DNA from: Tubulanus polymorphus
Lineage: Eukaryota; Nemertea; Palaeonemertea; Tubulaniformes; Tubulanidae
DNA: 64,000 bases
Assembly (NCBI RefSeq): GCF_964204645.1
Contig: NC_134035.1
Span: 2,000,001 to 2,064,000, forward strand
Direction: 5' to 3'
Below the pieces are notes generated by a model. That model saw only the letters and a list, made by a program, of their open reading frames with translations, searched no databases and had not been told where the DNA came from. Below are positions 1-64,000 of this stretch, in pieces. The position numbers and the translations under genes are program-made. Position 1 is the stretch's first letter; each line of letters starts with the position of its first letter.

Positions 1-498
1 TAGCAGAGCTGCCCAAACTGTTACTGATTTTCGGTATTTGTTACTATTTTATGACAAGAAATACTGAATTTGTCTCTGATTTGAACAGAAATATGAAAGA
101 TGTTACTGAGCGCCTTACTGTTGATAACTGATGATTAATTTAGTTAACTGTAACTCACAACTGTGGAACTGGGTCCTGGATCCCGAGTTCAGAGTTAACT
201 TTAACTCGTAACTGTAGAACTGGATCCTGAGTTCAGAGTTAAATCTAACTCATGTGTGGAACTGGATCCTGAGTTCAGAGTTAACTCTCGCAAATGTAGA
301 ACTAGATTCTGAGTTCAGAGTTAACTCATTTGTGGAACTGGATCCAGCACGTTAAAATTCCCATAATCATGTCACTCCTGATGGAGTATGGCGGCAGTAT
401 AACGGACTTTGACTGTATTGTCCACGTCGTAAAACTCCTATTGATCGTCCATGATTTAATGAAATACTAATAATTTTTCTCATTTATTTATTTTACAG
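1..498. repeat. Degenerate tandem repeat and intronic sequence
   Basis: Roughly 125-345 holds four to five degenerate copies of a ~50-bp unit containing GTGGAACTGGATCCTGAGTT and GAGTTAACTCTAACTC. A related copy lies at about 58080-58235, so this is a dispersed family. The rest shows no coding signal and, if the gene model at 499-3341 is right, is intron of that gene. Confidence 0.6.
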
Positions 499-3341
499 TC
501 ATCGAAGAGATAAGGCGGAATATCGCCGCGGATCCGCGGTACTTACTTAATTTTTTGACGCGATGTAAGTACAACTTTTTGCATTTATACTCTCTCTTTC
601 CACTGATCACATCATTTTTCACATAATTCACACATAATTCCTGATTATTCCTGAAGATGACTATTAGGATATAGTCGAAACGTTGAAATAAACTACTATC
701 TCGAAGTTTCATTTTCGGACTTTTTATTATCATTGTGGGATTCTCTCCTCATCGCGTCAACACGGATAAAGTGTTCTACCAATCGTGAACTTTCGCGTAT
801 TGATAAAGCGATGAGTCGGCTACAGTTCAATCGGGAAGTGTCGACGAAATTGAAGCACGGTTATTGAGGAGTAACCACTAGCTGATCCTCGCTTGCCACA
901 GTAACGCAGCCACTGCCTCATCAAGCCCCGGGTCTTATTGACGGTACATCCTAGAAATAATTGAAATCGAAAAACGAGATCATTGTTCCCCTTACAGAAT
1001 TCTGTATAACAAAAGCCTATTTATTTTCGTGCGGCGTCAACCATTTTCAGACACATCGTGAAATATCAGTAACTAATGATACACCGCGCCGTGGTGTAGA
1101 CGCACTGTAGTGCTATTCCCGTTATTCAACACACTTGGGTGGAATTTTTCAAAATTTTCAAATTATCTCCAGCACTATAGGGTATTGATCAGTCAGCACT
1201 GAAAGGGTTAATAAGATAAAAAACCAACTTTATTTACAAATTAAAAGAATTCTAAAATCGAGAATTTATTTATGGAAACAATCTAAAACATAAGAACACG
1301 ACGTTTCGATCTCACCCTAGAGATCATCGTCAGGTGTGAGATATTGACTAAAAACGGATTAATTATATATATAATTAGTAAGTAATTAGTGTTTGGCAAG
1401 GCATGAAGTAATATACTCCATATACCATATGTCGCTCATTGTTTTAAACACATACCGCATCAAATTTGGTTTAAATACGACCAGTGAAACCGCGCGGTCT
1501 GAATAAACCATCGTTTTTGCATCCATTTTACGCTGTTAATTGAAGCATTGCCAAAAAAGTCTTCTTGAACTGATTTGAATCAGAGAAAATAGACTGCATT
1601 TTATGAACTAGATCAATTTTAACAAGTTTCCATGCCTACCATTTAGAATTATTTTCAAATCATCATGAATCATGGTTTGCGGTTATGGCAGGGGTTCACC
1701 TGATGGTTAAGTGATGGTTCGCTGATGGTATAACACCTATTTATTTGTTCATGTGACTGAACAATACAATGATACAATGTTTAGTTACTTCTGTGCTGTA
1801 CTGTAGTAACCCTGTCCCGACAACCCCTAAACTCTCAACCAGCCCATCAATGTCACTCATCGAGACTGATATTGTATTCTTTCCGCATCCCACATTCTGC
1901 TGCATGATGATGTCACAAATTATTGGCAACCAATCACGCTTCAAGTGGAAAGTCAACCATTTTGTATTAATGAGATTACTAGCTACACTGGGTTCACTGT
2001 AAATCTACAAGGGCTGAGCCAGGATTTTTGGAAGGTTTACTGAAGGGCACATGAGCACTCGTGAAGGGATGAAAGGGGTCTTAAGTGTTTCTCTCCAGAA
2101 AATTTTGAAATTTTTTTGCCCGAGGCTATTCGATAGCCATCATCAGGGAATACTTGATATTTCTTTATAAAATGGAAAAAGAGAAATTCCTAAAATATCT
2201 TGAGGGCACCTCAAGATATTAAAGGCGGGGGACTGGATCCGCCCTTGATATATTAATTGTTTCTCCTGATTGTTAATGTATTTCTTTCTATTTTATATTT
2301 TACAGTGGAACCAATATTAATTGAGACGGTGGAGGATGGTCCGGAGGACGTGAAAGAGGCCATAGACCTCTTTCACTTGAACCTTGGTCCTGTCTTGGAT
2401 GACCAGCTGGCAGACCCCGTTCCAGCTGCTGCCTCCCCGGATAGGCGCCCTAGGCAGCGGACCCTCCGGCAGCCGCACCCTCTTGCACAGAGGTGGTCCC
2501 GTCGCGTGGACGGGCGGCTGTGGGAGGGGGAGTTACGGGAGGTAAGCATCATCTCAACATTAACTGTTTTTTTTATATTTCTCTCAGTTTTGATTTCGAA
2601 TGAATTTCTCTCACACGAACAGTTTTTATGAATCACTTATAATATCTTTTCTTTAATAATACTTTCATTTTCAGCGAGCCATCGTCATTTTTTTTTTTGC
2701 ATTATTTTCTAACCCTTTAGAATATTGTTTCCCAGATCGCGACGATTTATCTCTTTGTTTATATGTAATCAATTGTTTCATTATTTCAGCTCGGTTACTG
2801 ATCCGAAAATTTTCTGTAAAAAATCACTTTTCAACCGATCATTTAGTAAATGAATGTTTTCTTTTTTTTGCAGACGGGCACGCGCACCGCTCGGCATCGA
2901 AGACGACGCCGTCCGGCGGTTCGTCGCGGTGGTGTGGCGCCTCCCGAGGGGGAGCGACGCGGTGGCGGAGGGGAGGAGATCGACGTCGTGGTAGTTCCGG
3001 AGGTGGTGGAGGCGGTGCCGGTGCCGGAGCCGGTGCCGGAGCCGGAACCGGTGTTTGAACCGGTCCCGGAGCCGGAGCCGGAGCCGGAACCGGTAGAAGA
3101 GGAGATGGTCGTGGAGGTTGAGGAGGTAAGAGGGGTTCCTCCTGCCCCCGTGGAGCCGTTGGCCGCTGCCCCGGTTTCGGCGCTGGACAGAGTTCTGTCC
3201 AGCGACCGATGCCGCGCCGAAGTGCGGGTGGTGGCTCGCGGTTCCGTGGGACCGTGGGAGGAGCTTCTATCTTCGGATAGATCAAAGGCTCTTTTACATG
3301 ATTTAAAATCGGTCTTGTTTAGGCGTGGGTACAGGGAGTAG
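499..3341 (+). CDS. 3' end of an unrecognised spliced gene (three exons)
   Basis: Proposed exons are 499-564, 2306-2541 and 2874-3341. Acceptors are TTTTACAG, ATTTTACAG and TTTTTTTGCAG; donors are GCGAT|GTAAGT and GGGAG|GTAAGC. Phases agree. Exon one is 2 nt, 21 open codons (IEEIRRNIAADPRYLLNFLTR) less the last, and 1 nt; exon two starts with the two bases that complete that codon and ends on a codon boundary; exon three continues in the same frame to TAG at 3339-3341. The product has an acidic stretch (EPILIETVEDG), an Arg-rich segment (RHRRRRRP), a Pro-Glu repeat (PEPVPEPEPV) and a C-terminus ending in FRRGYRE. I recognise no domain and assign no function. Upstream exons must lie before the window. 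Rearranged copies of exons one and two lie inverted at 8.3-10.2 kb with frames still open, which supports real coding. Low complexity in exon three is a caution. Confidence 0.6.
651..684 (+). ncRNA. Hammerhead-like hairpin motif
   Basis: CTGAAGA (651-657), one extra T, a 6-bp stem GACTAT/ATAGTC (659-664 with 671-676), loop TAGGAT and GAAA (677-680) follow the hammerhead order CUGANGA, stem II, GAAA. A sister motif at 1300-1333 on the other strand has the same spacing with a different, compensated stem. The extra base after CUGANGA and no clear cleavage strand leave activity doubtful. Such motifs are known in Penelope-like retroelements. An AATAAA lies just downstream. Confidence 0.4.
762..1020. 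other. Intronic sequence without recognised features
   Basis: I see no gene, strong repeat or RNA signature here. In the gene model it is part of the first intron. Confidence 0.4.
1030..1215 (-). repeat. Dispersed repeat, inverted partner at 60050-60240
   Basis: The reverse complement, starting TTAACCCTTTCAGTGCTGAC and including an AATAACGGGAATA block, matches 60050-60240. It looks like a short non-autonomous element. Target duplications are not clear. Confidence 0.6.
1216..1345 (-). repeat. Repeat carrying a second hammerhead-like motif
   Basis: On the minus strand, CTGACGA (1327-1333), an extra T, stem GATCTC/GAGATC, loop TAGGGT and GAAA (1304-1307) repeat the layout of the motif at 651-684. 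The flank is AT-rich. A decayed relative of the same block is visible at about 52440-52475. Confidence 0.45.
1440..1690 (+). repeat. Partial copy of a foldback family
   Basis: Matches parts of 60345-60775: the TACGACCAGTGAAAC region, GTCTGAATAAACC, ATTGCCAAAAAAGTCTTC and the CCATGCCTACC region. Related inverted halves occur at 5515-5945. This copy is incomplete. Confidence 0.5.
1700..2250. other. Intronic sequence with one hairpin
   Basis: Only a hairpin at 2124-2146 stands out. On the minus strand it reads CTGATGA, T, stem GGCTAT/ATAGCC with loop CGA. GAAA is replaced, so it resembles the hammerhead-like motifs but lacks a core strand. Open frames on both strands here are short and unsupported. 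Confidence 0.4.
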
Positions 3342-3426
3342 ATGAATCGTAAATGATCCAGTAACGAGGTAGGCTTGTTTGTTCACTGCTTCACTGGGTC
3401 ATTTACGATTCAACTGCTTCCTGTAT
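3330..3426 (+). other. Long hairpin spanning the stop codon
   Basis: Arms at about 3330-3362 and 3393-3426 pair over roughly 32 bases with few mismatches; the core is GAATCGTAAATGATCCAGT against ACTGGGTCATTTACGATTC. The loop is about 30 nt. The TAG stop at 3339-3341 lies within the 5' arm. Confidence 0.65.
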
Positions 3427-3469
3427 CCGGGTAATCAGCAGTTCAACGAAACAGTTTTTTTCATCGGTC

Positions 3470-4485
3470 ATGGTAGTCAGTTAATCAGCAGTAGTAGTGT
3501 AGTCATTCAGTCAAGTTACGCAGTCATACTAGTCATTTTTTGGTTAGTAGTAGTCACTAATTTGTAGTCAGTGACTCGTAGTAGTCATTTTGTCATTAAT
3601 AGTAATAGTATTGGTGACTCTGTAGCAGTCACTCAATCACAGTAGTCATGATCAGTAGTAGTCAGTAAGTCTTTATAAGTCAGTTGTAGTAGTCATTTTT
3701 TGGTTAATAGAAGTCACTAATTTGTAGCCAGTGACTCGTGGTAGTCATTTTGTCATTAATAGTAATAGTATTGGTGACTCTGTAGCAGTCACTCAATCAC
3801 AGCAGTCATGATCAGTAGTAGTCAGTAAGTCTTTATAAGTCAGTTGTAGTAGTCATTTTTTGGTTAGTAGTAGTCACTAAGTTGTCAGTGACTCGTAGTA
3901 GTCATTTTGTCATTAATAGTAATAGTATTGGTGACTCTGTAGCAGTCACTCAATCACAGTAGTCATGATCAGTAGTAGTCAGTAAGTCTTTATAAGTCAG
4001 TTGTAGTAGTCATTTTTTGGTTAATAGAAGTCACTTATTTGTAGGCAGTGACTCGTAGTAGTCATTTTGTCATTAATAGTAATAGTATTGGTGACTCTGT
4101 AGCAGTCACTCAATCACAGCAGTCATGATCAGTAGTAGTCAGTAAGTCTTTATAAGTCAGTTGTAGTAGTCATTTTTTGGTTAGTAGTAGTCACTAATTT
4201 GTAGTCAGTGACTCGTAGTAGTCATTTTGACATTAATAGTAATAGTATTTGTGACTCTGTAGCAGTCACTCAATCACAACAGTCATGATCAGTAGTAGTC
4301 AGTAAGTCTTTATAAGTCAGTTGTAGTAGTCATTTTTTGGTTAATAGTAGTCACTAAGTTGTAGTCAGTGACTCGTAGCAGTCATTTTGTCATTAATAGT
4401 AATAGTATTTGTGACTCTGTAGCAGTCACTCAATCACAGCAGTCATGATCAGTTGTAGTCAGTAAGTCTTTGTCAGTCAGTGACT
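3470..4485. repeat. Tandem array, ~160-bp unit
   Basis: AGTCATTTTTTGGTTA recurs about every 157-160 bp (3691, 3851, 4008, 4168, 4328), giving around six copies. Each copy is itself rich in GTAGTAGTCA. The array begins just after the hairpin at the end of the gene. No coding role is apparent. Confidence 0.9.
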
Positions 4486-4735
4486 CGGTCGTAGTAGTCA
4501 GTTGAAAGTCGATCAGTCGATAAATTGATAATCAGCTCAATTGAGTTCAGATTATTCGAAAAACCGTCGATCGATATCTCGGCATTTTTTTAAACCGATT
4601 TTTTCTAAAACAATATTTTGCGTGTCAAACGTTTTTTCGACGTGTTCGCCTCGTCGATATTTTCTAATTTTCAACAATTTGAGTAAAAATTACTCTTTGC
4701 GAAAATTGCGGTCAATTTTCCAAGTGCAGATACTA

Positions 4736-4995
4736 TAAGGTACAGGTGCAGATCCTTTTAGGTACAGGTGCAGATGCTCTCAGGTACAGGTGCAGATCCT
4801 TTTAGGTGCAGGTGCTGTTAGGTGCTTGGTACATATGTATTCAGGTACTAAGTATGCATATGACCAGTTGTACACATGGCTGGGTGTGCGCATGGCTGGA
4901 TGTACACATGGCTGGGTGTGCACATGACTAGGTGTGCACATGACTGGATGTACACATGACTAGGTATATACGTGGCTAGGTATTCTTGTGACTAG
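4736..4995. repeat. Two adjoining minisatellites
   Basis: 4738-4830 repeats AGGTACAGGTGCAGAT with variable spacers. 4865-4990 repeats a ~16-bp unit of the CATGGCTGGGTGTGCA type with decay. Confidence 0.7.
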
Positions 4996-5204
4996 TCAGA
5001 CTCTGTATTCTGTTTTACTAGTTGCTATCATTGTTTCTATGGTTGGGCTACCTCTCGGAGTTACTAGTCATATCTCGATATGAATCGTACGGTGCTGGGT
5101 TTATGGCCGCAGATCCGGGCCTTCCGGAGATAAACTCGCACAAAACATACATCCCATTCTTCCACAGCTGGCAATGGCGTATTTCCGTCGGAAGTGACGG
5201 AATA

Positions 5205-5300
5205 GGAGGTATAAAATCTCCCGAGGCTGTAGCACGAGGCATAAGACCTCCCGAGGCTGCAGTAGGAGGTCCTCCCGAGGTTGCAGGAGGGTGGTCATGT
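5205..5300. repeat. Short GC-rich tandem repeat
   Basis: CTCCCGAGGCTG and flanking bases recur about every 30 bp three times. The open frame over 5022-5411 is an effect of this repeat and is not called as a gene. Confidence 0.55.
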
Positions 5301-5514
5301 ACCCTCCTAGCGAGCGCAGGATGTGCACTAACCCCCCTGGCTCGCTGTGCCGAGATCTTGGCCCCCCTCTTCCTACCTTTTTTTTATAGTTTAGGTTTAG
5401 TGATAGTTTAGGCTTTATTATTACAATTTTAAGGAGTTCGGTTTTTTTTCTTTTTTTTTCTTATCTAACATAAGTCTTATATTTTTCTGTCTGTGGTAGA
5501 TTTTTCGGGATAAT

Positions 5515-5950
5515 TTTCTTTTGAACGCATGCCTCGAGTTTGGTCTTGATATGATAGTGAAACGGTGCTGTCTAAATGAACTAGCTTTTATATCCATTTT
5601 ATGCTGTATTGAAAGATAGAAAAAGAATCTACTCTAGTTGAATAAGAGACAAGAGACTCCATTTTTTTCATTTCTAACAATGTGTTTCCAATTTTTTCAA
5701 GCCGACAAATTATAATTTTGATCATTTGGAAAATATTTCAGTATTTAGGCGTGAAAGGTGTAGGCTAATTTCTGAACTTAATTTATTTTTGATTTATTTA
5801 AAAAAAATTGAGTCTATTGTTCTCCCTATTAGACTTGTTGACAATTCTTCGATACAGTGTAAAATGGATTATAAGAAACAATGTTTTATTCACAGTACGC
5901 AGTTTCACTTGTCGTTTAAGCCCAAGTTGAGGCAAGTGTTCAAATGATTC
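5515..5950. repeat. Foldback element
   Basis: The left half (TTGGTCTTGATATGATAGTG, ATCCATTTTATGCTGTATTG) is complementary in order to the right half (CAGTGTAAAATGGATTATAA and AGTTTCACTTGTCG). It belongs to the same family as 60345-60775. No transposase frame is present. Confidence 0.55.
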
Positions 5951-6780
5951 AAGGAAATATCCGAAAAAATCGATCCCAGACAAAATATATTAGGTTAAAT
6001 TAGGTTTAACTTAGGCAAAATTCTAGGCAAAATTTTTTCTGCGTCGGGAACTACTGAGAATGTTTTGATATTTTAGAAAATTTTTGAAATAATCATTATT
6101 AAGATTGGTCTTCTTTTGTTTTTTCTCAGAAGAACGTAATTGAAAATTTGAAATAGATTTGGAGTTTGGATTTCATAACAATTCGTGATGTTTCGATCCT
6201 AGGCAAAGTTAAACAAAAACGTTTGGAAACTCGTTTAAGGAGTTGATACTTTTTTGTGAATCCATTAATTGAATGAAATATTCGAAATTAATTTCAACGT
6301 TTCAATTACGAAGCTTCTCTTAGTATGTGTGTGCGTGTGTGTGTGTGAATGTTGTATACAGTGAATGTTGGTTCTGTTTTTGCGAGAATGATTGTTAGTT
6401 CTTCACGCGTGTCGTCTGAACCCATTAAACCCTGGGATGGGGTGTAGGGACATGGTTGAGGATGGGTTCGGGTTGTGGGGGTGGTTGGTATTCCTATGTG
6501 GGCCCAGTTTCACGAAGATATTCAGTTTAGGATTGAGTTAGAACCAATCATTGTCAAATTATACTCCGTGAAACTGGGTTCGTTGCTCTTTAGACCATTC
6601 TTAAAAATCATATAGCAAAAATATTCAAAATTTGTCACAATATTTTCAGAAATTCCTGATTTTTTTCCAAACACTTTTTTAGGTATTTCGTTTTCTTAGA
6701 CTTTTTTTTGTAGGCCCTCCCCATTTATCTTGGCACGTAAATTCTTGGTATTTTCACTTAGTATAACTGGATATTGCATC
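5951..6780. other. Non-coding stretch with a short inverted repeat
   Basis: Holds a (GT)n-like run near 6325-6350 and a small hairpin element at about 6500-6582 (GGGCCCAGTTTCACG with CCGTGAAACTGGGTT). The latter end motif recurs in the outer foldback at 58361-59873. Nothing coding was recognised. Confidence 0.45.
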
Positions 6781-7200
6781 CCTAGTTTTGGCTCCCTCTT
6801 TCCTCTACCCTCTACCCTGCTCCTCCTCTCTCTTCTTTTCCTCCTCCCTTCCACGTTTCTTGCCTCTCTCCTTTACCACCCTCTCCTTACCCTAACCCTC
6901 TTCCTCTCATCCTCTCCCATACCTGATCCTCCCTCCCTTTCCTCTTCACATCCTCTTCCCTACCCTGCCCTAATCTCTTCTCTCTATGCTCTGCCCTCCT
7001 CTTTCACTTCCTCTTGTCCTCCCTCCCTGCATCCCTCCCTCCCTCCCTCCCTGCATCCCTCCCTCATATCCTCTTCTCTTTATACTCTGCCCTCCTCCTT
7101 ACCTCTTTTCTATCTCCCTCTTACTCCCATTTCTGCTCCCCTCCCAAATTCTCCCATAGTCCTGCCCTATTCCCTCCCTGGTCTACCCACTCCCCTCTAA
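6781..7200. repeat. Pyrimidine-rich tract
   Basis: About 420 bp of almost pure C/T on the plus strand, with CCCTCC and CTCTTC runs. The long open frame over it (6730-7200) is a composition effect. Confidence 0.85.
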
Positions 7201-7483
7201 ATTGTTGCTGAGCTTTTACTCAGGTCCACGTTGCCGGTGCAGATATCAAGAATTTACGCCCAACACGCGCCGCGAGCACGCATTCAGCCAGCAATATGGG
7301 AAGATGTAAGAGGGTTTTCAAAAGCGGGTATTCTGGTTGGTCTGGATATGGTCATCTTCCTGGTTAGACCGCTACGATTCACGGGATATGTCCAGTAACT
7401 CCCCAGAGGTTTCTCCAACCCTCTGGAAACAATGATAACAACTATTAAAACACGAATGCAGTCTCTGACTAGTCACCTGAATA

Positions 7484-7645
7484 CTTAGTCATGTGTGTAT
7501 CTAGTCATGTGTGTATCTAGTCATGTGTATGTCTAGTCATGTGTATGTCTAGTCATGTGTATGTCTAGGCATGTGTATGTCTAGGTTTGTGTATGTCTAG
7601 TTATGTGTATGTCTAGTTATGTGTATATTTAGTCACATGTATACT
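7484..7645. repeat. 16-bp minisatellite
   Basis: About ten copies of TAGTCATGTGTATGTC with decay at the right end. Confidence 0.85.
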
Positions 7646-7735
7646 AAGTTATTCTTATAAAGGTACATTCTCAAATTATAGACACCAAATTATTTTTTCG
7701 ATTTTTGCTATGCATCCGTTTACGATGTGCGGATT

Positions 7736-8062
7736 ATACCGTATGGTTCCCACAGAACAGGGAAATTGGGAAAAACTTGGGAATTTTGTAATAATAATTC
7801 CCGGTTTGGAAATATTTGGGAATTTGAAAAATTTTCCTTATATCAGGAAAATACTTGGGAAATTCATTATATTTCACATGTTGCATTTGCCAAGGGCAAC
7901 TTTCTTCAGCAATTTCCCTTGAAAATCACCTTTATCAACCAGTCACCGCTAAAATGTTGACTGTTGCATGACGATATGTGTTCATTGCCATTTGGGAAAA
8001 TTGAAAAATCACCCATGAAATACTTGGGAATTCTGAATTCATATAACTGAGGGAACCGTGAT
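7736..8062. repeat. MITE-like element, second copy at 61268-61600
   Basis: About 320 bp running from ATGGTTCCCACAGAAC to GAGGGAACCGTG, which gives short inverted ends. The copy at 61268-61600 is collinear with many substitutions. It includes the block AACCAGTCACCGCTAAAATG. The two short open frames over it are not conserved in the other copy. Confidence 0.65.
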
Positions 8063-8214
8063 ACCGGCATGAAAATGTTTTTTGCTTCTCACTCTCAAGT
8101 TTTGTCAGTATTTGAGATAATTTAGGATTTCTTTTGATACATAATCTTCTGATTATCGGTCGAACAGGAAAGTGTAATTGATAACGGATAGAGCGAGATA
8201 GTTTTACACCATTA

Positions 8215-8490
8215 CAGCCAGTACTTTATTCAATATACGTTGAGGATATTTATCTCAACACGAGCGGGGGATGAAAAATGATGTGATCAGTGAAAACAGA
8301 AAGTAGAGAGTATAATATAAGTGCAAAAAGTTGTACTTACATCGCGTCAAAAAATTAACTAAATACCGCGGATCCACGGCGATATTCCGCCTAATCTCTT
8401 CAATGATTGTTAAATAAACAAATTGAGATGATGCTTACCTCCCGTAACTCCCCCTCCAACAGCCAAGGTTCAGATGAAAGAGATCGAAAA
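8215..8490 (-). pseudogene. Rearranged inverted copy of exons one and two
   Basis: On the minus strand, 8439-8486 is a copy of exon two (2306-2541) with an internal deletion that joins the CTCTTTCA..GAACCTT part directly to the GGCTGTTGGAGGG end. Its donor GTAAGC is kept. Next comes 8341-8404, a copy of the 66-nt exon one with its donor GTAAGT kept and an open frame (e.g. IEEIRRNIAVDPRYLVNF). Its acceptor AG has become AA (TTTAACAAT), so it should not splice normally. Intron sequence beyond the donor also matches 565-640. The order exon two then exon one is opposite to the parent gene, as expected from tandem duplication followed by inversion. Confidence 0.65.
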
Positions 8491-8623
8491 ATAACCACAA
8501 CTAGAAATCATTGTGATCTTGAAAGTATTTTGATATTTCAAAGCTCTTAAAAATGGAGGCACTACTCTCAAAGTCGTTATCAGGTCTGGAATACCACTAA
8601 CTCAGTAAACAATTCAAACTTAC

Positions 8624-8671
8624 TCTACGGCGTTGTAGCCGCGGCGACCGCCGTAACGGCATTTCGTCTCT
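8624..8671 (-). CDS. Candidate 48-nt micro-exon
   Basis: On the minus strand an acceptor TTGTTTTTCCAG and a donor TAGA|GTAAGT bound exactly 48 nt. One frame is fully open and basic (RDEMPLRRSPRLQRRR). The following intron starts GTAAGTTTGAATTG, close to introns of the gene at 61801-63905. No domain is recognised, and linkage to 9276-9344 is only inferred because phases do not obviously agree. Confidence 0.35.
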
Positions 8672-8744
8672 CTGGAAAAACAAAACGATCAACATTGATT
8701 AAATCATCGAAACATTAAATGATTTCTTACTGTTTGGAGAATTC

Positions 8745-8880
8745 GGTATCAGAATAACTTGGTAGGACCGGAAAGGTTCAGGGATTCTATATGTGAATAG
8801 CTCGGTAGGACCGGAAAGGTTCAGGGATTCTTATATGTGAATAGCTCGGTAGGACCAGAGAGATTCAGGGATAATTCTTT
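8745..8880. repeat. ~50-bp tandem repeat, three copies
   Basis: AGCTCGGTAGGACCGGAAAG and TTCAGGGATTC recur three times, the last copy diverged. Confidence 0.75.
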
Positions 8881-9117
8881 TTCCGATGCAAATTTTGAAA
8901 ACAATAAAATATCCTCATAATCATTGGTGAACCACAATGATAATAATCTACATGACTTAAAACAGGAAATAATGGTCAAGTCTTCATGAATAACCATGAA
9001 CTGTGGGTGCAGAGACGCGAAAATCACTTGAAAAGTGGTTTGAACGCTCGGACAACTGGAAACATTTAAAAATTTGTCAGTTATTACCATAGTTTATCAT
9101 TGTTACAATGGTGGTTG

Positions 9118-9240
9118 TCACCTATGTTGAGGATTTACCGCTAGGGGCAACATTGAAACCCGGTCTATGAAATCGGGCCAAGGTTGAGGATTTACCCCTA
9201 GGAGAAAATGATGTGGTCTATAAAACCCTGCCCAGATTAT
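9118..9240. repeat. Two-copy tandem repeat, ~58 bp
   Basis: GTTGAGGATTTACC followed by CTAGG and GGTCTATgAAA-type sequence occurs twice in tandem with substitutions. Confidence 0.55.
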
Positions 9241-9275
9241 CGAACTTAAAATGATTTGACGCAAATCAAACTTAC

Positions 9276-9344
9276 TTTCACGGCACCAACGCGGGCCCTT
9301 TTCGGGCTGGCTCAGGTGCAGGTGCGGCGACAACTGCAGCAGAG
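9276..9344 (-). CDS. Candidate 69-nt exon
   Basis: On the minus strand the acceptor GGAAGAAAATGCAG and donor GTGAAA|GTAAGT bound 69 nt. One frame is open across it with two bases before and one after the codons (…SPHLHLSQPEKGPRWCRE), the same phase class as the 66-nt exon at 499-564. A second possible acceptor (CTGCAG) lies 11 nt inside. Function unknown. It may belong with the other inverted exon copies here. Confidence 0.35.
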
Positions 9345-9471
9345 CTGCATTTTCTTCCTATAATATAATAACAATCATGATGTTAAGATTTAATTGATTA
9401 AAATTGAATACGTCCTAAGATGTCACGGCGGCTGCAACATTTTCATTATCAGCTAATGAAGCGTGGGATCG

Positions 9472-10035
9472 CCATCTGGTGGCGTAACTGGTGGGATCGC
9501 CATCTGGTGGACTTTGAGAATCTAGTTAAACTTATCAATTTGATCACAATCGAAATGGATATTTTCGATCATTTAGTTATAGAATTAACTCGTTTTGATG
9601 TTTTAACTCTACTGAGTCAAATCTTAACTGGAACTGGACCGCTTGGTATGCGTGTATTCAATATGTACAACTGAAAATACGAACGTTTCAGCTCTTATTT
9701 AGAATTCTTGGTTCCGCCCGGGCAAGTGAGATTTGCCATTTTTACATAAGTATATATAAACCCATCCACCAAAAATGTCTGGCTACAAACGGACATATCT
9801 AAAATAGGATCATGAATATGTGTAGACTTACTATTTTCTGTGGCATCAGGGGCTACATTTTCTTCTCGACGATGTTGAGATTTAATTGATTAAAATCGAA
9901 TATGTCTTACCTTGAAATATCACGGCGGCTGCAACATTTTCGTTATTAGCTGATGAAGCGTAAAATTTCCATCTGGTGGCATAAATGGTGGGATCGCCAT
10001 CTGGTGGTTTCGGTGACGCGATCGCCACCTGGTTA
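9472..10035 (-). promoter_or_regulatory. Cluster of CTCF-like motifs
   Basis: The minus strand reads CCACCAGATGG at 9472-9482, 9500-9510, 9969-9979 and 9997-10007, three of them followed by CGATCC or similar. A weaker copy (CCACCTGGT on plus) is near 10025. The core fits the CTCF consensus CCASYAGRKGGCRS apart from the last base. Other single matches are at 58525-58537 (plus) and near 61704-61714. The pairs lie in a short duplicated block (also GCTGCAACATTTTC), so copying rather than selection could explain the cluster. Confidence 0.4.
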
Positions 10036-10075
10036 GTACAATATCAAATCTCATTGATGTTGAGATGATGCTTAC

Positions 10076-10207
10076 CTCCCGTAACTCCCCCTCCGACAGC
10101 CGCCCGTCCACACGACGGGACCACCTCTGCGCAGCAGGGTGCGGCTGCCAGAGGGTCCGCTGCCTAGGGCGCCTAACTGGGAAGGCAGCAGTTGGAGCGG
10201 GGTCTGC
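10076..10207 (-). pseudogene. Inverted copy of exon two (5'-truncated)
   Basis: The minus strand carries the 3' 130 bp of the 236-nt exon at 2306-2541, including the donor GGGAG|GTAAGC and the following intron start. All codons stay open in the homologous frame (RRPRQRTLWQPHPAAQRW) with about seven replacements in 43 codons plus silent changes. Its 5' border is CGAATGCAG, which could serve as an acceptor. It may be a functional paralogous exon rather than a relic. Confidence 0.6.
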
Positions 10208-10214
10208 ATTCGTT

Positions 10215-10885
10215 TATCTAGAGATCTGCATCAATTGGTGACATTGAGAATTCTTTCCTTCAGGTCGGCCAATTTTAAGTCTGCCGGCCTTTTCCTATTA
10301 TAACTTTGTTACCCGCACCCAAATTTTTATTAGGGAATAGAGAAGTGTATCTGGGCTCTTCCCGGTGACCATTGAGTCGTCTCGGCTGTGTTACAAATAG
10401 CTTAGTTTCTTCTGTCATTCAACGTGCAGAAGTTGCGAGCGCGATAATTAGTTAAAACAAAGCGTAAAGAGGAGGCAGCCATATTATAACGTAGGAAGAA
10501 AAAGTATAATTAGACTTCGATAATTTTGCAAAATGATTTATTTCATTAGAATTGAAATGGAGACGTTCATTACCAATTCGGAGCAAACTTAGATTAAAAT
10601 CTAGCAAAATTAGATTACGATTGAAATGGACGTTCATAACCATATTTCCAAATGGGTTTTACTTCCCAGAATTTAGCTGTGTCGTTATTAAGACTGTCGT
10701 TAAAACTATTGTTTTCTGTATGAATTCTGAGCCCTTTACTATTTCCTCCGTGAAGGGCGGACAACGTTATAGTTCGATTCAAATGCAGTAGAATCTTATG
10801 GTTTTTGTGTGGTGTCTATAATTTTAGAATGTGCGTATCTAACACTTACTTTTGTATCAATACCCGGTTAATGATGCATCGGTTA
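10215..10885. other. No recognised gene
   Basis: Holds only short unsupported frames and a small internal repeat of TTAGATTA/ATTGAAATGG (10540-10640). I see no splice-bounded exon. Confidence 0.4.
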
Positions 10886-10889
10886 TTAT

Positions 10890-13800
10890 CATACGAATCT
10901 TTTTTCACTTTGGGATAAGTTGAATACCGCCCCAGTTTAGTAATACAAGAATCTTCTTTTTGAAGTAAGATAAACTGCACCTGTTGGAATCACTTTGGGG
11001 TAAGATTAAAGCTCTCAACCCCTGTTTAGCAATACATGAATCTGTACTTTGTGCTAATATAAGCTTTTCACTTTTGACCTATATAAACTGCACCTGTAAA
11101 AATATTTCCACTTTGGGGTAAGATAAGCTACCCCTGTTAGAATCTCGTCTCTTTAGGGTAAGATAAACTACCCCTGTTAGAATCTTTTTATTATTAGGGT
11201 TACTACCCCTGTTAGAATCTCTTTGGGGTACTACAGAATACCCCTGTTAGAATCTCCTTTCTCTTTGGGGTAAGATAAACTACCCATGTTTATTTTAGTA
11301 ATACAAGAATCTTTTTGGGTAAAAGATCAATATACTGCTCCTGTAAGAGTAAGAATCCCTTCTCTTTTGGGGTAAGATAAACGCTACAAACCTTGTTTAG
11401 TAATACATGAATCTTTTCTTTTTGGGGAAAGATAAACTGTTCATGTAAGAGTCTATTCTTACTTTGGGGTAAGATAAACTACCCCTGCAAGAAACTTTTT
11501 CCGTTGGGGTAAGATAAATGTAACCCCTGTAAAAATGTTTCACTTGGGGTAAGATAAGCTTGATGTATGTTAAGTACCCTTGAGGAGAGGTATGGCTAAC
11601 TAGATGAGTTCAAACCCCAAACAATCTTCTCTTTGGGGTAAGACATACTTCCCCTGTGAGAATCTTTGGGGTAAGATAAGCTACAACCCCTGTTTATTCA
11701 GTGAATCTTCTCTTTGGGGTAAGATAAGCTACCCTGTTTATTCAGTGAATCTTTTCTTTGGGGGTAAGATAAGCTACACCTGTAAGAATCTCTTTTCTCC
11801 TACGGGTAAGATAGATAATTAATAAATGAATAAATAAGCTTGGTGTATGTTATGTATAGCTATCCTTGAGGAGAGGGATGGCTTACTAGTTTGAGCTCAG
11901 TGAGTTAAAACCCCAATCTTCTTTTTGGGGCGAGATAAGCTTCCCCTGTAAGAATCTTATTACTTTGGGGTAGGTTAAGCTACAAACCCTGTTTAGTAAG
12001 GCATGAATCTGTACTTTGTGGTGATATATGCTTTTAACCTAGATAAACTAGTCCTGTAAAAGTGTTTATTTTTTACCTTTTGGGTAAGATAAACTACAAC
12101 CCTTGTTTATTAATACATGAATCTTTTCTTCTTTTTGGGGAAAGATAAACTGTTCATGTAAGAATCTATTTTTACTTTAGGGTAAGATAAGCTAACCTGT
12201 TTATTCAGTGAATCTTCTCTTTGGGGTAAGATAAGCTACCCCTGTAAGAATCGTATTATACTTTGGGGTAGGTTAAGCTACAAACCCTGTTTAGTAAGGC
12301 ATGAATCTGTAGTGGTGATATATGCTTTTCACTTTTGACCTAGATAAAATAGTCCTGTAAAAGTGTTTTTTTTTACCTTTTGGGTAAAATAAACTACAAC
12401 CCTTGTTTAGTTATACATGAATCTTTTCTTTTTGGGGAAAGTAAACTGTTCATGTAAGAATCTTTTCTTACTTTGGGGTAAGATAAACTACCCCTGCAAC
12501 AAACTTTTTCCGTTGGGATAAGATAAATGTAACCCCTGTAAAAATGTTTCACTTGGGGTAAGATAAGCTTGATGTATGTTAAGTACCCTTGAGGAGAGGT
12601 ATGGCTAACTAGATGAGTTCAAACCCCAAACAATCTTCTCTTTGGGGTAAGACATACTTCCCCTGTGAGAATCTTTGGGATAAGATAAGCTACAACCCCT
12701 GTTTATTCAGTGAATCTTCTCTTTGGGGTAAGATAAGCTACCCTGTTTATTCAGTGAATCTTTTCTTTGGGGGTAAGATAAGCTACACCTGTAAGAATCT
12801 CTTTTCTCCTACGGGTAAGATAGATAATTAATAAATGAATAAATAAGCTTGGTGTATGTTATGTATAGCTATCCTTGAGGAGAGGGATGGCTTACTAGTT
12901 TGAGCTCAGTGAGTTAAAACCCCAATCTTCTTTTTGGGGCGAGATAAGCTTCCCCTGTAAGAATCTTATTACTTTGGGGTAGGTTAAGCTACAAACCCTG
13001 TTTAGTAAGGCATGAATCTGTACTTTGTGGTGATATATGCTTTTAACCTAGATAAACTAGTCCTGTAAAAGTGTTTATTTTTTACCTTTTGGGTAAGATA
13101 AACTACAACCCTTGTTTATTAATACATGAATCTTTTCTTCTTTTTGGGGAAAGATAAACTGTTCATGTAAGAATCTATTTTTACTTTAGGGTAAGATAAG
13201 CTAACCTGTTTATTCAGTGAATCTTCTCTTTGGGGTAAGATAAGCTACCCCTGTAAGAATCGTATTATACTTTGGGGTAGGTTAAGCTACAAACCCTGTT
13301 TAGTAAGGCATGAATCTGTAGTGGTGATATATGCTTTTCACTTTTGACCTAGATAAAATAGTCCTGTAAAAGTGTTTTTTTACCTTTTGGGTAAAATAAA
13401 CTACAACCCTTGTTTAGTTATACATGAATCTTTTCTTTTTGGGGAAAGTAAACTGTTCATGTAAGAATCTTTTCTTACTTTGGGGTAAGATAAACTACCC
13501 CTGCAACAAACTTTTTCCGTTGGGATAAGATAAATGTAACCCCTGTAAAAATGTTTCACTTGGGGTAAGATAAGCTTGATGTATGTTAAGTACCCTTGAG
13601 GAGAGGTATGGCTAACTAGATGAGTTCAAACCCCAAACAATCTTCTCTTTGGGGTAAGACATACTTCCCCTGTGAGAATCTTTGGGGTAAGATAAGCTAC
13701 AACCCCTGTTTATTCAGTGAATCTTCTCTTTGGGGTAAGATAAGCTACCCTGTTTATTCAGTGAATCTTTTCTTTGGGGGTAAGATAAGCTACACCTGTA

Positions 13801-16400
13801 AGAATCTCTTTTCTCCTACGGGTAAGATAGATAATTAATAAATGAATAAATAAGCTTGGTGTATGTTATGTATAGCTATCCTTGAGGAGAGGGATGGCTT
13901 ACTAGTTTGAGCTCAGTGAGTTAAAACCCCAATCTTCTTTTTGGGGCGAGATAAGCTTCCCCTGTAAGAATCTTATTACTTTGGGGTAGGATAAGCTACA
14001 AACCCTGTTTAGTAAGGCATGAATCTGTACTTTGTGGTGATATATGCTTTTAACCTAGATAAACTAGTCCTGTAAAAGTGTTTATTTTTTACCTTTTGGG
14101 TAAGATAAACTACAACCCTTGTTTATTAATACATGAATCTTTTCTTCTTTTTGGGGAAAGATAAACTGTTCATGTAAGAATCTATTTTTACTTTAGGGTA
14201 AGATAAGCTAACCTGTTTATTCAGTGAATCTTCTCTTTGGGGTAAGATAAGCTACCCCTGTAAGAATCGTATTATACTTTGGGGTAGGTTAAGCTACAAA
14301 CCCTGTTTAGTAAGGCATGAATCTGTAGTGGTGATATATGCTTTTCACTTTTGACCTAGATAAAATAGTCCTGTAAAAGTGTTTTTTTTACCTTTTGGGT
14401 AAAATAAACTACAACCCTTGTTTAGTTATACATGAATCTTTTCTTTTTGGGGAAAGTAAACTGTTCATGTAAGAATCTTTTCTTACTTTGGGGTAAGATA
14501 AACTACCCCTGCAACAAACTTTTTCCGTTGGGATAAGATAAATGTAACCCCTGTAAAAATGTTTCACTTGGGGTAAGATAAGCTTGATGTATGTTAAGTA
14601 CCCTTGAGGAGAGGTATGGCTAACTAGATGAGTTCAAACCCCAAACAATCTTCTCTTTGGGGTAAGACATACTTCCCCTGTGAGAATCTTTGGGGTAAGA
14701 TAAGCTACCCTGTTTATTCAGTGAATCTTCTCTTTGGGGTAAGATAAACTACCCCTGTAAGAATCTGTTTATTTTGGGGGAAAACAAACTGCTCCTGTAA
14801 GAATCTCTTCTCTTTGGGGTAAGATAAGCTACCCCTGGAAAAATGTTTTCACTTCGGGGCAAGATAAACTGCTAAACTGCTCCTGTTAGAATCTCTTTGC
14901 CCTGTGGGGTAAGATAAACTACCCCTGTTAGAATCTCATTTCTCTCATAAGCAGCAACATTTCTTAGAAAAATATCTATCGTAAAAATACAAGACAAACT
15001 GCTCCTGTATCTTTTCTTCACTTTGGGGTAAGATGAGCTACCCCTGTAAGAATCATATCACTTTTGGGTAAACTACTCCTAGAATCTCATTTCTCCTACG
15101 GGTAAGATAAATATAACATTATTAATAAAAGAAAAACTTGTCAGAATCTTTTCTTCACTTTGAGGTAAGATAGGCTACAACCCCTGTAAAAATGTTTCAC
15201 TTGGGGTAAGATAAGCTCGGTGTATGTTATGTACCCTTGAGGAGAGGTAAGGCTTACTAGTTTGAGCTCAGTCTGTGAGTTCAAACCCCGATCTTCTTTT
15301 CGGGGTAAGATAAGCTACCCCTGTAAGAATCTGTTTACTTTGGGGTAAGATAAACTACCCCTGTAAGAATCTTTTACCTTTGGGGTAAGATAAATATAAC
15401 CCCTATTTATTTAGTAATACATGAATCTTCTCTTTGGGGTAAGATAAACTGCCCCTGTAAGAATCTGTTTACTTTGGGGTAAGATAAGCTACCCCTGTAA
15501 GAATCTCTTTTACCTTTGGAGTAAGATAAGCTACCGTGTAAGAATGTTTTACTTTGGGGTAAGATAAGCTATCCCTGTAAGAATCATTTTACTATGGGGT
15601 AAGATAAACTACCCCTGTAAGAATCTTTTACCTTTGGAGTAAGATAAGCTACCCCTGTAAGAATCTTTTACCTTTGGAGTAAGATAAGCTACCCCTGTAA
15701 GAATCTTTTACTTTGGGGTAAGATAAGCTACCCCTGTAAGAATCTCTTTTCTCTTTGGAGTAAGATAAGCTACCCCTGTAAGAATCTTTTACTTTGGGGT
15801 AAGATGAATATAACCCCTATTTATTTAGCAATACATGATCTTCTCTTTGGGGTAAGATAAACTACCCCTGTCAGAATCTTTTACTTTGGGGTAAGATAAA
15901 CTACCCCTGTGAGAATCTTTTACTTTGGGGTAAGATGAATATAACCCCTATTTAGTAATACATGAATCTTCACTTTGGGGTAAGATGAGCTACCCCTGTC
16001 AGAATCATTTCACTATGGGGTAAGATAAGCCACCCCTGTTAGAATCTCATTTTTCCTACGGGTAAGATAAATATAACATAAGAAATACAAGACAAGCTGC
16101 TCCTGTAAGAATCTTTTACTTTGGGGTAAAATAAGCTATCCCTGTAAGAATCTTTTACTTTGGGGTAAGATAAGCTATCCCTGTAAGAATCATTTTACTA
16201 TGGGGTAAGATAAACTACCCCTGTAAGAATCTCTTTTCTCTTTGGAGTAAGATAAGCTACCCCTGTAAGAATCTTTTACTTTGGGGTAAGATGAATATAA
16301 CCCCTATTTATTTAGTAATACATGGATCTTCTCTTTGGAGTAAGATAAGCTCCACAAGAATCATTTCTTCACTTTGGGGTAAGATAAACTATATCCCCTA
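10890..16400. repeat. ~38-bp GATA-hairpin satellite with higher-order units
   Basis: The monomer is close to TTTGGGGTAAGATAAGC followed by TACCCCTGTAAGAATC. GGGGTA and TACCCC can pair around an AGATAAGC loop, and AGATAAG fits the GATA-factor consensus WGATAR. Dozens of copies occur over 5.5 kb, most regular at 15.3-16.3 kb. Between about 11.6 and 14.7 kb the monomers form a higher-order repeat of 1007-1009 bp: the same start recurs at 11604, 12613, 13620 and 14628. Identical 72-codon frames in three of these units are by-products of the repeat. Confidence 0.9.
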
Positions 16401-16636
16401 TATATAAAAATGCCGAGATATTCGTTTCATTAATTGGTAGTAATTGTTAATGAGTTTACAGTACGATGCAGTTATTCATGTTAAAAGTTCAGGCATTAGC
16501 CTTTCTCTATGTATGAAGTTGCACTCGCTTTCTGCATCTTATCCAGGAATATTTTCAATATTTTTGATGTAAGTATGTTTACAACATACTCACTACAACT
16601 AAACCAAGCTTTTATCTTGGATGTAAAACTAAGCGT

Positions 16637-17177
16637 GTTCGTTAGTTCAAAGAGTATGACTACTCATTCGTTAGTTCAAGTATACGACTACTCATTCGTT
16701 AGTTCAAGTATACGACTACTCATTCGTTAGTTCAAGTATACGACAACTCATTCGTTAGTTCAAGTATACGACTACTCATTCGTTAGTTCAAGTATACGAC
16801 TACTCATTCGTTAGTTCAAGTATACGACTACTCATTCGTTAGTTCAAGTATACGACTACTCATTCGTTAGTTCAAGTATACGACTACTCATTCGTTAGTT
16901 CAAGTATACGACTACTCATTCGTTAGTTCAAGTATACGACTACTCATTCGTTAGTTCAAGTATACGACTACTCATTCGTTAGTTCAAGTATACGACTACT
17001 CATTCGTTAGTTCAAGTATACGACTACTCATTCGTTAGTTCAAGTATACGACTACTCATTCGTTAGTTCAAGTATACGACTACTCATTCGTTAGTTCAAG
17101 TATACGACTACTCATTCGTTAGTTCAAGTATACGACTACTCATTCGTTAGTTCAAGTATACGACTACTCATTCGTTA
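16637..17177. repeat. 28-bp satellite, about 19 copies
   Basis: Nearly perfect tandem copies of a 28-bp unit containing CGTTAGTTCAAGTATACGAC. It ends abruptly at TTCGTTATTTCG. Confidence 0.95.
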
Positions 17178-18400
17178 TTTCGTAGGTCAAATTAGTTGAC
17201 TACGTGTGTTTTGCTGCTGGTTACCCTTTTTTTGCCTTCGATCTATCTGAAGATACCTTCGCCTCTTCCATGCTCTCCTCTGTCCGTGCTTCACTGCTTC
17301 TGCGCTGTTCCACGGTTTATGCTGCGGCGCTGTGATCTGAGCCTCTGTCGACTGTATGCGTCTGCTTTTGCCAGTAAGTACCCTTTTATTTTTTTGGTGG
17401 GTCCCGGGATGTTTTTTATCGATTTTTTCTCCGCTGCGGTACATTGCCAAGTCACTTTTTTGAACTCGATAAATTGGCGTGAGCCTCGGGATAACGATGA
17501 TAATTATTATCATCCGAATATGTGTTGCAGTGTTGCGACACTTTAACTGTGGACCGTTGATGGTCTTTATATATATTATTACTGATCTTTATGTGGCTTG
17601 GCAATTAGATCTAGTTGGGGGCCCTTGGACTTCAATATGTTTTGGGGGGCCCCACCCACCCGTTATAACAATGTGATGATGAGGTCAACTATATATATTT
17701 TCATCTATTTCACAATGAAATAGATTGCTAAAGGTTTACGGTTTTCCTGAAACCATATTTCATTAGCAGTTTAACTGCCATCTTATGTAAAAAGTTTTAA
17801 AATCTGATCTAATGTTGAATGCAGAGTTTTGCTGTACTCTGATATTTTGCGATGAAATAGATTGCTGAAGGTTTACAGTTTTTACTGAAACCAGATTTCA
17901 TTGAGATTTTTTTCCCTTCGATCTATCTGAAGATACCTTCGCCGTTTTTTACTGAAACCAGATTTTATTACGCAGTATAACTGCCATCTTATGTAAATAG
18001 ATTCAATAATACAAACTGACTTAATGTTTAGATCAGTTGTAACTGAGGGCGTAACCTTGGTATTTTTACTGTACATGAAAACATTCCTGTGAAGAAATGT
18101 TTTACCCTGTTAACTTTTTAATATTGATATCGCGATAAACTTATTGATATCGCGATAAACTTGTTCCTCTCATATTATCACATTTTACCCGCCCAATATA
18201 GGATTCTTGTTTATTTGGTTCAGGGATATACCACGGGTTAGTTGAGGGATTTTTATGCCGCAGTGGAGCTTTATTGTAATCATAAATGGTTTTTGTTCGA
18301 TTATATTTCGTAAAAGGCTTTACCCGGACCATCCTTTTACTTGTCTCGATTCGTCGTCGTCGTCGAACCCGGATCCGCTACCATCGCGATATTCCGCTTA
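17178..18400. other. Diverged repeats, no clear gene
   Basis: CGATCTATCTGAAGATACCT occurs near 17238 and 17920. A block containing GAAACCA.ATTTCATTA and AACTGCCATCTTATGTAAA is repeated at about 17715-17790 and 17885-18000. A 21-bp direct duplication with TTGATATCGCGATAAACTT lies at 18122-18163. A frame at 17196-17546 overlaps a GTAAGT (17374) but begins at a non-ATG codon and has no matched acceptor, so I do not call it. Confidence 0.4.
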
Positions 18401-21400
18401 TGATCGTTTACGTTTTGATTAAAGTAGCGATCGACTGGCTCTGCTATCATTTACCGTCAACGCGCGGTGGTCAACTGAACCTAATGTCAACTCACCGCGT
18501 GATAAACTGGCTCTGCTATCATTTACCGTCAACGCGCAGTGGTCAACTGAATCTACTGTCAACTCATCACGCGATCGACTGGCACTGCTATCATTTACCG
18601 TCAACACCCGGTGGTCATCTAACCCTGCGATCAACTCAGTACTGTCAACTCAAACTGCGGTCAACGCTACTCTCAGCTAAATGTCGACTCAATGGTCAGA
18701 TCTTATGTCAACTCTATCTTGGAGTCATTCAGTCTTATTACTCCACCAACATTCAACGGTCAACTGGGCAAACAACTCAAGCAAATCAGGTAATTATCTT
18801 TCTCATCACTTCTCACTTTAAAATTTGTAGTTTTGTGTAATATTTTGATGTGTTTGAAATCTGTATTTATATTTTGTTTTATCATTTCAGTTTCTCCAAT
18901 TTGCTGTTGTTACTATGAACCGGAAAACACTGCTTCGCAAAAACAACGTCGTACAGTGTGAACAAATCTGATAATCAAAATCCACTATATTGCTATCAGT
19001 TGCGTCTCGTGGACAGTATCGCTATCAGTTCCATCTCGTGGACGGTATCGCTATCAGTTGCGTCTCGTGGACGGTATCGCTATCAGTTGCATCTCGTGGA
19101 CGGTATCGCTATCAGTTGCGTCTCGTGGACGGTATCGCTATCAGTTGCGTCTCGTGGACGGTATCGCTATCAGTTGCGTCTCGTGGACGGTATCGCGTTC
19201 AGTTGCGTCTCGTGGACAGTATCGCTATCAGTTCCATCAACTGGACAAACAACTCAAGCAAATCAGGTAATTATCTTTCTCATCACTTCTCACTTTAAAA
19301 TTTGTAGTTTTGTGTAATATTTTGATGTGTTTGAAATCTGTATTTATATTTTGTTTTATCATTTCAGTTTCTCCAATTTGCTGTTGTTACTATGAACCGG
19401 AAAACACTGCTTCGCAAAAACAATGTCGTACAGTGTGAACAAATCTGATCAATCAAAATCCACTATATTGCTATCAGTTGCATCTCGTGGACAGTATCGC
19501 TATCAGTTGCATCTCGTGGACGGTATCGCTATCAGTTGCATCTCGTGGACGGTATCGCTATCAGTTGCATCTCGTGGACGGTATCGCTATCAGTTGCGTC
19601 TCGTGGACGGTATCGCTATCAGTTGCGTCTCGTGGACGGTATCGCTATCAGTTGCGTCTCGTGGACGGTATCGCTATCAGTTGCGTCTCGTGGACGGTAT
19701 CGCTATCAGTTGCGTCTCGTGGACGGTATCGCTATCAGTTGCGTCTCGTGGACGGTATCGCTATCAGTTGCGTCTCGTGGACGGTATCGCTATCAGTTGC
19801 GTCTCGTGGACGGTATCGCTATCAGTTGCGTCTCGTGGACGGTATCGCTATCAGTTGCGTCTCGTGGACGGTATCGCTATCAGTTGCGTCTCGTGGACGG
19901 TATCGCTATCAGTTGCGTCTCGTGGACGGTATCGCTATCAGTTGCGTCTCGTGGACGGTATCGCTATCAGTTGCGTCTCGTGGACGGTATCGCTATCAGT
20001 TGCGTCTCGTGGACGGTATCGCGTTCAGTTGCGTCTCGTGGACAGTATCGCTATCAGTTCCATCAACTGGACAAACAACTCAAGCAAATCAGGTAATTAT
20101 CTTTCTCATCACTTCTCACTTTAAAATTTGTAGTTTTGTGTAATATTTTGATGTGTTTGAAATCTGTATTTATATTTTGTTTTATCATTTCAGTTTCTCC
20201 AATTTGCTGTTGTTACTATGAACCGGAAAACACTGCTTCGCAAAAACAATGTCGTACAGTGTGAACAAATCTGATCAATCAAAATCCACTATATTGCTAT
20301 CAGTTGCATCTCGTGGACAGTATTGCTATCAGTTGCATCTCGTGGACGGTATCGCTATCAGTTGCGTCTCGTGGACAGTATCGCTATCAGTTCCATCAAC
20401 TGGACAAACAACTCAAGCAAATCAGGTAATTATCTTTCTCATCACTTCTCACTTTAAAATTTGTAGTTTTGTGTAATATTTTGATGTGTTTGAAATCTGT
20501 ATTTATATTTTGTTTTATCATTTCAGTTTCTCCAATTTGCTGTTGTTACTATGAACCGGAAAACACTGCTTCGCAAAAACAATGTCGTACAGTGTGAACA
20601 AATCTGATCAATCAAAATCCACTATATTGCTATCAGTTGCATCTCGTGGACAGTATCGCTATCAGTTGCATCTCGTGGACAGTATTGCTATCAGTTGCAT
20701 CTCGTGGACGGTATCGCTATCAGTTGCATCTCGTGGACGGTATCGCTATCAGTTGCGTCTCGTGGACGGTTTCGCTATCAGTTGCGTCTCGTGGACAGTA
20801 TCGCTATCAGTTGCGTCTCGTGGACGGTATCGCTATCAGTTGCGTCTCGTGGACGATCGCTATCAGTTGCGTCTCGTGGACGGTATCGCTATCAGTTGCG
20901 TCTCGTGGACGGTATCGCTATCAGTTGCGTCTCGTGGACGGTATCGCTATCAGTTGCGTCTCGTGGACGGTATCGCTATCTGTTGCGTCTCGTGGACGGT
21001 ATCGCTATCAGTTGCATCTCGTGGACGGTATCGCTATCAGTTGCATCTCGTGGACGGTATCGCTATCAGTTGCATCTCGTGGACGGTATCGCTATCAGTT
21101 GCGTCTCGTGGACGGTATCGCTATCAGTTGCGTCTCGTGGACAGTATCGCTATCAGTTGCGTCTCGTGGACGGTATCGCGTTCAGTTGCGTCTCGTGGAC
21201 AGTATCGCTATCAGTTCCATCAACTGGACAAACAACTCAAGCAAATCAGGTAATTATCTTTCTCATCACTTCTCACTTTAAAATTTGTAGTTTTGTGTAA
21301 TATTTTGATGTGTTTGAAATCTGTATTTATATTTTGTTTTATCATTTCAGTTTCTCCAATTTGCTGTTGTTACTATGAACCGGAAAACACTGCTTCGCAA

Positions 21401-24330
21401 AAACAATGTCGTACAGTGTGAACAAATCTGATCAATCAAAATCCACTATATTGCTATCAGTTGCATCTCGTGGACAGTATTGCTATCAGTTGCATCTCGT
21501 GGACGGTATCGCTATCAGTTGCGTCTCGTGGACAGTATCGCTATCAGTTCCATCAACTGGACAAACAACTCAAGCAAATCAGGTAATTATCTTTCTCATC
21601 ACTTCTCACTTTAAAATTTGTAGTTTTGTGTAATATTTTGATGTGTTTGAAATCTGTATTTATATTTTGTTTTATCATTTCAGTTTCTCCAATTTGCTGT
21701 TGTTACTATGAACCGGAAAACACTGCTTCGCAAAAACAATGTCGTACAGTGTGAACAAATCTGATCAATCAAAATCCACTATATTGCTATCAGTTGCATC
21801 TCGTGGACAGTATCGCTATCAGTTGCATCTCGTGGACAGTATTGCTATCAGTTGCATCTCGTGGACGGTATCGCTATCAGTTGCATCTCGTGGACGGTAT
21901 CGCTATCAGTTGCATCTCGTGGACGGTATCGCTATCAGTTGCATCTCGTGGACGGTATCGCTATCAGTTGTGTCTCGTGGACGGTATCGCATTCAGTTGC
22001 GTCTCGTGGACAGTATCGCTATCAGTTCCATCAACTGGACAAACAACTCAAGCAAATCAGGTAATTATCTTTCTCATCACTTCTCACTTTAAAATTTGTA
22101 GTTTTGTGTAATATTTTGATGTGTTTGAAATCTGTATTTATATTTTGTTTTATCATTTCAGTTTCTCCAATTTGCTGTTGTTACTATGAACCGGAAAACA
22201 CTGCTTCGCAAAAACAATGTCGTACAGTGTGAACAAATCTGATCAATCAAAATCCACTATATTGCTATCAGTTGCATCTCGTGGACAGTATTGCTATCAG
22301 TTGCATCTCGTGGACGGTATCGCTATCAGTTGCGTCTCGTGGACAGTATCGCTATCAGTTCCATCAACTGGACAAACAACTCAAGCAAATCAGGTAATTA
22401 TCTTTCTCATCACTTCTCACTTTAAAATTTGTAGTTTTGTGTAATATTTTGATGTGTTTGAAATCTGTATTTATATTTTGTTTTATCATTTCAGTTTCTC
22501 CAATTTGCTGTTGTTACTATGAACCGGAAAACACTGCTTCGCAAAAACAATGTCGTACAGTGTGAACAAATCTGATCAATCAAAATCCACTATATTGCTA
22601 TCAGTTGCATCTCGTGGACAGTATCGCTATCAGTTGCATCTCGTGGACAGTATTGCTATCAGTTGCATCTCGTGGACGGTATCGCTATCAGTTGCATCTC
22701 GTGGACGGTATCGCTATCAGTTGCATCTCGTGGACGGTATCGCTATCAGTTGCATCTCGTGGACGGTATCGCTATCAGTTGCGTCTCGTGGACGGTATCG
22801 CTATCAGTTGCGTCTCGTGGACGGTATCGCTATCAGTTGCGTCTCGTGGACGGTATCGCTATCAGTTGCGTCTCGTGGACGGTATCGCATTCAGTTGCGT
22901 CTCGTGGACAGTATCGCTATCAGTTCCATCAACTGGACAAACAACTCAAGCAAATCAGGTAATTATCTTTCTCATCACTTCTCACTTTAAAATTTGTAGT
23001 TTTGTGTAATATTTTGATGTGTTTGAAATCTGTATTTATATTTTGTTTTATCATTTCAGTTTCTCCAATTTGCTGTTGTTACTATGAACCGGAAAACACT
23101 GCTTCGCAAAAACAATGTCGTACAGTGTGAACAAATCTGATCAATCAAAATCCACTATATTGCTTTCAGTTGCATCTCGTGGACAGTATCGCTATCAGTT
23201 GCGTCTCGTGGACAGTATCGCTATCAGTTTCGTCTCGTGGACGGTATCGCTATCAGTTGCGTCTCGTGGACGGTATCGCTATCAGTTGCGTCTCGTGGAC
23301 AGTATCGCTATCAGTTGCGTCTCGTGGACGGTATCGCTATCAGTTGCGTCTCGTGGACAGTATGGCTATCAGTTGCGTCTCGTGGACAGTATCGCTATCA
23401 GTTGCGTCTCGTGGACGGTATCGCTATCAGTTGCGTCTCGTGGACAGTATGGCTATCAGTTGCGTCTCGTGGACAGTATCGCTATCAGTTGCGTCTCGTG
23501 GACGGTATCGCTATCAGTTGCGTCTCGTGGACGATCGCTATCAGTTGCGTCTCGTGGACGGTATCGCTATCAGTTGCGTCTCGTGGACGGTATCGCTATC
23601 AGTTGCGTCTCGTGGACAGTATCGCTATCAGTTGCGTCTCGTGGACGGTATCGCTATCAGTTGCGTCTCGTGGACGGTATCGCGTTCAGTTGCGTCTCGT
23701 GGACAGTATCACTATCAGTTCCATCAACTGGACAAACAACTCAAGCAAATCAGGTAATTATCTTTCTCATCACTTCTCACTTTAAAATTTGTAGTTTTGT
23801 GTAATATTTTGATGTGTTTGAAATCTGTATTTATATTTTGTTTTATCATTTCAGTTTCTCCAATTTGCTGTTGTTACTATGAACCGGAAAACACTGCTTC
23901 ACAAAAACAATGTCGTACAGTGTGAACAAATCTGATCAATCAAAATCCACTATATTGCTATCAGTTGCATCTCGTGGACAGTATTGCTATCAGTTGCATC
24001 TCGTGGACGGTATCGCTATCAGTTGCATCTCGTGGACGGTATCGCTATCAGTTGCGTCTCGTGGACGGTTTCGGTATCAGTTGCGTCTCGTGGACAGTAT
24101 CGCTATCAGTTGCGTCTCGTGGACGGTATCGCTATCAGTTGCGTCTCGTGGACGGTATCGCTATCAGTTCCATCAACTGGACAAACAACTCAAGCAAATC
24201 AGGTAAATATTTCTTTCTCATAATTCCTTGTATTCGAATTACTTTATAGATTTGTAACATTTTGATTGGATTGAAATCTATATTTATGTTTTGATTATTT
24301 TGTTGTTTTTCAGTTTCTACAATTTGCTGC
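18400..24330 (+). ncRNA. Tandem exon-cassette array with 29-bp VNTR exons
   Basis: A first exon (72-bp repeats at 18433-18640, donor at 18790) precedes ten cassettes: 18891-19266, 19368-20092, 20194-20425, 20527-21249, 21351-21582, 21684-22060, 22162-22393, 22495-22958, 23060-23753 and 23855-24202. Each starts TTTCTCCAATTTGCTG, has a constant ~100-nt head, then about 4 to 21 copies of a 29-bp unit (CTATCAGTTGCGTCTCGTGG plus 9 bp), and ends CAAGCAAATCAG. They are separated by near-identical 101-bp introns GTAATTATCT...TTATCATTTCAG. The last intron (24203-24313) is a diverged 111-bp form, GTAAAT...TTTTTCAG. Heads carry stops in all three frames and exon lengths differ modulo three, so no frame crosses cassettes. 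A spliced non-coding RNA, or short cassette-level ORFs starting at ATGTCGTACAGTG, are the options. Splicing is inferred from sequence only. Confidence 0.6.
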
Positions 24331-25900
24331 TGTTATGATATGGGACGGTCGAAGCGCAAAGTCGATACTCAAGAGAAATTGATACTCAAAGAATTTTGGA
24401 TATCAAATCTGTGAAATTGAGACCAAAATGATCAAATGTGCGTCTCAATCCTATGAAATTGAGATCAAATGTTCCATATTGAAATATCAAAATTGTCTAT
24501 CAAATCTTTGAAATCGAGACCAAATTGATCCATGATCCGTGAAACTATTATTTCCTTCAGAATTTAAATATGGAATCTCAGTTATTTGCCTAATTCAATT
24601 TTCTTGCCAACAGGATTTGAACCTGTAAATGGATAAATCATTCTGGATGATAATGATGTATTACTAAACGGCAGGACGCAGTTCTATCGGGTTCTGAGTT
24701 CAGATTTAACACAAAAAGTTAAATCATGCGTAAGCAATGTACTAATTACTAATTCTAGTTGATTGATTTGATGATTTGAGTCTTCGAACTCACGAAGCTG
24801 AACTTAACAAAGGAAACTTCTATGATTTCCAATGAATTGCCTTTTGAAAAACGACCAAATTATTTTGAGGCATTCATTATTCGGGAATTTTACCTGAATA
24901 GAATCCTATTTTTATTGAAATGAAAAGCTCAAGTGAAACACGTGAATAAGATCTCGTGTCTACGTTGGAAACACTTTGTGAAATTTTTCGAATTTCAGAA
25001 ATTGTCATCAGGAATCGAACCTGAAACTGCACAGATTATTATATCTGGTTTACTCTTACCAATGAGCCAGATGGTGAACTTTAAACAACGTTGAGCAACA
25101 GTCAAAATGCTCTCTAAATCTGGATAATTTCTTCATCATTTTTGATTAAATTGCCATTTTTTGACGTCAAATTACTTTCATTTTTAGCAAAAAAACGACT
25201 ACAGTATCAGTTAAGTCTTATTCATAGATTTTCATGATCTGGACCTGATATTGAACTTCTGAAATTTGGCATTCGTTTTTCTTACAGATATGGTCATCAA
25301 ATTATTGAAACTGAAAGGATTTTCCTGTTGGAATTTCTTTTTAGTTTCCATGTTTTGTATTCGATGCTGGTTTTGAACAAGTACAAAATTTTTAAGGAGA
25401 AATCTCTAACATTTCTCGGCTTACAGGGACTGAACCTGTCACTATAAAATTACCAAGTTTTGTGTGATATCAAAATCTGCTATTTTTGGTATCAAATACT
25501 TTCATTTTCAGCGAAAACTACAACAGTTATGAAGTTGTCTTATTCATAACTTCATAAACTGAACCTGATATCGAACTTCTCAACTTTGGAAAATTTGTTG
25601 GGAAGTTTTTGTGAAATTTATTGTCATCAAAGTAAAATCCTAAACGGAGTTTCTTATTCATGGAATCATGTATGTTTTAGTTTCCATGTTTTGCATTTGA
25701 TGCTCGGTTCAAAAGAACCCGAAGTGTTTAGAAATGATAAAATCTTTAACACTTTTCAGTTTAGTAGAAATAATGTGTATCTTCAGGGACCGAACCTGTA
25801 AACATTATTTCAAGTCTCATGTGACTTCATCAAAATCAATTATGAAAAATCTCGATGTGATACGATTATTTATTGTTCGACATTTCAGTCGACTCGAGTT
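24314..25900. repeat. Diverged tandem blocks with tRNA-like T-arms
   Basis: Four minus-strand T-arm-like hairpins (17 nt, 7-nt loop beginning TTC) lie at 24610-24626, 25008-25024, 25423-25439 and 25783-25799, about 360-415 bp apart. Three have perfect 5-bp stems. The one at 25008 is preceded on the minus strand by TGGCTCATTGG, a fair A box. Flanks share blocks such as TAGTTTCCATGTTTTG and TGATATTGAACTTCT, so the whole stretch looks like an old tandem array of a tRNA-derived unit. None folds into an intact tRNA. Confidence 0.45.
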
Positions 25901-25904
25901 CAAA

Positions 25905-26150
25905 CAAGGGAAAAAAAACGTTTGTGTAATGAAAGAAAAAAAATCATGTAAGAAAAAAAATTATGTAAGAAAAAAAATATATTGTAAGAAAAAAATATAT
26001 ATTGTAAATCAACAACGACGATGACGACAACAACGGGAATGGCAACGATGGACAACAATAGTAACCATAGTAACAACTAATTGGCTCCGTTAACTCCTGA
26101 TACAACATCCACTCTATGACCACACGTTCAGTGGTCAACTTACTCAAAAC
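25905..26150. other. A-rich tract and simple sequence
   Basis: Runs of A separated by TTATGTAAG-type words (25912-26000), then an ACGATGACGACAAC-type stretch. No gene. Confidence 0.5.
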
Positions 26151-26179
26151 CGGTAAGATCTGATGTCAGTGATCAACTC

Positions 26180-26950
26180 CTTGCTATCGATTGATTCGCT
26201 CTGCTATCATTTACCGTCAACGCGCGGTGGTCATCTAACCCTGCGATCAACTCAGTACTGTCAACTCAAACTGCGGTCAACGCTACTCTCAGCTAAATGT
26301 CGACTCAATGGTCAGATCTAATGTCAACTCTATCTTGGAGTCATTCAGTCTTATTACTCCACCAACATTCAACGGTCAACTGGGCAAACAACTCAAGCAA
26401 ATCAGGTAATTATCTTTCTCATCACTTCTCACTTTAAAATTTGTAGTTTTGTGTAATATTTTGATGTGTTTGAAATCTGTATTTATATTTTGTTTTATCA
26501 TTTCAGTTTCTCCAATTTGCTGTTGTTACTATGAACCGGAAAACACTGCTTCGCAAAAACAACGTCGTACAGTGTGAACAAATCTGATCAATCAAAATCC
26601 ACTATATTGCTATCAGTTGCATCTCGTGGACAGTATCGCTATCAGTTGCGTCTCTTGGACGGTATCGCTATCAGTTGCGTCTCGTGGACGGTATCGCTAT
26701 CAGTTGCATCTCGTGGACGGTATCGCTATCAGTTCCATCAACTGGACAAACAACTCAAGCAAATCAGGTAAATATTACTTTCTCATAATTCCTTGTATTC
26801 GAATTACTTTATAGATTTGTAACATTTTGATCGGATTGAAATCTATATTTATATTTTGATTATTTTGTTGTTTTTCAGTTTCTACAATTTGCTGCTGTTA
26901 TGATATGAACTGTAAAGCAGGATGTGCCGAACAGAGTGAAAAATTGCATT
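26180..26950 (+). ncRNA. One-cassette paralogue of the exon array
   Basis: 26190-26405 matches the first exon of the large array, followed by the 101-bp intron (26406-26506), one VNTR exon of 261 nt (26507-26767) and the special 111-bp final intron (26768-26878, GTAAAT...TTTTTCAG), then TTTCTACAATTTGCTGCTGT as in 24314. The order first exon, short intron, VNTR exon, long intron, terminal exon is therefore shared, while flanks differ. That argues that these are copies of one transcription unit rather than random satellite drift. Confidence 0.55.
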
Positions 26951-28430
26951 CAGAAAAAAATGTACCAAACCTATGTGATTACAAAACATCAATCTTGCGA
27001 TGTAAAGTAACATGGAAACAATTCGATCTATCGAAACATCAGGTTTGCTGTTATCAGTCAAGAGACTATCTGATATAAATGCGTGAGAGTCACCTGCTAT
27101 GCTATCCAGTCTTACGGGACCGTCTCATACAATGCGATATCGAGTATGAAAGTTGAATGATACCCACAGCGAAAAGGCTTATATGATACAATACGTCATG
27201 TTCATCAGTAACAAAGAAACGAGACGAACTGAGTTGAGACACCAAGGATCAAGTAACCTGCTATCTGTCATGGATCCAGTAACCCGCTATCTGTCATAGG
27301 GCTGTCGTATATAGTCCAATACGTCACGATCGCGAGTAATAACGAAACAGGTCGAATCACAAACGTTCCAGTGCACAAATTACTCGCTAGCGTTCCTTCT
27401 CGCTTGCGATCTCGAGATATTTTCCAGAAAGAAAAATTTGGTTGAAAGTGTACGTTGTGTAATCGGGTAGTGGAAGGAGTTAAAGGAGCTGAATCGCCTC
27501 GTTCGTTCGTTCGTTACTACGTTTGGTTACTTCGCGTAATTAGACTCGTTTTAAAATTCGTAAACGCTTCATCGACGATGACGACAACTTCACCAACGAC
27601 GACTACAGGATTTTAGTGGTTGAAAAATATTTGTATTCGAAAAAAAAAAAACTTGGATTGATATTTTAGATGATTAGAAAATAAATTGTAGGAAACATAA
27701 AGAGAGATATGTTAAACATAAAACATATTTTGAGAAACCTAAAAGATTACATTATAGCTTGAATTATCGAAAAAATATATTATTGTAAGAAAAGAAAAAA
27801 TATATTATTGTAAGAAAAGAAAAAAAAATTTCTAAGAAAATAAGGCATAAATATCTTAGACAATTAGAAAAGAATATTGTGAAGAAGCAGTTGAATTAAC
27901 AGATTTGAATAATACAAACATAAATCGAATACCGGGTAGTTAACAGTTGAGTCAAGTTTAGAATAATTTAGTGCAGGTTTATATGTGATATTTGATAAGT
28001 CACTGAAATAGGATTTAGACAAACGTAGATGAATTACTGAACTGTTGATCTGTCAATAATTTGAGTTTAGAGATTGTTAGGATATTTGGTGAATAATTGA
28101 ATTGTAAATCAGTAAATTTTAGAAGTTAGAATATTTATTATGATGGACTGGACATAGAAAAATTAAGTATTGATTGATAAGTGAATAACTGAAAAAAAAC
28201 TGAATTGTCGAATTATGAATACGATTCTATTCAAGAGATTGATTTAAAGCGTTTCATGTTGTTTTAGTGTGGTTGAATATCTATCAAATAATCTTTAATG
28301 TTTGATCGAAGTTGATTGACTTTAATTCTTGAGTCGATCGGTGAAAAACTGCTGAAAAATGAAGAAACCTAGATAGAGTAATAGAAATTTTGAATAGACT
28401 ATAGAAATCTATGGTATAGATATTTCATTG
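26951..28430. other. No recognised gene
   Basis: Contains a small internal repeat (GTAACCTGCTATCTGTCAT and GTAACCCGCTATCTGTCAT near 27250-27300), CGTTCGTTCGTT near 27500 and A-rich runs at 27640-27840. I see no splice-bounded exon. Confidence 0.4.
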
Positions 28431-28439
28431 AAAAGGAGA

Positions 28440-29400
28440 TTATGAATTACTTGTGTGATGTTTGTGTTGGTCGAAAAATGTTTTGTAGCTGTAAGAAAAG
28501 AGTTGACAAAAATTCTGATAAACACAGTGATATACGATTAAAACTGTAAAATGAAGAAATAGAATAATCATTGAAAGAAATTTTGATACAGATTTTGATA
28601 AACTGTTTTGCGTGAAAATATAGGAAACATTTTCGTGAAACAAATAGATTTAGATACTGTGTTAAACAGTGTTAAACCATGAAGGAAGAAATCTAATGAT
28701 TTTGGAATATTCCTGTTTTTCCAGTGGTGTGGCATAAATAGATTTAAATGCGGAAGTACTATGATGATTTTTGTGATTATGAAACATTCCCGTTTTTCTT
28801 GTTGTAAGAATTTTCCTCAGTTAAGGTTTCAAGGTCAGGTTACGAAAGTCCGCATAGGAATATGGTTTAGGTTACAAGAATAAGATATAGAACAGTGAGG
28901 TGATTTTGTTGAAAAATGTTACTATTTTGTGAATTGCATTCCGTGCCACTAGATATTTTCATATATCTATATATATATATATATATATATGTGCTGATAT
29001 ATAATTACTCAGGTTGTTCAAGCGATAAAATAGAAGTATTTGATGTGGAAATATACGATGAATTTTGTGTGATTTTTCTTGTGGTACAGAAAGATCTTGA
29101 TAAACTGTTGTATAATGAATACAGTTATATTAAAACCGTAAAGGGAAAAATTTGATGATTCTGAAACATTCCTGTTTTTCTAGTGGCTTGATGTTGAAAT
29201 ATTATGATTGTGTTTTTGTGATTGTGAAACATTCCAGTTTTTCACAGTCCAGGTTTGTCTAGGTTACAAAGATAAAACTTATAAAAATCGTGAGGGTGAT
29301 TTTGTTGGAAGATTTTATCAGTATTTTGTGATTTGCACTGATACTGATGATGGTTACTCGGGTTATATATTCAATCTATTAAATAGAAACTAGCAGTGAT
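28440..29400. repeat. Old tandem duplication
   Basis: Blocks such as GATTCTGAAACATTCCTGTT and TGTGATTATGAAACATTCC recur in the same order at about 28690-28860 and 29150-29280. A (TA)n run lies at 28967-28990. Short frames here are unsupported. Confidence 0.5.
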
Positions 29401-30480
29401 AATAAATAGCTACTTGCGATTTCATATGATCTCATTTTTATAATATGTTAAACAGGCAAAGTCTAATTAAGTCATGTAAACTTTGTATGTTTTCATTGAA
29501 GAGTTAGAGTGTATATAATTTTGAACACGATTACATATAAACATGTGTGTTCTAAAGATGTAGATAGAGATGTATTTATATGTTTAAATTTATTTGGAAA
29601 AACATGACCTTTTATGATTGTTTGATATTTGTTGTTTGTTCATTTGGATTTTTGTTCTCAAAACAGGATTTTATTTGTGAACAGCAGAAGGTGAAAAATG
29701 AATGAAAGAGGATAAAAGCCAATAGCTATGAATTTCTTTTTATTCATTGGTTTTATCTTGGAAAAGTGAAGAAAGAAGATGTAACTCCAGCACTTCGGGA
29801 TATAGACCCCAAGCACCTCCCTTCTCTATAGAGCTTATTCTGAATTTCCTCTCCCTTGTTGATCTATGGTGAACTGGTTGAAATGTTTAAAGTGAAAAAA
29901 AAATATAATGCTAAAACCATTTTGAACAGAAGAGTAGTTAAAACCAGATCGCCAAGATCATTCCATTACTCGCCTACCATTTACATGGTAAATGGGGAAA
30001 AATAATTTTGTTAATCGAGATAGAAATAAAAACATTTTGAAAACATTGGTGACATGAAAGTTATTGACAAAATATACAGATACTTTACTATACACTACTG
30101 GAGGGATCTTACATATACATGTATGACGATATCTAAACCATCTTGGATCAATTTTGCTGAGTGGAAATTTGAAGCTCTAAGTAATGTGTCTAAATTTGGA
30201 ATGTTTTCGCAAGTTTAGCAAGAATTGGTCACAATCAGAGAGACAATGTAATAAATCCCCAAAAATATAGGCCATTTTTGGAAATTCATTTCTGCGTAAA
30301 TGAAGGTTTGAAAGTCTAACGAAAGATTACAATTACGATTACGATTTTATTTACACTCCAACCATTTCCATGGTATATGGAGGAAAACTATTTCACATGT
30401 ATATACAAATATTTACATAACAACACTGAAGTGATTAAAATTTAGAGAATGAAAAAGTTTACAAAATATATACATTAACT
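29401..30480. other. No recognised gene
   Basis: AT-rich. A CCATTTACATGGTAAATGG palindrome is near 29977-29996, and a related CCATTTCCATGGTATATGG near 30362-30381. Confidence 0.4.
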
Positions 30481-33039
30481 ATTTACAATACATCAAAGCC
30501 GGTTTTAGATAAGATAAGATGATAATGAGATGATCTAACCTCATATTCGTAATCAGCACCCCAAAAAACACGTCTGCACAAAATTTCATTAAAATTGGGC
30601 CAAAAAAATATTTTGACATTGTACCCCATTTTGGGGTGCATATTTTGGGCATGAAAACCCTTATTTGCCCATGCAGATGAATTCCGATTCAAAATCTGAT
30701 TTCGGATCCGGAATCTACACCTCAGAATACATATTCCTACCAAATTTCGAAGGAATCAGAGAAAAAAAAGTTTTCGCCGAAAAAAAACTCCTGGACTAAC
30801 TAACACCTTAGATTTTTGCCATTTTTGGCCAAAAAACCGAATCTCTTCGATTTGCTTGAAATTTTAGTCCTTTATATTTTCAGGGGTGCTGATTCCAAAT
30901 CTGCAATCAGATTTTGAATATCTTGAAAACTCTGGGATCCAAGGCCTTTTGAAAATTTAGGGGTCCCCCAAAAAATTCGAATTTCTCATTTTCTGGGCAG
31001 CGGATCCGAAAAATTCGTTCAGATTTGCGATCAGCACCCTTTAATACATGTCTGAACGGAATTTCATCAAAATCGGAGACAAAAAATATTTTACCCCTGA
31101 CACTCATTTTGGGGAGTAGCCTACCTTAGATTGCCATTTCTCTGATACAACGGTAACTAGACTTAACTCTAACTGTGTATAACTGATTGGTGGCATCAAA
31201 TTTATTAACTTTCATTTATATCTTTTAGGATGTTTGTCATCATTAGGATTGAATTATTGACTTTTTGAGTTTGATGAGCATCAGGATCAGATGAACTGGA
31301 TAGATATGTGTGGGCAGTGTTAGAACTCACCGGGAGGATAAACAAACAAACGAACAAATATTGGGAGAACTTGACTTCAAATTTACTCTTAAGCATTATT
31401 CTTTAATAGTTTCTGAGCATTATTTCTGGTTACAGTGTTAGTGGTAGTTGAATGCACTATTTTAGAGAATAAAATTAAATTTGCTTGAAGTTCTTCCTTT
31501 GGCATGTGAGCCTACCGCTTTACCGGATGCTAATACATTCCGCAGACAAAAGAGTTCTATCAAAAATGGTTTAAAATTCGTTTTAAAAAGATGATCCCCT
31601 TCGAAAAACCTTAAACGATAGTAGAATTAGTCATATACAATGGAATCGTATTAGATAATCAACGAAATTCGGCTAAGAAAAATATCTTTATTACTCGCAT
31701 GCCACAGTAAGATCGCAAGGCTGAGTTAGATATTTACCGTACAGTGCTGCCCCTATGAATAACGATAGCGGAATTTCTGCGAACTAAAATAGTAGCGCAT
31801 ATTTACCGCCGGAATTTAAATGTCCTTATTACGTACAATACCGACCAGTTTGTCGTCTAATTCTGATTTAATATGATACTATGAATACGTTCTGAATTTT
31901 GAATATTTTTTAGGTATCATATTTAATCATTTTTAGCTAAAATTTACTTACTTATCAATTAATATAGTATTTGTATACTGAATAAATTATTCATTTTCAT
32001 TTTTTAATGATAATTTATCATCAGAATTGACAAAATGTCCATACTTTTTCTTCGATAAAGTCGATTTGCGCGCAAATAAACAGGGAACATACAAACACCT
32101 ATCGCTCTCTCCCAGACCATACTAGAAATACCCCGATTCATCTTAACTCTTTTAAGGCTTATTCTTTTATAGAAAAATTGTTTGGTTCGAACGTTTCAGA
32201 GCAGTTTTCAGAGTTTGAGAATTTTCCTCGGAATCCGGCCCGCAAATCGGTAATTAGTTCGTCCACTCCTGCCGTTCGAAGACTCTGGCAAGCGAGTATT
32301 ATGTTAGTTCACATTTTCCACGCTATCGTTATACATAATGGCAGCACTAGACGGTCGAGATTGAATTGGTCGCGCTATTTTACTGTGGAGCGGGCTCAAT
32401 TCGATCGCTAATTCTTTATTTACAACAGTGAACTATTCCCTCTATTGATAAAGACTTTAAAGCCGCGACGATTCTTAATGTACGAATTTTGATATTGGTA
32501 AAAAAGATAAGAATTCATTCACGATGTTTCATTTTCATGTCCTCAGGTACACACACTTTAGGGGGTCGGGGACCTCACTCACTCCAGACCCACAGTGACT
32601 TTGCAGACACTTCGACAGTCAGTGACTAGTGAGGCCGGGACCTACTCAAATTTAGTCTGAATCAGTCAGTCGTTTTTACTACGGGTTCTGGGTTGTTTAG
32701 GGAACGACGGCTAGGTGCTAGACTAACAGGGACCTCACTCGGTGTCAAAAACCACTTTCTAGCCTACACGGGCCGCACTACCCTAGCCGCTTGCATTGCA
32801 CATGGTGCAGCAGGTGATAGTTTCACAAATCTTGATGAACTGTTCTTCAACTTCCTCCGGCACCACATCTTGTTCAGCAGGTTAAGACCAGCTGACTCGA
32901 CCATTTAGTTACACCAGCTTTCTCCCACTGCCACAGGCTGGGCTCTTGTGTAAAACGAGAATCTGTAAATCCAGTGTGACTGAAAACTGCTGAAAACTTT
33001 TGTTAAAGCCTTTACTATGTCACTGTTTTGCTCTCTTTT

Positions 33040-33315
33040 CACCCATCCTCCCTCAACCTCTCACCCGACCCTCCCTCAACCTCACAAACCACCCTCTTCA
33101 ACCTCTCACCCCATCCTCCCCAACCTCTCACCCCATCCTCCCTCAACCTCTCACCCCATCCTCCCCCAACCTCTCACCCAATCCTCCCCCAACCTCTCAT
33201 CCCATACTCCCTCAACCTCTCACCCCATCCTCCCCAACCTCTCACCCTATCCTCCCTCAACCTCTCACCCCATCCTCCCCAACCTCTCACCCCATCCTCC
33301 CGCAACCTCTCAGTC
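33040..33315. repeat. CCTCCC minisatellite, copy 1
   Basis: About twelve copies of a ~22-bp unit CAACCTCTCACCCCATCCTC. Related arrays lie at 36020-36190 and 40185-40455 with different copy numbers. Open frames over it are repeat artefacts. Confidence 0.9.
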
Positions 33316-33429
33316 AGTCTTCCTGTTAATGTGATTTCAATTTTATATTTCAGGTTTTCCTCTGTCGGGCTGTGGTGTAGTACTCGACGTGGTGGACTTC
33401 AACTGAAATTTATCACAGTTTTACTTCTT

Positions 33430-33575
33430 CAGTCAACTTCTTCCGGACTACTAGTGAACTAACTGGACTACTAGTCAACTAACCGGACTATTAGTGAACT
33501 AACTGGACTATTTGTGAACTAACCAGACTATATGTGAACTAACTGGACTATTTAGTCAACTAACCGGACTATAAG
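33430..33575. repeat. ~20-bp GGACTA minisatellite
   Basis: Units of the GTGAACTAACTGGACTA type occur six or seven times here, again at 40590-40735, and in shortened form at 37205-37270. This fits the segmental copies. Confidence 0.8.
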
Positions 33576-36019
33576 TGGAGTGATACTCATAAAAATACAG
33601 TGCGGAACTCTGTTTGTGGATTTGTGGAACTCGGTGGACTACCATTACTGCTAGACAAGGGCTAGTGAGTGTGTGAGTAGAATTTCTTATAAGTTTCCAA
33701 AACAATTATGAGAATATGTATTCATCAATTTTAATTTGTGAAAATAAATTATATTATGTTCATTTCTTGTATTTTGTTTGTTGAATTGCATAGAGTTTTG
33801 CATTTAAGATTTTGATTTTATTCGGGCAGTTCCTACAGACCGGTCATACCGGAATATAAGGAGTTTTAAAGGGAGAACTTTTCATATTTCGAGCAAGTGT
33901 CTGCTTCGCTTGCCCAATAACTGTAGACTCTCCTACAGTCGTTTCGTAAGCAAATTTTTAGAATCGACTGAATTCATGAATTTGCAAGTAAGACTTGCAA
34001 ATTCATGACCATGACCGAATGTTTTCATCTATTACTACATCATATTTTTCAGGTTGGAGGCGCAAGGCGTTGGAGGTGCATATATTTGAAACAATATATC
34101 TCGTCGCGCTCGACTAACTGGAGCCACGAGCCTTTTTCCTGTTTGGCGTAACAGTATTTCTCAGCCGACTGAGGGCTATCACCATTCACTTCTTACTCTT
34201 CACCATCAGAATACATTACCACATATTTCCTGAAGATGAAAATTTGGCCAAAATGACTGTCATGTCTGTTTTTAGGATGTTTGTCATCATTAGGAACTAT
34301 AGTACCGGTATTTATTGACATTTTTGTTTGTTGATCAGGACTACATCGAACTGGATGTTGGCAAGCGTTAGAACTCACCGAGAGGATAAACAAACAATCG
34401 AACACATATTGGGAGAACTTGACTTCAGTTATAGTGAACTTTACGAGGACTAAATATGTGACACTACCGATTTGCTTTTGAACTAAAAACAGGGCAACTG
34501 AAAAAAAACTGCGTGGCTTCTAGAACCTGTCGTTCTCTCCCAGACGAAACTAGGAATATCCCCGATTCAAATTTACTCTTAAGCCTAATTCTTTCATAGA
34601 AAGTTGTTCCTTTAATAGTTTCAGGGCATTTTTTCTGGTTACAGTGTTAGTGGTAGTTGAATGCACTATTTTAGAGAATAAAATTTAATATGCTCAGAAT
34701 TCTTCCTTTGGCATGTGAGCCTATCGCTTTACCGGATGCTAATACATTCCGCTGACAAAAGAGTTCTATCAAAAATGGTTTGAAATTCGTTTTAAAAGGA
34801 TGATCCCCTTCAAAAAACCTTAAACGATAGTAGAATTATTCGTATACAATGGAATCGTATTAAACATTGAACGAAATTCGGCTAAGAAAAATATCTTTAT
34901 TACTCGCATTCCACAGTAAGATAGCAAGGCCGAGTTAGATATCTACCGTACAGTGCTGCCCCTATGAATTACGGTAGCGGAATTTCTGTGAACTAAAATA
35001 GTAGCGCATATTTACCGCCGGAATTTAAATTTCCTTATTACGTACAATACGGACCAGTGTGGCGCCTAATTCTGATTGAATATGATACTATGAAAACGTT
35101 CTGAATTTTGTATGATATTTCCTAATTTTTTAGGTAACATATTTAATTCTTTTTAGCTAAAATTCACTTACCTATCAATTAATGTAGTATTTATATACAG
35201 AATAACTTATTCGTTTACATTTTTGAATGATAAAATTGACAAAATGTCCATATGTCCAAAATGTCAATATTCTTTCTTCGATATATTCTAATTACGCAGA
35301 AATAATCAGGGAACATACAAACACCTGTCGTTCTCTCCCAGACCATACTAGAAATACCCCGATTCAAATTTACTCTTTCAAGGCTTATTCTTTTATAGAA
35401 AAATTGTTTGGCCAGACGTTTCAGAGCAGTTTTCAGAGTTTGAGAAATTTCCTCGGAATCCGGCCCGCAAATCGGTAATTAGTTCGTCCATTACGGCCGT
35501 TCGAAGACTCTGGCAAGCGAGTATTATGTTAGTTCACGTTTTCCACGCTATCGTTATACATAGGGGCAGCACTAGACGGTCGAGATTGAATTGATCGCGC
35601 TATTTTACTGTGGAGCGGGCTCAATTCAATCGCTAATTCTTTATTTACAGTGAACTATTCTCTCAATTGATAAAGACTTTAAAGCCACGATGATTTTAAA
35701 TGTACGACTTTTGAATTGGGTGAAATGATAAGAATTCATCATATTTTATGTCCTCACGGGCTCAGGGCCCGGGACGCACAGCCACAGGGAGACCTCACTC
35801 CAATTGACTTCGCAAACACGTCACGACACACTAGTGAGGCCGGCCAGGCCCTGACTCGACCAGTTAGTTACAATGGCTTTCTCCCGGCCACAGGCTGGGC
35901 TCTTGTGAAAAACGAGAATCTGTTAAACCAGTGTGACCAGGGGACTGAAAACTGCTGAAAACCTTTGCTGAAGCCTTTAGGCTACTATGTCAGAGTAATT
36001 GTACTGTTTTGCTCCCCTT

Positions 36020-36190
36020 TTCACCCATCCTCCCTCAACCTCTCACCCCATCCTCCCTCAACCTCTCACCCCATCCTCCCTCAACCTCACCCAACCTCAT
36101 CATCCCATTGTCCCCAACCTCTCACCCCATCCTCCCTCAACCTCTCACCCCATCCTCCCCCAACCTCTCACCCCATCCTCCCCCAACTTC
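36020..36190. repeat. CCTCCC minisatellite, copy 2
   Basis: Same unit as at 33040-33315, fewer copies, interrupted by an AACCTCATCATCCCATTGTC variant. Confidence 0.85.
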
Positions 36191-36212
36191 TCGCAGTCAG
36201 TCTCCCTGTTTA

Positions 36213-37095
36213 TGTGATTTCAATTTAATCGTGACAATGTAAATAAAACCCGATCAAGACTGTATATATGTAAGTGTACAAACATGTATTCAATATTCAC
36301 GTGTCTGTGCCGCTTTCTTACTGACGGTCTATCAATACGCATAGCACTGTCCGTTTGATTGCGATACATTCACGGACCTAACTCACTGTATATTAGAAAC
36401 ACATAACTGCTCCCAGTGTAAAACTTATACTTTTAGGCAAATTCAGCACCAGATGTGAAGTACCAACTGCGCACCCCTTGACGGAGAAACCCATCCTAAT
36501 CGGAGCTGCACCGTCGATGTCATACAACTACACTTCGGATACCCCAGGGCCATACTCTCATCTGGAAAATTTGCGTTTGGAAATGTGCTTTCTTCCTATC
36601 TAGTCAACACGCGGGATCATCAACTTAGAGGACTTCTACATCAACATCTACCCGAGGAAAAAAACCACACTAAACTATCGGACTATTTACACGTAGAAAA
36701 CGACCAAAAAAATATAAAAATGGACAAAATGATCTTGTAATATAGCTATTTCCAGAATCTCATTGTATTAAATTAGGCAGCCAGAAAAATTCATCCCAAT
36801 CAGTCGCTTGCCGGTTCAGACTGAATGGAAGATTGTTTGGATGAACCGGAACCGAATTTCCAATTATGTACTTCGATTTTAAAATATTCTGTTTACTCGA
36901 CCGCCGATCACACATCTATATCTGTACTTCGATTTCCGATTTCAAAATCAAACCCCCTGTTTCGCTCCCGGCAGGTGTGGTGGGTCTGTAAGGGACACTC
37001 AATCGAAAAATCAAACAAAATTTACCAGCCAAATAAATAAATAATGGGGACAATCCCTATTTTAAGATAAAAAAAAAAAATGTGATTTCAATTTT
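36213..37095 (+). mobile_element. Retroposed insertion with A-tail and TSD
   Basis: TGTGATTTCAATTT occurs at 36213-36226 and again from 37081, right after a run of 11-12 A. The sister units read TGTGATTTCAATTTTATATT without the insert, so about 850 bp was inserted with a ~14-bp target-site duplication. AATAAATAAATAA lies some 35 bp before the A-tail. These are hallmarks of LINE-driven retroposition. The contents (including a 71-codon frame at 36825-37040) are not recognised; it could be a processed pseudogene, a truncated LINE or a SINE. Confidence 0.65.
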
Positions 37096-40000
37096 ATTTT
37101 TCAGGTTTTCCTCTGTCGGGCAGTGGTGTAAACTTCATCACGAATGCTGGACGTGGTGGACATCAACTGAAATTTATCACAGTTTTACTTCTTCAGTCAA
37201 CTTCTTCCGGACTACTAGTGAACTAACCCGACTATATGTGAACTAACCGGACCATTTAGTCCATTTAGGACCATTTAGATTGATACTCATAAAAAACAGT
37301 CAGTGGTGGATTCCAGGAGGTGTTGAACTCTGTATGTGGATTTGTGGGATTCGGTGGACTACCATTACTGCTAGACAAGGGCTGGTGAGTGTGAGTAGAA
37401 TTTCTTAAAAGTTTCCCAAACAATTATGAGAAAGCTGTTTATCTGTAAACACTGTTCACTGCATTTCATAAGAATTGTCAATGTGGTTATTTGAAGCAGC
37501 CTGTAATTGTGTTGCGGGAATTATAATTCAGGGTTTTTAGTAAGAGCATCAATTTCTACCTTAAAAATTAATTGAATATTTGACATCATTGAATAAAAAT
37601 CGTTTTTGGACCGAATTTCGCGGGCGAATTTCATCAAAATTTGTGACGAAATTAAGGGGGTCAAAACACAAAATCCTGAATATCTCATTTTAGGAGCCTC
37701 GGATCCTAAATCTAACCTCATATTTGTAACCAGCACCCTAAAAAACATGTCTGCACTAAATTTTATTAAAATTGGGCCAAAAAAATATTTTGACTTTGTA
37801 CTCCATTTTTGGGGTGCATATTTTGGGCATTAAAACCCTTATTTGCCCATGAAGATGAATTCCGATTCAAAATCTGATTGCGGATCCGGAATCTACACCT
37901 CAGAATACATATTCCTACCAAATTTCGAAGGAATCAGAGAAAAAAAAGTTTTCGCCGAAAAAAAAACTCCTGGACTAACACCTTAGATTTTTGCCATTTT
38001 TTGCCAAAAAATCGAAACTCTTCGATTTGCTTGAAATTTCAGTCATTTATATTGTCAGGGGTGCTGATTCCAAATCTGCAATCAGATTTTGAATATCTCG
38101 AAAACTCTGGGGTCAAAGGCCTTTTGAAAATTTAGGGATCCCCCAAAAAATTCGAATTTCTCATTTTCTGGGCCTCGGATCCTAAAAATTCGTTCAGATT
38201 TGTGATCAGCACCCCAGAATACAAGTCTAACCGGAATTTCATCAAAATCGGAGACAAAAAATATTTGACCCCTGACACTCATTTTGGGGAGTAGCCTACC
38301 TTAGATTGCCATTTCTCTGATATACCGGTAACTAGACACTCTTACACTGTGTATAACTGTTCGGTGGCCTCAAATCTATTAAGTTTCATTTATATCTTTT
38401 AGGATGTTTCTCATCATTAGGATGGAATTATTGACTTTTTGAGTTTGATGATCAGGATCAGATGAACTGGATGAATATGTGTTGGCAGTGTTAGAACTCA
38501 CCGGGAGGATAAACAAACAAACGAACAAATATTGGGAGAACTTGACTTCAAATTTACTCTTCTTTAATAGTTTCCGAGCATTATTTCTGGTTACAGTGTT
38601 AGTGGTAGTTGAATGCACTATTTTAGAGAATAAAATTAAATTTGCTTGAAATTCTTCCTTTGGCATGTGAGCTTAGCGCTTTACTGGATGCTAATACATT
38701 CCGCAGACAAAAGAGTTCTATCACAAACGGTTTATAAATTCGTTTTAGAAAGAGAATCCCCTTCTAAAAACCTTAAACGATAGTCGAATTATTCATATAC
38801 AATGGAATCGTATTAGATAATCAACGAAATTCGGCTAAGAAAAATATCTGTATTACTCGCATGCCACAGTAAAATCGCAAGGCTGAGTTAGATATTTACC
38901 GTACAGTGCTGCCCCTATGAATAACGATAGCGGAATTTCTGCGAACTAAAATAGTAGCGCATATTTACCGCCGGAATTTAAATGTCCTTATTACGTACAA
39001 TACCGACCAGTTTGTTGTCTAATTCTGATTTAATATGATACTATGAATACGTTCTGAATTTTGTATGATATTTCCTTATTTTTAGGTAACATATTTAATT
39101 TTTTTTAGCTAAAATTCACTTACTTATCAATTGATATAGTATTTGTATACAGAATAAATTATTCATTTTCATTTTTTAATGATAATTTATCATCAGAATT
39201 GACAAAATGTTCATATTTTTTCTTCGATTATAGTCTATTTGCGCGCAAATAAACAGGGAACATACAAACACCTATCGCTCTCTCCCAGACCATACTAGAA
39301 ATACCCCGATTCATCTTAACTCTTTTAAGGCTCATTCTCTTATAGAAAAACTGTTTGGTTTGAACGTTTGAGAGCAGTTTTCAGAGTTTGAGAATTTTCC
39401 TCGGAATCCGGCCCGCAAATCGGTAATTAGTTCGTCCACTCCTGCCGTTCGAAGACTCTGGCAAGCGAGCATTATGTTAGTTCACATTTTCCACGCTATC
39501 GTTATACATAGCGGCAGCACTAGACGGTCGAGATTGAATTAATCGCGCAATTTTACTGTGGAGCGGGCTCAATTCAATCGCTAATTCTTTATTTACAGTG
39601 AACTATTCCCTCAATTGATAAAGACTTTAAAGCCGCGATGATTCTAAATGTACGAATTTTGATATTGGTAAAAAAGATAAAAATTCATACATGATATTTC
39701 ATTTTCATGTCCTCAGGTACACACACAGTTTAGGGGGACCTCACTCCAGTGACTTCGCAGACACTTCACGACAGTCAGTGGAGGCCGGGACCTACTCAAA
39801 TTTAGTCTGAATCAGTCAGTCGTTTTTACTACGGGTTCTGGGTTGTTTAGGGAACGACGGCTAGGTGCTAGACTAACAGGGACCTCACTCGGTGTCAAAA
39901 ACCACTTTCTAGCCTACACGGGCCGCACTACCCTAGCCGCTTGCATTGCACATGGTGCAGCAGGCGATAGTTTCACAAATCTTGATGAACTGTTCTTCAA

Positions 40001-40184
40001 CTTCCTCCGGCACCACATCTTGTTCAGCAGGTTAAGACCAGCTGACTCGACCAGTTAGTTACACCAGCTTTCTCCCACTGCCACAGGCTGGGCTCTTGTG
40101 TAAAACGTGAATCTGTTAATCCAGCGTGACTGAAAACTGCTGAAAACTTTTGCTTAAGCCTGAGTTATTGTGTTTGCTTCTCTT

Positions 40185-40455
40185 TTCACCCATCCTCCCC
40201 AACCTCTCACCCCACCCTCCCTCAACCTCTCACCCCATCCTCTCTCAACCTCTCACCCCATCCTCCCTCAACCTCTCACCCCATCCTCCCCAACCTCTCA
40301 TCCCATCCTCCCCCACCTCTCACCCCATCCTCCCCAACCTCTCATCCCATACTCCCTCAACCTCTCACCCCATCCTCCCCAACCTCTCATCCAATTGTCC
40401 CTCAACCTCTCACCACATCCTCCCCCAACCTCTCATCCCATCCTCCCTCAACTTC
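40185..40455. repeat. CCTCCC minisatellite, copy 3
   Basis: Same unit as the other two copies, with several CAATTGTCC and CATACTCC variants. Confidence 0.9.
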
Positions 40456-42139
40456 TCAGTTAGTCTCCCTGTTAATGTGATTTCAATTTTATATTTCAGG
40501 TTTTCTTCGGGCTGTTGTATAAACTTCATCATGAATACTGGACGTTGACTTCAACTGAAATTCATCACAGTTTTACTTCTTCAGTCAACTTCTTCCGGAC
40601 TACTAGTGAACTAACTGGACTACTAGTCAACTAACCGGACTATTAGTGAACTAACTGGACTATTTGTGAACTAACCAGACTATATGTGAACTAACTGGAC
40701 TATTTAGTCAACTAACCGGACTATAAGTGGATAAAAAAACAGTCAGTGGTGGACTCCAGGAGGTGTATGTGGATTTGTGGAACTCAGTGGACTACCATTA
40801 CTGCTAGACAAGGGCTAGTGAGTGTGTGAGTAGAATTTCTTATAAGTTTCCCAAACAATTATGAGAAAGCAGTTTATCTGTAAACACTGTTTTCTGCATT
40901 TCATAAGAATTTTCAATGTGGTTATTTGAGGCAGCCTGTAATTGTGTTGCAGGAATTATAATTCAGGGTTTTAGTAAGAGCATCAATTTCTACCTTAAAA
41001 ATTAATTGAATATTTGATCATTGAATAATATTCGATTTTGGGCCGAATTTCCCAGGCAAATTTCATCAAAATTTGTGACGAAATTAAGGGGGTCAAAACA
41101 CGAAATCCTGAATATCTCATTTTAGGTGCCTCGGATCCAAAATCTAACCCCATATTCGTAATCAGCACCCCAAAAAACATGTCTGCACTAAGTTTTATTA
41201 AAATTGGGCCAAAAAAATATTTTGACTTTGTACCCCATTTTTGGGGTGCATATTTTGGGCATTAAAACCCATATTTGCCCAAGAAGATGAATTCCGATTC
41301 ATAATCTGATTGCGGATCCGGAATCTACACCTTAGAATACATATTCCTACCAATTTTAGAAGGAATCAGAGAAAAAAAAGTTTTCGCCGAAAAAAAACTC
41401 CTGGACCTTAGATTTTTGCCATTTTTGGCCAAAAAACCGAATCTCTTCGATTTGCTTGAAATTTTAGTCCTTTATATTTTCAGGGGTGCTGATTCCAAAT
41501 CTGCAATCAGATTTTGAATATCTCGAAAACTCTGGGGTCCAAGGCCTTTTGAAAATATAGGGGGGTCCCCCAATAATTCGAATTTCTCATTTTCTGGGCC
41601 TCAGATCCGAAAAATTCTTTCAGATTTGTAATCAGCACCCAAGGATACATGTCTATACTGAATTTCATCAAAATCGGAGACAAAAAATATTTGACCCCTG
41701 ACACTCATTTTGGGGAGTAGCCTACCTGAGATTGCCATTTCTCTGATACACCGGTAACTAGACTTAACTCTTACACTGTGTATAACTGATTGGTTGCCTC
41801 AATTCTATAAAGTTTCATTTATATCTTTTAGGATGTTTGTCATCACTAGGATGGAATTATTGACGTTTGTGTTTGATGATCAGGACTACATCAGATGAAC
41901 TGGATAAAATATGTGTTGGCAGCATTAGAACTCACCGGGAGGATAAACAAACAAACGAACACATATTGAGAGAACTTGACTTCAGTTATAGTGAACTTTA
42001 TGTCCACGAGGACTAACTATGTGATGACTTTGCTGCTGATGGGATAAATATCTGTTTGAACTAAAAACTGTAAAACTAAAAGTACTGATGGCATCTAGAA
42101 TCTGCCGGATAGAAAACAACGAGGAACATAGAAGTTCAG

Positions 42140-42422
42140 GTGATATACAATCCCCTCTCTGTCTCTTTCTATCATCTCTCATACTCATCTCATTCTCATC
42201 CTCATCTCACTCTTTCTCATTCTCATCTCATACTCATCTCTCATACTCATCTCTCATACTCATCTCTCATACTCATCTCTCATACTCATCTCTCATCCTC
42301 ATCTCTCATCTCACTCTTTCATCCTCATCTCATACTCATCTCATTCTCATCCTCATTTCACTCTTTTTCTCATTCTCATCTCTCTCATCACTCATCTTAC
42401 TCATCCTCACTCTGGTCTCATT
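42140..42422. repeat. CTCAT-type minisatellite
   Basis: Irregular copies of CTCATACTCATCT and TCTCATCCTCAT. Pyrimidine-rich and non-coding. Confidence 0.9.
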
Positions 42423-42477
42423 CACCATCTACCGGGTTGTGATAGGAACTAGTTCCTGTCTCGCCCGGTAGATGGCA
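42423..42477. other. Imperfect 50-bp palindrome
   Basis: CCATCTACCGGG and CCCGGTAGATGG pair outside, AGGAACT and AGTTCCT pair at the centre (42450/42451). It could be a small foldback element or fragile site. Confidence 0.7.
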
Positions 42478-42540
42478 TTATTTTTTTAATAAAATTTGCT
42501 TAAGCAATGGATAAATATGAGTTCCCCTGCGGCCGTCATT

Positions 42541-42612
42541 ACGTCCCTATAGCGTAGTGGGTAGGGTGCTGGACTGCTAGACCAGTGGTTGGTGGTTCAA
42601 ATCCCGTATTTT
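42541..42612 (+). repeat. tRNA-derived SINE-like sequence
   Basis: TAGCGTAGTGGGTAG resembles an A box and GGTTCAAATCCC a B box at typical distance, with CTGGACTGCTAGACCAG in the anticodon-arm position (GCT in the loop). The T-stem and acceptor do not pair well, so it is not an intact tRNA. It is followed by an AT-rich tail and a two-copy AATAAAATGTTGAATTTT repeat. Confidence 0.5.
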
Positions 42613-42955
42613 TAAATAATATTTTATTGGTTGTTGATTAAATAAAATGTTGAATTTTGATTTTGTTCGTTTCAATAAAATGTTGAATTTTACTTTTGCA
42701 AACAAGCTGTAACAAATTCCTACTTTGAATGTGGAATAAATCCTTTGATTTGTACTTTGCGTTTGTCCTTTCCTTTTTGACTTTTCCTTGAACGTGAGAA
42801 GTTGTAAGAGAGTCCTTTCCGGGGCAAGTGGAAGTTGTGAGAGGGGAGAGTCCTTTCCGGGGCAAAGTGCCCGAGACAAAGAGATTTTATTAAAGAGAGC
42901 ATTTTATAAATGGACGTTTATTTATTTACGTTACTTTTTATAACATGCGGCAAAA
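42613..42955. other. Non-coding spacer with short direct repeats
   Basis: AGAGTCCTTTCCGGGGCAA occurs twice (about 42808-42828 and 42847-42866). No gene is seen. Confidence 0.4.
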
Positions 42956-42959
42956 CGAA

Positions 42960-43335
42960 ATAATGAGTAGAGTCTGCGTCTCGAGGTTTGAGGATGATGC
43001 TGTAGTCGGAGTAGAGTCTGCGTCTCGAGGTTTGACGATGGTGCTGTAGTCGGAGTAGAGTCTGCGTCTCGAGGTTTGAAGATGGTTCTGTAGTCGGAGT
43101 AGAGTCTGCGTCTCGAGGTTTGAAGATTGTTTTGTAGTCTCTCGAGGTTTGAAGATGGTTCTGTAGTCGGAGTAGAGTCTGCGTCTCGAGGTTTGAGGAT
43201 GGTACTGTAGTCGGAGTAGAGTCTGCTTCGAGGTTTGAAGATGGTTCTGTAGTCGGAGTAGGGTCTGCGTCTCAAGGTTTGACGATGGTACTGTAGTCGG
43301 AGTAGAGTCTGCGTCTCGAGGTTTGAAGATATTGC
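42960..43335. repeat. 44-bp minisatellite
   Basis: About eight copies of a 44-bp unit containing GTAGTCGGAGTAGAGTCTGC and GTCTCGAGGTTTGA. As 44 is not a multiple of three, one pass reads all three frames; at least two minus-strand frames stay open (42931-43341 and 42938-43366). There is no other sign of coding. Confidence 0.9.
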
Positions 43336-43488
43336 CGTCACTCAAATATTGCCGGCTGAAAAACAAATCGGATAATCGTCAAGCTAATGAAGATGCAAAA
43401 TGTACGGATGGGTATAGTTTAATATAATTACCTTATCTTAATGTAAAGATACCGAAACAGCAAAATGTGAGTTGATGCGGTTTCCAAT

Positions 43489-43700
<212 letters not shown>

Positions 43701-43874
43701 CTAGTTCAGGACGTTGCGACAAACGAATTGTGTGTACATGTAGTAGTTGTCAGTAGTAGCGAACTGGTTTCGGTTTAACCCTAAAAAGACACAATATTCA
43801 TAATGTATGAATGTGCGCGAAATAGAACATCGGAAATCAGCGACAACAGCAACTCGTCTTCATCAGCAAATTAG

Positions 43875-44066
43875 CCGTCATCTGTTTGTAGTGGAAATCC
43901 GACATCAACAGCAGCAGCAACACCAGTAAAAGCAGCAGCAGTATCGGGATCTCCTCCGCAATCGTCAGCACCAACAGCCGCCAGTCTCATCTTGCGTTCT
44001 CAATCGCTAGGCGTCACAAATTCCTTCACGTTCCAGTCTCTCCTTACATCATCAGCCGCTTATTAG
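43875..44066 (+). CDS. Possible Ser/Ala-rich terminal exon
   Basis: A 63-codon open stretch from just after TTCATCAGCAAATTAG (a possible acceptor) to TAG at 44064. It encodes a low-complexity sequence with AAATPVKAAA and SPPQSSAPTAAS. There is no ATG, and the CAG-derived bias alone could produce it. It could be the exon downstream of the (CAG)70 frame, but no matching donor is evident. Confidence 0.2.
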   Translation, partial: PSSVCSGNPTSTAAATPVKAAAVSGSPPQSSAPTAASLILRSQSLGVTNSFTFQSLLTSSAAY

Positions 44067-44189
44067 TTGGTTCTTCGCTTGAAGCCACACTTTCTTCACG
44101 CCTTGTTTCAGAGCTCTTATAGGTTGACCTTCATCACTGGACATCAGTTCTCGGACTGGCATCGGGCGGCTCGAACCGCGCTTCTAATA

Positions 44190-44290
44190 CCTACGTCAAC
44201 CAATCAGCGACGGTGCATCATCGATGCGACCGGATTGGATCAATCAGAAAGCTCGATCGCGCATTCCTGTGACAGACCCGAGTCCGTGAC
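44190..44290. promoter_or_regulatory. CCAAT-box promoter-like stretch
   Basis: CCAATCAG at 44200-44207 and an inverted CCAAT (ATTGG) at 44234-44238 lie in a CpG-containing segment with CGTCA/TGACG half-sites. A similar pair occurs at 57336-57368. Orientation and target are unknown. Confidence 0.3.
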
Positions 44291-44399
44291 GCTAATCCGC
44301 AAGAACCATTCAATTCGTGCCAAACATTTTCAATGGGGCCTACAGGTCATCGAGTTTAATTCGACTATTCATAGAGGCACACATTGTTAAAGATAGAAA

Positions 44400-44720
44400 T
44401 ATCGAATGCGACGATTTTAGGCTGAAATTGTATGCTGAAATTTTATCTAATGGTTTAGATAAACTCCAACAAACTTTAGTGTAGATTTCCCTTCTATTTA
44501 AGTCTGGTTTTGAACTGTAATACCGGCTCAATTTTACTTTTTCGAGTTTTGCTTTAGGATATTGAAGTTTGCTTAAGGGTTTGTGCAGTCACGCGGCACT
44601 ATTGTGTAGTAGAGCGTATGGCATTTCTCCAGTGAGTTATTCTCTATTAGATAGAGTCGTTTTGAATCCGAATTTATACACAAGTTCACCAGACATCGCC
44701 GCGTACACATCTTCTTTAAT
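44400..44720. other. No recognised gene
   Basis: AT-rich spacer. It may include the decayed upstream part of the GPCR remnant that follows, but I cannot align it by eye. Confidence 0.3.
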
Positions 44721-44724
44721 TGAA

Positions 44725-44875
44725 ATCTGGTGATGTTAAAGAATTATCTCAAAGTTTTATCATCAGTTGAGAAAGAACTGTGATTGATCACCGCGCGCTG
44801 CTTGCACCGAATAGTCGCTTGGATTTCTTCAGTTCGAGGAAATAAAAAAGTTTCCCAAACCCTCACCACTAAACT
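44725..44875 (+). pseudogene. Relic of a GPCR 3' end (inverted)
   Basis: GCTGCTTGCACCGAATAGTC through TTTCTTCAGTTCGAGG and AAAGTTTCCCAAA at 44797-44862 matches the minus-strand sequence just downstream of the GPCR stop (47437-47504), including an AATAAA-like word. Just before it, codons resembling the receptor's helix-8 end (KNYLKVLSSVEKEL then TGA, against KQFREKFVQLLKC) can be read, with an upstream in-frame stop. The 3' flank match is direct; the coding similarity is weak. Confidence 0.5.
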
Positions 44876-45011
44876 TAAAATAACAAACTAATATTGTAAA
44901 AAAGTCGAAGCCCCTGGTGAAATTACTCCGCTGCCGGGACCGGTATTGTGGGATAAATAAATAATTCAGCCAGAAACGACTGAATTAAACATAATTTACC
45001 CCACACCAGTT

Positions 45012-45188
45012 ATTTTGTAGGACTCACGCATTAGCAACCTCATTCCAGGGAGGACAGTACTCTCGACTCGCCCGCTTACCGGAGATCACTTGCCACATCC
45101 TGACCCGCCTCCTCCGAGACTCGAACCTGGGCCACAGCGGTGACACGCTAGTCGCCGACCGACTAAGCCATCCGGTCCGCCCGATTGT
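45012..45188 (-). mobile_element. tRNA-derived SINE
   Basis: The minus strand reads GGCGGACCGGATGGCTTAGTC (head) with A box TGGCTTAGTCGG and B box GGTTCGAGTCT about 50 nt later, followed by a ~100-bp body ending near CCTACAAAATAACTGG. This is the layout of a tRNA-headed SINE. I see no unambiguous target duplication. Confidence 0.6.
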
Positions 45189-45189
45189 G

Positions 45190-46120
45190 ACAGGAAAACA
45201 TTCGAACATATTCCACGGCCATTCACATTCGGACAAAAGACCATGACGTCACAATGGTCAACGCCGTGACGATGTCGACTCAGACTGAAATCGCCCGTTT
45301 CTGACCAAACTTGCAGCTCCAGAGTCTATATCTTGAATCTCTACAAATATATACTGATCGTTGCAGCATATTAGGCCTAGATACGACGGGTGGTTTTTGA
45401 ATTTGAGAGTTCTAAATAGCGTATTTCCGTTTCAAAAATCCAATATCCTAAATCCCACAAAACTCTACGTGCGTCTCGTATGACAGCCGATCTGACTCAT
45501 GTACAGAATATATAAAGACTAATCACGTCCCGGTCACGGCCATGGTTCCAGTTAAGTCGTGCGCGACACATTTTGTTCAAATACGTATGCAACTTGCGCC
45601 TCTTAACCCTTAAAAAACTTCGATTATAGTTAAGGAATGATTATTTTACTTTTAATATCACTATCATCAACGGCCAAAACCATTCCTTGGCCATTCATTG
45701 TCGAACGAAAGTTGGGCTCGGCTGATAATGGTTTTCACCCCACATACCCAAACTAACTTTTGAAATAATCAAACCTTTAGAAAGAGGGGTATCCCGGTAC
45801 AGGTATGCCAGTACATCCGAGCCGAATATAGAAGGAAATCCCCCACCTGTTTGGTACTCTTTCTCCAGGCGAAAAAGTCCAGAAAATCCCTTGTTTTAAC
45901 ATCAATCTGTCTCTCAGGACCAATGGATTTGGGGTCCCTCTTCATTACAATTATGGTCTGATGCCTGACTGGATAAATGGATGACTGGTGACCGAATGAC
46001 CGAGTGACTGATTGATGAGATATTCTTAACAATACAATCTAGGAAATGCAGAAATCACAGAGGACCCTTAAGGCGGGGATCTGAGACATAGACTTCTGGA
46101 CCCCGTCAATAACTGTGCAA
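45190..46120. other. No recognised gene
   Basis: Unique-looking sequence with only short frames. No splice-bounded exon or repeat could be supported. Confidence 0.4.
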
Positions 46121-46159
46121 AATGAATGAAGCGTATTCGAAGGAGAAAAGGTGGCACCA

Positions 46160-46800
46160 GACTGAATCATACGTATTTATAACTTCCAAATTAGATTACT
46201 GTAATAGTCTTCTCTACGGTCTTCCGAATTGTTATATTTCTCGCCTACAAATGCTTCAAAATTCTGCCGCACGCCTAGTCACTCTAACTAAGAAGCACGA
46301 GCATATCACTCCTATACTGTATGAACTACATTGGCTCCCTGTTCAATCGCGCATTGAATACAAAATTCTCCTGTTAACTTTTAAAATTTTGCATGACCAA
46401 GCTCCAGCCTATCTTTCGTCTGTTTTAACCACTCTTACACCTTCCAGACACACGCGCTCGACCGTGGCAACTAAATTATTTGAACCGAGATACCGCCAAG
46501 AATTTTATGGCTCTCGAGCTTTTGCGGTGGTAGCCCCCCGCCTTTGGAATGCTTTGCCACAGTCGATGCGCGATTTATCTTCCCTTAATAGTTTTACCTC
46601 GCAATTGAAAACGCACCTATTTAATCAGCACTACAAATGATTTTACTTGAAGCAACCGTTTGAAATTAAATATCTATTTTATTGGGTAATATTTTATATA
46701 TCTGTCAATTGTCTTATGTTTTTGTCAATTTGTAAAGTCTGTTGAGATATTTTATGTAACGGACTGTAAATAAATATTATTATTATTATTATTATTATTA
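46160..46800 (+). mobile_element. L2/CR1-type LINE 3' end (5'-truncated)
   Basis: From about 46165 the frame (open 46122-46640) reads the segment C-terminal to the reverse transcriptase of CR1/L2-like non-LTR elements: [60 protein letters not shown] and a final [10 protein letters not shown]. Catalytic RT and endonuclease domains are missing, so it is dead on arrival, as is usual for such insertions. The 3' end is a short UTR with TGTAAATAAATATT and (ATT)n at 46776-46800, typical of microsatellite-tailed LINEs. The coding part has no frameshift, which suggests a fairly young insertion. The first ~13 codons of the open frame are probably host sequence. Confidence 0.85.
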
Positions 46801-47430
46801 CTTATTCAGTAATCCAATACGCACTAAGCCTCAGAAATGGTGATCGATGGTGGTTTTAATTCCGGGAAGCAGTATTTTCCTATGGGGGCAGGAGAAATTC
46901 TCCGCTTTATTCTCCGGAGTAAATGGATAGATGATTGATATCGTAGCCAGGCCTGTAACGTGGCCGGTTTTATAGGCAGTTTGCTTTCCCTATAAAGTTT
47001 CCTTAAAATGTGGACTTTTAAGTGGACCTTTTTGAAAAGGCGCTCGAAGGTAAAAACGGAGCCTAGTGACAACGGCATTATGTGTTCGCAATGCAAGGCT
47101 CCCTACGGAGTCCAACGCTAGTCCTAGGTATCTGTAGCACTATAAGATCGGGTAGGACATACGACAAGCCTAGGATTTTATTCATTTCCAGCAAATTCAT
47201 TTTTCAGAGCGAACTGTTTTGGGATTTCCGGCGGTATGTCGTAAACCACCTGAACTATACCCCCCCCCCCCCACTCCGCTGCAGGCCCGGTTGTTCGGAA
47301 GTTACTACTCCCCAGTCACTACACAGATTATAAGCTAGAGATAAAATGTTAATACCAGTCTATGAGTGTCACTGGTCAGTATATAGCCGCAGTGTATAGA
47401 TTTTAAAAAAGAGCAAAAAACAACCCTCTA
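46801..47430. other. No recognised gene
   Basis: Contains a C13 run (47260-47272). Frames on both strands are short and unsupported. Confidence 0.4.
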
Positions 47431-47529
47431 AATTTGGGAAACTTTAATATTTATTCAATTCCTCGAACTGAAGAAATCCGAGCGACTATTCGGTGCAAGC
47501 AGCGTGGGATAACCTCACGTCGATCTTAA

Positions 47530-48465
47530 TCAGCATTTCAACAACTGAACGAACTTTTCTCTAAATTGCTTGTTCACAATTATATAAATAATAAGATTTA
47601 TACAAGAATTGATGATCGATGTAACCAGATAGAATGTTAATACGTTTAAACCGCGCCCGAGGACGTAGCGTCCACCGATTTTACCGAGCAAACCTGGAAA
47701 TTCTAAAATCGTGAAAATGATACTCATTGTAAGCACCATTTTCGTGGCTTTTGCCATGCCCTTTTGCGGTTTCGGATCGCTAGTTGTGGCGGTCAGATCT
47801 TGCCTACGCGCCGTTTTAACGTGTTATACAATTAGAAGAGCTATATTCGCTACGAAAACTAATAGATTCGGTATGAAAATACGGAAGATCGGGTCGATGT
47901 ATCGGTTCATTAGTAGAAAGACACTGTCACGCGCAAATGATGCTTTGTAATGAGGACCGAGCTTCGATGTGGGCTGATAGATTACACGCATCGTGATCGG
48001 GTAATACGAACACATAGCCACAGAAAAGACACACGCGAATAAAACAAGAAAATTTATCCTATATCGTACCTTCAGTAGAAAAATGATAGTCACTAATCGT
48101 TCGCATTGAATAATTACAGTTAAATAGTTACGAAACATTTGAAATCCGTTATTCAACATAGTCAACCATATGTAAATGTACGGGGAAATTCGCGGCGCTA
48201 CGAAATAAATGATCATATCACCGTACGTGGCATAGTGAATATAAAACCGCACCGGGTCCTGAATGAGTTTCTTCACCAGAAATATGATATCGACAACAGC
48301 GAGACACTTCAGTAAATAGATGCAGCGATTTTTAGTTTTCAGTTTGACAAATACGACAATGATCATCGCGTTTAAACCAACACCGACCGGGATTAGAGGC
48401 GGCAATACATATGCGGCCAAAATCCATTTGTCGACGTACGACCTCTTGAAAATCGTTGCGTTCAT
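47530..48465 (-). pseudogene. Rhodopsin-class GPCR with one in-frame stop
   Basis: A single-exon minus-strand frame of 312 codons. ATG is at 48463-48465. A TAA at 47824-47826 interrupts it and the same frame resumes at once and runs to TGA at 47530. Segments in order: TM1 with GVGLN; TM2 with LAVVD (the conserved Asp); TM3 with FRNYLTVIIQCERL, where ERL stands in place of DRY; TM4; a long second outer loop; TM5 (PNLLVFVANIALLIV), directly followed by the stop; inner loop 3; TM6 (MSIIFTILEFPGLL); TM7 with NLIIY for NPxxY; helix 8 (KQFREKF). The FRN.LTV..ERL pattern resembles orphan peptide-type receptors related to FMRFamide receptors, but the ligand cannot be named. Truncation after TM5 should abolish signalling. 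Sequencing error, a null allele, or readthrough are alternatives, as no other lesion is visible. Confidence 0.85.
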
Positions 48466-48504
48466 CCTCGTTCTCTATGATAGAACTGATGAATTAAACT
48501 AAAC

Positions 48505-48600
48505 ATTTCATCAATAGATAAATGCAGCAGTTTCTTGTATTCAGTTTTACAAATACAATTACGACCATAACGTTTAAACTGACACACACCTGCTGACTGA
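48505..48600 (-). pseudogene. GPCR fragment (TM1-loop region)
   Basis: Plus-strand AATAGATAAATGCAGCAG, TATTCAGTTTTACAAATACA and CGTTTAAAC.GACAC match 48317-48390 inside the adjacent receptor (TM1 to first inner loop) with many differences. It is therefore a remnant of a second, tandem receptor copy upstream. Confidence 0.65.
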
Positions 48601-49195
48601 TTGAATTAGTCGTTCCTATGGTTTGACGACAACACGCGAAATCAATCGTCCTGAATAAGTTCTAAATTAAACTACGATAAGATGAATATTATACTAAATC
48701 ATGACGACCAATGAACAAGTACCATTTCATTTTTAGAGTATGTATCTAAAATTTTGAGTATTGACGGAATAAATAATATAATAAACGTAAAGTTAATGTG
48801 TGTTTCTATTTTTGTACGCTACAGGAATTTAAAATCAATGTAAAGCTATGAGACAGCAAACAAAAGAAAAATGAAATTCAGGTGCTTGTTCTAAACAACA
48901 ATCGCAGCTCGAAACCTACGCCATCAATTCATATTGTTAAGGACATCTCTCGCTGAAGAACGTATTCTGCCAAAGTGTCATCGGGGAAGGCCTATCTTAG
49001 TGTTTGATATCATGATGTTTTTGTGAGTTGTAATTATTTGTAATTATTCTGGCGTGAGTGAGGACGTTTTGACCGACGAAAGCGAGGACGTTTTGACATG
49101 AGGGCGTGTTGACCCGACACCACTTATAACATCTATAACTCCTAACGTAACCATAAGTATAAGCCCATCCGATTGTAAAAGCTTACCACCAACGA
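48601..49195. other. Upstream region of the GPCR, no gene seen
   Basis: AT-rich. GAGGACGTTTTGAC recurs at about 49060 and 49085. No further exon. Confidence 0.4.
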
Positions 49196-49197
49196 TT

Positions 49198-49440
<243 letters not shown>

Positions 49441-49504
49441 ATTGTTCACAAATTGGCGAAGAGCAACTAACTACTACTAGATAACTAACTACTATGACCC
49501 CTAA

Positions 49505-50310
49505 CTAAAACTTAAAGTACTCAGAGGTCATGGCTACAAAGACCGCGAACTGCGACACATCAAAAGCCAAGCTCTACGGCACCACGCCGAACGAGATCTA
49601 CGAGAACAACAACGGGCCAACGAACCGCCGAAAAAGCGTTTACCGCTTATCTTACCTCACTCCGAAGCCAACCGAACCCTAGCCCGTAACATCCGAACCA
49701 GATTTACGGAACTGGCTACGGCCACCGGCCGGTCGGACGAGGTAACCACGGTCACCGCCTACACCAAGCACAAGAGTCTCAAAGATCTAACTTCGTCGCA
49801 GCTCAAACCCACGGAGCCATCCACTCCCCGAGTCCCCTCTTCACCGCATCGTAACAGAAATACTTCCGTTGTTTCCAATTCTTCTATTTCCAGGTCTACT
49901 CAAAGAACTTCGTCAACCCGACGTCGGGGCACCAAGAAATGCAGAACACCGAGATGTCGTACGTGTCCACTCGTCCGAGAATCAACCGTTTGCCGCAAAA
50001 TGCACGCGATCCGCAGCACAATTAATTGCGCGACCCGTGAAATTGTATACTGCATCGAATGCACCAAGTGCAACATACTGTACGTCGGCCAAACCGGAAT
50101 GTCTCTACGAGAATGCGTCACGCATCACGTCTCACGCATCAGAACGAAGACTCGGACCACTTCAACCAAGTCGACCACACCCGCGAACACTTTCGGGTGT
50201 ACGGTATCCAACACCTACCAGGCTCCACGAGACCGATCCGCGAAGCAGCCGAACAAGACTGGATACGACGACTCGACAGGAACACGCCCCGAGGCATGAA
50301 CGTCCCGTAG
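49505..50310 (+). pseudogene. Penelope-like element C-terminus (GIY-YIG), frameshifted
   Basis: A frame open from 49505 reads RGHGYKDRELRHIKSQALR, PPKKRLPLILPHSEANRTLA, a CRTPRCRTC cysteine motif, then the GIY-YIG core REIVYCIECTKC and ILYVGQTGMSLRE. Near 50140-50150 the homology shifts into another frame, which continues DHFNQVDHTREHFRVYGIQ and AEQDWIRRLDRNTPRGMN to TAG at about 50310. This is the endonuclease end of a Penelope-like retroelement; the reverse transcriptase is absent. One short indel separates the two parts. A hairpin with CCAAACC/GGTTTGG lies at 50379-50407 in the 3' flank. The GATA microsatellite marks the 5' truncation. Confidence 0.8.
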
Positions 50311-50459
50311 ACCGCCTCACTACAACAATTAACTCTTTCTACTTTTTTACAGGGATAACCCGCTGCCCGTGCACTAGTGGGGTCTCCAAACCTTCGGTTT
50401 GGTCCCCTAACCTCTATCTCTAAACCTAACCCCGCCCCGATTCCCGGCCATTATGAGTT

Positions 50460-51240
50460 TTCCGGGGTAGTCTAGAGAGGCCAATGAAAAATCCGGTTTG
50501 CTGAACTACCCCTCTTTGCGGGGATGCGGTATGATGTTTGATCTGACAGTTTCAAGTGGTTAATGGCTGTTTCAAGTGCTTAAACGATGCTTATTACTTC
50601 GTGGTACCGTGGTTTAAAAAAAAAAAGATTTCATAATAATACGCTCACCGCGTGGGCTTCGTAGAAAGGCCACTACCTGTTACCGCATTACGGTGTCAAA
50701 CTAGAAAGGATTCGCCATTGAAAATTCATAAATTGACCACCACTGACCACCACTGCCCTAGTGAAACTTCTCGAATATCGTGGTCGGATTCGAAAGTGCT
50801 TGTCGTCGTATTGTTATTTCTAGAGAGATATAACGGATTTGCATACATGTAAAATTATTATTTTCAAAATACTCAATTTTCTCCGCCGATTTTGAAGAAA
50901 TTCTGTCATCTCCACTCGACACATGATTTCACTTCGGTGCCTTTTAAGGGAGTGCCCCTTAAAGTTGAGTTCATACTTAGTCAAACAAGGAGATATGCCT
51001 GATTCCTTTTTAAAATTTAAATTCGACATATATCATCAAATTACTAGAAAGGGACAGCAACTTTCGGTCATCCGCGAAAAGATACCTAAAATGCGATAGG
51101 GTTATGGAAAAACAGGACACGAAACATACAGAAAAACCCTTTGTTTGGTAGACTGAAATTATTGAACTCTTAAATAGCAACATTCACAGAAACAAAAACA
51201 TAAGAACATATTCTCGCCCAGCCTTTAAAAAAACCTAACG
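50460..51240. other. No recognised gene
   Basis: Only short frames. An AAACATAAGAACAT block near 51195-51215 recalls the repeat at 1260-1300. Confidence 0.4.
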
Positions 51241-51242
51241 TA

Positions 51243-51318
51243 ATGATATGAGGCCATGGGTCATCTTTAATTGAAATCACATGATTTCAATTAAAGATGA
51301 CACGTAGCCTCATATCAA
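51243..51318. other. Near-perfect palindrome, 37-nt arms
   Basis: GTCATCTTTAATTGAAATCA and TGATTTCAATTAAAGATGAC are exact complements around a 2-nt centre, and GATATGAGGC/GCCTCATATC pair further out with a small mismatch region between. Confidence 0.8.
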
Positions 51319-53265
51319 ATGACAGAGCCTATATATTCATTCTCTTACGAGGATAGGTTTTCGCATTCATAGGATAAGGAGAATTGTGGGTTCGAATGAT
51401 GAATACAACTTATAAAGCCCCAATTTCAATGGTTCTTGCATGTTCAAAGGCGCTTTAGAGTAATCGAATTAACAGGTGTGTTCATTTCGACTATAATTGA
51501 GCATTCTAGGGCTGGGGCAAGAAACGTGTGAGATCGTTCGCCAAGGTATCGCTAAGGAGATAATAAGGAGCCAGTCCGTGGTGGCTATTGAAAGCGACGA
51601 CCGCATATGAATGCATTGATTGAATGACATCTCAAAAGTCAGATTATATAAAATCAAAAATGATATATGGATAAGTTATTCCATATATACTGGTAAAAAT
51701 GATGCCCAATATGTGATATAAATGTTCAATCAAAAAGTAGAAACTGAAACCATAATTCAGTATGGTATTGTAACAACATAAAACACACAAATTCAATCCT
51801 TTGTTAAATTGGTAGCCAGTGTAGATGAGCAAGTATCGTGGTCCCTAATTTTAGCTATCGCAATAATTCAAGCCACGCGATTTTGAACGGTTCAACAAGT
51901 TGGAGTTTGTGTAAAGATGAATGAGTTTGAAATGGAGTGGAATTCAGATATTACTGTTTGCATGTTTATGTTTATTACCGGTACTCAATCTTTTTACTAA
52001 TCATAGAAAATTGTGGTAAAATATTTGACTACGTTTTAGATTGTATCTCTCCACGCCAGAGGTAATCACGGATATCGGACTACAAAAGCATTCCTTGTGT
52101 AAAGCTCAACTTTGTAAATTCCTGGAAAAGCTCGCCTCGGATATTTCAATAATGATTAAACATTAATTATCACAACGAAAAACCTAAACAAACCAATGTA
52201 CGCTTGCTTTAAGTTTGCCAATGCACTATCGTTGCTTTTTCTGGCTATTTGTACTGTTTGCCACAAAAAGATTGCATCCTCTATTACAGGAATTAAGGAT
52301 ACAACTCTGGGACCAGTTAGTTTAGATTAACCATTATACAATATGATACATGGCCAAATACACTGTTAATATGAAAAAGATCCACTATACAGATTTCAAA
52401 TTTCAAACCAAGTTTTATCATTAGAACATTACGACACAACGTTCAATTTCTCACTAGAGGTCATCTGTTTGTACACAGTGAGTTTTCGTATCGTATTATC
52501 GTATTATCGATTCTCCGCATTTGAGTGTGACTATTCTACAAGTACAAAGTTATTTTAGCAATGAAGTTTCAATTGTCATTGTTAATGTTAACTATCCACT
52601 GGTAAACTTACAAACTTTTGGCAACTGACCTTAGATCGTGGAATAGTCTCAGGTGGCCTGCAGATCCACTCTTGATTTGTACTACTAAAGAAATAGACAT
52701 TATAAGACTTAACGAGTATATTAAAGTACTATTTATCTTTATAACGCGATAATTCGCGTACGTATGATTGAAAAACGATATTCTATCGAATCTCATGGTA
52801 TTTATGATTATTGTGTATAGAATCAATAATTAGCAACCTTCCACGGATACGAAGTGGCCTAAGTTTACATCCTACCATAATTTTCCTCGAAACTCTCAGC
52901 ATTATTTCAAGGGTCGGTCTTATATGAAGAAAATATATGAAGGACATGTTCACAGGTTAGGCCAAAAATCTTCCCCGAAAACTTCAAATTTTTACAAGCA
53001 AATATAATATACTTCATGCTTTTCGTGCAGAAAAAATGCATGTCCACAAATTGTAAATTGTGTTTTCAAAGTAAACGATTGAGTGTGGAATTGTTTTGAA
53101 TTCAGGGTTCTCCAATTAACTCTCCGGTATTTTACAATTGCTTCAATAAGACAAGTCACACTATTGTTGTGATCAGATGGCCAATTGAATACTTCTTCAT
53201 TATATTGAAAGATACGTTATACTTAATGCATCTTTTCTTAGACCTTACAGCTTTCTCTATTGGTC
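51319..53265. other. No recognised gene
   Basis: AT-rich. A decayed relative of the 1216-1345 repeat is at about 52435-52480 (minus strand GATGACCTCTAGTGAG and GAACGTTGTGTCG). Frames are short. Confidence 0.4.
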
Positions 53266-53270
53266 AGCGT

Positions 53271-53318
53271 AAACTTATGGGTAATTTTGAGTGATCACTC
53301 AGAATTACCCATAAGTTT
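53271..53318. other. 48-nt palindrome
   Basis: AAACTTATGGGTAATT and AATTACCCATAAGTTT pair, centred on GTGATCAC at 53294/53295, with one mismatch. An outer CAGCG/CGCTG pair is also possible. Confidence 0.85.
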
Positions 53319-53626
53319 GAATTCTCGCTGAACTACTACATCCCTATAACACATTAATATATACTTCATATCAGGCGATTAACTTTGATCTGTGGTCAGT
53401 GGACAGCAGCTACTAAACTACTACATTATCATTCCTTCTATATTCATATATATGATATGATATAATATCTTATTTAATGTTCAGTTTATACGTCTTGAAC
53501 AAGTCTCGCATATTGATACCGATACGCACGTTCACGCGAGTGAAATGTGCACGTTACAGGCTCAAATGCACACGTTACAAAGCGCAACATAGTTCGTTCA
53601 AAACCCCACGAGATAAATCTTTGGAA

Positions 53627-54287
53627 TTTAGTAGGAAATTCCAAAGTTAGCTCGCTACCTACTATAAAAATCTGACAAGACTTTTCAAGCGACAAATTTA
53701 AATATAAGAGCTAGTAGTTCTAACGAAGGGTTCAGGCAAAACCCCGTGTCATTTCTAAAAACATTTAACCGGTAATTAGAGAGAACTTGTGTAGCTTACA
53801 TGTAGAAGAGATGTTATATTTACGTTCAAGCCAAATGAAATCATTTGATACCAGACACGACTAAGTTGTTTCTGAAACAGATAAATATAGCTATGTGGTC
53901 AGTATTGGTCAAGATTTGGTCAGTTGGAATAGTGTTGTTAGATGAAAGCCCACACAATATCTAATTATTAGACACCAAACACGACTGCGTTGCTTCTAAA
54001 ATAGACAAATTACTTAAAGTATTAGTCAGTATTGGTAATAAAATAGGTCAGCTAAATAGTTGTTAGATCATAGCCCGCGCCATATTTAGTCGCTCGACGC
54101 CCAAACACGATTTTATGGCTTTACTATAAAACATATAAATTACTTATGGGGGGTTATGGTTAGCACCGATAACTGGTCAGTACTGGTCAAGTATTGGTCA
54201 GTTAAACAATTTTTAGATTAATGCCCTCATCATTTCTAGTTATTTGACACCAAACAACTTAATTGTTTGCAAAACAAATAATTTACT
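53627..54287. repeat. Direct duplication, copy 1
   Basis: This 660-bp block is repeated at 55199-55809 with few substitutions and several small deletions. Inside it, ~130-bp diverged units share GACACCAAACACGACT and GGTCAGTATTGGT. Confidence 0.9.
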
Positions 54288-55198
54288 ATATATGGTACTG
54301 GTCATGCAGTGGTCAGTTAATAGACCATGGTCCGAGCCACGAGTTATTTGATACCAAACATGATTGGATTGTGTCGTTTCGAAAATTTATCTGTTGGGCA
54401 ATTTGTGGTCAGCCCTGGTTCGTTAGGTTCTTATTTTGCGGGCATTCTATCTCGAAGCACCGAATGACTGAATTACTAATTAATTCAACAGATCATTAAT
54501 TGCTGAAAATGTCATGAAGATTATGTTTAACTAATAGTCCTTGTCTGAATAAAATGTCTCTAGTATGGGTGCTATGGAATCATGTCCTTAACTGTACACC
54601 GTACTGTATCTTTGTACTGTATCTTTTTATTTTCACTATTACCGTAATTGACTATGATGTTTTCAAGTGGTCTTAAGTACCGCTAATAGCCGAAAGTCGT
54701 TGATTTATGTGAAATTTACATACAGCGCCACCCGTTGGTAGTAAAACTAACCCGAGCAATACGGGTGTTAAAGAGATACGCTAGCAAACCGGCATTCTCA
54801 TAATGGCAAAAAAATGTACCGGTACGATACCGGTACAGATGTTTCACTTTTTCCAGTGTTCTTAAAGTCATTCATAAAAAGAAATTGCTTATTGACCTAG
54901 CTTCATGTTTCATGTTTCAATAATTTCTGATAAGTAGAAGCCTGGACCTGACTGGAGTCCACACGTTTTCACTGCTATTTGGCAGCACTTTTGAGAATAT
55001 ACAAGAAAAAACCAAATCTAGAGGAATAAAGAGAAGTGAATGACCAGGATGGGAAAACTTTAGTATTATTCACTCTTGAATGTAGCAGTTGTCTGACCTC
55101 AGTTACTTGTAGGGTTGAGCACATAGAAACCACAGGGTTCCAGATCTGCGATGATATGAACTGTTTGATGCACCGCGATCATAACCACTGGGATAGAC
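54288..55198. other. Spacer between duplicates
   Basis: Contains a TACCGGTACGATACCGGTAC palindrome near 54818-54837. No gene was recognised. Confidence 0.4.
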
Positions 55199-55809
55199 TT
55201 TAGTAGGAAATTCCAAAGTTAGCTCGCTACCTACTATAAAAATCTGACAAGACTTTTCAAGCGACAAATTTAAATATAAGAGCTAGTAGTACTAACGAAG
55301 GGTTCAGGCAAAACCCCGTGTCATTTCTAAAAACATTTAACCGGTAATTAGAGAGAACTTGTGTAGCTTACATGTAAAAGAGATGTTATATTTACGTTCA
55401 AGCCAAATGAAATCATTTGATACCAGACACGACTAAGTTGTTTCTGAAACAGATAGATATAGCTATGTGGTCAGTATTGGTCAAGATTTGGTAATTATTA
55501 GACACCAAACACGACTGTGTTGCTTCTAAAATAGACAAATTACTTAAAGGTCAGTATTGGTAAAAAAATTGGTCAGTTAAATAGTTGTTAGATCATAGCC
55601 CGCGCCATATTTAGTCACTCGACGCCCAAACACGATTTTATGGCTTTACTAAACATATAAATTACTTATGGGGGGTTATGGTTATCACTGATAACTGGTC
55701 AGTACTGGTCAAGTATTGGTCAGTTAAACAATTTTTAGATTAATGCCCACATCATTTCTAGTTATTTGACACCAATCAACTTAATTGTTTGCAAAACAAA
55801 TAATTTACT
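55199..55809. repeat. Direct duplication, copy 2
   Basis: Second copy of 53627-54287, about 50 bp shorter. Its right border is exactly at AATAATTTACT. Confidence 0.9.
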
Positions 55810-56230
55810 TGCCTCTTCCATGTTCTCCCCATGGTCTCCCCCATGGTCTCCCCCATGGTCTCCCCCATGGTCCGCAGGCACTAAAGAGAGTCTCTCCCTC
55901 AGGAGGTAGCTAGCAATTCTATCATTGTTACATAAGGAAAATCAATAGAATTATCCGAAACATTAAAAAGAAATTTATTCAAAAAGAACAAAATTATTAC
56001 AATGACGATTGAAAATCGATTAATTTATTAAAATCGATTACAAGTATATAAAAACAATACACCATGTAAATGTTTTAGCCGAAATATCAAGAGACTTCGT
56101 CTGGGACTTACATGAACATTTTTACTAATAAAACATGAGCTAACAAGAGTAATTAAAGCCGGGGATGAAATCTTAATCGCAATTATTTCTAAATAAGGTT
56201 TCAAGTTATTTTTGAAAGTGTTTGGTTGGT
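55810..56230. other. Short minisatellite and AT-rich spacer
   Basis: Four copies of CCATGGTCTCCCC lie at 55824-55874. The rest is AT-rich. The minus strand at 56060-56130 has CAGACGAAGTCTCTTGATAT, resembling ends of dispersed repeats. Confidence 0.5.
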
Positions 56231-56236
56231 ATCGGT

Positions 56237-57022
56237 TCCAGGGACGGATCTAGGCCCAAATTCAAGGGGTAGCACTCATTCAAGAGGGCACCTGTCCGGA
56301 TTTGTATTATCACGACGAGGCGAGCACCGAAGGTACGAAGCCACCAAGGGGTTTAGAATCAGTTAAAAATTTGAAGCCCAGCTATCAGAGCATCTGAGGC
56401 ATCAAAATAGCAAAAATACCCTTGTCTGAATTTTAGGCAATAACAAACCACTCTTAGTATTTATTGCAATTTGAATGTGCCCCTTTTAGAATGTGATAGT
56501 TATTAGTCATTTTTTTGAGCCAACTATTTTTTAGCCCTTTTCTGAATTTTTATGAACGTGCCCTTTTGGCAATACAATGTGCCTTTAGGATTTTTTTGGC
56601 AATTTGAACGTGCCGATAGTCACAGAGTTGTGCCCTGTCAGAGCACATCAGTACGGTAATATGATTGAACACATGCGCCCTCATTTTGGAGATTAATCGT
56701 GCCCATAGCAGGATTTTTCAAACTATTTTTGGAGCCCTTTTCTTAATTTTTTTGCAAATGAACGTGCCCTTTTTCGCAATATATGTGCCCTTCTTGACAA
56801 TATAACGTGCCTTTTGGCAATTGATTCAATGAAACGTGCCATTTTTTGCAATATAAAGTGCCCTTTTCCGCAATAATTCAAATTCTAATTAATTTCATAG
56901 GTCCGGACGTCGGATTTTGCAGGCGCTGTATTTTCATGAGAATCTTTTTGAAAAAGGCACTTCACAAATTCAAGGGGTCGCACGTGCCGCAGGTGCGACC
57001 CCCTGTATCCACCCCTGGGTTC
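56237..57022. mobile_element. Non-autonomous TIR element with internal minisatellite
   Basis: Ends CCAGGGACGGATCTAGG and CCTGTATCCACCCCTGG are ~17-bp inverted repeats with about four mismatches. The CAGGGGCGGATC type of end is common in hAT-like elements. Internally CGTGCCCTTTT and GGCAAT words recur irregularly at 56470-56875. No transposase, and no clean 8-bp target duplication was seen. Confidence 0.45.
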
Positions 57023-57239
57023 ATAGCCTAGATAGTGCCGATGGCCGATACGCAGTCCGCGTTCAACGTTTCATCCGGCCCCTGGCAATCGAGGATGATG
57101 TGAGTTGTTTGGTCGTCGGGCGTCCGTAAAATCTAAAAAAAATCCGATACTGATATTAAAAGATCTACGATATAATCATTTCTATTTCTATCGATAGTCG
57201 AATTGATATTTCGATACATCAATTGAAATTGATAATGAT

Positions 57240-57411
57240 ATATCATTTCGACGGTTCGGTTATAGAATCCGTATCCGAGTGCCGCCGATTCAAACACACC
57301 ACGTGGTCCGGCATCCGATAGTATCCGTTCCGTTGATTGGATCCTATTGTTTCCGTCACGGTGATTGGCTCGCCCGTTGCGCGCATTATCATTCATGCTA
57401 AATCGAGCGAT
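57240..57411 (+). promoter_or_regulatory. Candidate promoter and first exon
   Basis: Inverted CCAAT boxes at 57336-57340 and 57364-57368, then TTGCGCGC (E2F-like) at 57377-57384, precede GAGCGAT|GTAAGTAA, a strong donor at 57412. This is a plausible promoter and untranslated first exon for the gene whose start codon lies in the exon at 61801, which begins right after an acceptor and so needs an upstream exon. The link is inferred; 4.4 kb separates them. Confidence 0.3.
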
Positions 57412-57567
57412 GTAAGTAAACGTGTTGGTGATTTTTTTCGATTTAAATCTCTTTACATCCGTTAAATCGGATCGTTTTGCGGTAGATTTTACGGCCAATA
57501 TCACAGAAGAGGTCGTTTGGACGGCGTAGAAATAGTTTTTGACGATCATCTATTGATGTAAACTGAT

Positions 57568-57609
57568 ATTTCAGACGATGTTTTAATTCGATATTCCGTC
57601 GTCTGAAAT
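57568..57609. other. 13-bp-stem hairpin
   Basis: ATTTCAGACGATG (57568-57580) and CGTCGTCTGAAAT (57597-57609) pair with one G-T type mismatch around a 16-nt loop. Confidence 0.6.
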
Positions 57610-58080
57610 GGCGCCACTTTCCGCACCCATCCCGCTCCTCAATCCTGATCGCCGCCGATATTCTTGAGGCCGACCTTTTTGAGATCACAAATTTCTGCAG
57701 GAGAATATCATCACAGCAGCGACTGGTTGAAAAAATGAGATGGTCGAACGAACGGCAGAAGAAAACTGAAGAAACAAAGCCCCGTCGGCGGCGATCCCTC
57801 TCCCTCCTACCTCTTCAGCCCGGTGGCCATTTTTTGTAAACTAGGCCTAAGTTTTTGAAGTGAAGTTTTGATTTTAGACCCGAGCTTTATACGTAGCTAA
57901 GGGTAGAAAATAAACAAAGCTTCCAGGTTGGGGTAGAGCTAGCTGAGTTCATTTTTGTCCAGTGTTAAGGGGTGTGAAATTAGTCCTAAAGATCAGAAAT
58001 TATTTTGATAAGAATTATTCTGAATTGAGAGTTGCATCTGAAAATCAGCATTCGATCTCGGTTTCATCTTTGGTTTACTT
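57610..58080. other. CpG-bearing spacer, no gene called
   Basis: A 34-codon frame from about 57736 (RWSNERQKKTEE...) overlaps a GGCCATTTTT motif. It has no support. The rest is AT-rich. Confidence 0.35.
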
Positions 58081-58235
58081 TGAGTTAAAATTAGTTCATT
58101 TCAATTTGCTTTAAACCTGAACTCTAAATCTGAGTTCAAAATTGATTGTAGTTAAAACATTGAAAATGAACTCAGTTAGCTCTAACTTACAACTGTGGAA
58201 CTGGGTCCAGAACTGTGAAACTGGATCCTGATAGC
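58080..58235. repeat. Copy of the left-end repeat family
   Basis: CTCTAACTTACAACTGTGGA and AACTGGATCCTGATAG match units at 125-345. Confidence 0.6.
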
Positions 58236-58837
58236 TGCCTATATGAAATATACGACCCTGGGTACATTTTCCCAAAACGAAATTAATCCTAAATCGATTC
58301 AATATGCACCCGTGTTGAAGTAATTTAAAAGCGATTTTAGAGTAAGATTTTCTTCACGTAGGGCCTAGTCTAATTAGGTCCAGGGGTCAGTTTCACAAAA
58401 AATTTATTGGTGAGATAAACTGAATTAAATGTAAATATTTTTAGAATCGATTTGAAAAACTTTCTTGCCAAGCTCATCTACCAGCTGACAATTTAATCCG
58501 ATAGACACTCATAATTCATAGTATCCACTAGATGGCGAACTAGTCAAACCCTGGCTGCTCAAAATTGAACGGCATGTCTTACAGTTGTTTGAATAATATA
58601 CAACTCACTGAGACCTTAGATCACTATTAGCTGTGGATGATGTTGATACAAATCAACAAATAATAGGCAAAATATTATTATATTCTAGAATTATCTATTC
58701 TCATAAAATACTGAGCCATGAAATAGATTTTGGTGTCAAATTTATGTGATGAAATTGCTTCCCCGATTTTAGTTGGCCCTGGTTTTACAAGATTTTTGTA
58801 TCCATTAGTGTTGGTAAAGAATATTGTTTTCGATTAA

Positions 58838-59479
58838 TTTCTATTTCAACTAGATTTGGCCGCACATCAGGTGGCCTAGCTCAGTCAGTTTTGGTAGTAC
58901 GTAACCTGTTATAAAGGTCTCAAATGAGATGGCACAGATAGGCGGCCAACCTTAAACTTTGATATTTAATCCATTTTACGTTGTATTGAAGATCATTTGA
59001 GTTAAAGAAGATTTAGGTTATCCCTCAATGCAGTTTAAATGGAACCGATGCTTTTAGATCAGCTGCCCATCTGTGCTTACCCTTTTGACCCGTTTCTTTA
59101 ATATCAGGTATATACTACCTAAACTTACTGAGGGGCAGTCGTTTTTTAATCCATTGCACACTGTATCAAATGATTACAAAAAAGCCTTAGCAACTGAAGT
59201 TTGCTATGTAGGCATGGAAATAAATTGTTAGAATTTAATGTTGGAATCATAGAGCCACTTTTGTTAGAATGTTAGAATCATAGAGCCACTTTTCTTTATT
59301 TTAACTGTTTTCAATGAAGACTTTTTGCAATCCTTAAATACAGTGTAGAATGGATCAGAAAACAATGTTTTTCGTCAACTGCCAGTCCTTTCTGGTCCTA
59401 ATAAGACTTCTATCAGGTATATACCACTAAAACTGACTGAGCTAGGCCACCTGATGTGCAAGTCAAGTCGAAATAGAAA
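58838..59479. repeat. Inner foldback element
   Basis: The ends TTTCTATTTC and CACATCAGGTGGCCTAGCTC find their inverse at 59423-59479. Inside, further complementary blocks (TCCATTTTACGTTGTATTG with CAGTGTAGAATGGATC) show a stem-like plan throughout. It is nested in the outer element. Confidence 0.65.
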
Positions 59480-59554
59480 ATAGCTGTACAATTTTCGAGA
59501 AACTGACTCTTGGACCCAATTAGACTTGGACCCACTTAGATGAAGAATATCTTA

Positions 59555-59771
59555 GGCTAAAAAAAATTGATACCTTGTTTCTCCGCTCTGCTGAACTTAA
59601 ATGTTGACCCGGCCGGCCGCCTATCTACCCTATACATTACTTTAAAAATCGTGATCAATTTCACCATAACAGACCCGGCCGCTATAGAAATGAACTGTTT
59701 ATAAATTATATCATATTTTACAAAAATGACCCGGCCGCTGCGGAGAAACAAGGTATCATTTTTGTTTAGCC
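59555..59771. mobile_element. Harbinger-like MITE (217 bp, TSD TTA)
   Basis: Inverted ends start GGCTAAA and include the 19-bp perfect pair TGATACCTTGTTTCTCCGC (59568-59586) and its complement (59740-59758). TTA flanks both sides (59552-59554, 59772-59774). A paralogous empty site, ATATCTTACACTTA, is present at 59887-59900, which fixes the borders. A 3-bp TTA duplication and GG-starting ends fit PIF/Harbinger. Internally, GACCCGGCCG occurs three times. No coding. Confidence 0.8.
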
Positions 59772-60044
59772 TTACACTTAGAATCGATTTTAAAATTTCA
59801 TCATTAACTAAAGTTTATCTCGCCAATGAAATTTTTGTGAAACTGACTGTTAGACCCAATTAGACTAGGACCCACTTAGATAAAAAATATCTTACACTTA
59901 AAATCGATTTTAAATTTCTTCATTAATGCAGGTGAATTTAGTGAATGTTGAATTGATTTACAGGGTTTTATTTTTACGTTCATGAAACGGAATGGACCGA
60001 TGTCTTCATAATTTTTGCATGACATCCGTTACTTTGTAATATTT

Positions 60045-60340
60045 CTCTTAACCCTTTCAGTGCTGACTGATCAATAGCTTATAGTGCTGGAGATAATTTT
60101 AAAATTTTGAAAAATTCTGCCCTAGTTTGTTGAATAACGGGAATACCACTATAGTGCGTCTACACCGCGGCACAGTGTATCATTAGCCACTAGTATTTCA
60201 CTATGTTTGACGGGTGCTGCCATCTTTCAATAGAGATAAAAACTAATTACTAATTACATCAAGACACCGCAGTGCGGTGTACTAGCAAAATCTATCACTG
60301 ATTTATATACCACACTGTGCTGTAGACACACTGAAGGGGT
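60045..60340 (+). repeat. Dispersed repeat, partner of 1030-1215
   Basis: Starts TTAACCCTTTCAGTGCTGAC and ends with an inverted, decayed form (AGACACACTGAAGGGGTTAA at about 60320-60343), so it is itself a foldback. ACACCGC words recur within. Confidence 0.6.
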
Positions 60341-60344
60341 TAAA

Positions 60345-60780
60345 CTTTTGAACACACCTCAATTTGGTCTCGATACGACCAGAGTGAAAATGTGCAGTCT
60401 GAATAAACAGTTGTATTTACATCCACTTTACACCATATTGAAGAATTGCCAAAAAGTCTTCATTTTCTCATGTTGCAATTACAAAAGATCAGCCATTTTT
60501 GAAATTCTAACAAAATGTTTCTTGTGTTTCCATGCCTCTGAAATATGATTTTTGATGATTTGAAAATAATTTAAAATGGTAGGCATGGAACATATTGTTA
60601 AAATTTATTTAGTTCATAAAATGGAGTCTCTTTTCTCTGATTCAAATCAGTTAAAGACGATTTTTTGACAATCCTTTGAAAACAGTGTCAGATGGATATA
60701 GAAACGATGGTTTATCTGGACTATACAGTTTCACTGGTCCTGTTGAGACCAAGTTGAGAAAAGTTTAAACACGAAAATAA
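60345..60780. repeat. Foldback element
   Basis: The left half (TTGGTCTCGATACGACCAGAG, shortened here to its core TACGACCAG, and GTCTGAATAAACAG) is complementary in order to the right half (CTATACAGTTTCACTGGTCC and GAGACCAAGTTGAG). It is the fullest copy of the family also seen at 1440-1690 and 5515-5950. Confidence 0.6.
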
Positions 60781-61267
60781 AAGATTTAGTGTGCATTACT
60801 TTGGATAACTGATCTGGGTTTTTTGGCACCCTACACAAATTTAATTTCTTCAACAAAAATGTCAAAAAGATTTCATTTAAAGCGGCTATCAGGATCCAGT
60901 TCCACTGTTCTGGACCCCCCAGTTCCACATTTCTTGATCAGTTTTTTAGATTTAAAACATTCTGAAATAAACCAAATTTCAACTGGTAATGAAAAATGGT
61001 AGGGAATCGTTGGTGCCCTCAAAATGTCTTCAACAGAAAATATCTTTAGGGTCTTATTCATTCATTAGCCTTGCCGTTATACCATTGCGTCCAAAACTGT
61101 TGAACTGCATGTATGGCCTGATGGTTTACTGAATGAAACCCTAAACAAAATATTTTGTTGAAATTTTAAGGTGCGTTAAGCATTTCATTGAACTAATCAA
61201 TACTCGAAAGTGCTGGAGATGTAAAGATTTAAAAAATTCCACCTCAGCACTTAGATAAACAGGCATA
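60781..61267. other. No recognised gene
   Basis: Contains diverged words such as GGCACC and CCATTTT in both orientations. No exon supported. Confidence 0.35.
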
Positions 61268-61600
61268 CTCATGGTTCCCACAGAACGCGGAAATTGGGAA
61301 AAACTTTGGAATTTTGAAATGATAATTCCTAGTTTGGAAATATTTCCAAAAATAAATTTCGGAAATTTTCCTAAAATCAAGGAAATATTTGGGTAATTCA
61401 TTTATATTTTGTGTATTTGCCAAGTGCAACTTTCGTCAGCGAATTCCCTTGAGAATCATCTGTATCAACCAGTCACCGCTAAAATGTTAACTGAAGCATG
61501 ATGATATCGGTTCAGTTCCACTTTGGAAAATTGAAAAATCACCCATGAAATACTTAGAAATTTTTAATCCATGTAACTGTAGTAACCACGCATACTGCTA
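61268..61600. repeat. MITE-like element, copy 2
   Basis: Collinear with 7736-8062 (ATGGTTCCCACAGAAC to ATCACCCATGAAATACTT) with numerous substitutions, so it is an old family. Confidence 0.65.
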
Positions 61601-61800
61601 TAGTGCGGTAACACTGGGGCCAGATGTTAATGTGTTGTCTCTGAAATTGTTTCTATTAAAACCCAAGGGCTACCCTCCATAGCACTGACTGATTACAGAT
61701 CTGTCATCTGGTGGATTTGTTTACAATCGATATGCCAATTTTCAAATGATGATAAGTGTCGTCGCTCAAATGTTTATGATGTCTCTATTTTGTTTTCTAG

Positions 61801-63905
61801 AAATATGGCTCCAAAACGAAAGCAGATAGTAAGTATTCATTTTTTTGTTCCAATAATATGTCTGTATCTACATTGATACCTAGTATACTTACCTGAGTAG
61901 ATGTGCACTACGTCATCGATATTTTTGAGATAGTGCGCACTATTTCATTGATATATCGGAGCTAGATTTAAATCCCCCGCCCCCACTCCCCCTGGTGTTA
62001 GCGTTCATACCAACCCATCAAAGATACCGTCCACTCCACCTCACTAACCATCCAGGATACAGATGGAATAATGAATTAAATGTGCAATTGAACCCGGGAC
62101 CGGTTATCATTTGATGTTACAATCAATATTCAAAACTGAAACATTTTCTGGGGCCGGTTCCATAGTCAGGTCTTAGACTTAAGATCAGTCTAAGACCAAC
62201 TTGGTTCTATAGCCAATCTAACAACTTAAGACCAGTCTTAAGATTTAAGACCACTTTCGGACTTCAGTCTCGATTGACGTGCAACCACCCCCAGATGCTT
62301 ACTTTTCAAATAATTCTAATGAATGTGAATGTTATTGTTCTTTTCTAACAGCCAGAAGTCCTGGAGGAAATTCCGCCGCCAGTAAGTTTAGATTTCATGA
62401 TATCATTTTATATAAACCTGTTTTGTTTAACCTGGTCCTCTGAAGCCGGTTAGACTGATATTATCTTTAACCCGTGCTCAGGTAACTGAATTCACTTTTA
62501 ATCAAGTTAACCCAGATTTATTAAAGTAAACATTGGTCTCCATAAAACTGGCGCTTAGATTCATTGATCATTTAATGAATGATTTTTACAGATATGAATG
62601 TTAATTCTCTTTTCTAGATTACGATTGAAGCGGAAATTCATTTTGTAAGTTTTCTATTAATCTCCTCGGTGGAATATGATATCTACCATTTTCGCTGAGA
62701 GTCATTGAAACTTCATAACTCTTTAAGCAAGTTGTTACTGATTTCGTCTTCAGTTTGTGCGCGCGCTCACTTACACATACGCTTATATTTGCGCATGTAG
62801 TTCATAATTATCATCAAACTCGTAGTAATAACGATAATAGTAATGATGATAATTACAATTGTCATTTTTAAAGTGCAAATATCCCGATGAAAGGAATTAT
62901 CAAACTGATTTATCGCGTGGTGTTTTTGGTTTTCTCTCATTGTAACAAGTTTACTCTGATGAAATCTTTTTCCAGATATTAAACCTGTCTGGTATTCGTT
63001 TCAATCATGATCTCTGTTAAATGTGTGCTACTCAATATGAAATAACAATGCAATTAATTACTTTTCTTTCATCGCGACAGTTTGCTGCTGCAGCAGCAGC
63101 AACGACAACAGAAGTTTGAATTTTTCTGTTTCATGGACTCTATATCGTTTGAATCAAACTGTAAAACAAACGAATACAGAAATATCAAAGTTACAGAGAT
63201 CAGAGTTTTAATGCAAGAAATTAATGAATTCTCTTTTCTTTTATTGCAACAGAACAGACAAACAGCGACGAATACAGTAAGTTTGAATTTTTCTGTTTAA
63301 TGGACTTTATATTGTTTAAATAAAACCCTAAAACAAACGAATACTGAAATATCGAGGTTTTTCCGAATACAGATATAAAACTTGTCTTTTGTTTTAATTA
63401 TAATATGATCTCCTGTGTTTATTAATGTTTGCTACTGAATATGAAATAATGCAAGAAATTCATGAATTCTCTTCTTTTTTTTTTATTGCGACAGAATTCG
63501 ACGACGACAAGAACAACAACAGCACCAGAAGTAAGTGAGAAGTTTTCTGTATCATGGAATTTCTGTGGTGTTTATTTCTTTCTGACAGACGATGATTTGT
63601 TTGTGATTTTCATCGTATATTTCATACCGGGAACAAAGTCATGAAAATAATCCTGCTTTCAATGAAATAAAATTCCCGTCACTTAGAATTATTTTATAAT
63701 CAAGTTTTTTTTTATATAATATTAGCGCACACAGTAAAATCTGGAAACATTTGCTCACGGATATATGTGCATATATTTTATGTATCTCTTTTATTGATGT
63801 ATTTATATTTACTGTATTTAATGTGTGAACGTGAAATAACAAAACTAAAATGAATTCTCTTTTTTTCTTTCATGTCATCAGCGTAAACAAACAGCAGCAA
63901 AGGCA
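61801..63905 (+). CDS. 5' part of a micro-exon gene
   Basis: Seven tiny exons: 61801-61828 (4-nt leader, ATG at 61805, MAPKRKQI), 62352-62381 (PEVLEEIPPP), 62618-62644 (ITIEAEIHF), 63081-63113 (FAAAAAATTTE), 63253-63276 (NRQTATNT), 63495-63530 (NSTTTRTTTAPE) and 63882-63905 (RKQTAAKA). Coding lengths are 24, 30, 27, 33, 24, 36 and 24 nt: all multiples of three, all phase 0, so any may be skipped without a frame change. Six donors are GTAAGT and acceptors are TTTTCTAG, CTAACAG, TTGCAACAG, GCGACAG or similar; exon four has GTTTGA instead. Introns are 230-530 bp, except the ~140-bp one after exon four and the ~220-bp one after exon five. The product begins with a basic NLS-like KRK and turns Thr/Ala-rich; no signal peptide or domain is seen. 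The gene runs off the window. Function unknown. Confidence 0.65.
62150..62275. repeat. Short inverted-repeat element in intron 1
   Basis: GGTCTTAGACTTAAGATCAG and CTTAAGACCAGTCTTAAGAT form overlapping complementary stretches, and GGCCGGTTCCATAGTC begins the block. A small foldback element is likely. Confidence 0.45.
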
Positions 63906-64000
63906 GTAAGTATTAATTCTTCTGTTACCTTGAAACAACCGATTCTTATGAGTTTTTCATCAGAATTATCATCAATTACAGAATTTAATCGGAGTTCGAT

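Follow-up and report, generated by a model that had tools for sequence, protein, structure and literature searches.

The window analyzed here, a 64,000-nucleotide stretch of the Tubulanus polymorphus genome, carries an array of ten exon-like cassettes on the + strand between positions 18891 and 24202. As the preliminary description had stated, each consists of a splice acceptor, a head, a run of 29-bp repeat units (29-mers), a tail and a donor. From the first to the tenth, the cassette exons measure 376 nt (18891..19266), 725 nt (19368..20092), 232 nt (20194..20425), 723 nt (20527..21249), 232 nt (21351..21582), 377 nt (21684..22060), 232 nt (22162..22393), 464 nt (22495..22958), 694 nt (23060..23753) and 348 nt (23855..24202), and sum to 4403 nt. 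They contain 9, 21, 4, 21, 4, 9, 4, 12, 20 and 8 units, respectively (112 in total), and this range of 4 to 21 agrees with the earlier estimate of about 4 to 21. Every array cassette is preceded by a 101-bp intron, here called intron A (first copy 18790..18890, further copies starting at 19267, 20093, 20426, 21250, 21583, 22061, 22394, 22959 and 23754). The near-invariance ascribed to this intron holds for all 11 copies in the window, which are identical, but the intron after cassette 10 (24203..24313) is a different sequence, intron B, a diverged 111-bp paralogue of intron A with conserved borders.

Cassettes 3, 5 and 7 are identical, and the threefold alternation of this short exon with long ones, also noted before, forms a dimeric higher-order repeat that is found in the window array only; the inner cassettes of a neighboring array differ. 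The ten [intron+exon] units with their identical introns form a homogeneous head-to-tail array, as a satellite does, but not a large non-genic one, as one to ten cassettes lie within a unit that has distinct first and last exons.

The array had been placed at 18400..24330. The cassettes begin at 18891, but positions 18400-18789 belong to a distinct upstream exon with 72-bp repeats (exon 1), whose 3' part (18427..18789, +, donor at 18789/18790) contains about three of these repeats and ends in the shared tail. Further upstream, a conserved stretch present once per locus (17182..17909, +) is a candidate promoter region. Downstream of intron B, 2092 nt of putatively exonic sequence (24314..26405, +) extend from its acceptor to the next intron A donor, beginning as exon 3 and finishing as a second exon 1. 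Behind this exon 1 lie another intron A (26406..26506), identical to the ten array copies, and an eleventh, single cassette of 261 nt with 5 units (26507..26767), which adds to the ten described. Intron B of this second sub-unit (26768..26878) and a presumed terminal exon (26879..27700) follow, all on the + strand. The 3' end is predicted from the first AATAAA after the array, at 27680; on the + strand, 18390-27679 contains no AATAAA and two ATTAAA, at 18418 and 25145.

Copies in the Genome

BLAST and nhmmer searches of the 268-Mb assembly found 69 copies of the intron module (44 A and 25 B), distributed over nine loci on three contigs. A diverged relic at C8:13.99 Mb has lost the acceptor AG. 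When the intron was sought elsewhere with an exact gapped pattern, which would miss strongly diverged copies, 66 of 66 matches fell in the nine loci and the reversed control gave none, so that chance is excluded. A looser acceptor search added the C8 relic and, beyond the nine loci, 14 matches with three mismatches; its reversed control gave 9. At the sensitivity of these searches, the intron module is confined to nine loci. No spliced copies (retrocopies) were found in the genome at up to two mismatches.

All nine loci belong to a duplicated block, some 24.5 kb long or longer, that is rich in other tandem repeats. Copies of intron A with the exon head are 97-100% identical and their flanks 94-100%. 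A unit of the simplest kind runs from exon 1 through an intron A of 98-103 bp, the VNTR exon 2 and an intron B of 105-120 bp to one or two more exons; the C8 and C9 loci have one VNTR exon per unit. Across the nine loci, the same intron has been amplified in at least three ways, as part of an exon cassette, of a composite exon and of whole units.

The upstream stretch is unusually conserved. Across the genome, positions 17200-17800 of the window are matched at full length exactly nine times (98-100%), once in each locus. C8 and the window differ at 5 of 728 positions in the upstream stretch, the limits of which were set after the conservation profile had been seen, and at 79 of 2169 in six blocks lying downstream (gaps not counted). 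The upstream alignment covered six loci, omitting the 0.44-Mb locus and both C9 loci. Open reading frames at 17.2-17.6 kb were discounted: in both frames, the majority of differences between the six aligned loci hit second codon positions, the codon phase having been worked out by hand. At the other end of the unit, eight of the nine loci have their first AATAAA 801-974 nt inside the last exon. Four of the nine lack AATAAA from the first donor up to the last exon; the other five carry 1-7 within the unit, and all nine contain 1-4 copies of the weaker ATTAAA there, both of which count against the reading favored below.

Splice Sites and Intron Conservation

The repeated exon is flanked by canonical splice sites: GT..AG is kept in all 69 introns of the nine loci, which measure 98, 101 or 103 bp (A) and 105, 111 or 120 bp (B), while the C8 relic is without AG. 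This is a weak test of selection, since the copies are young and related, and because an intact intron holds both splice sites, any duplication preserves the alternation. The consensus sequences of A and B, which keep their borders and pyrimidine tracts, are alike at 74 of 111 intron positions compared with 49 of 52 alignable positions in the exon flanks (p = 7e-5; matches counted by eye, the 52 positions chosen post hoc); with all 65 flank positions, 52 match and p is 0.083. That the cassettes are spliceable, as first proposed, is supported only indirectly, by the GT..AG borders, by an A/B divergence that is sharp at donor and acceptor and by length variants that keep the borders.

Over seven aligned loci, intron A of the second sub-unit has no substitution. 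With indels not counted, 0 of its 101 columns vary, compared with 149 of 2560 in its surroundings (p = 0.006; columns with fewer than six letters skipped). The 0.44-Mb locus, a near-copy of that at 0.37 Mb, was omitted from these counts, as was the 2.93-Mb locus, where the stretch examined showed no second sub-unit. The same choice of seven loci underlies the counts for the downstream blocks. Intron B (25 copies) has 9 variable columns out of 111 and is not unusually conserved. For a passive intron, the conservation of A above its surroundings is odd; it could reflect conversion or a function of its own. The whole tail-intron-head fold is unremarkable (z = +0.87; 162 of 200 shuffles as good).

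Coding Potential and RNA Content

Every one of the 44 exon heads that follow intron A carries stops in all three forward frames, which makes the array non-coding. No reading frame is conserved, and 29 is not a multiple of three, although the 29-mer itself is open in all three forward frames. In the window, an ORF of 168 residues extends as far as the donor of exon 1. A long exon 1 ORF is present at 2 of the 32 exon-end sites examined, being open only in the window and at the 2.10-Mb locus. Pfam gave nothing above cut-off, the exon 1 ORF having one weak match (17.9 bits against 27). A protein search with one ORF turned up no relative, and the assembly gave no match to COX1. Rfam gave no match at gathering threshold over the whole window and none at E ≤ 1 for 16400-30300; a snoRNA host-gene array was rejected, as Rfam detected no snoRNA in the introns. 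Shuffling revealed no unusual stability of the 29-mer RNA (152 of 300 shuffled units were as good), and the 29-mer core had no exact match in a viral collection.

Two Neighboring Arrays and Their Origin

A second array, at the 2.10-Mb locus about 80 kb away, has eight cassettes, compared with ten in the window. Intron A follows the tail of exon 2 at 16 junctions, of which nine are in the window and seven at 2.10 Mb; the other loci examined have none. Exons 1 and 2 share a 21-nt sequence at their ends. In both arrays, the penultimate cassette has the identical order of 20 units, and the first and last cassettes share their ends but differ in length. The outer cassettes therefore correspond between the arrays, while the inner ones, which differ, have been turned over. 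This founding junction, the turnover and the copy numbers are direct observations. The two copies may be paralogues, or they could be two haplotypes placed side by side; however, nearby sequence is present in six copies along C11, which favors true duplication. It is unlikely that the array structure itself is an assembly artefact.

An exchange between the similar ends of exons 1 and 2, at the shared 21 nt, would have placed intron A behind exon 2, creating a new repeat unit of intron A plus VNTR exon at the window locus and its neighbor. Unequal exchange or conversion may then have expanded this unit to ten and eight copies, while exon length would have changed independently, by slippage or by exchange within the 29-mers. 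Recombination in a gene free of reading-frame constraint is the likeliest driver of the expansion; no evidence was seen of selection favoring expansion itself.

Discussion

The anatomy and the lack of a reading frame are observed. Judged from its sequence, the window probably holds a spliced, multi-copy, lncRNA-like gene in which the VNTR exon and its upstream intron expand by unequal exchange. It would belong to a family of gene-like units, non-coding and intron-containing, that occupy nine loci and ride in a duplicated block. We infer transcription of the unit on the + strand and removal of introns A and B by the spliceosome; the product would be a long RNA containing as many as ten VNTR exons and ending near 27.7 kb.

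The strongest alternative, which we consider unlikely but deserving of weight, is a silent composite satellite, in which intron and exon pieces of a once-genic block multiply as DNA only and splice signals persist because the copies are young. Given the near-identity of modules and flanks, one would in part expect splice sites to persist even in the absence of selection. The other tandem repeats crowding the block, the lack of spliced copies in the genome and the decayed acceptor of the C8:13.99-Mb relic point the same way. However, A and B are older paralogues that nevertheless retain their borders and pyrimidine tracts, their exon flanks being better preserved than the intron itself, and C8 and the window show unusual conservation of the upstream stretch.

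It is very improbable that the short intron is an introner, a mobile element inserted repeatedly and carrying exon-flank sequence. The tail-intron-head module does occur at three exon junctions, and the tail and head of intron A form an imperfect inverted repeat that pairs at -15.9 kcal/mol (16 of 2000 shuffles as good). Yet the pairing around intron B is not unusual (298 of 2000), and the heads of exons 2 and 4 are similar beyond the module (80% over 41 nt), as exon duplication predicts. As every exact match lies in the nine loci, and the looser search yielded little beyond its reversed control, copies in many unrelated genes were not found, and at this level of sensitivity an introner is rejected. 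That the repeated exons belong to a protein-coding gene, as the 168-residue ORF and the open 29-mer might suggest, is hardly credible given the rarity of the long ORF, the stops in all heads and the lack of a Pfam match above cut-off.

If the lncRNA-like gene is transcribed, one locus would give RNAs of unusually variable repeat content. It is a clear case of an internal exon with its intron becoming a satellite while splice signals are kept, and a natural test both of how the spliceosome deals with ten identical consecutive introns between exons of 232-725 nt and of whether exon number is under selection in a non-coding RNA. More speculatively, and with considerable doubt, the family may be one of hypervariable spliced non-coding RNA genes. 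Its two-level satellite, with the 29-mer inside the exon and exon plus intron as the larger unit, would make exon number and length fast-evolving, and each locus or allele would have its own repeat dosage, for example in an architectural or small-RNA-precursor transcript; the near-invariant intron A would serve as an exchange point or have its own function.

Comparison with Known Systems

The preliminary statement that no system of this form had been described was too strong, as the IPW-A/SNORD116 host gene, the Firre RRD and LPA KIV-2 are in print. The IPW-A exons of the SNORD116 host-gene array in the mammalian Prader-Willi region are described as tandem non-protein-coding exons separated by introns, and in this they resemble the window array (PMC4742849). 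In that account, the introns hold the SNORD116 snoRNAs (29 copies in humans), whereas the 101-bp intron of the window has no Rfam match at E ≤ 1 and its exon core is a 29-bp VNTR. In the Firre lncRNA, likewise, one repeat forms many exons: the RRD is reported to form 7 of 13 exons in humans and 11 of 23 in mice, but Firre local repeats are defined there as discontinuous copies, in contrast to a homogeneous head-to-tail [intron+exon] array with an internal VNTR (PMC4820808). Firre is also transcribed, as the window locus is only predicted to be.

The LPA kringle IV type 2 array stays in frame and is not known to carry a minisatellite inside its exon. It is protein-coding, unlike the window array, and is reported as a copy-variable tandem array of a 5.6-kb unit that includes exons, with 1-40 units per allele (PMC11462820, PMC6314250). 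In human segmental duplications, minisatellites averaging ~30 bp are reported to vary inside exons of recent paralogues, non-coding RNAs included, which is a further likeness (PMC2812944). Those repeats are described as varying within exons or at exon-intron borders, whereas the window also amplifies whole [intron+exon] cassettes. Our literature search found no VNTR nested inside each exon of a tandem exon array in print. Tandem and copy-variable exon arrays are thus already known, and the VNTR nested inside a snoRNA-free exon array is what is new.

Organization of the exon array

The sequence of 17400-25600 was read and every junction was located, and the ten cassettes of the preliminary description, each a VNTR exon with a constant head, a 29-mer repeat and a constant tail between acceptor and donor, were all found between 18891 and 24202. 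Splitting every exon at the 29-mer core gave 9, 21, 4, 21, 4, 9, 4, 12, 20 and 8 units (112 in total), in agreement with the range of about 4 to 21 described before. The three short exons of 232 nt, reported to alternate with long ones three times, are indeed identical, and the introns said to be nearly identical are fully so, as all 11 window copies of the 101-bp intron A, which precedes each cassette, have the same sequence. The exon upstream of the array, exon 1, is different and carries 72-bp repeats, yet its tail is that of the cassettes. On the 3' side follow the 111-bp intron B, a diverged paralogue unlike intron A, and a different exon. A second, small but complete unit lies 3' of the array and consists of exon 1 (end at 26405), intron A, a cassette of five units (26507-26767), intron B and a last exon from 26879.

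Further upstream, 10900-16400 contains an array of units of about 40 bp (GGGGTAAGATAAGCTACCCCTGT...) and a longer repeat, of roughly 1007 bp. This region was matched at 6 of the 8 other loci of the family described below; the compared stretches of both C9 loci end short of it. A 28-bp tandem repeat (16638-17181; 19.4 copies at 98%), longer at the 0.37-Mb locus, lies directly 5' of a conserved stretch.

A family of nine loci

The 267.8-Mb assembly (77 contigs) was searched for the intron, as the preliminary description had proposed. All 66 exact pattern matches fell within nine loci, located on contigs C11 (0.37, 0.44, 1.64, 2.02 (the window), 2.10 and 2.93 Mb), C9 (0.94 and 1.60 Mb) and C8 (13.94 Mb), while the reversed control pattern had no match in the whole genome. 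In the stretches examined, BLAST and nhmmer identified 69 introns at these loci, 44 of type A and 25 of type B; the three that are not among the 66 deviate inside the search pattern. A looser acceptor search (at most three mismatches) gave 89 matches. It added five matches elsewhere in the duplicated block and a relic within C8:13990000-13996000, a diverged copy of exon 1, intron and VNTR exon whose acceptor reads TG instead of AG; 14 three-mismatch matches lay outside the nine loci, versus 9 matches for the control. The homology extends far past the array, as 5266-29816 of the window is matched, in pieces, by C8.

The segment 17200-17800 has exactly nine full-length genome matches (98-100%), one at each locus. 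Between C8 and the window, 5 of 728 positions differ in 17182-17909, limits set post hoc from the profile already seen, versus 79 differences at 2169 ungapped positions of six blocks further downstream (Fisher 5e-6). The 0.37-Mb copy is less conserved there (97% across 17182-17996). The pattern makes this stretch a candidate control region and suggests that each locus may be one transcription unit with a constrained upstream part.

The polyadenylation signals are suggestive only, because internal AATAAA occurs at 5/9 loci and the weaker ATTAAA inside the unit at all nine (1 to 4 each). In the window, AATAAA is absent from the plus strand of 18390-27679, the nearest one 3' of the array being at 27680; for 24203-27679, the number expected from shuffling is 4.2, and the signal was lacking in 19 of 1000 shuffles. 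The stretch from the first donor to the last exon holds no AATAAA at four loci and 1 to 7 at the remaining five. The first AATAAA lies 801-974 nt inside the last exon at 8/9 loci, and at 2.93 Mb none was present within the 3.5 kb examined.

Intron status and coding potential

In favour of genuine introns, canonical borders are kept in 69/69 copies, a pyrimidine-rich stretch precedes the acceptor AG, and the ends are retained in length variants of both introns. Such retention is in part expected, since the copies are young. The comparison of the paralogues A and B also points this way: alignable exon-flank positions agree at 49/52 (counted by eye and picked post hoc from an alignment already seen) and intron positions at 74/111 (Fisher 7e-5); with all 65 flank positions the values are 52/65 versus 74/111 (p=0.083). 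Against the intron reading, or neutral to it, stand this young age, the lost acceptor of the relic, a genome search at up to two mismatches in which no spliced copy was found, and the high conservation of intron A.

Intron A (26406-26506 and copies) has 0/101 variable columns among seven aligned loci, versus 149/2560 (5.8%) in its surroundings, indels uncounted; it is better conserved than its exons. Intron B has 9/111 (8.1%) in seven aligned loci. All 44 copies of intron A comprise seven distinct sequences, and either constraint or conversion may account for this conservation.

A protein-coding array was rejected, as every forward frame is stopped in 44/44 exon heads after intron A. The repeat unit measures 29 nt, and the lengths of the cassettes cover all three classes modulo 3. 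A 168-residue ORF of exon 1 is open at 2 of the 32 exon-end sites examined, only in the window and at 2.10 Mb. Rfam gave no family match in the window.

Origin of the array

At the other loci examined, the VNTR exon tail leads into intron B and exon 1 into intron A. A VNTR exon tail running into intron A is confined to the window, with nine cases, and the 2.10-Mb locus, with seven. Since exon 1 and the VNTR exon have tails identical in their final 21 nt, an exchange within this common end, placing intron A behind the VNTR exon, would explain the founding unit.

The unit maps of the two arrays share an identical 20-unit order in the penultimate cassette. Their first and last cassettes have common beginnings and ends and differ in length (9 versus 15 and 8 versus 14 units). 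The inner cassettes show no correspondence, and the inner window array is a [short + long] dimer repeated three times. This is the pattern of unequal exchange or conversion, by which the edges would stay stable while the centre turns over. Elsewhere, intron A is amplified in other ways: at 1.64 and 2.93 Mb it comes with composite exons 1626-2438 nt long, and the two arrays close with an ordinary VNTR exon of 435 and 783 nt, respectively, whereas whole units are multiplied at the C9 loci.

Paralogues or haplotypes

As a second copy of 43.7-53.0 kb of the window lies at 2.122-2.142 Mb (mostly 90-98%, one piece 80%), the window and its neighbour about 80 kb away could represent either a tandem duplication or two haplotypes. 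A true duplication is favoured, because a marker at 47827-48474 has six copies (98-100%, window included) along C11 1.97-3.74 Mb; many of its 45 matches are diverged relatives. The loci at 0.37 and 0.44 Mb, 77.8 kb apart, are 99.98% identical across 14.8 kb and are either a very recent duplication or an assembly duplicate.

The minus-strand ORFs at 47533-48474 presumably resemble a seven-transmembrane receptor; their part at 47827-48474 had no Pfam match at E<=0.01. The segment 46177-46788, missing from the 2.13-Mb duplicate, overlaps an ORF that we take to be reverse-transcriptase-like. The window also holds a 3.2-kb direct duplication (30533-33714 and 37710-40867, 92%), which contains tandem repeats of 23 bp and of 20 bp. 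Two simple arrays lie at 43489-43699, a pure (GCA)70, and at 49200-49438, a (GATA)60 at 96%.

Comparison with known systems

The structure is real and unusual, and on sequence grounds the array is best explained by amplification of a non-coding exon within a gene family of several copies that is probably spliced. An introner origin is unlikely at the sensitivity of the search, since introners are widely dispersed (PMC9860276), whereas 66/66 exact intron matches lie inside the nine loci. The view that no system of this form has been described stands for one feature: in searches of the open-licence PMC literature, no VNTR nested in each exon of such an array was found. It does not hold for tandem arrays of non-coding or copy-variable exons, which are known. 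The IPW-A exons surrounding SNORD116 are non-coding and in tandem, like the window array (PMC4742849); a repeat forms 7/13 human and 11/23 mouse exons of Firre, comparable to our repeat-derived cassettes (PMC4820808); LPA KIV-2 is likewise an exon array of variable copy number; and minisatellites of about 30 bp vary within exons of duplicated genes (PMC2812944). The array is a variation on these known exon-array systems.
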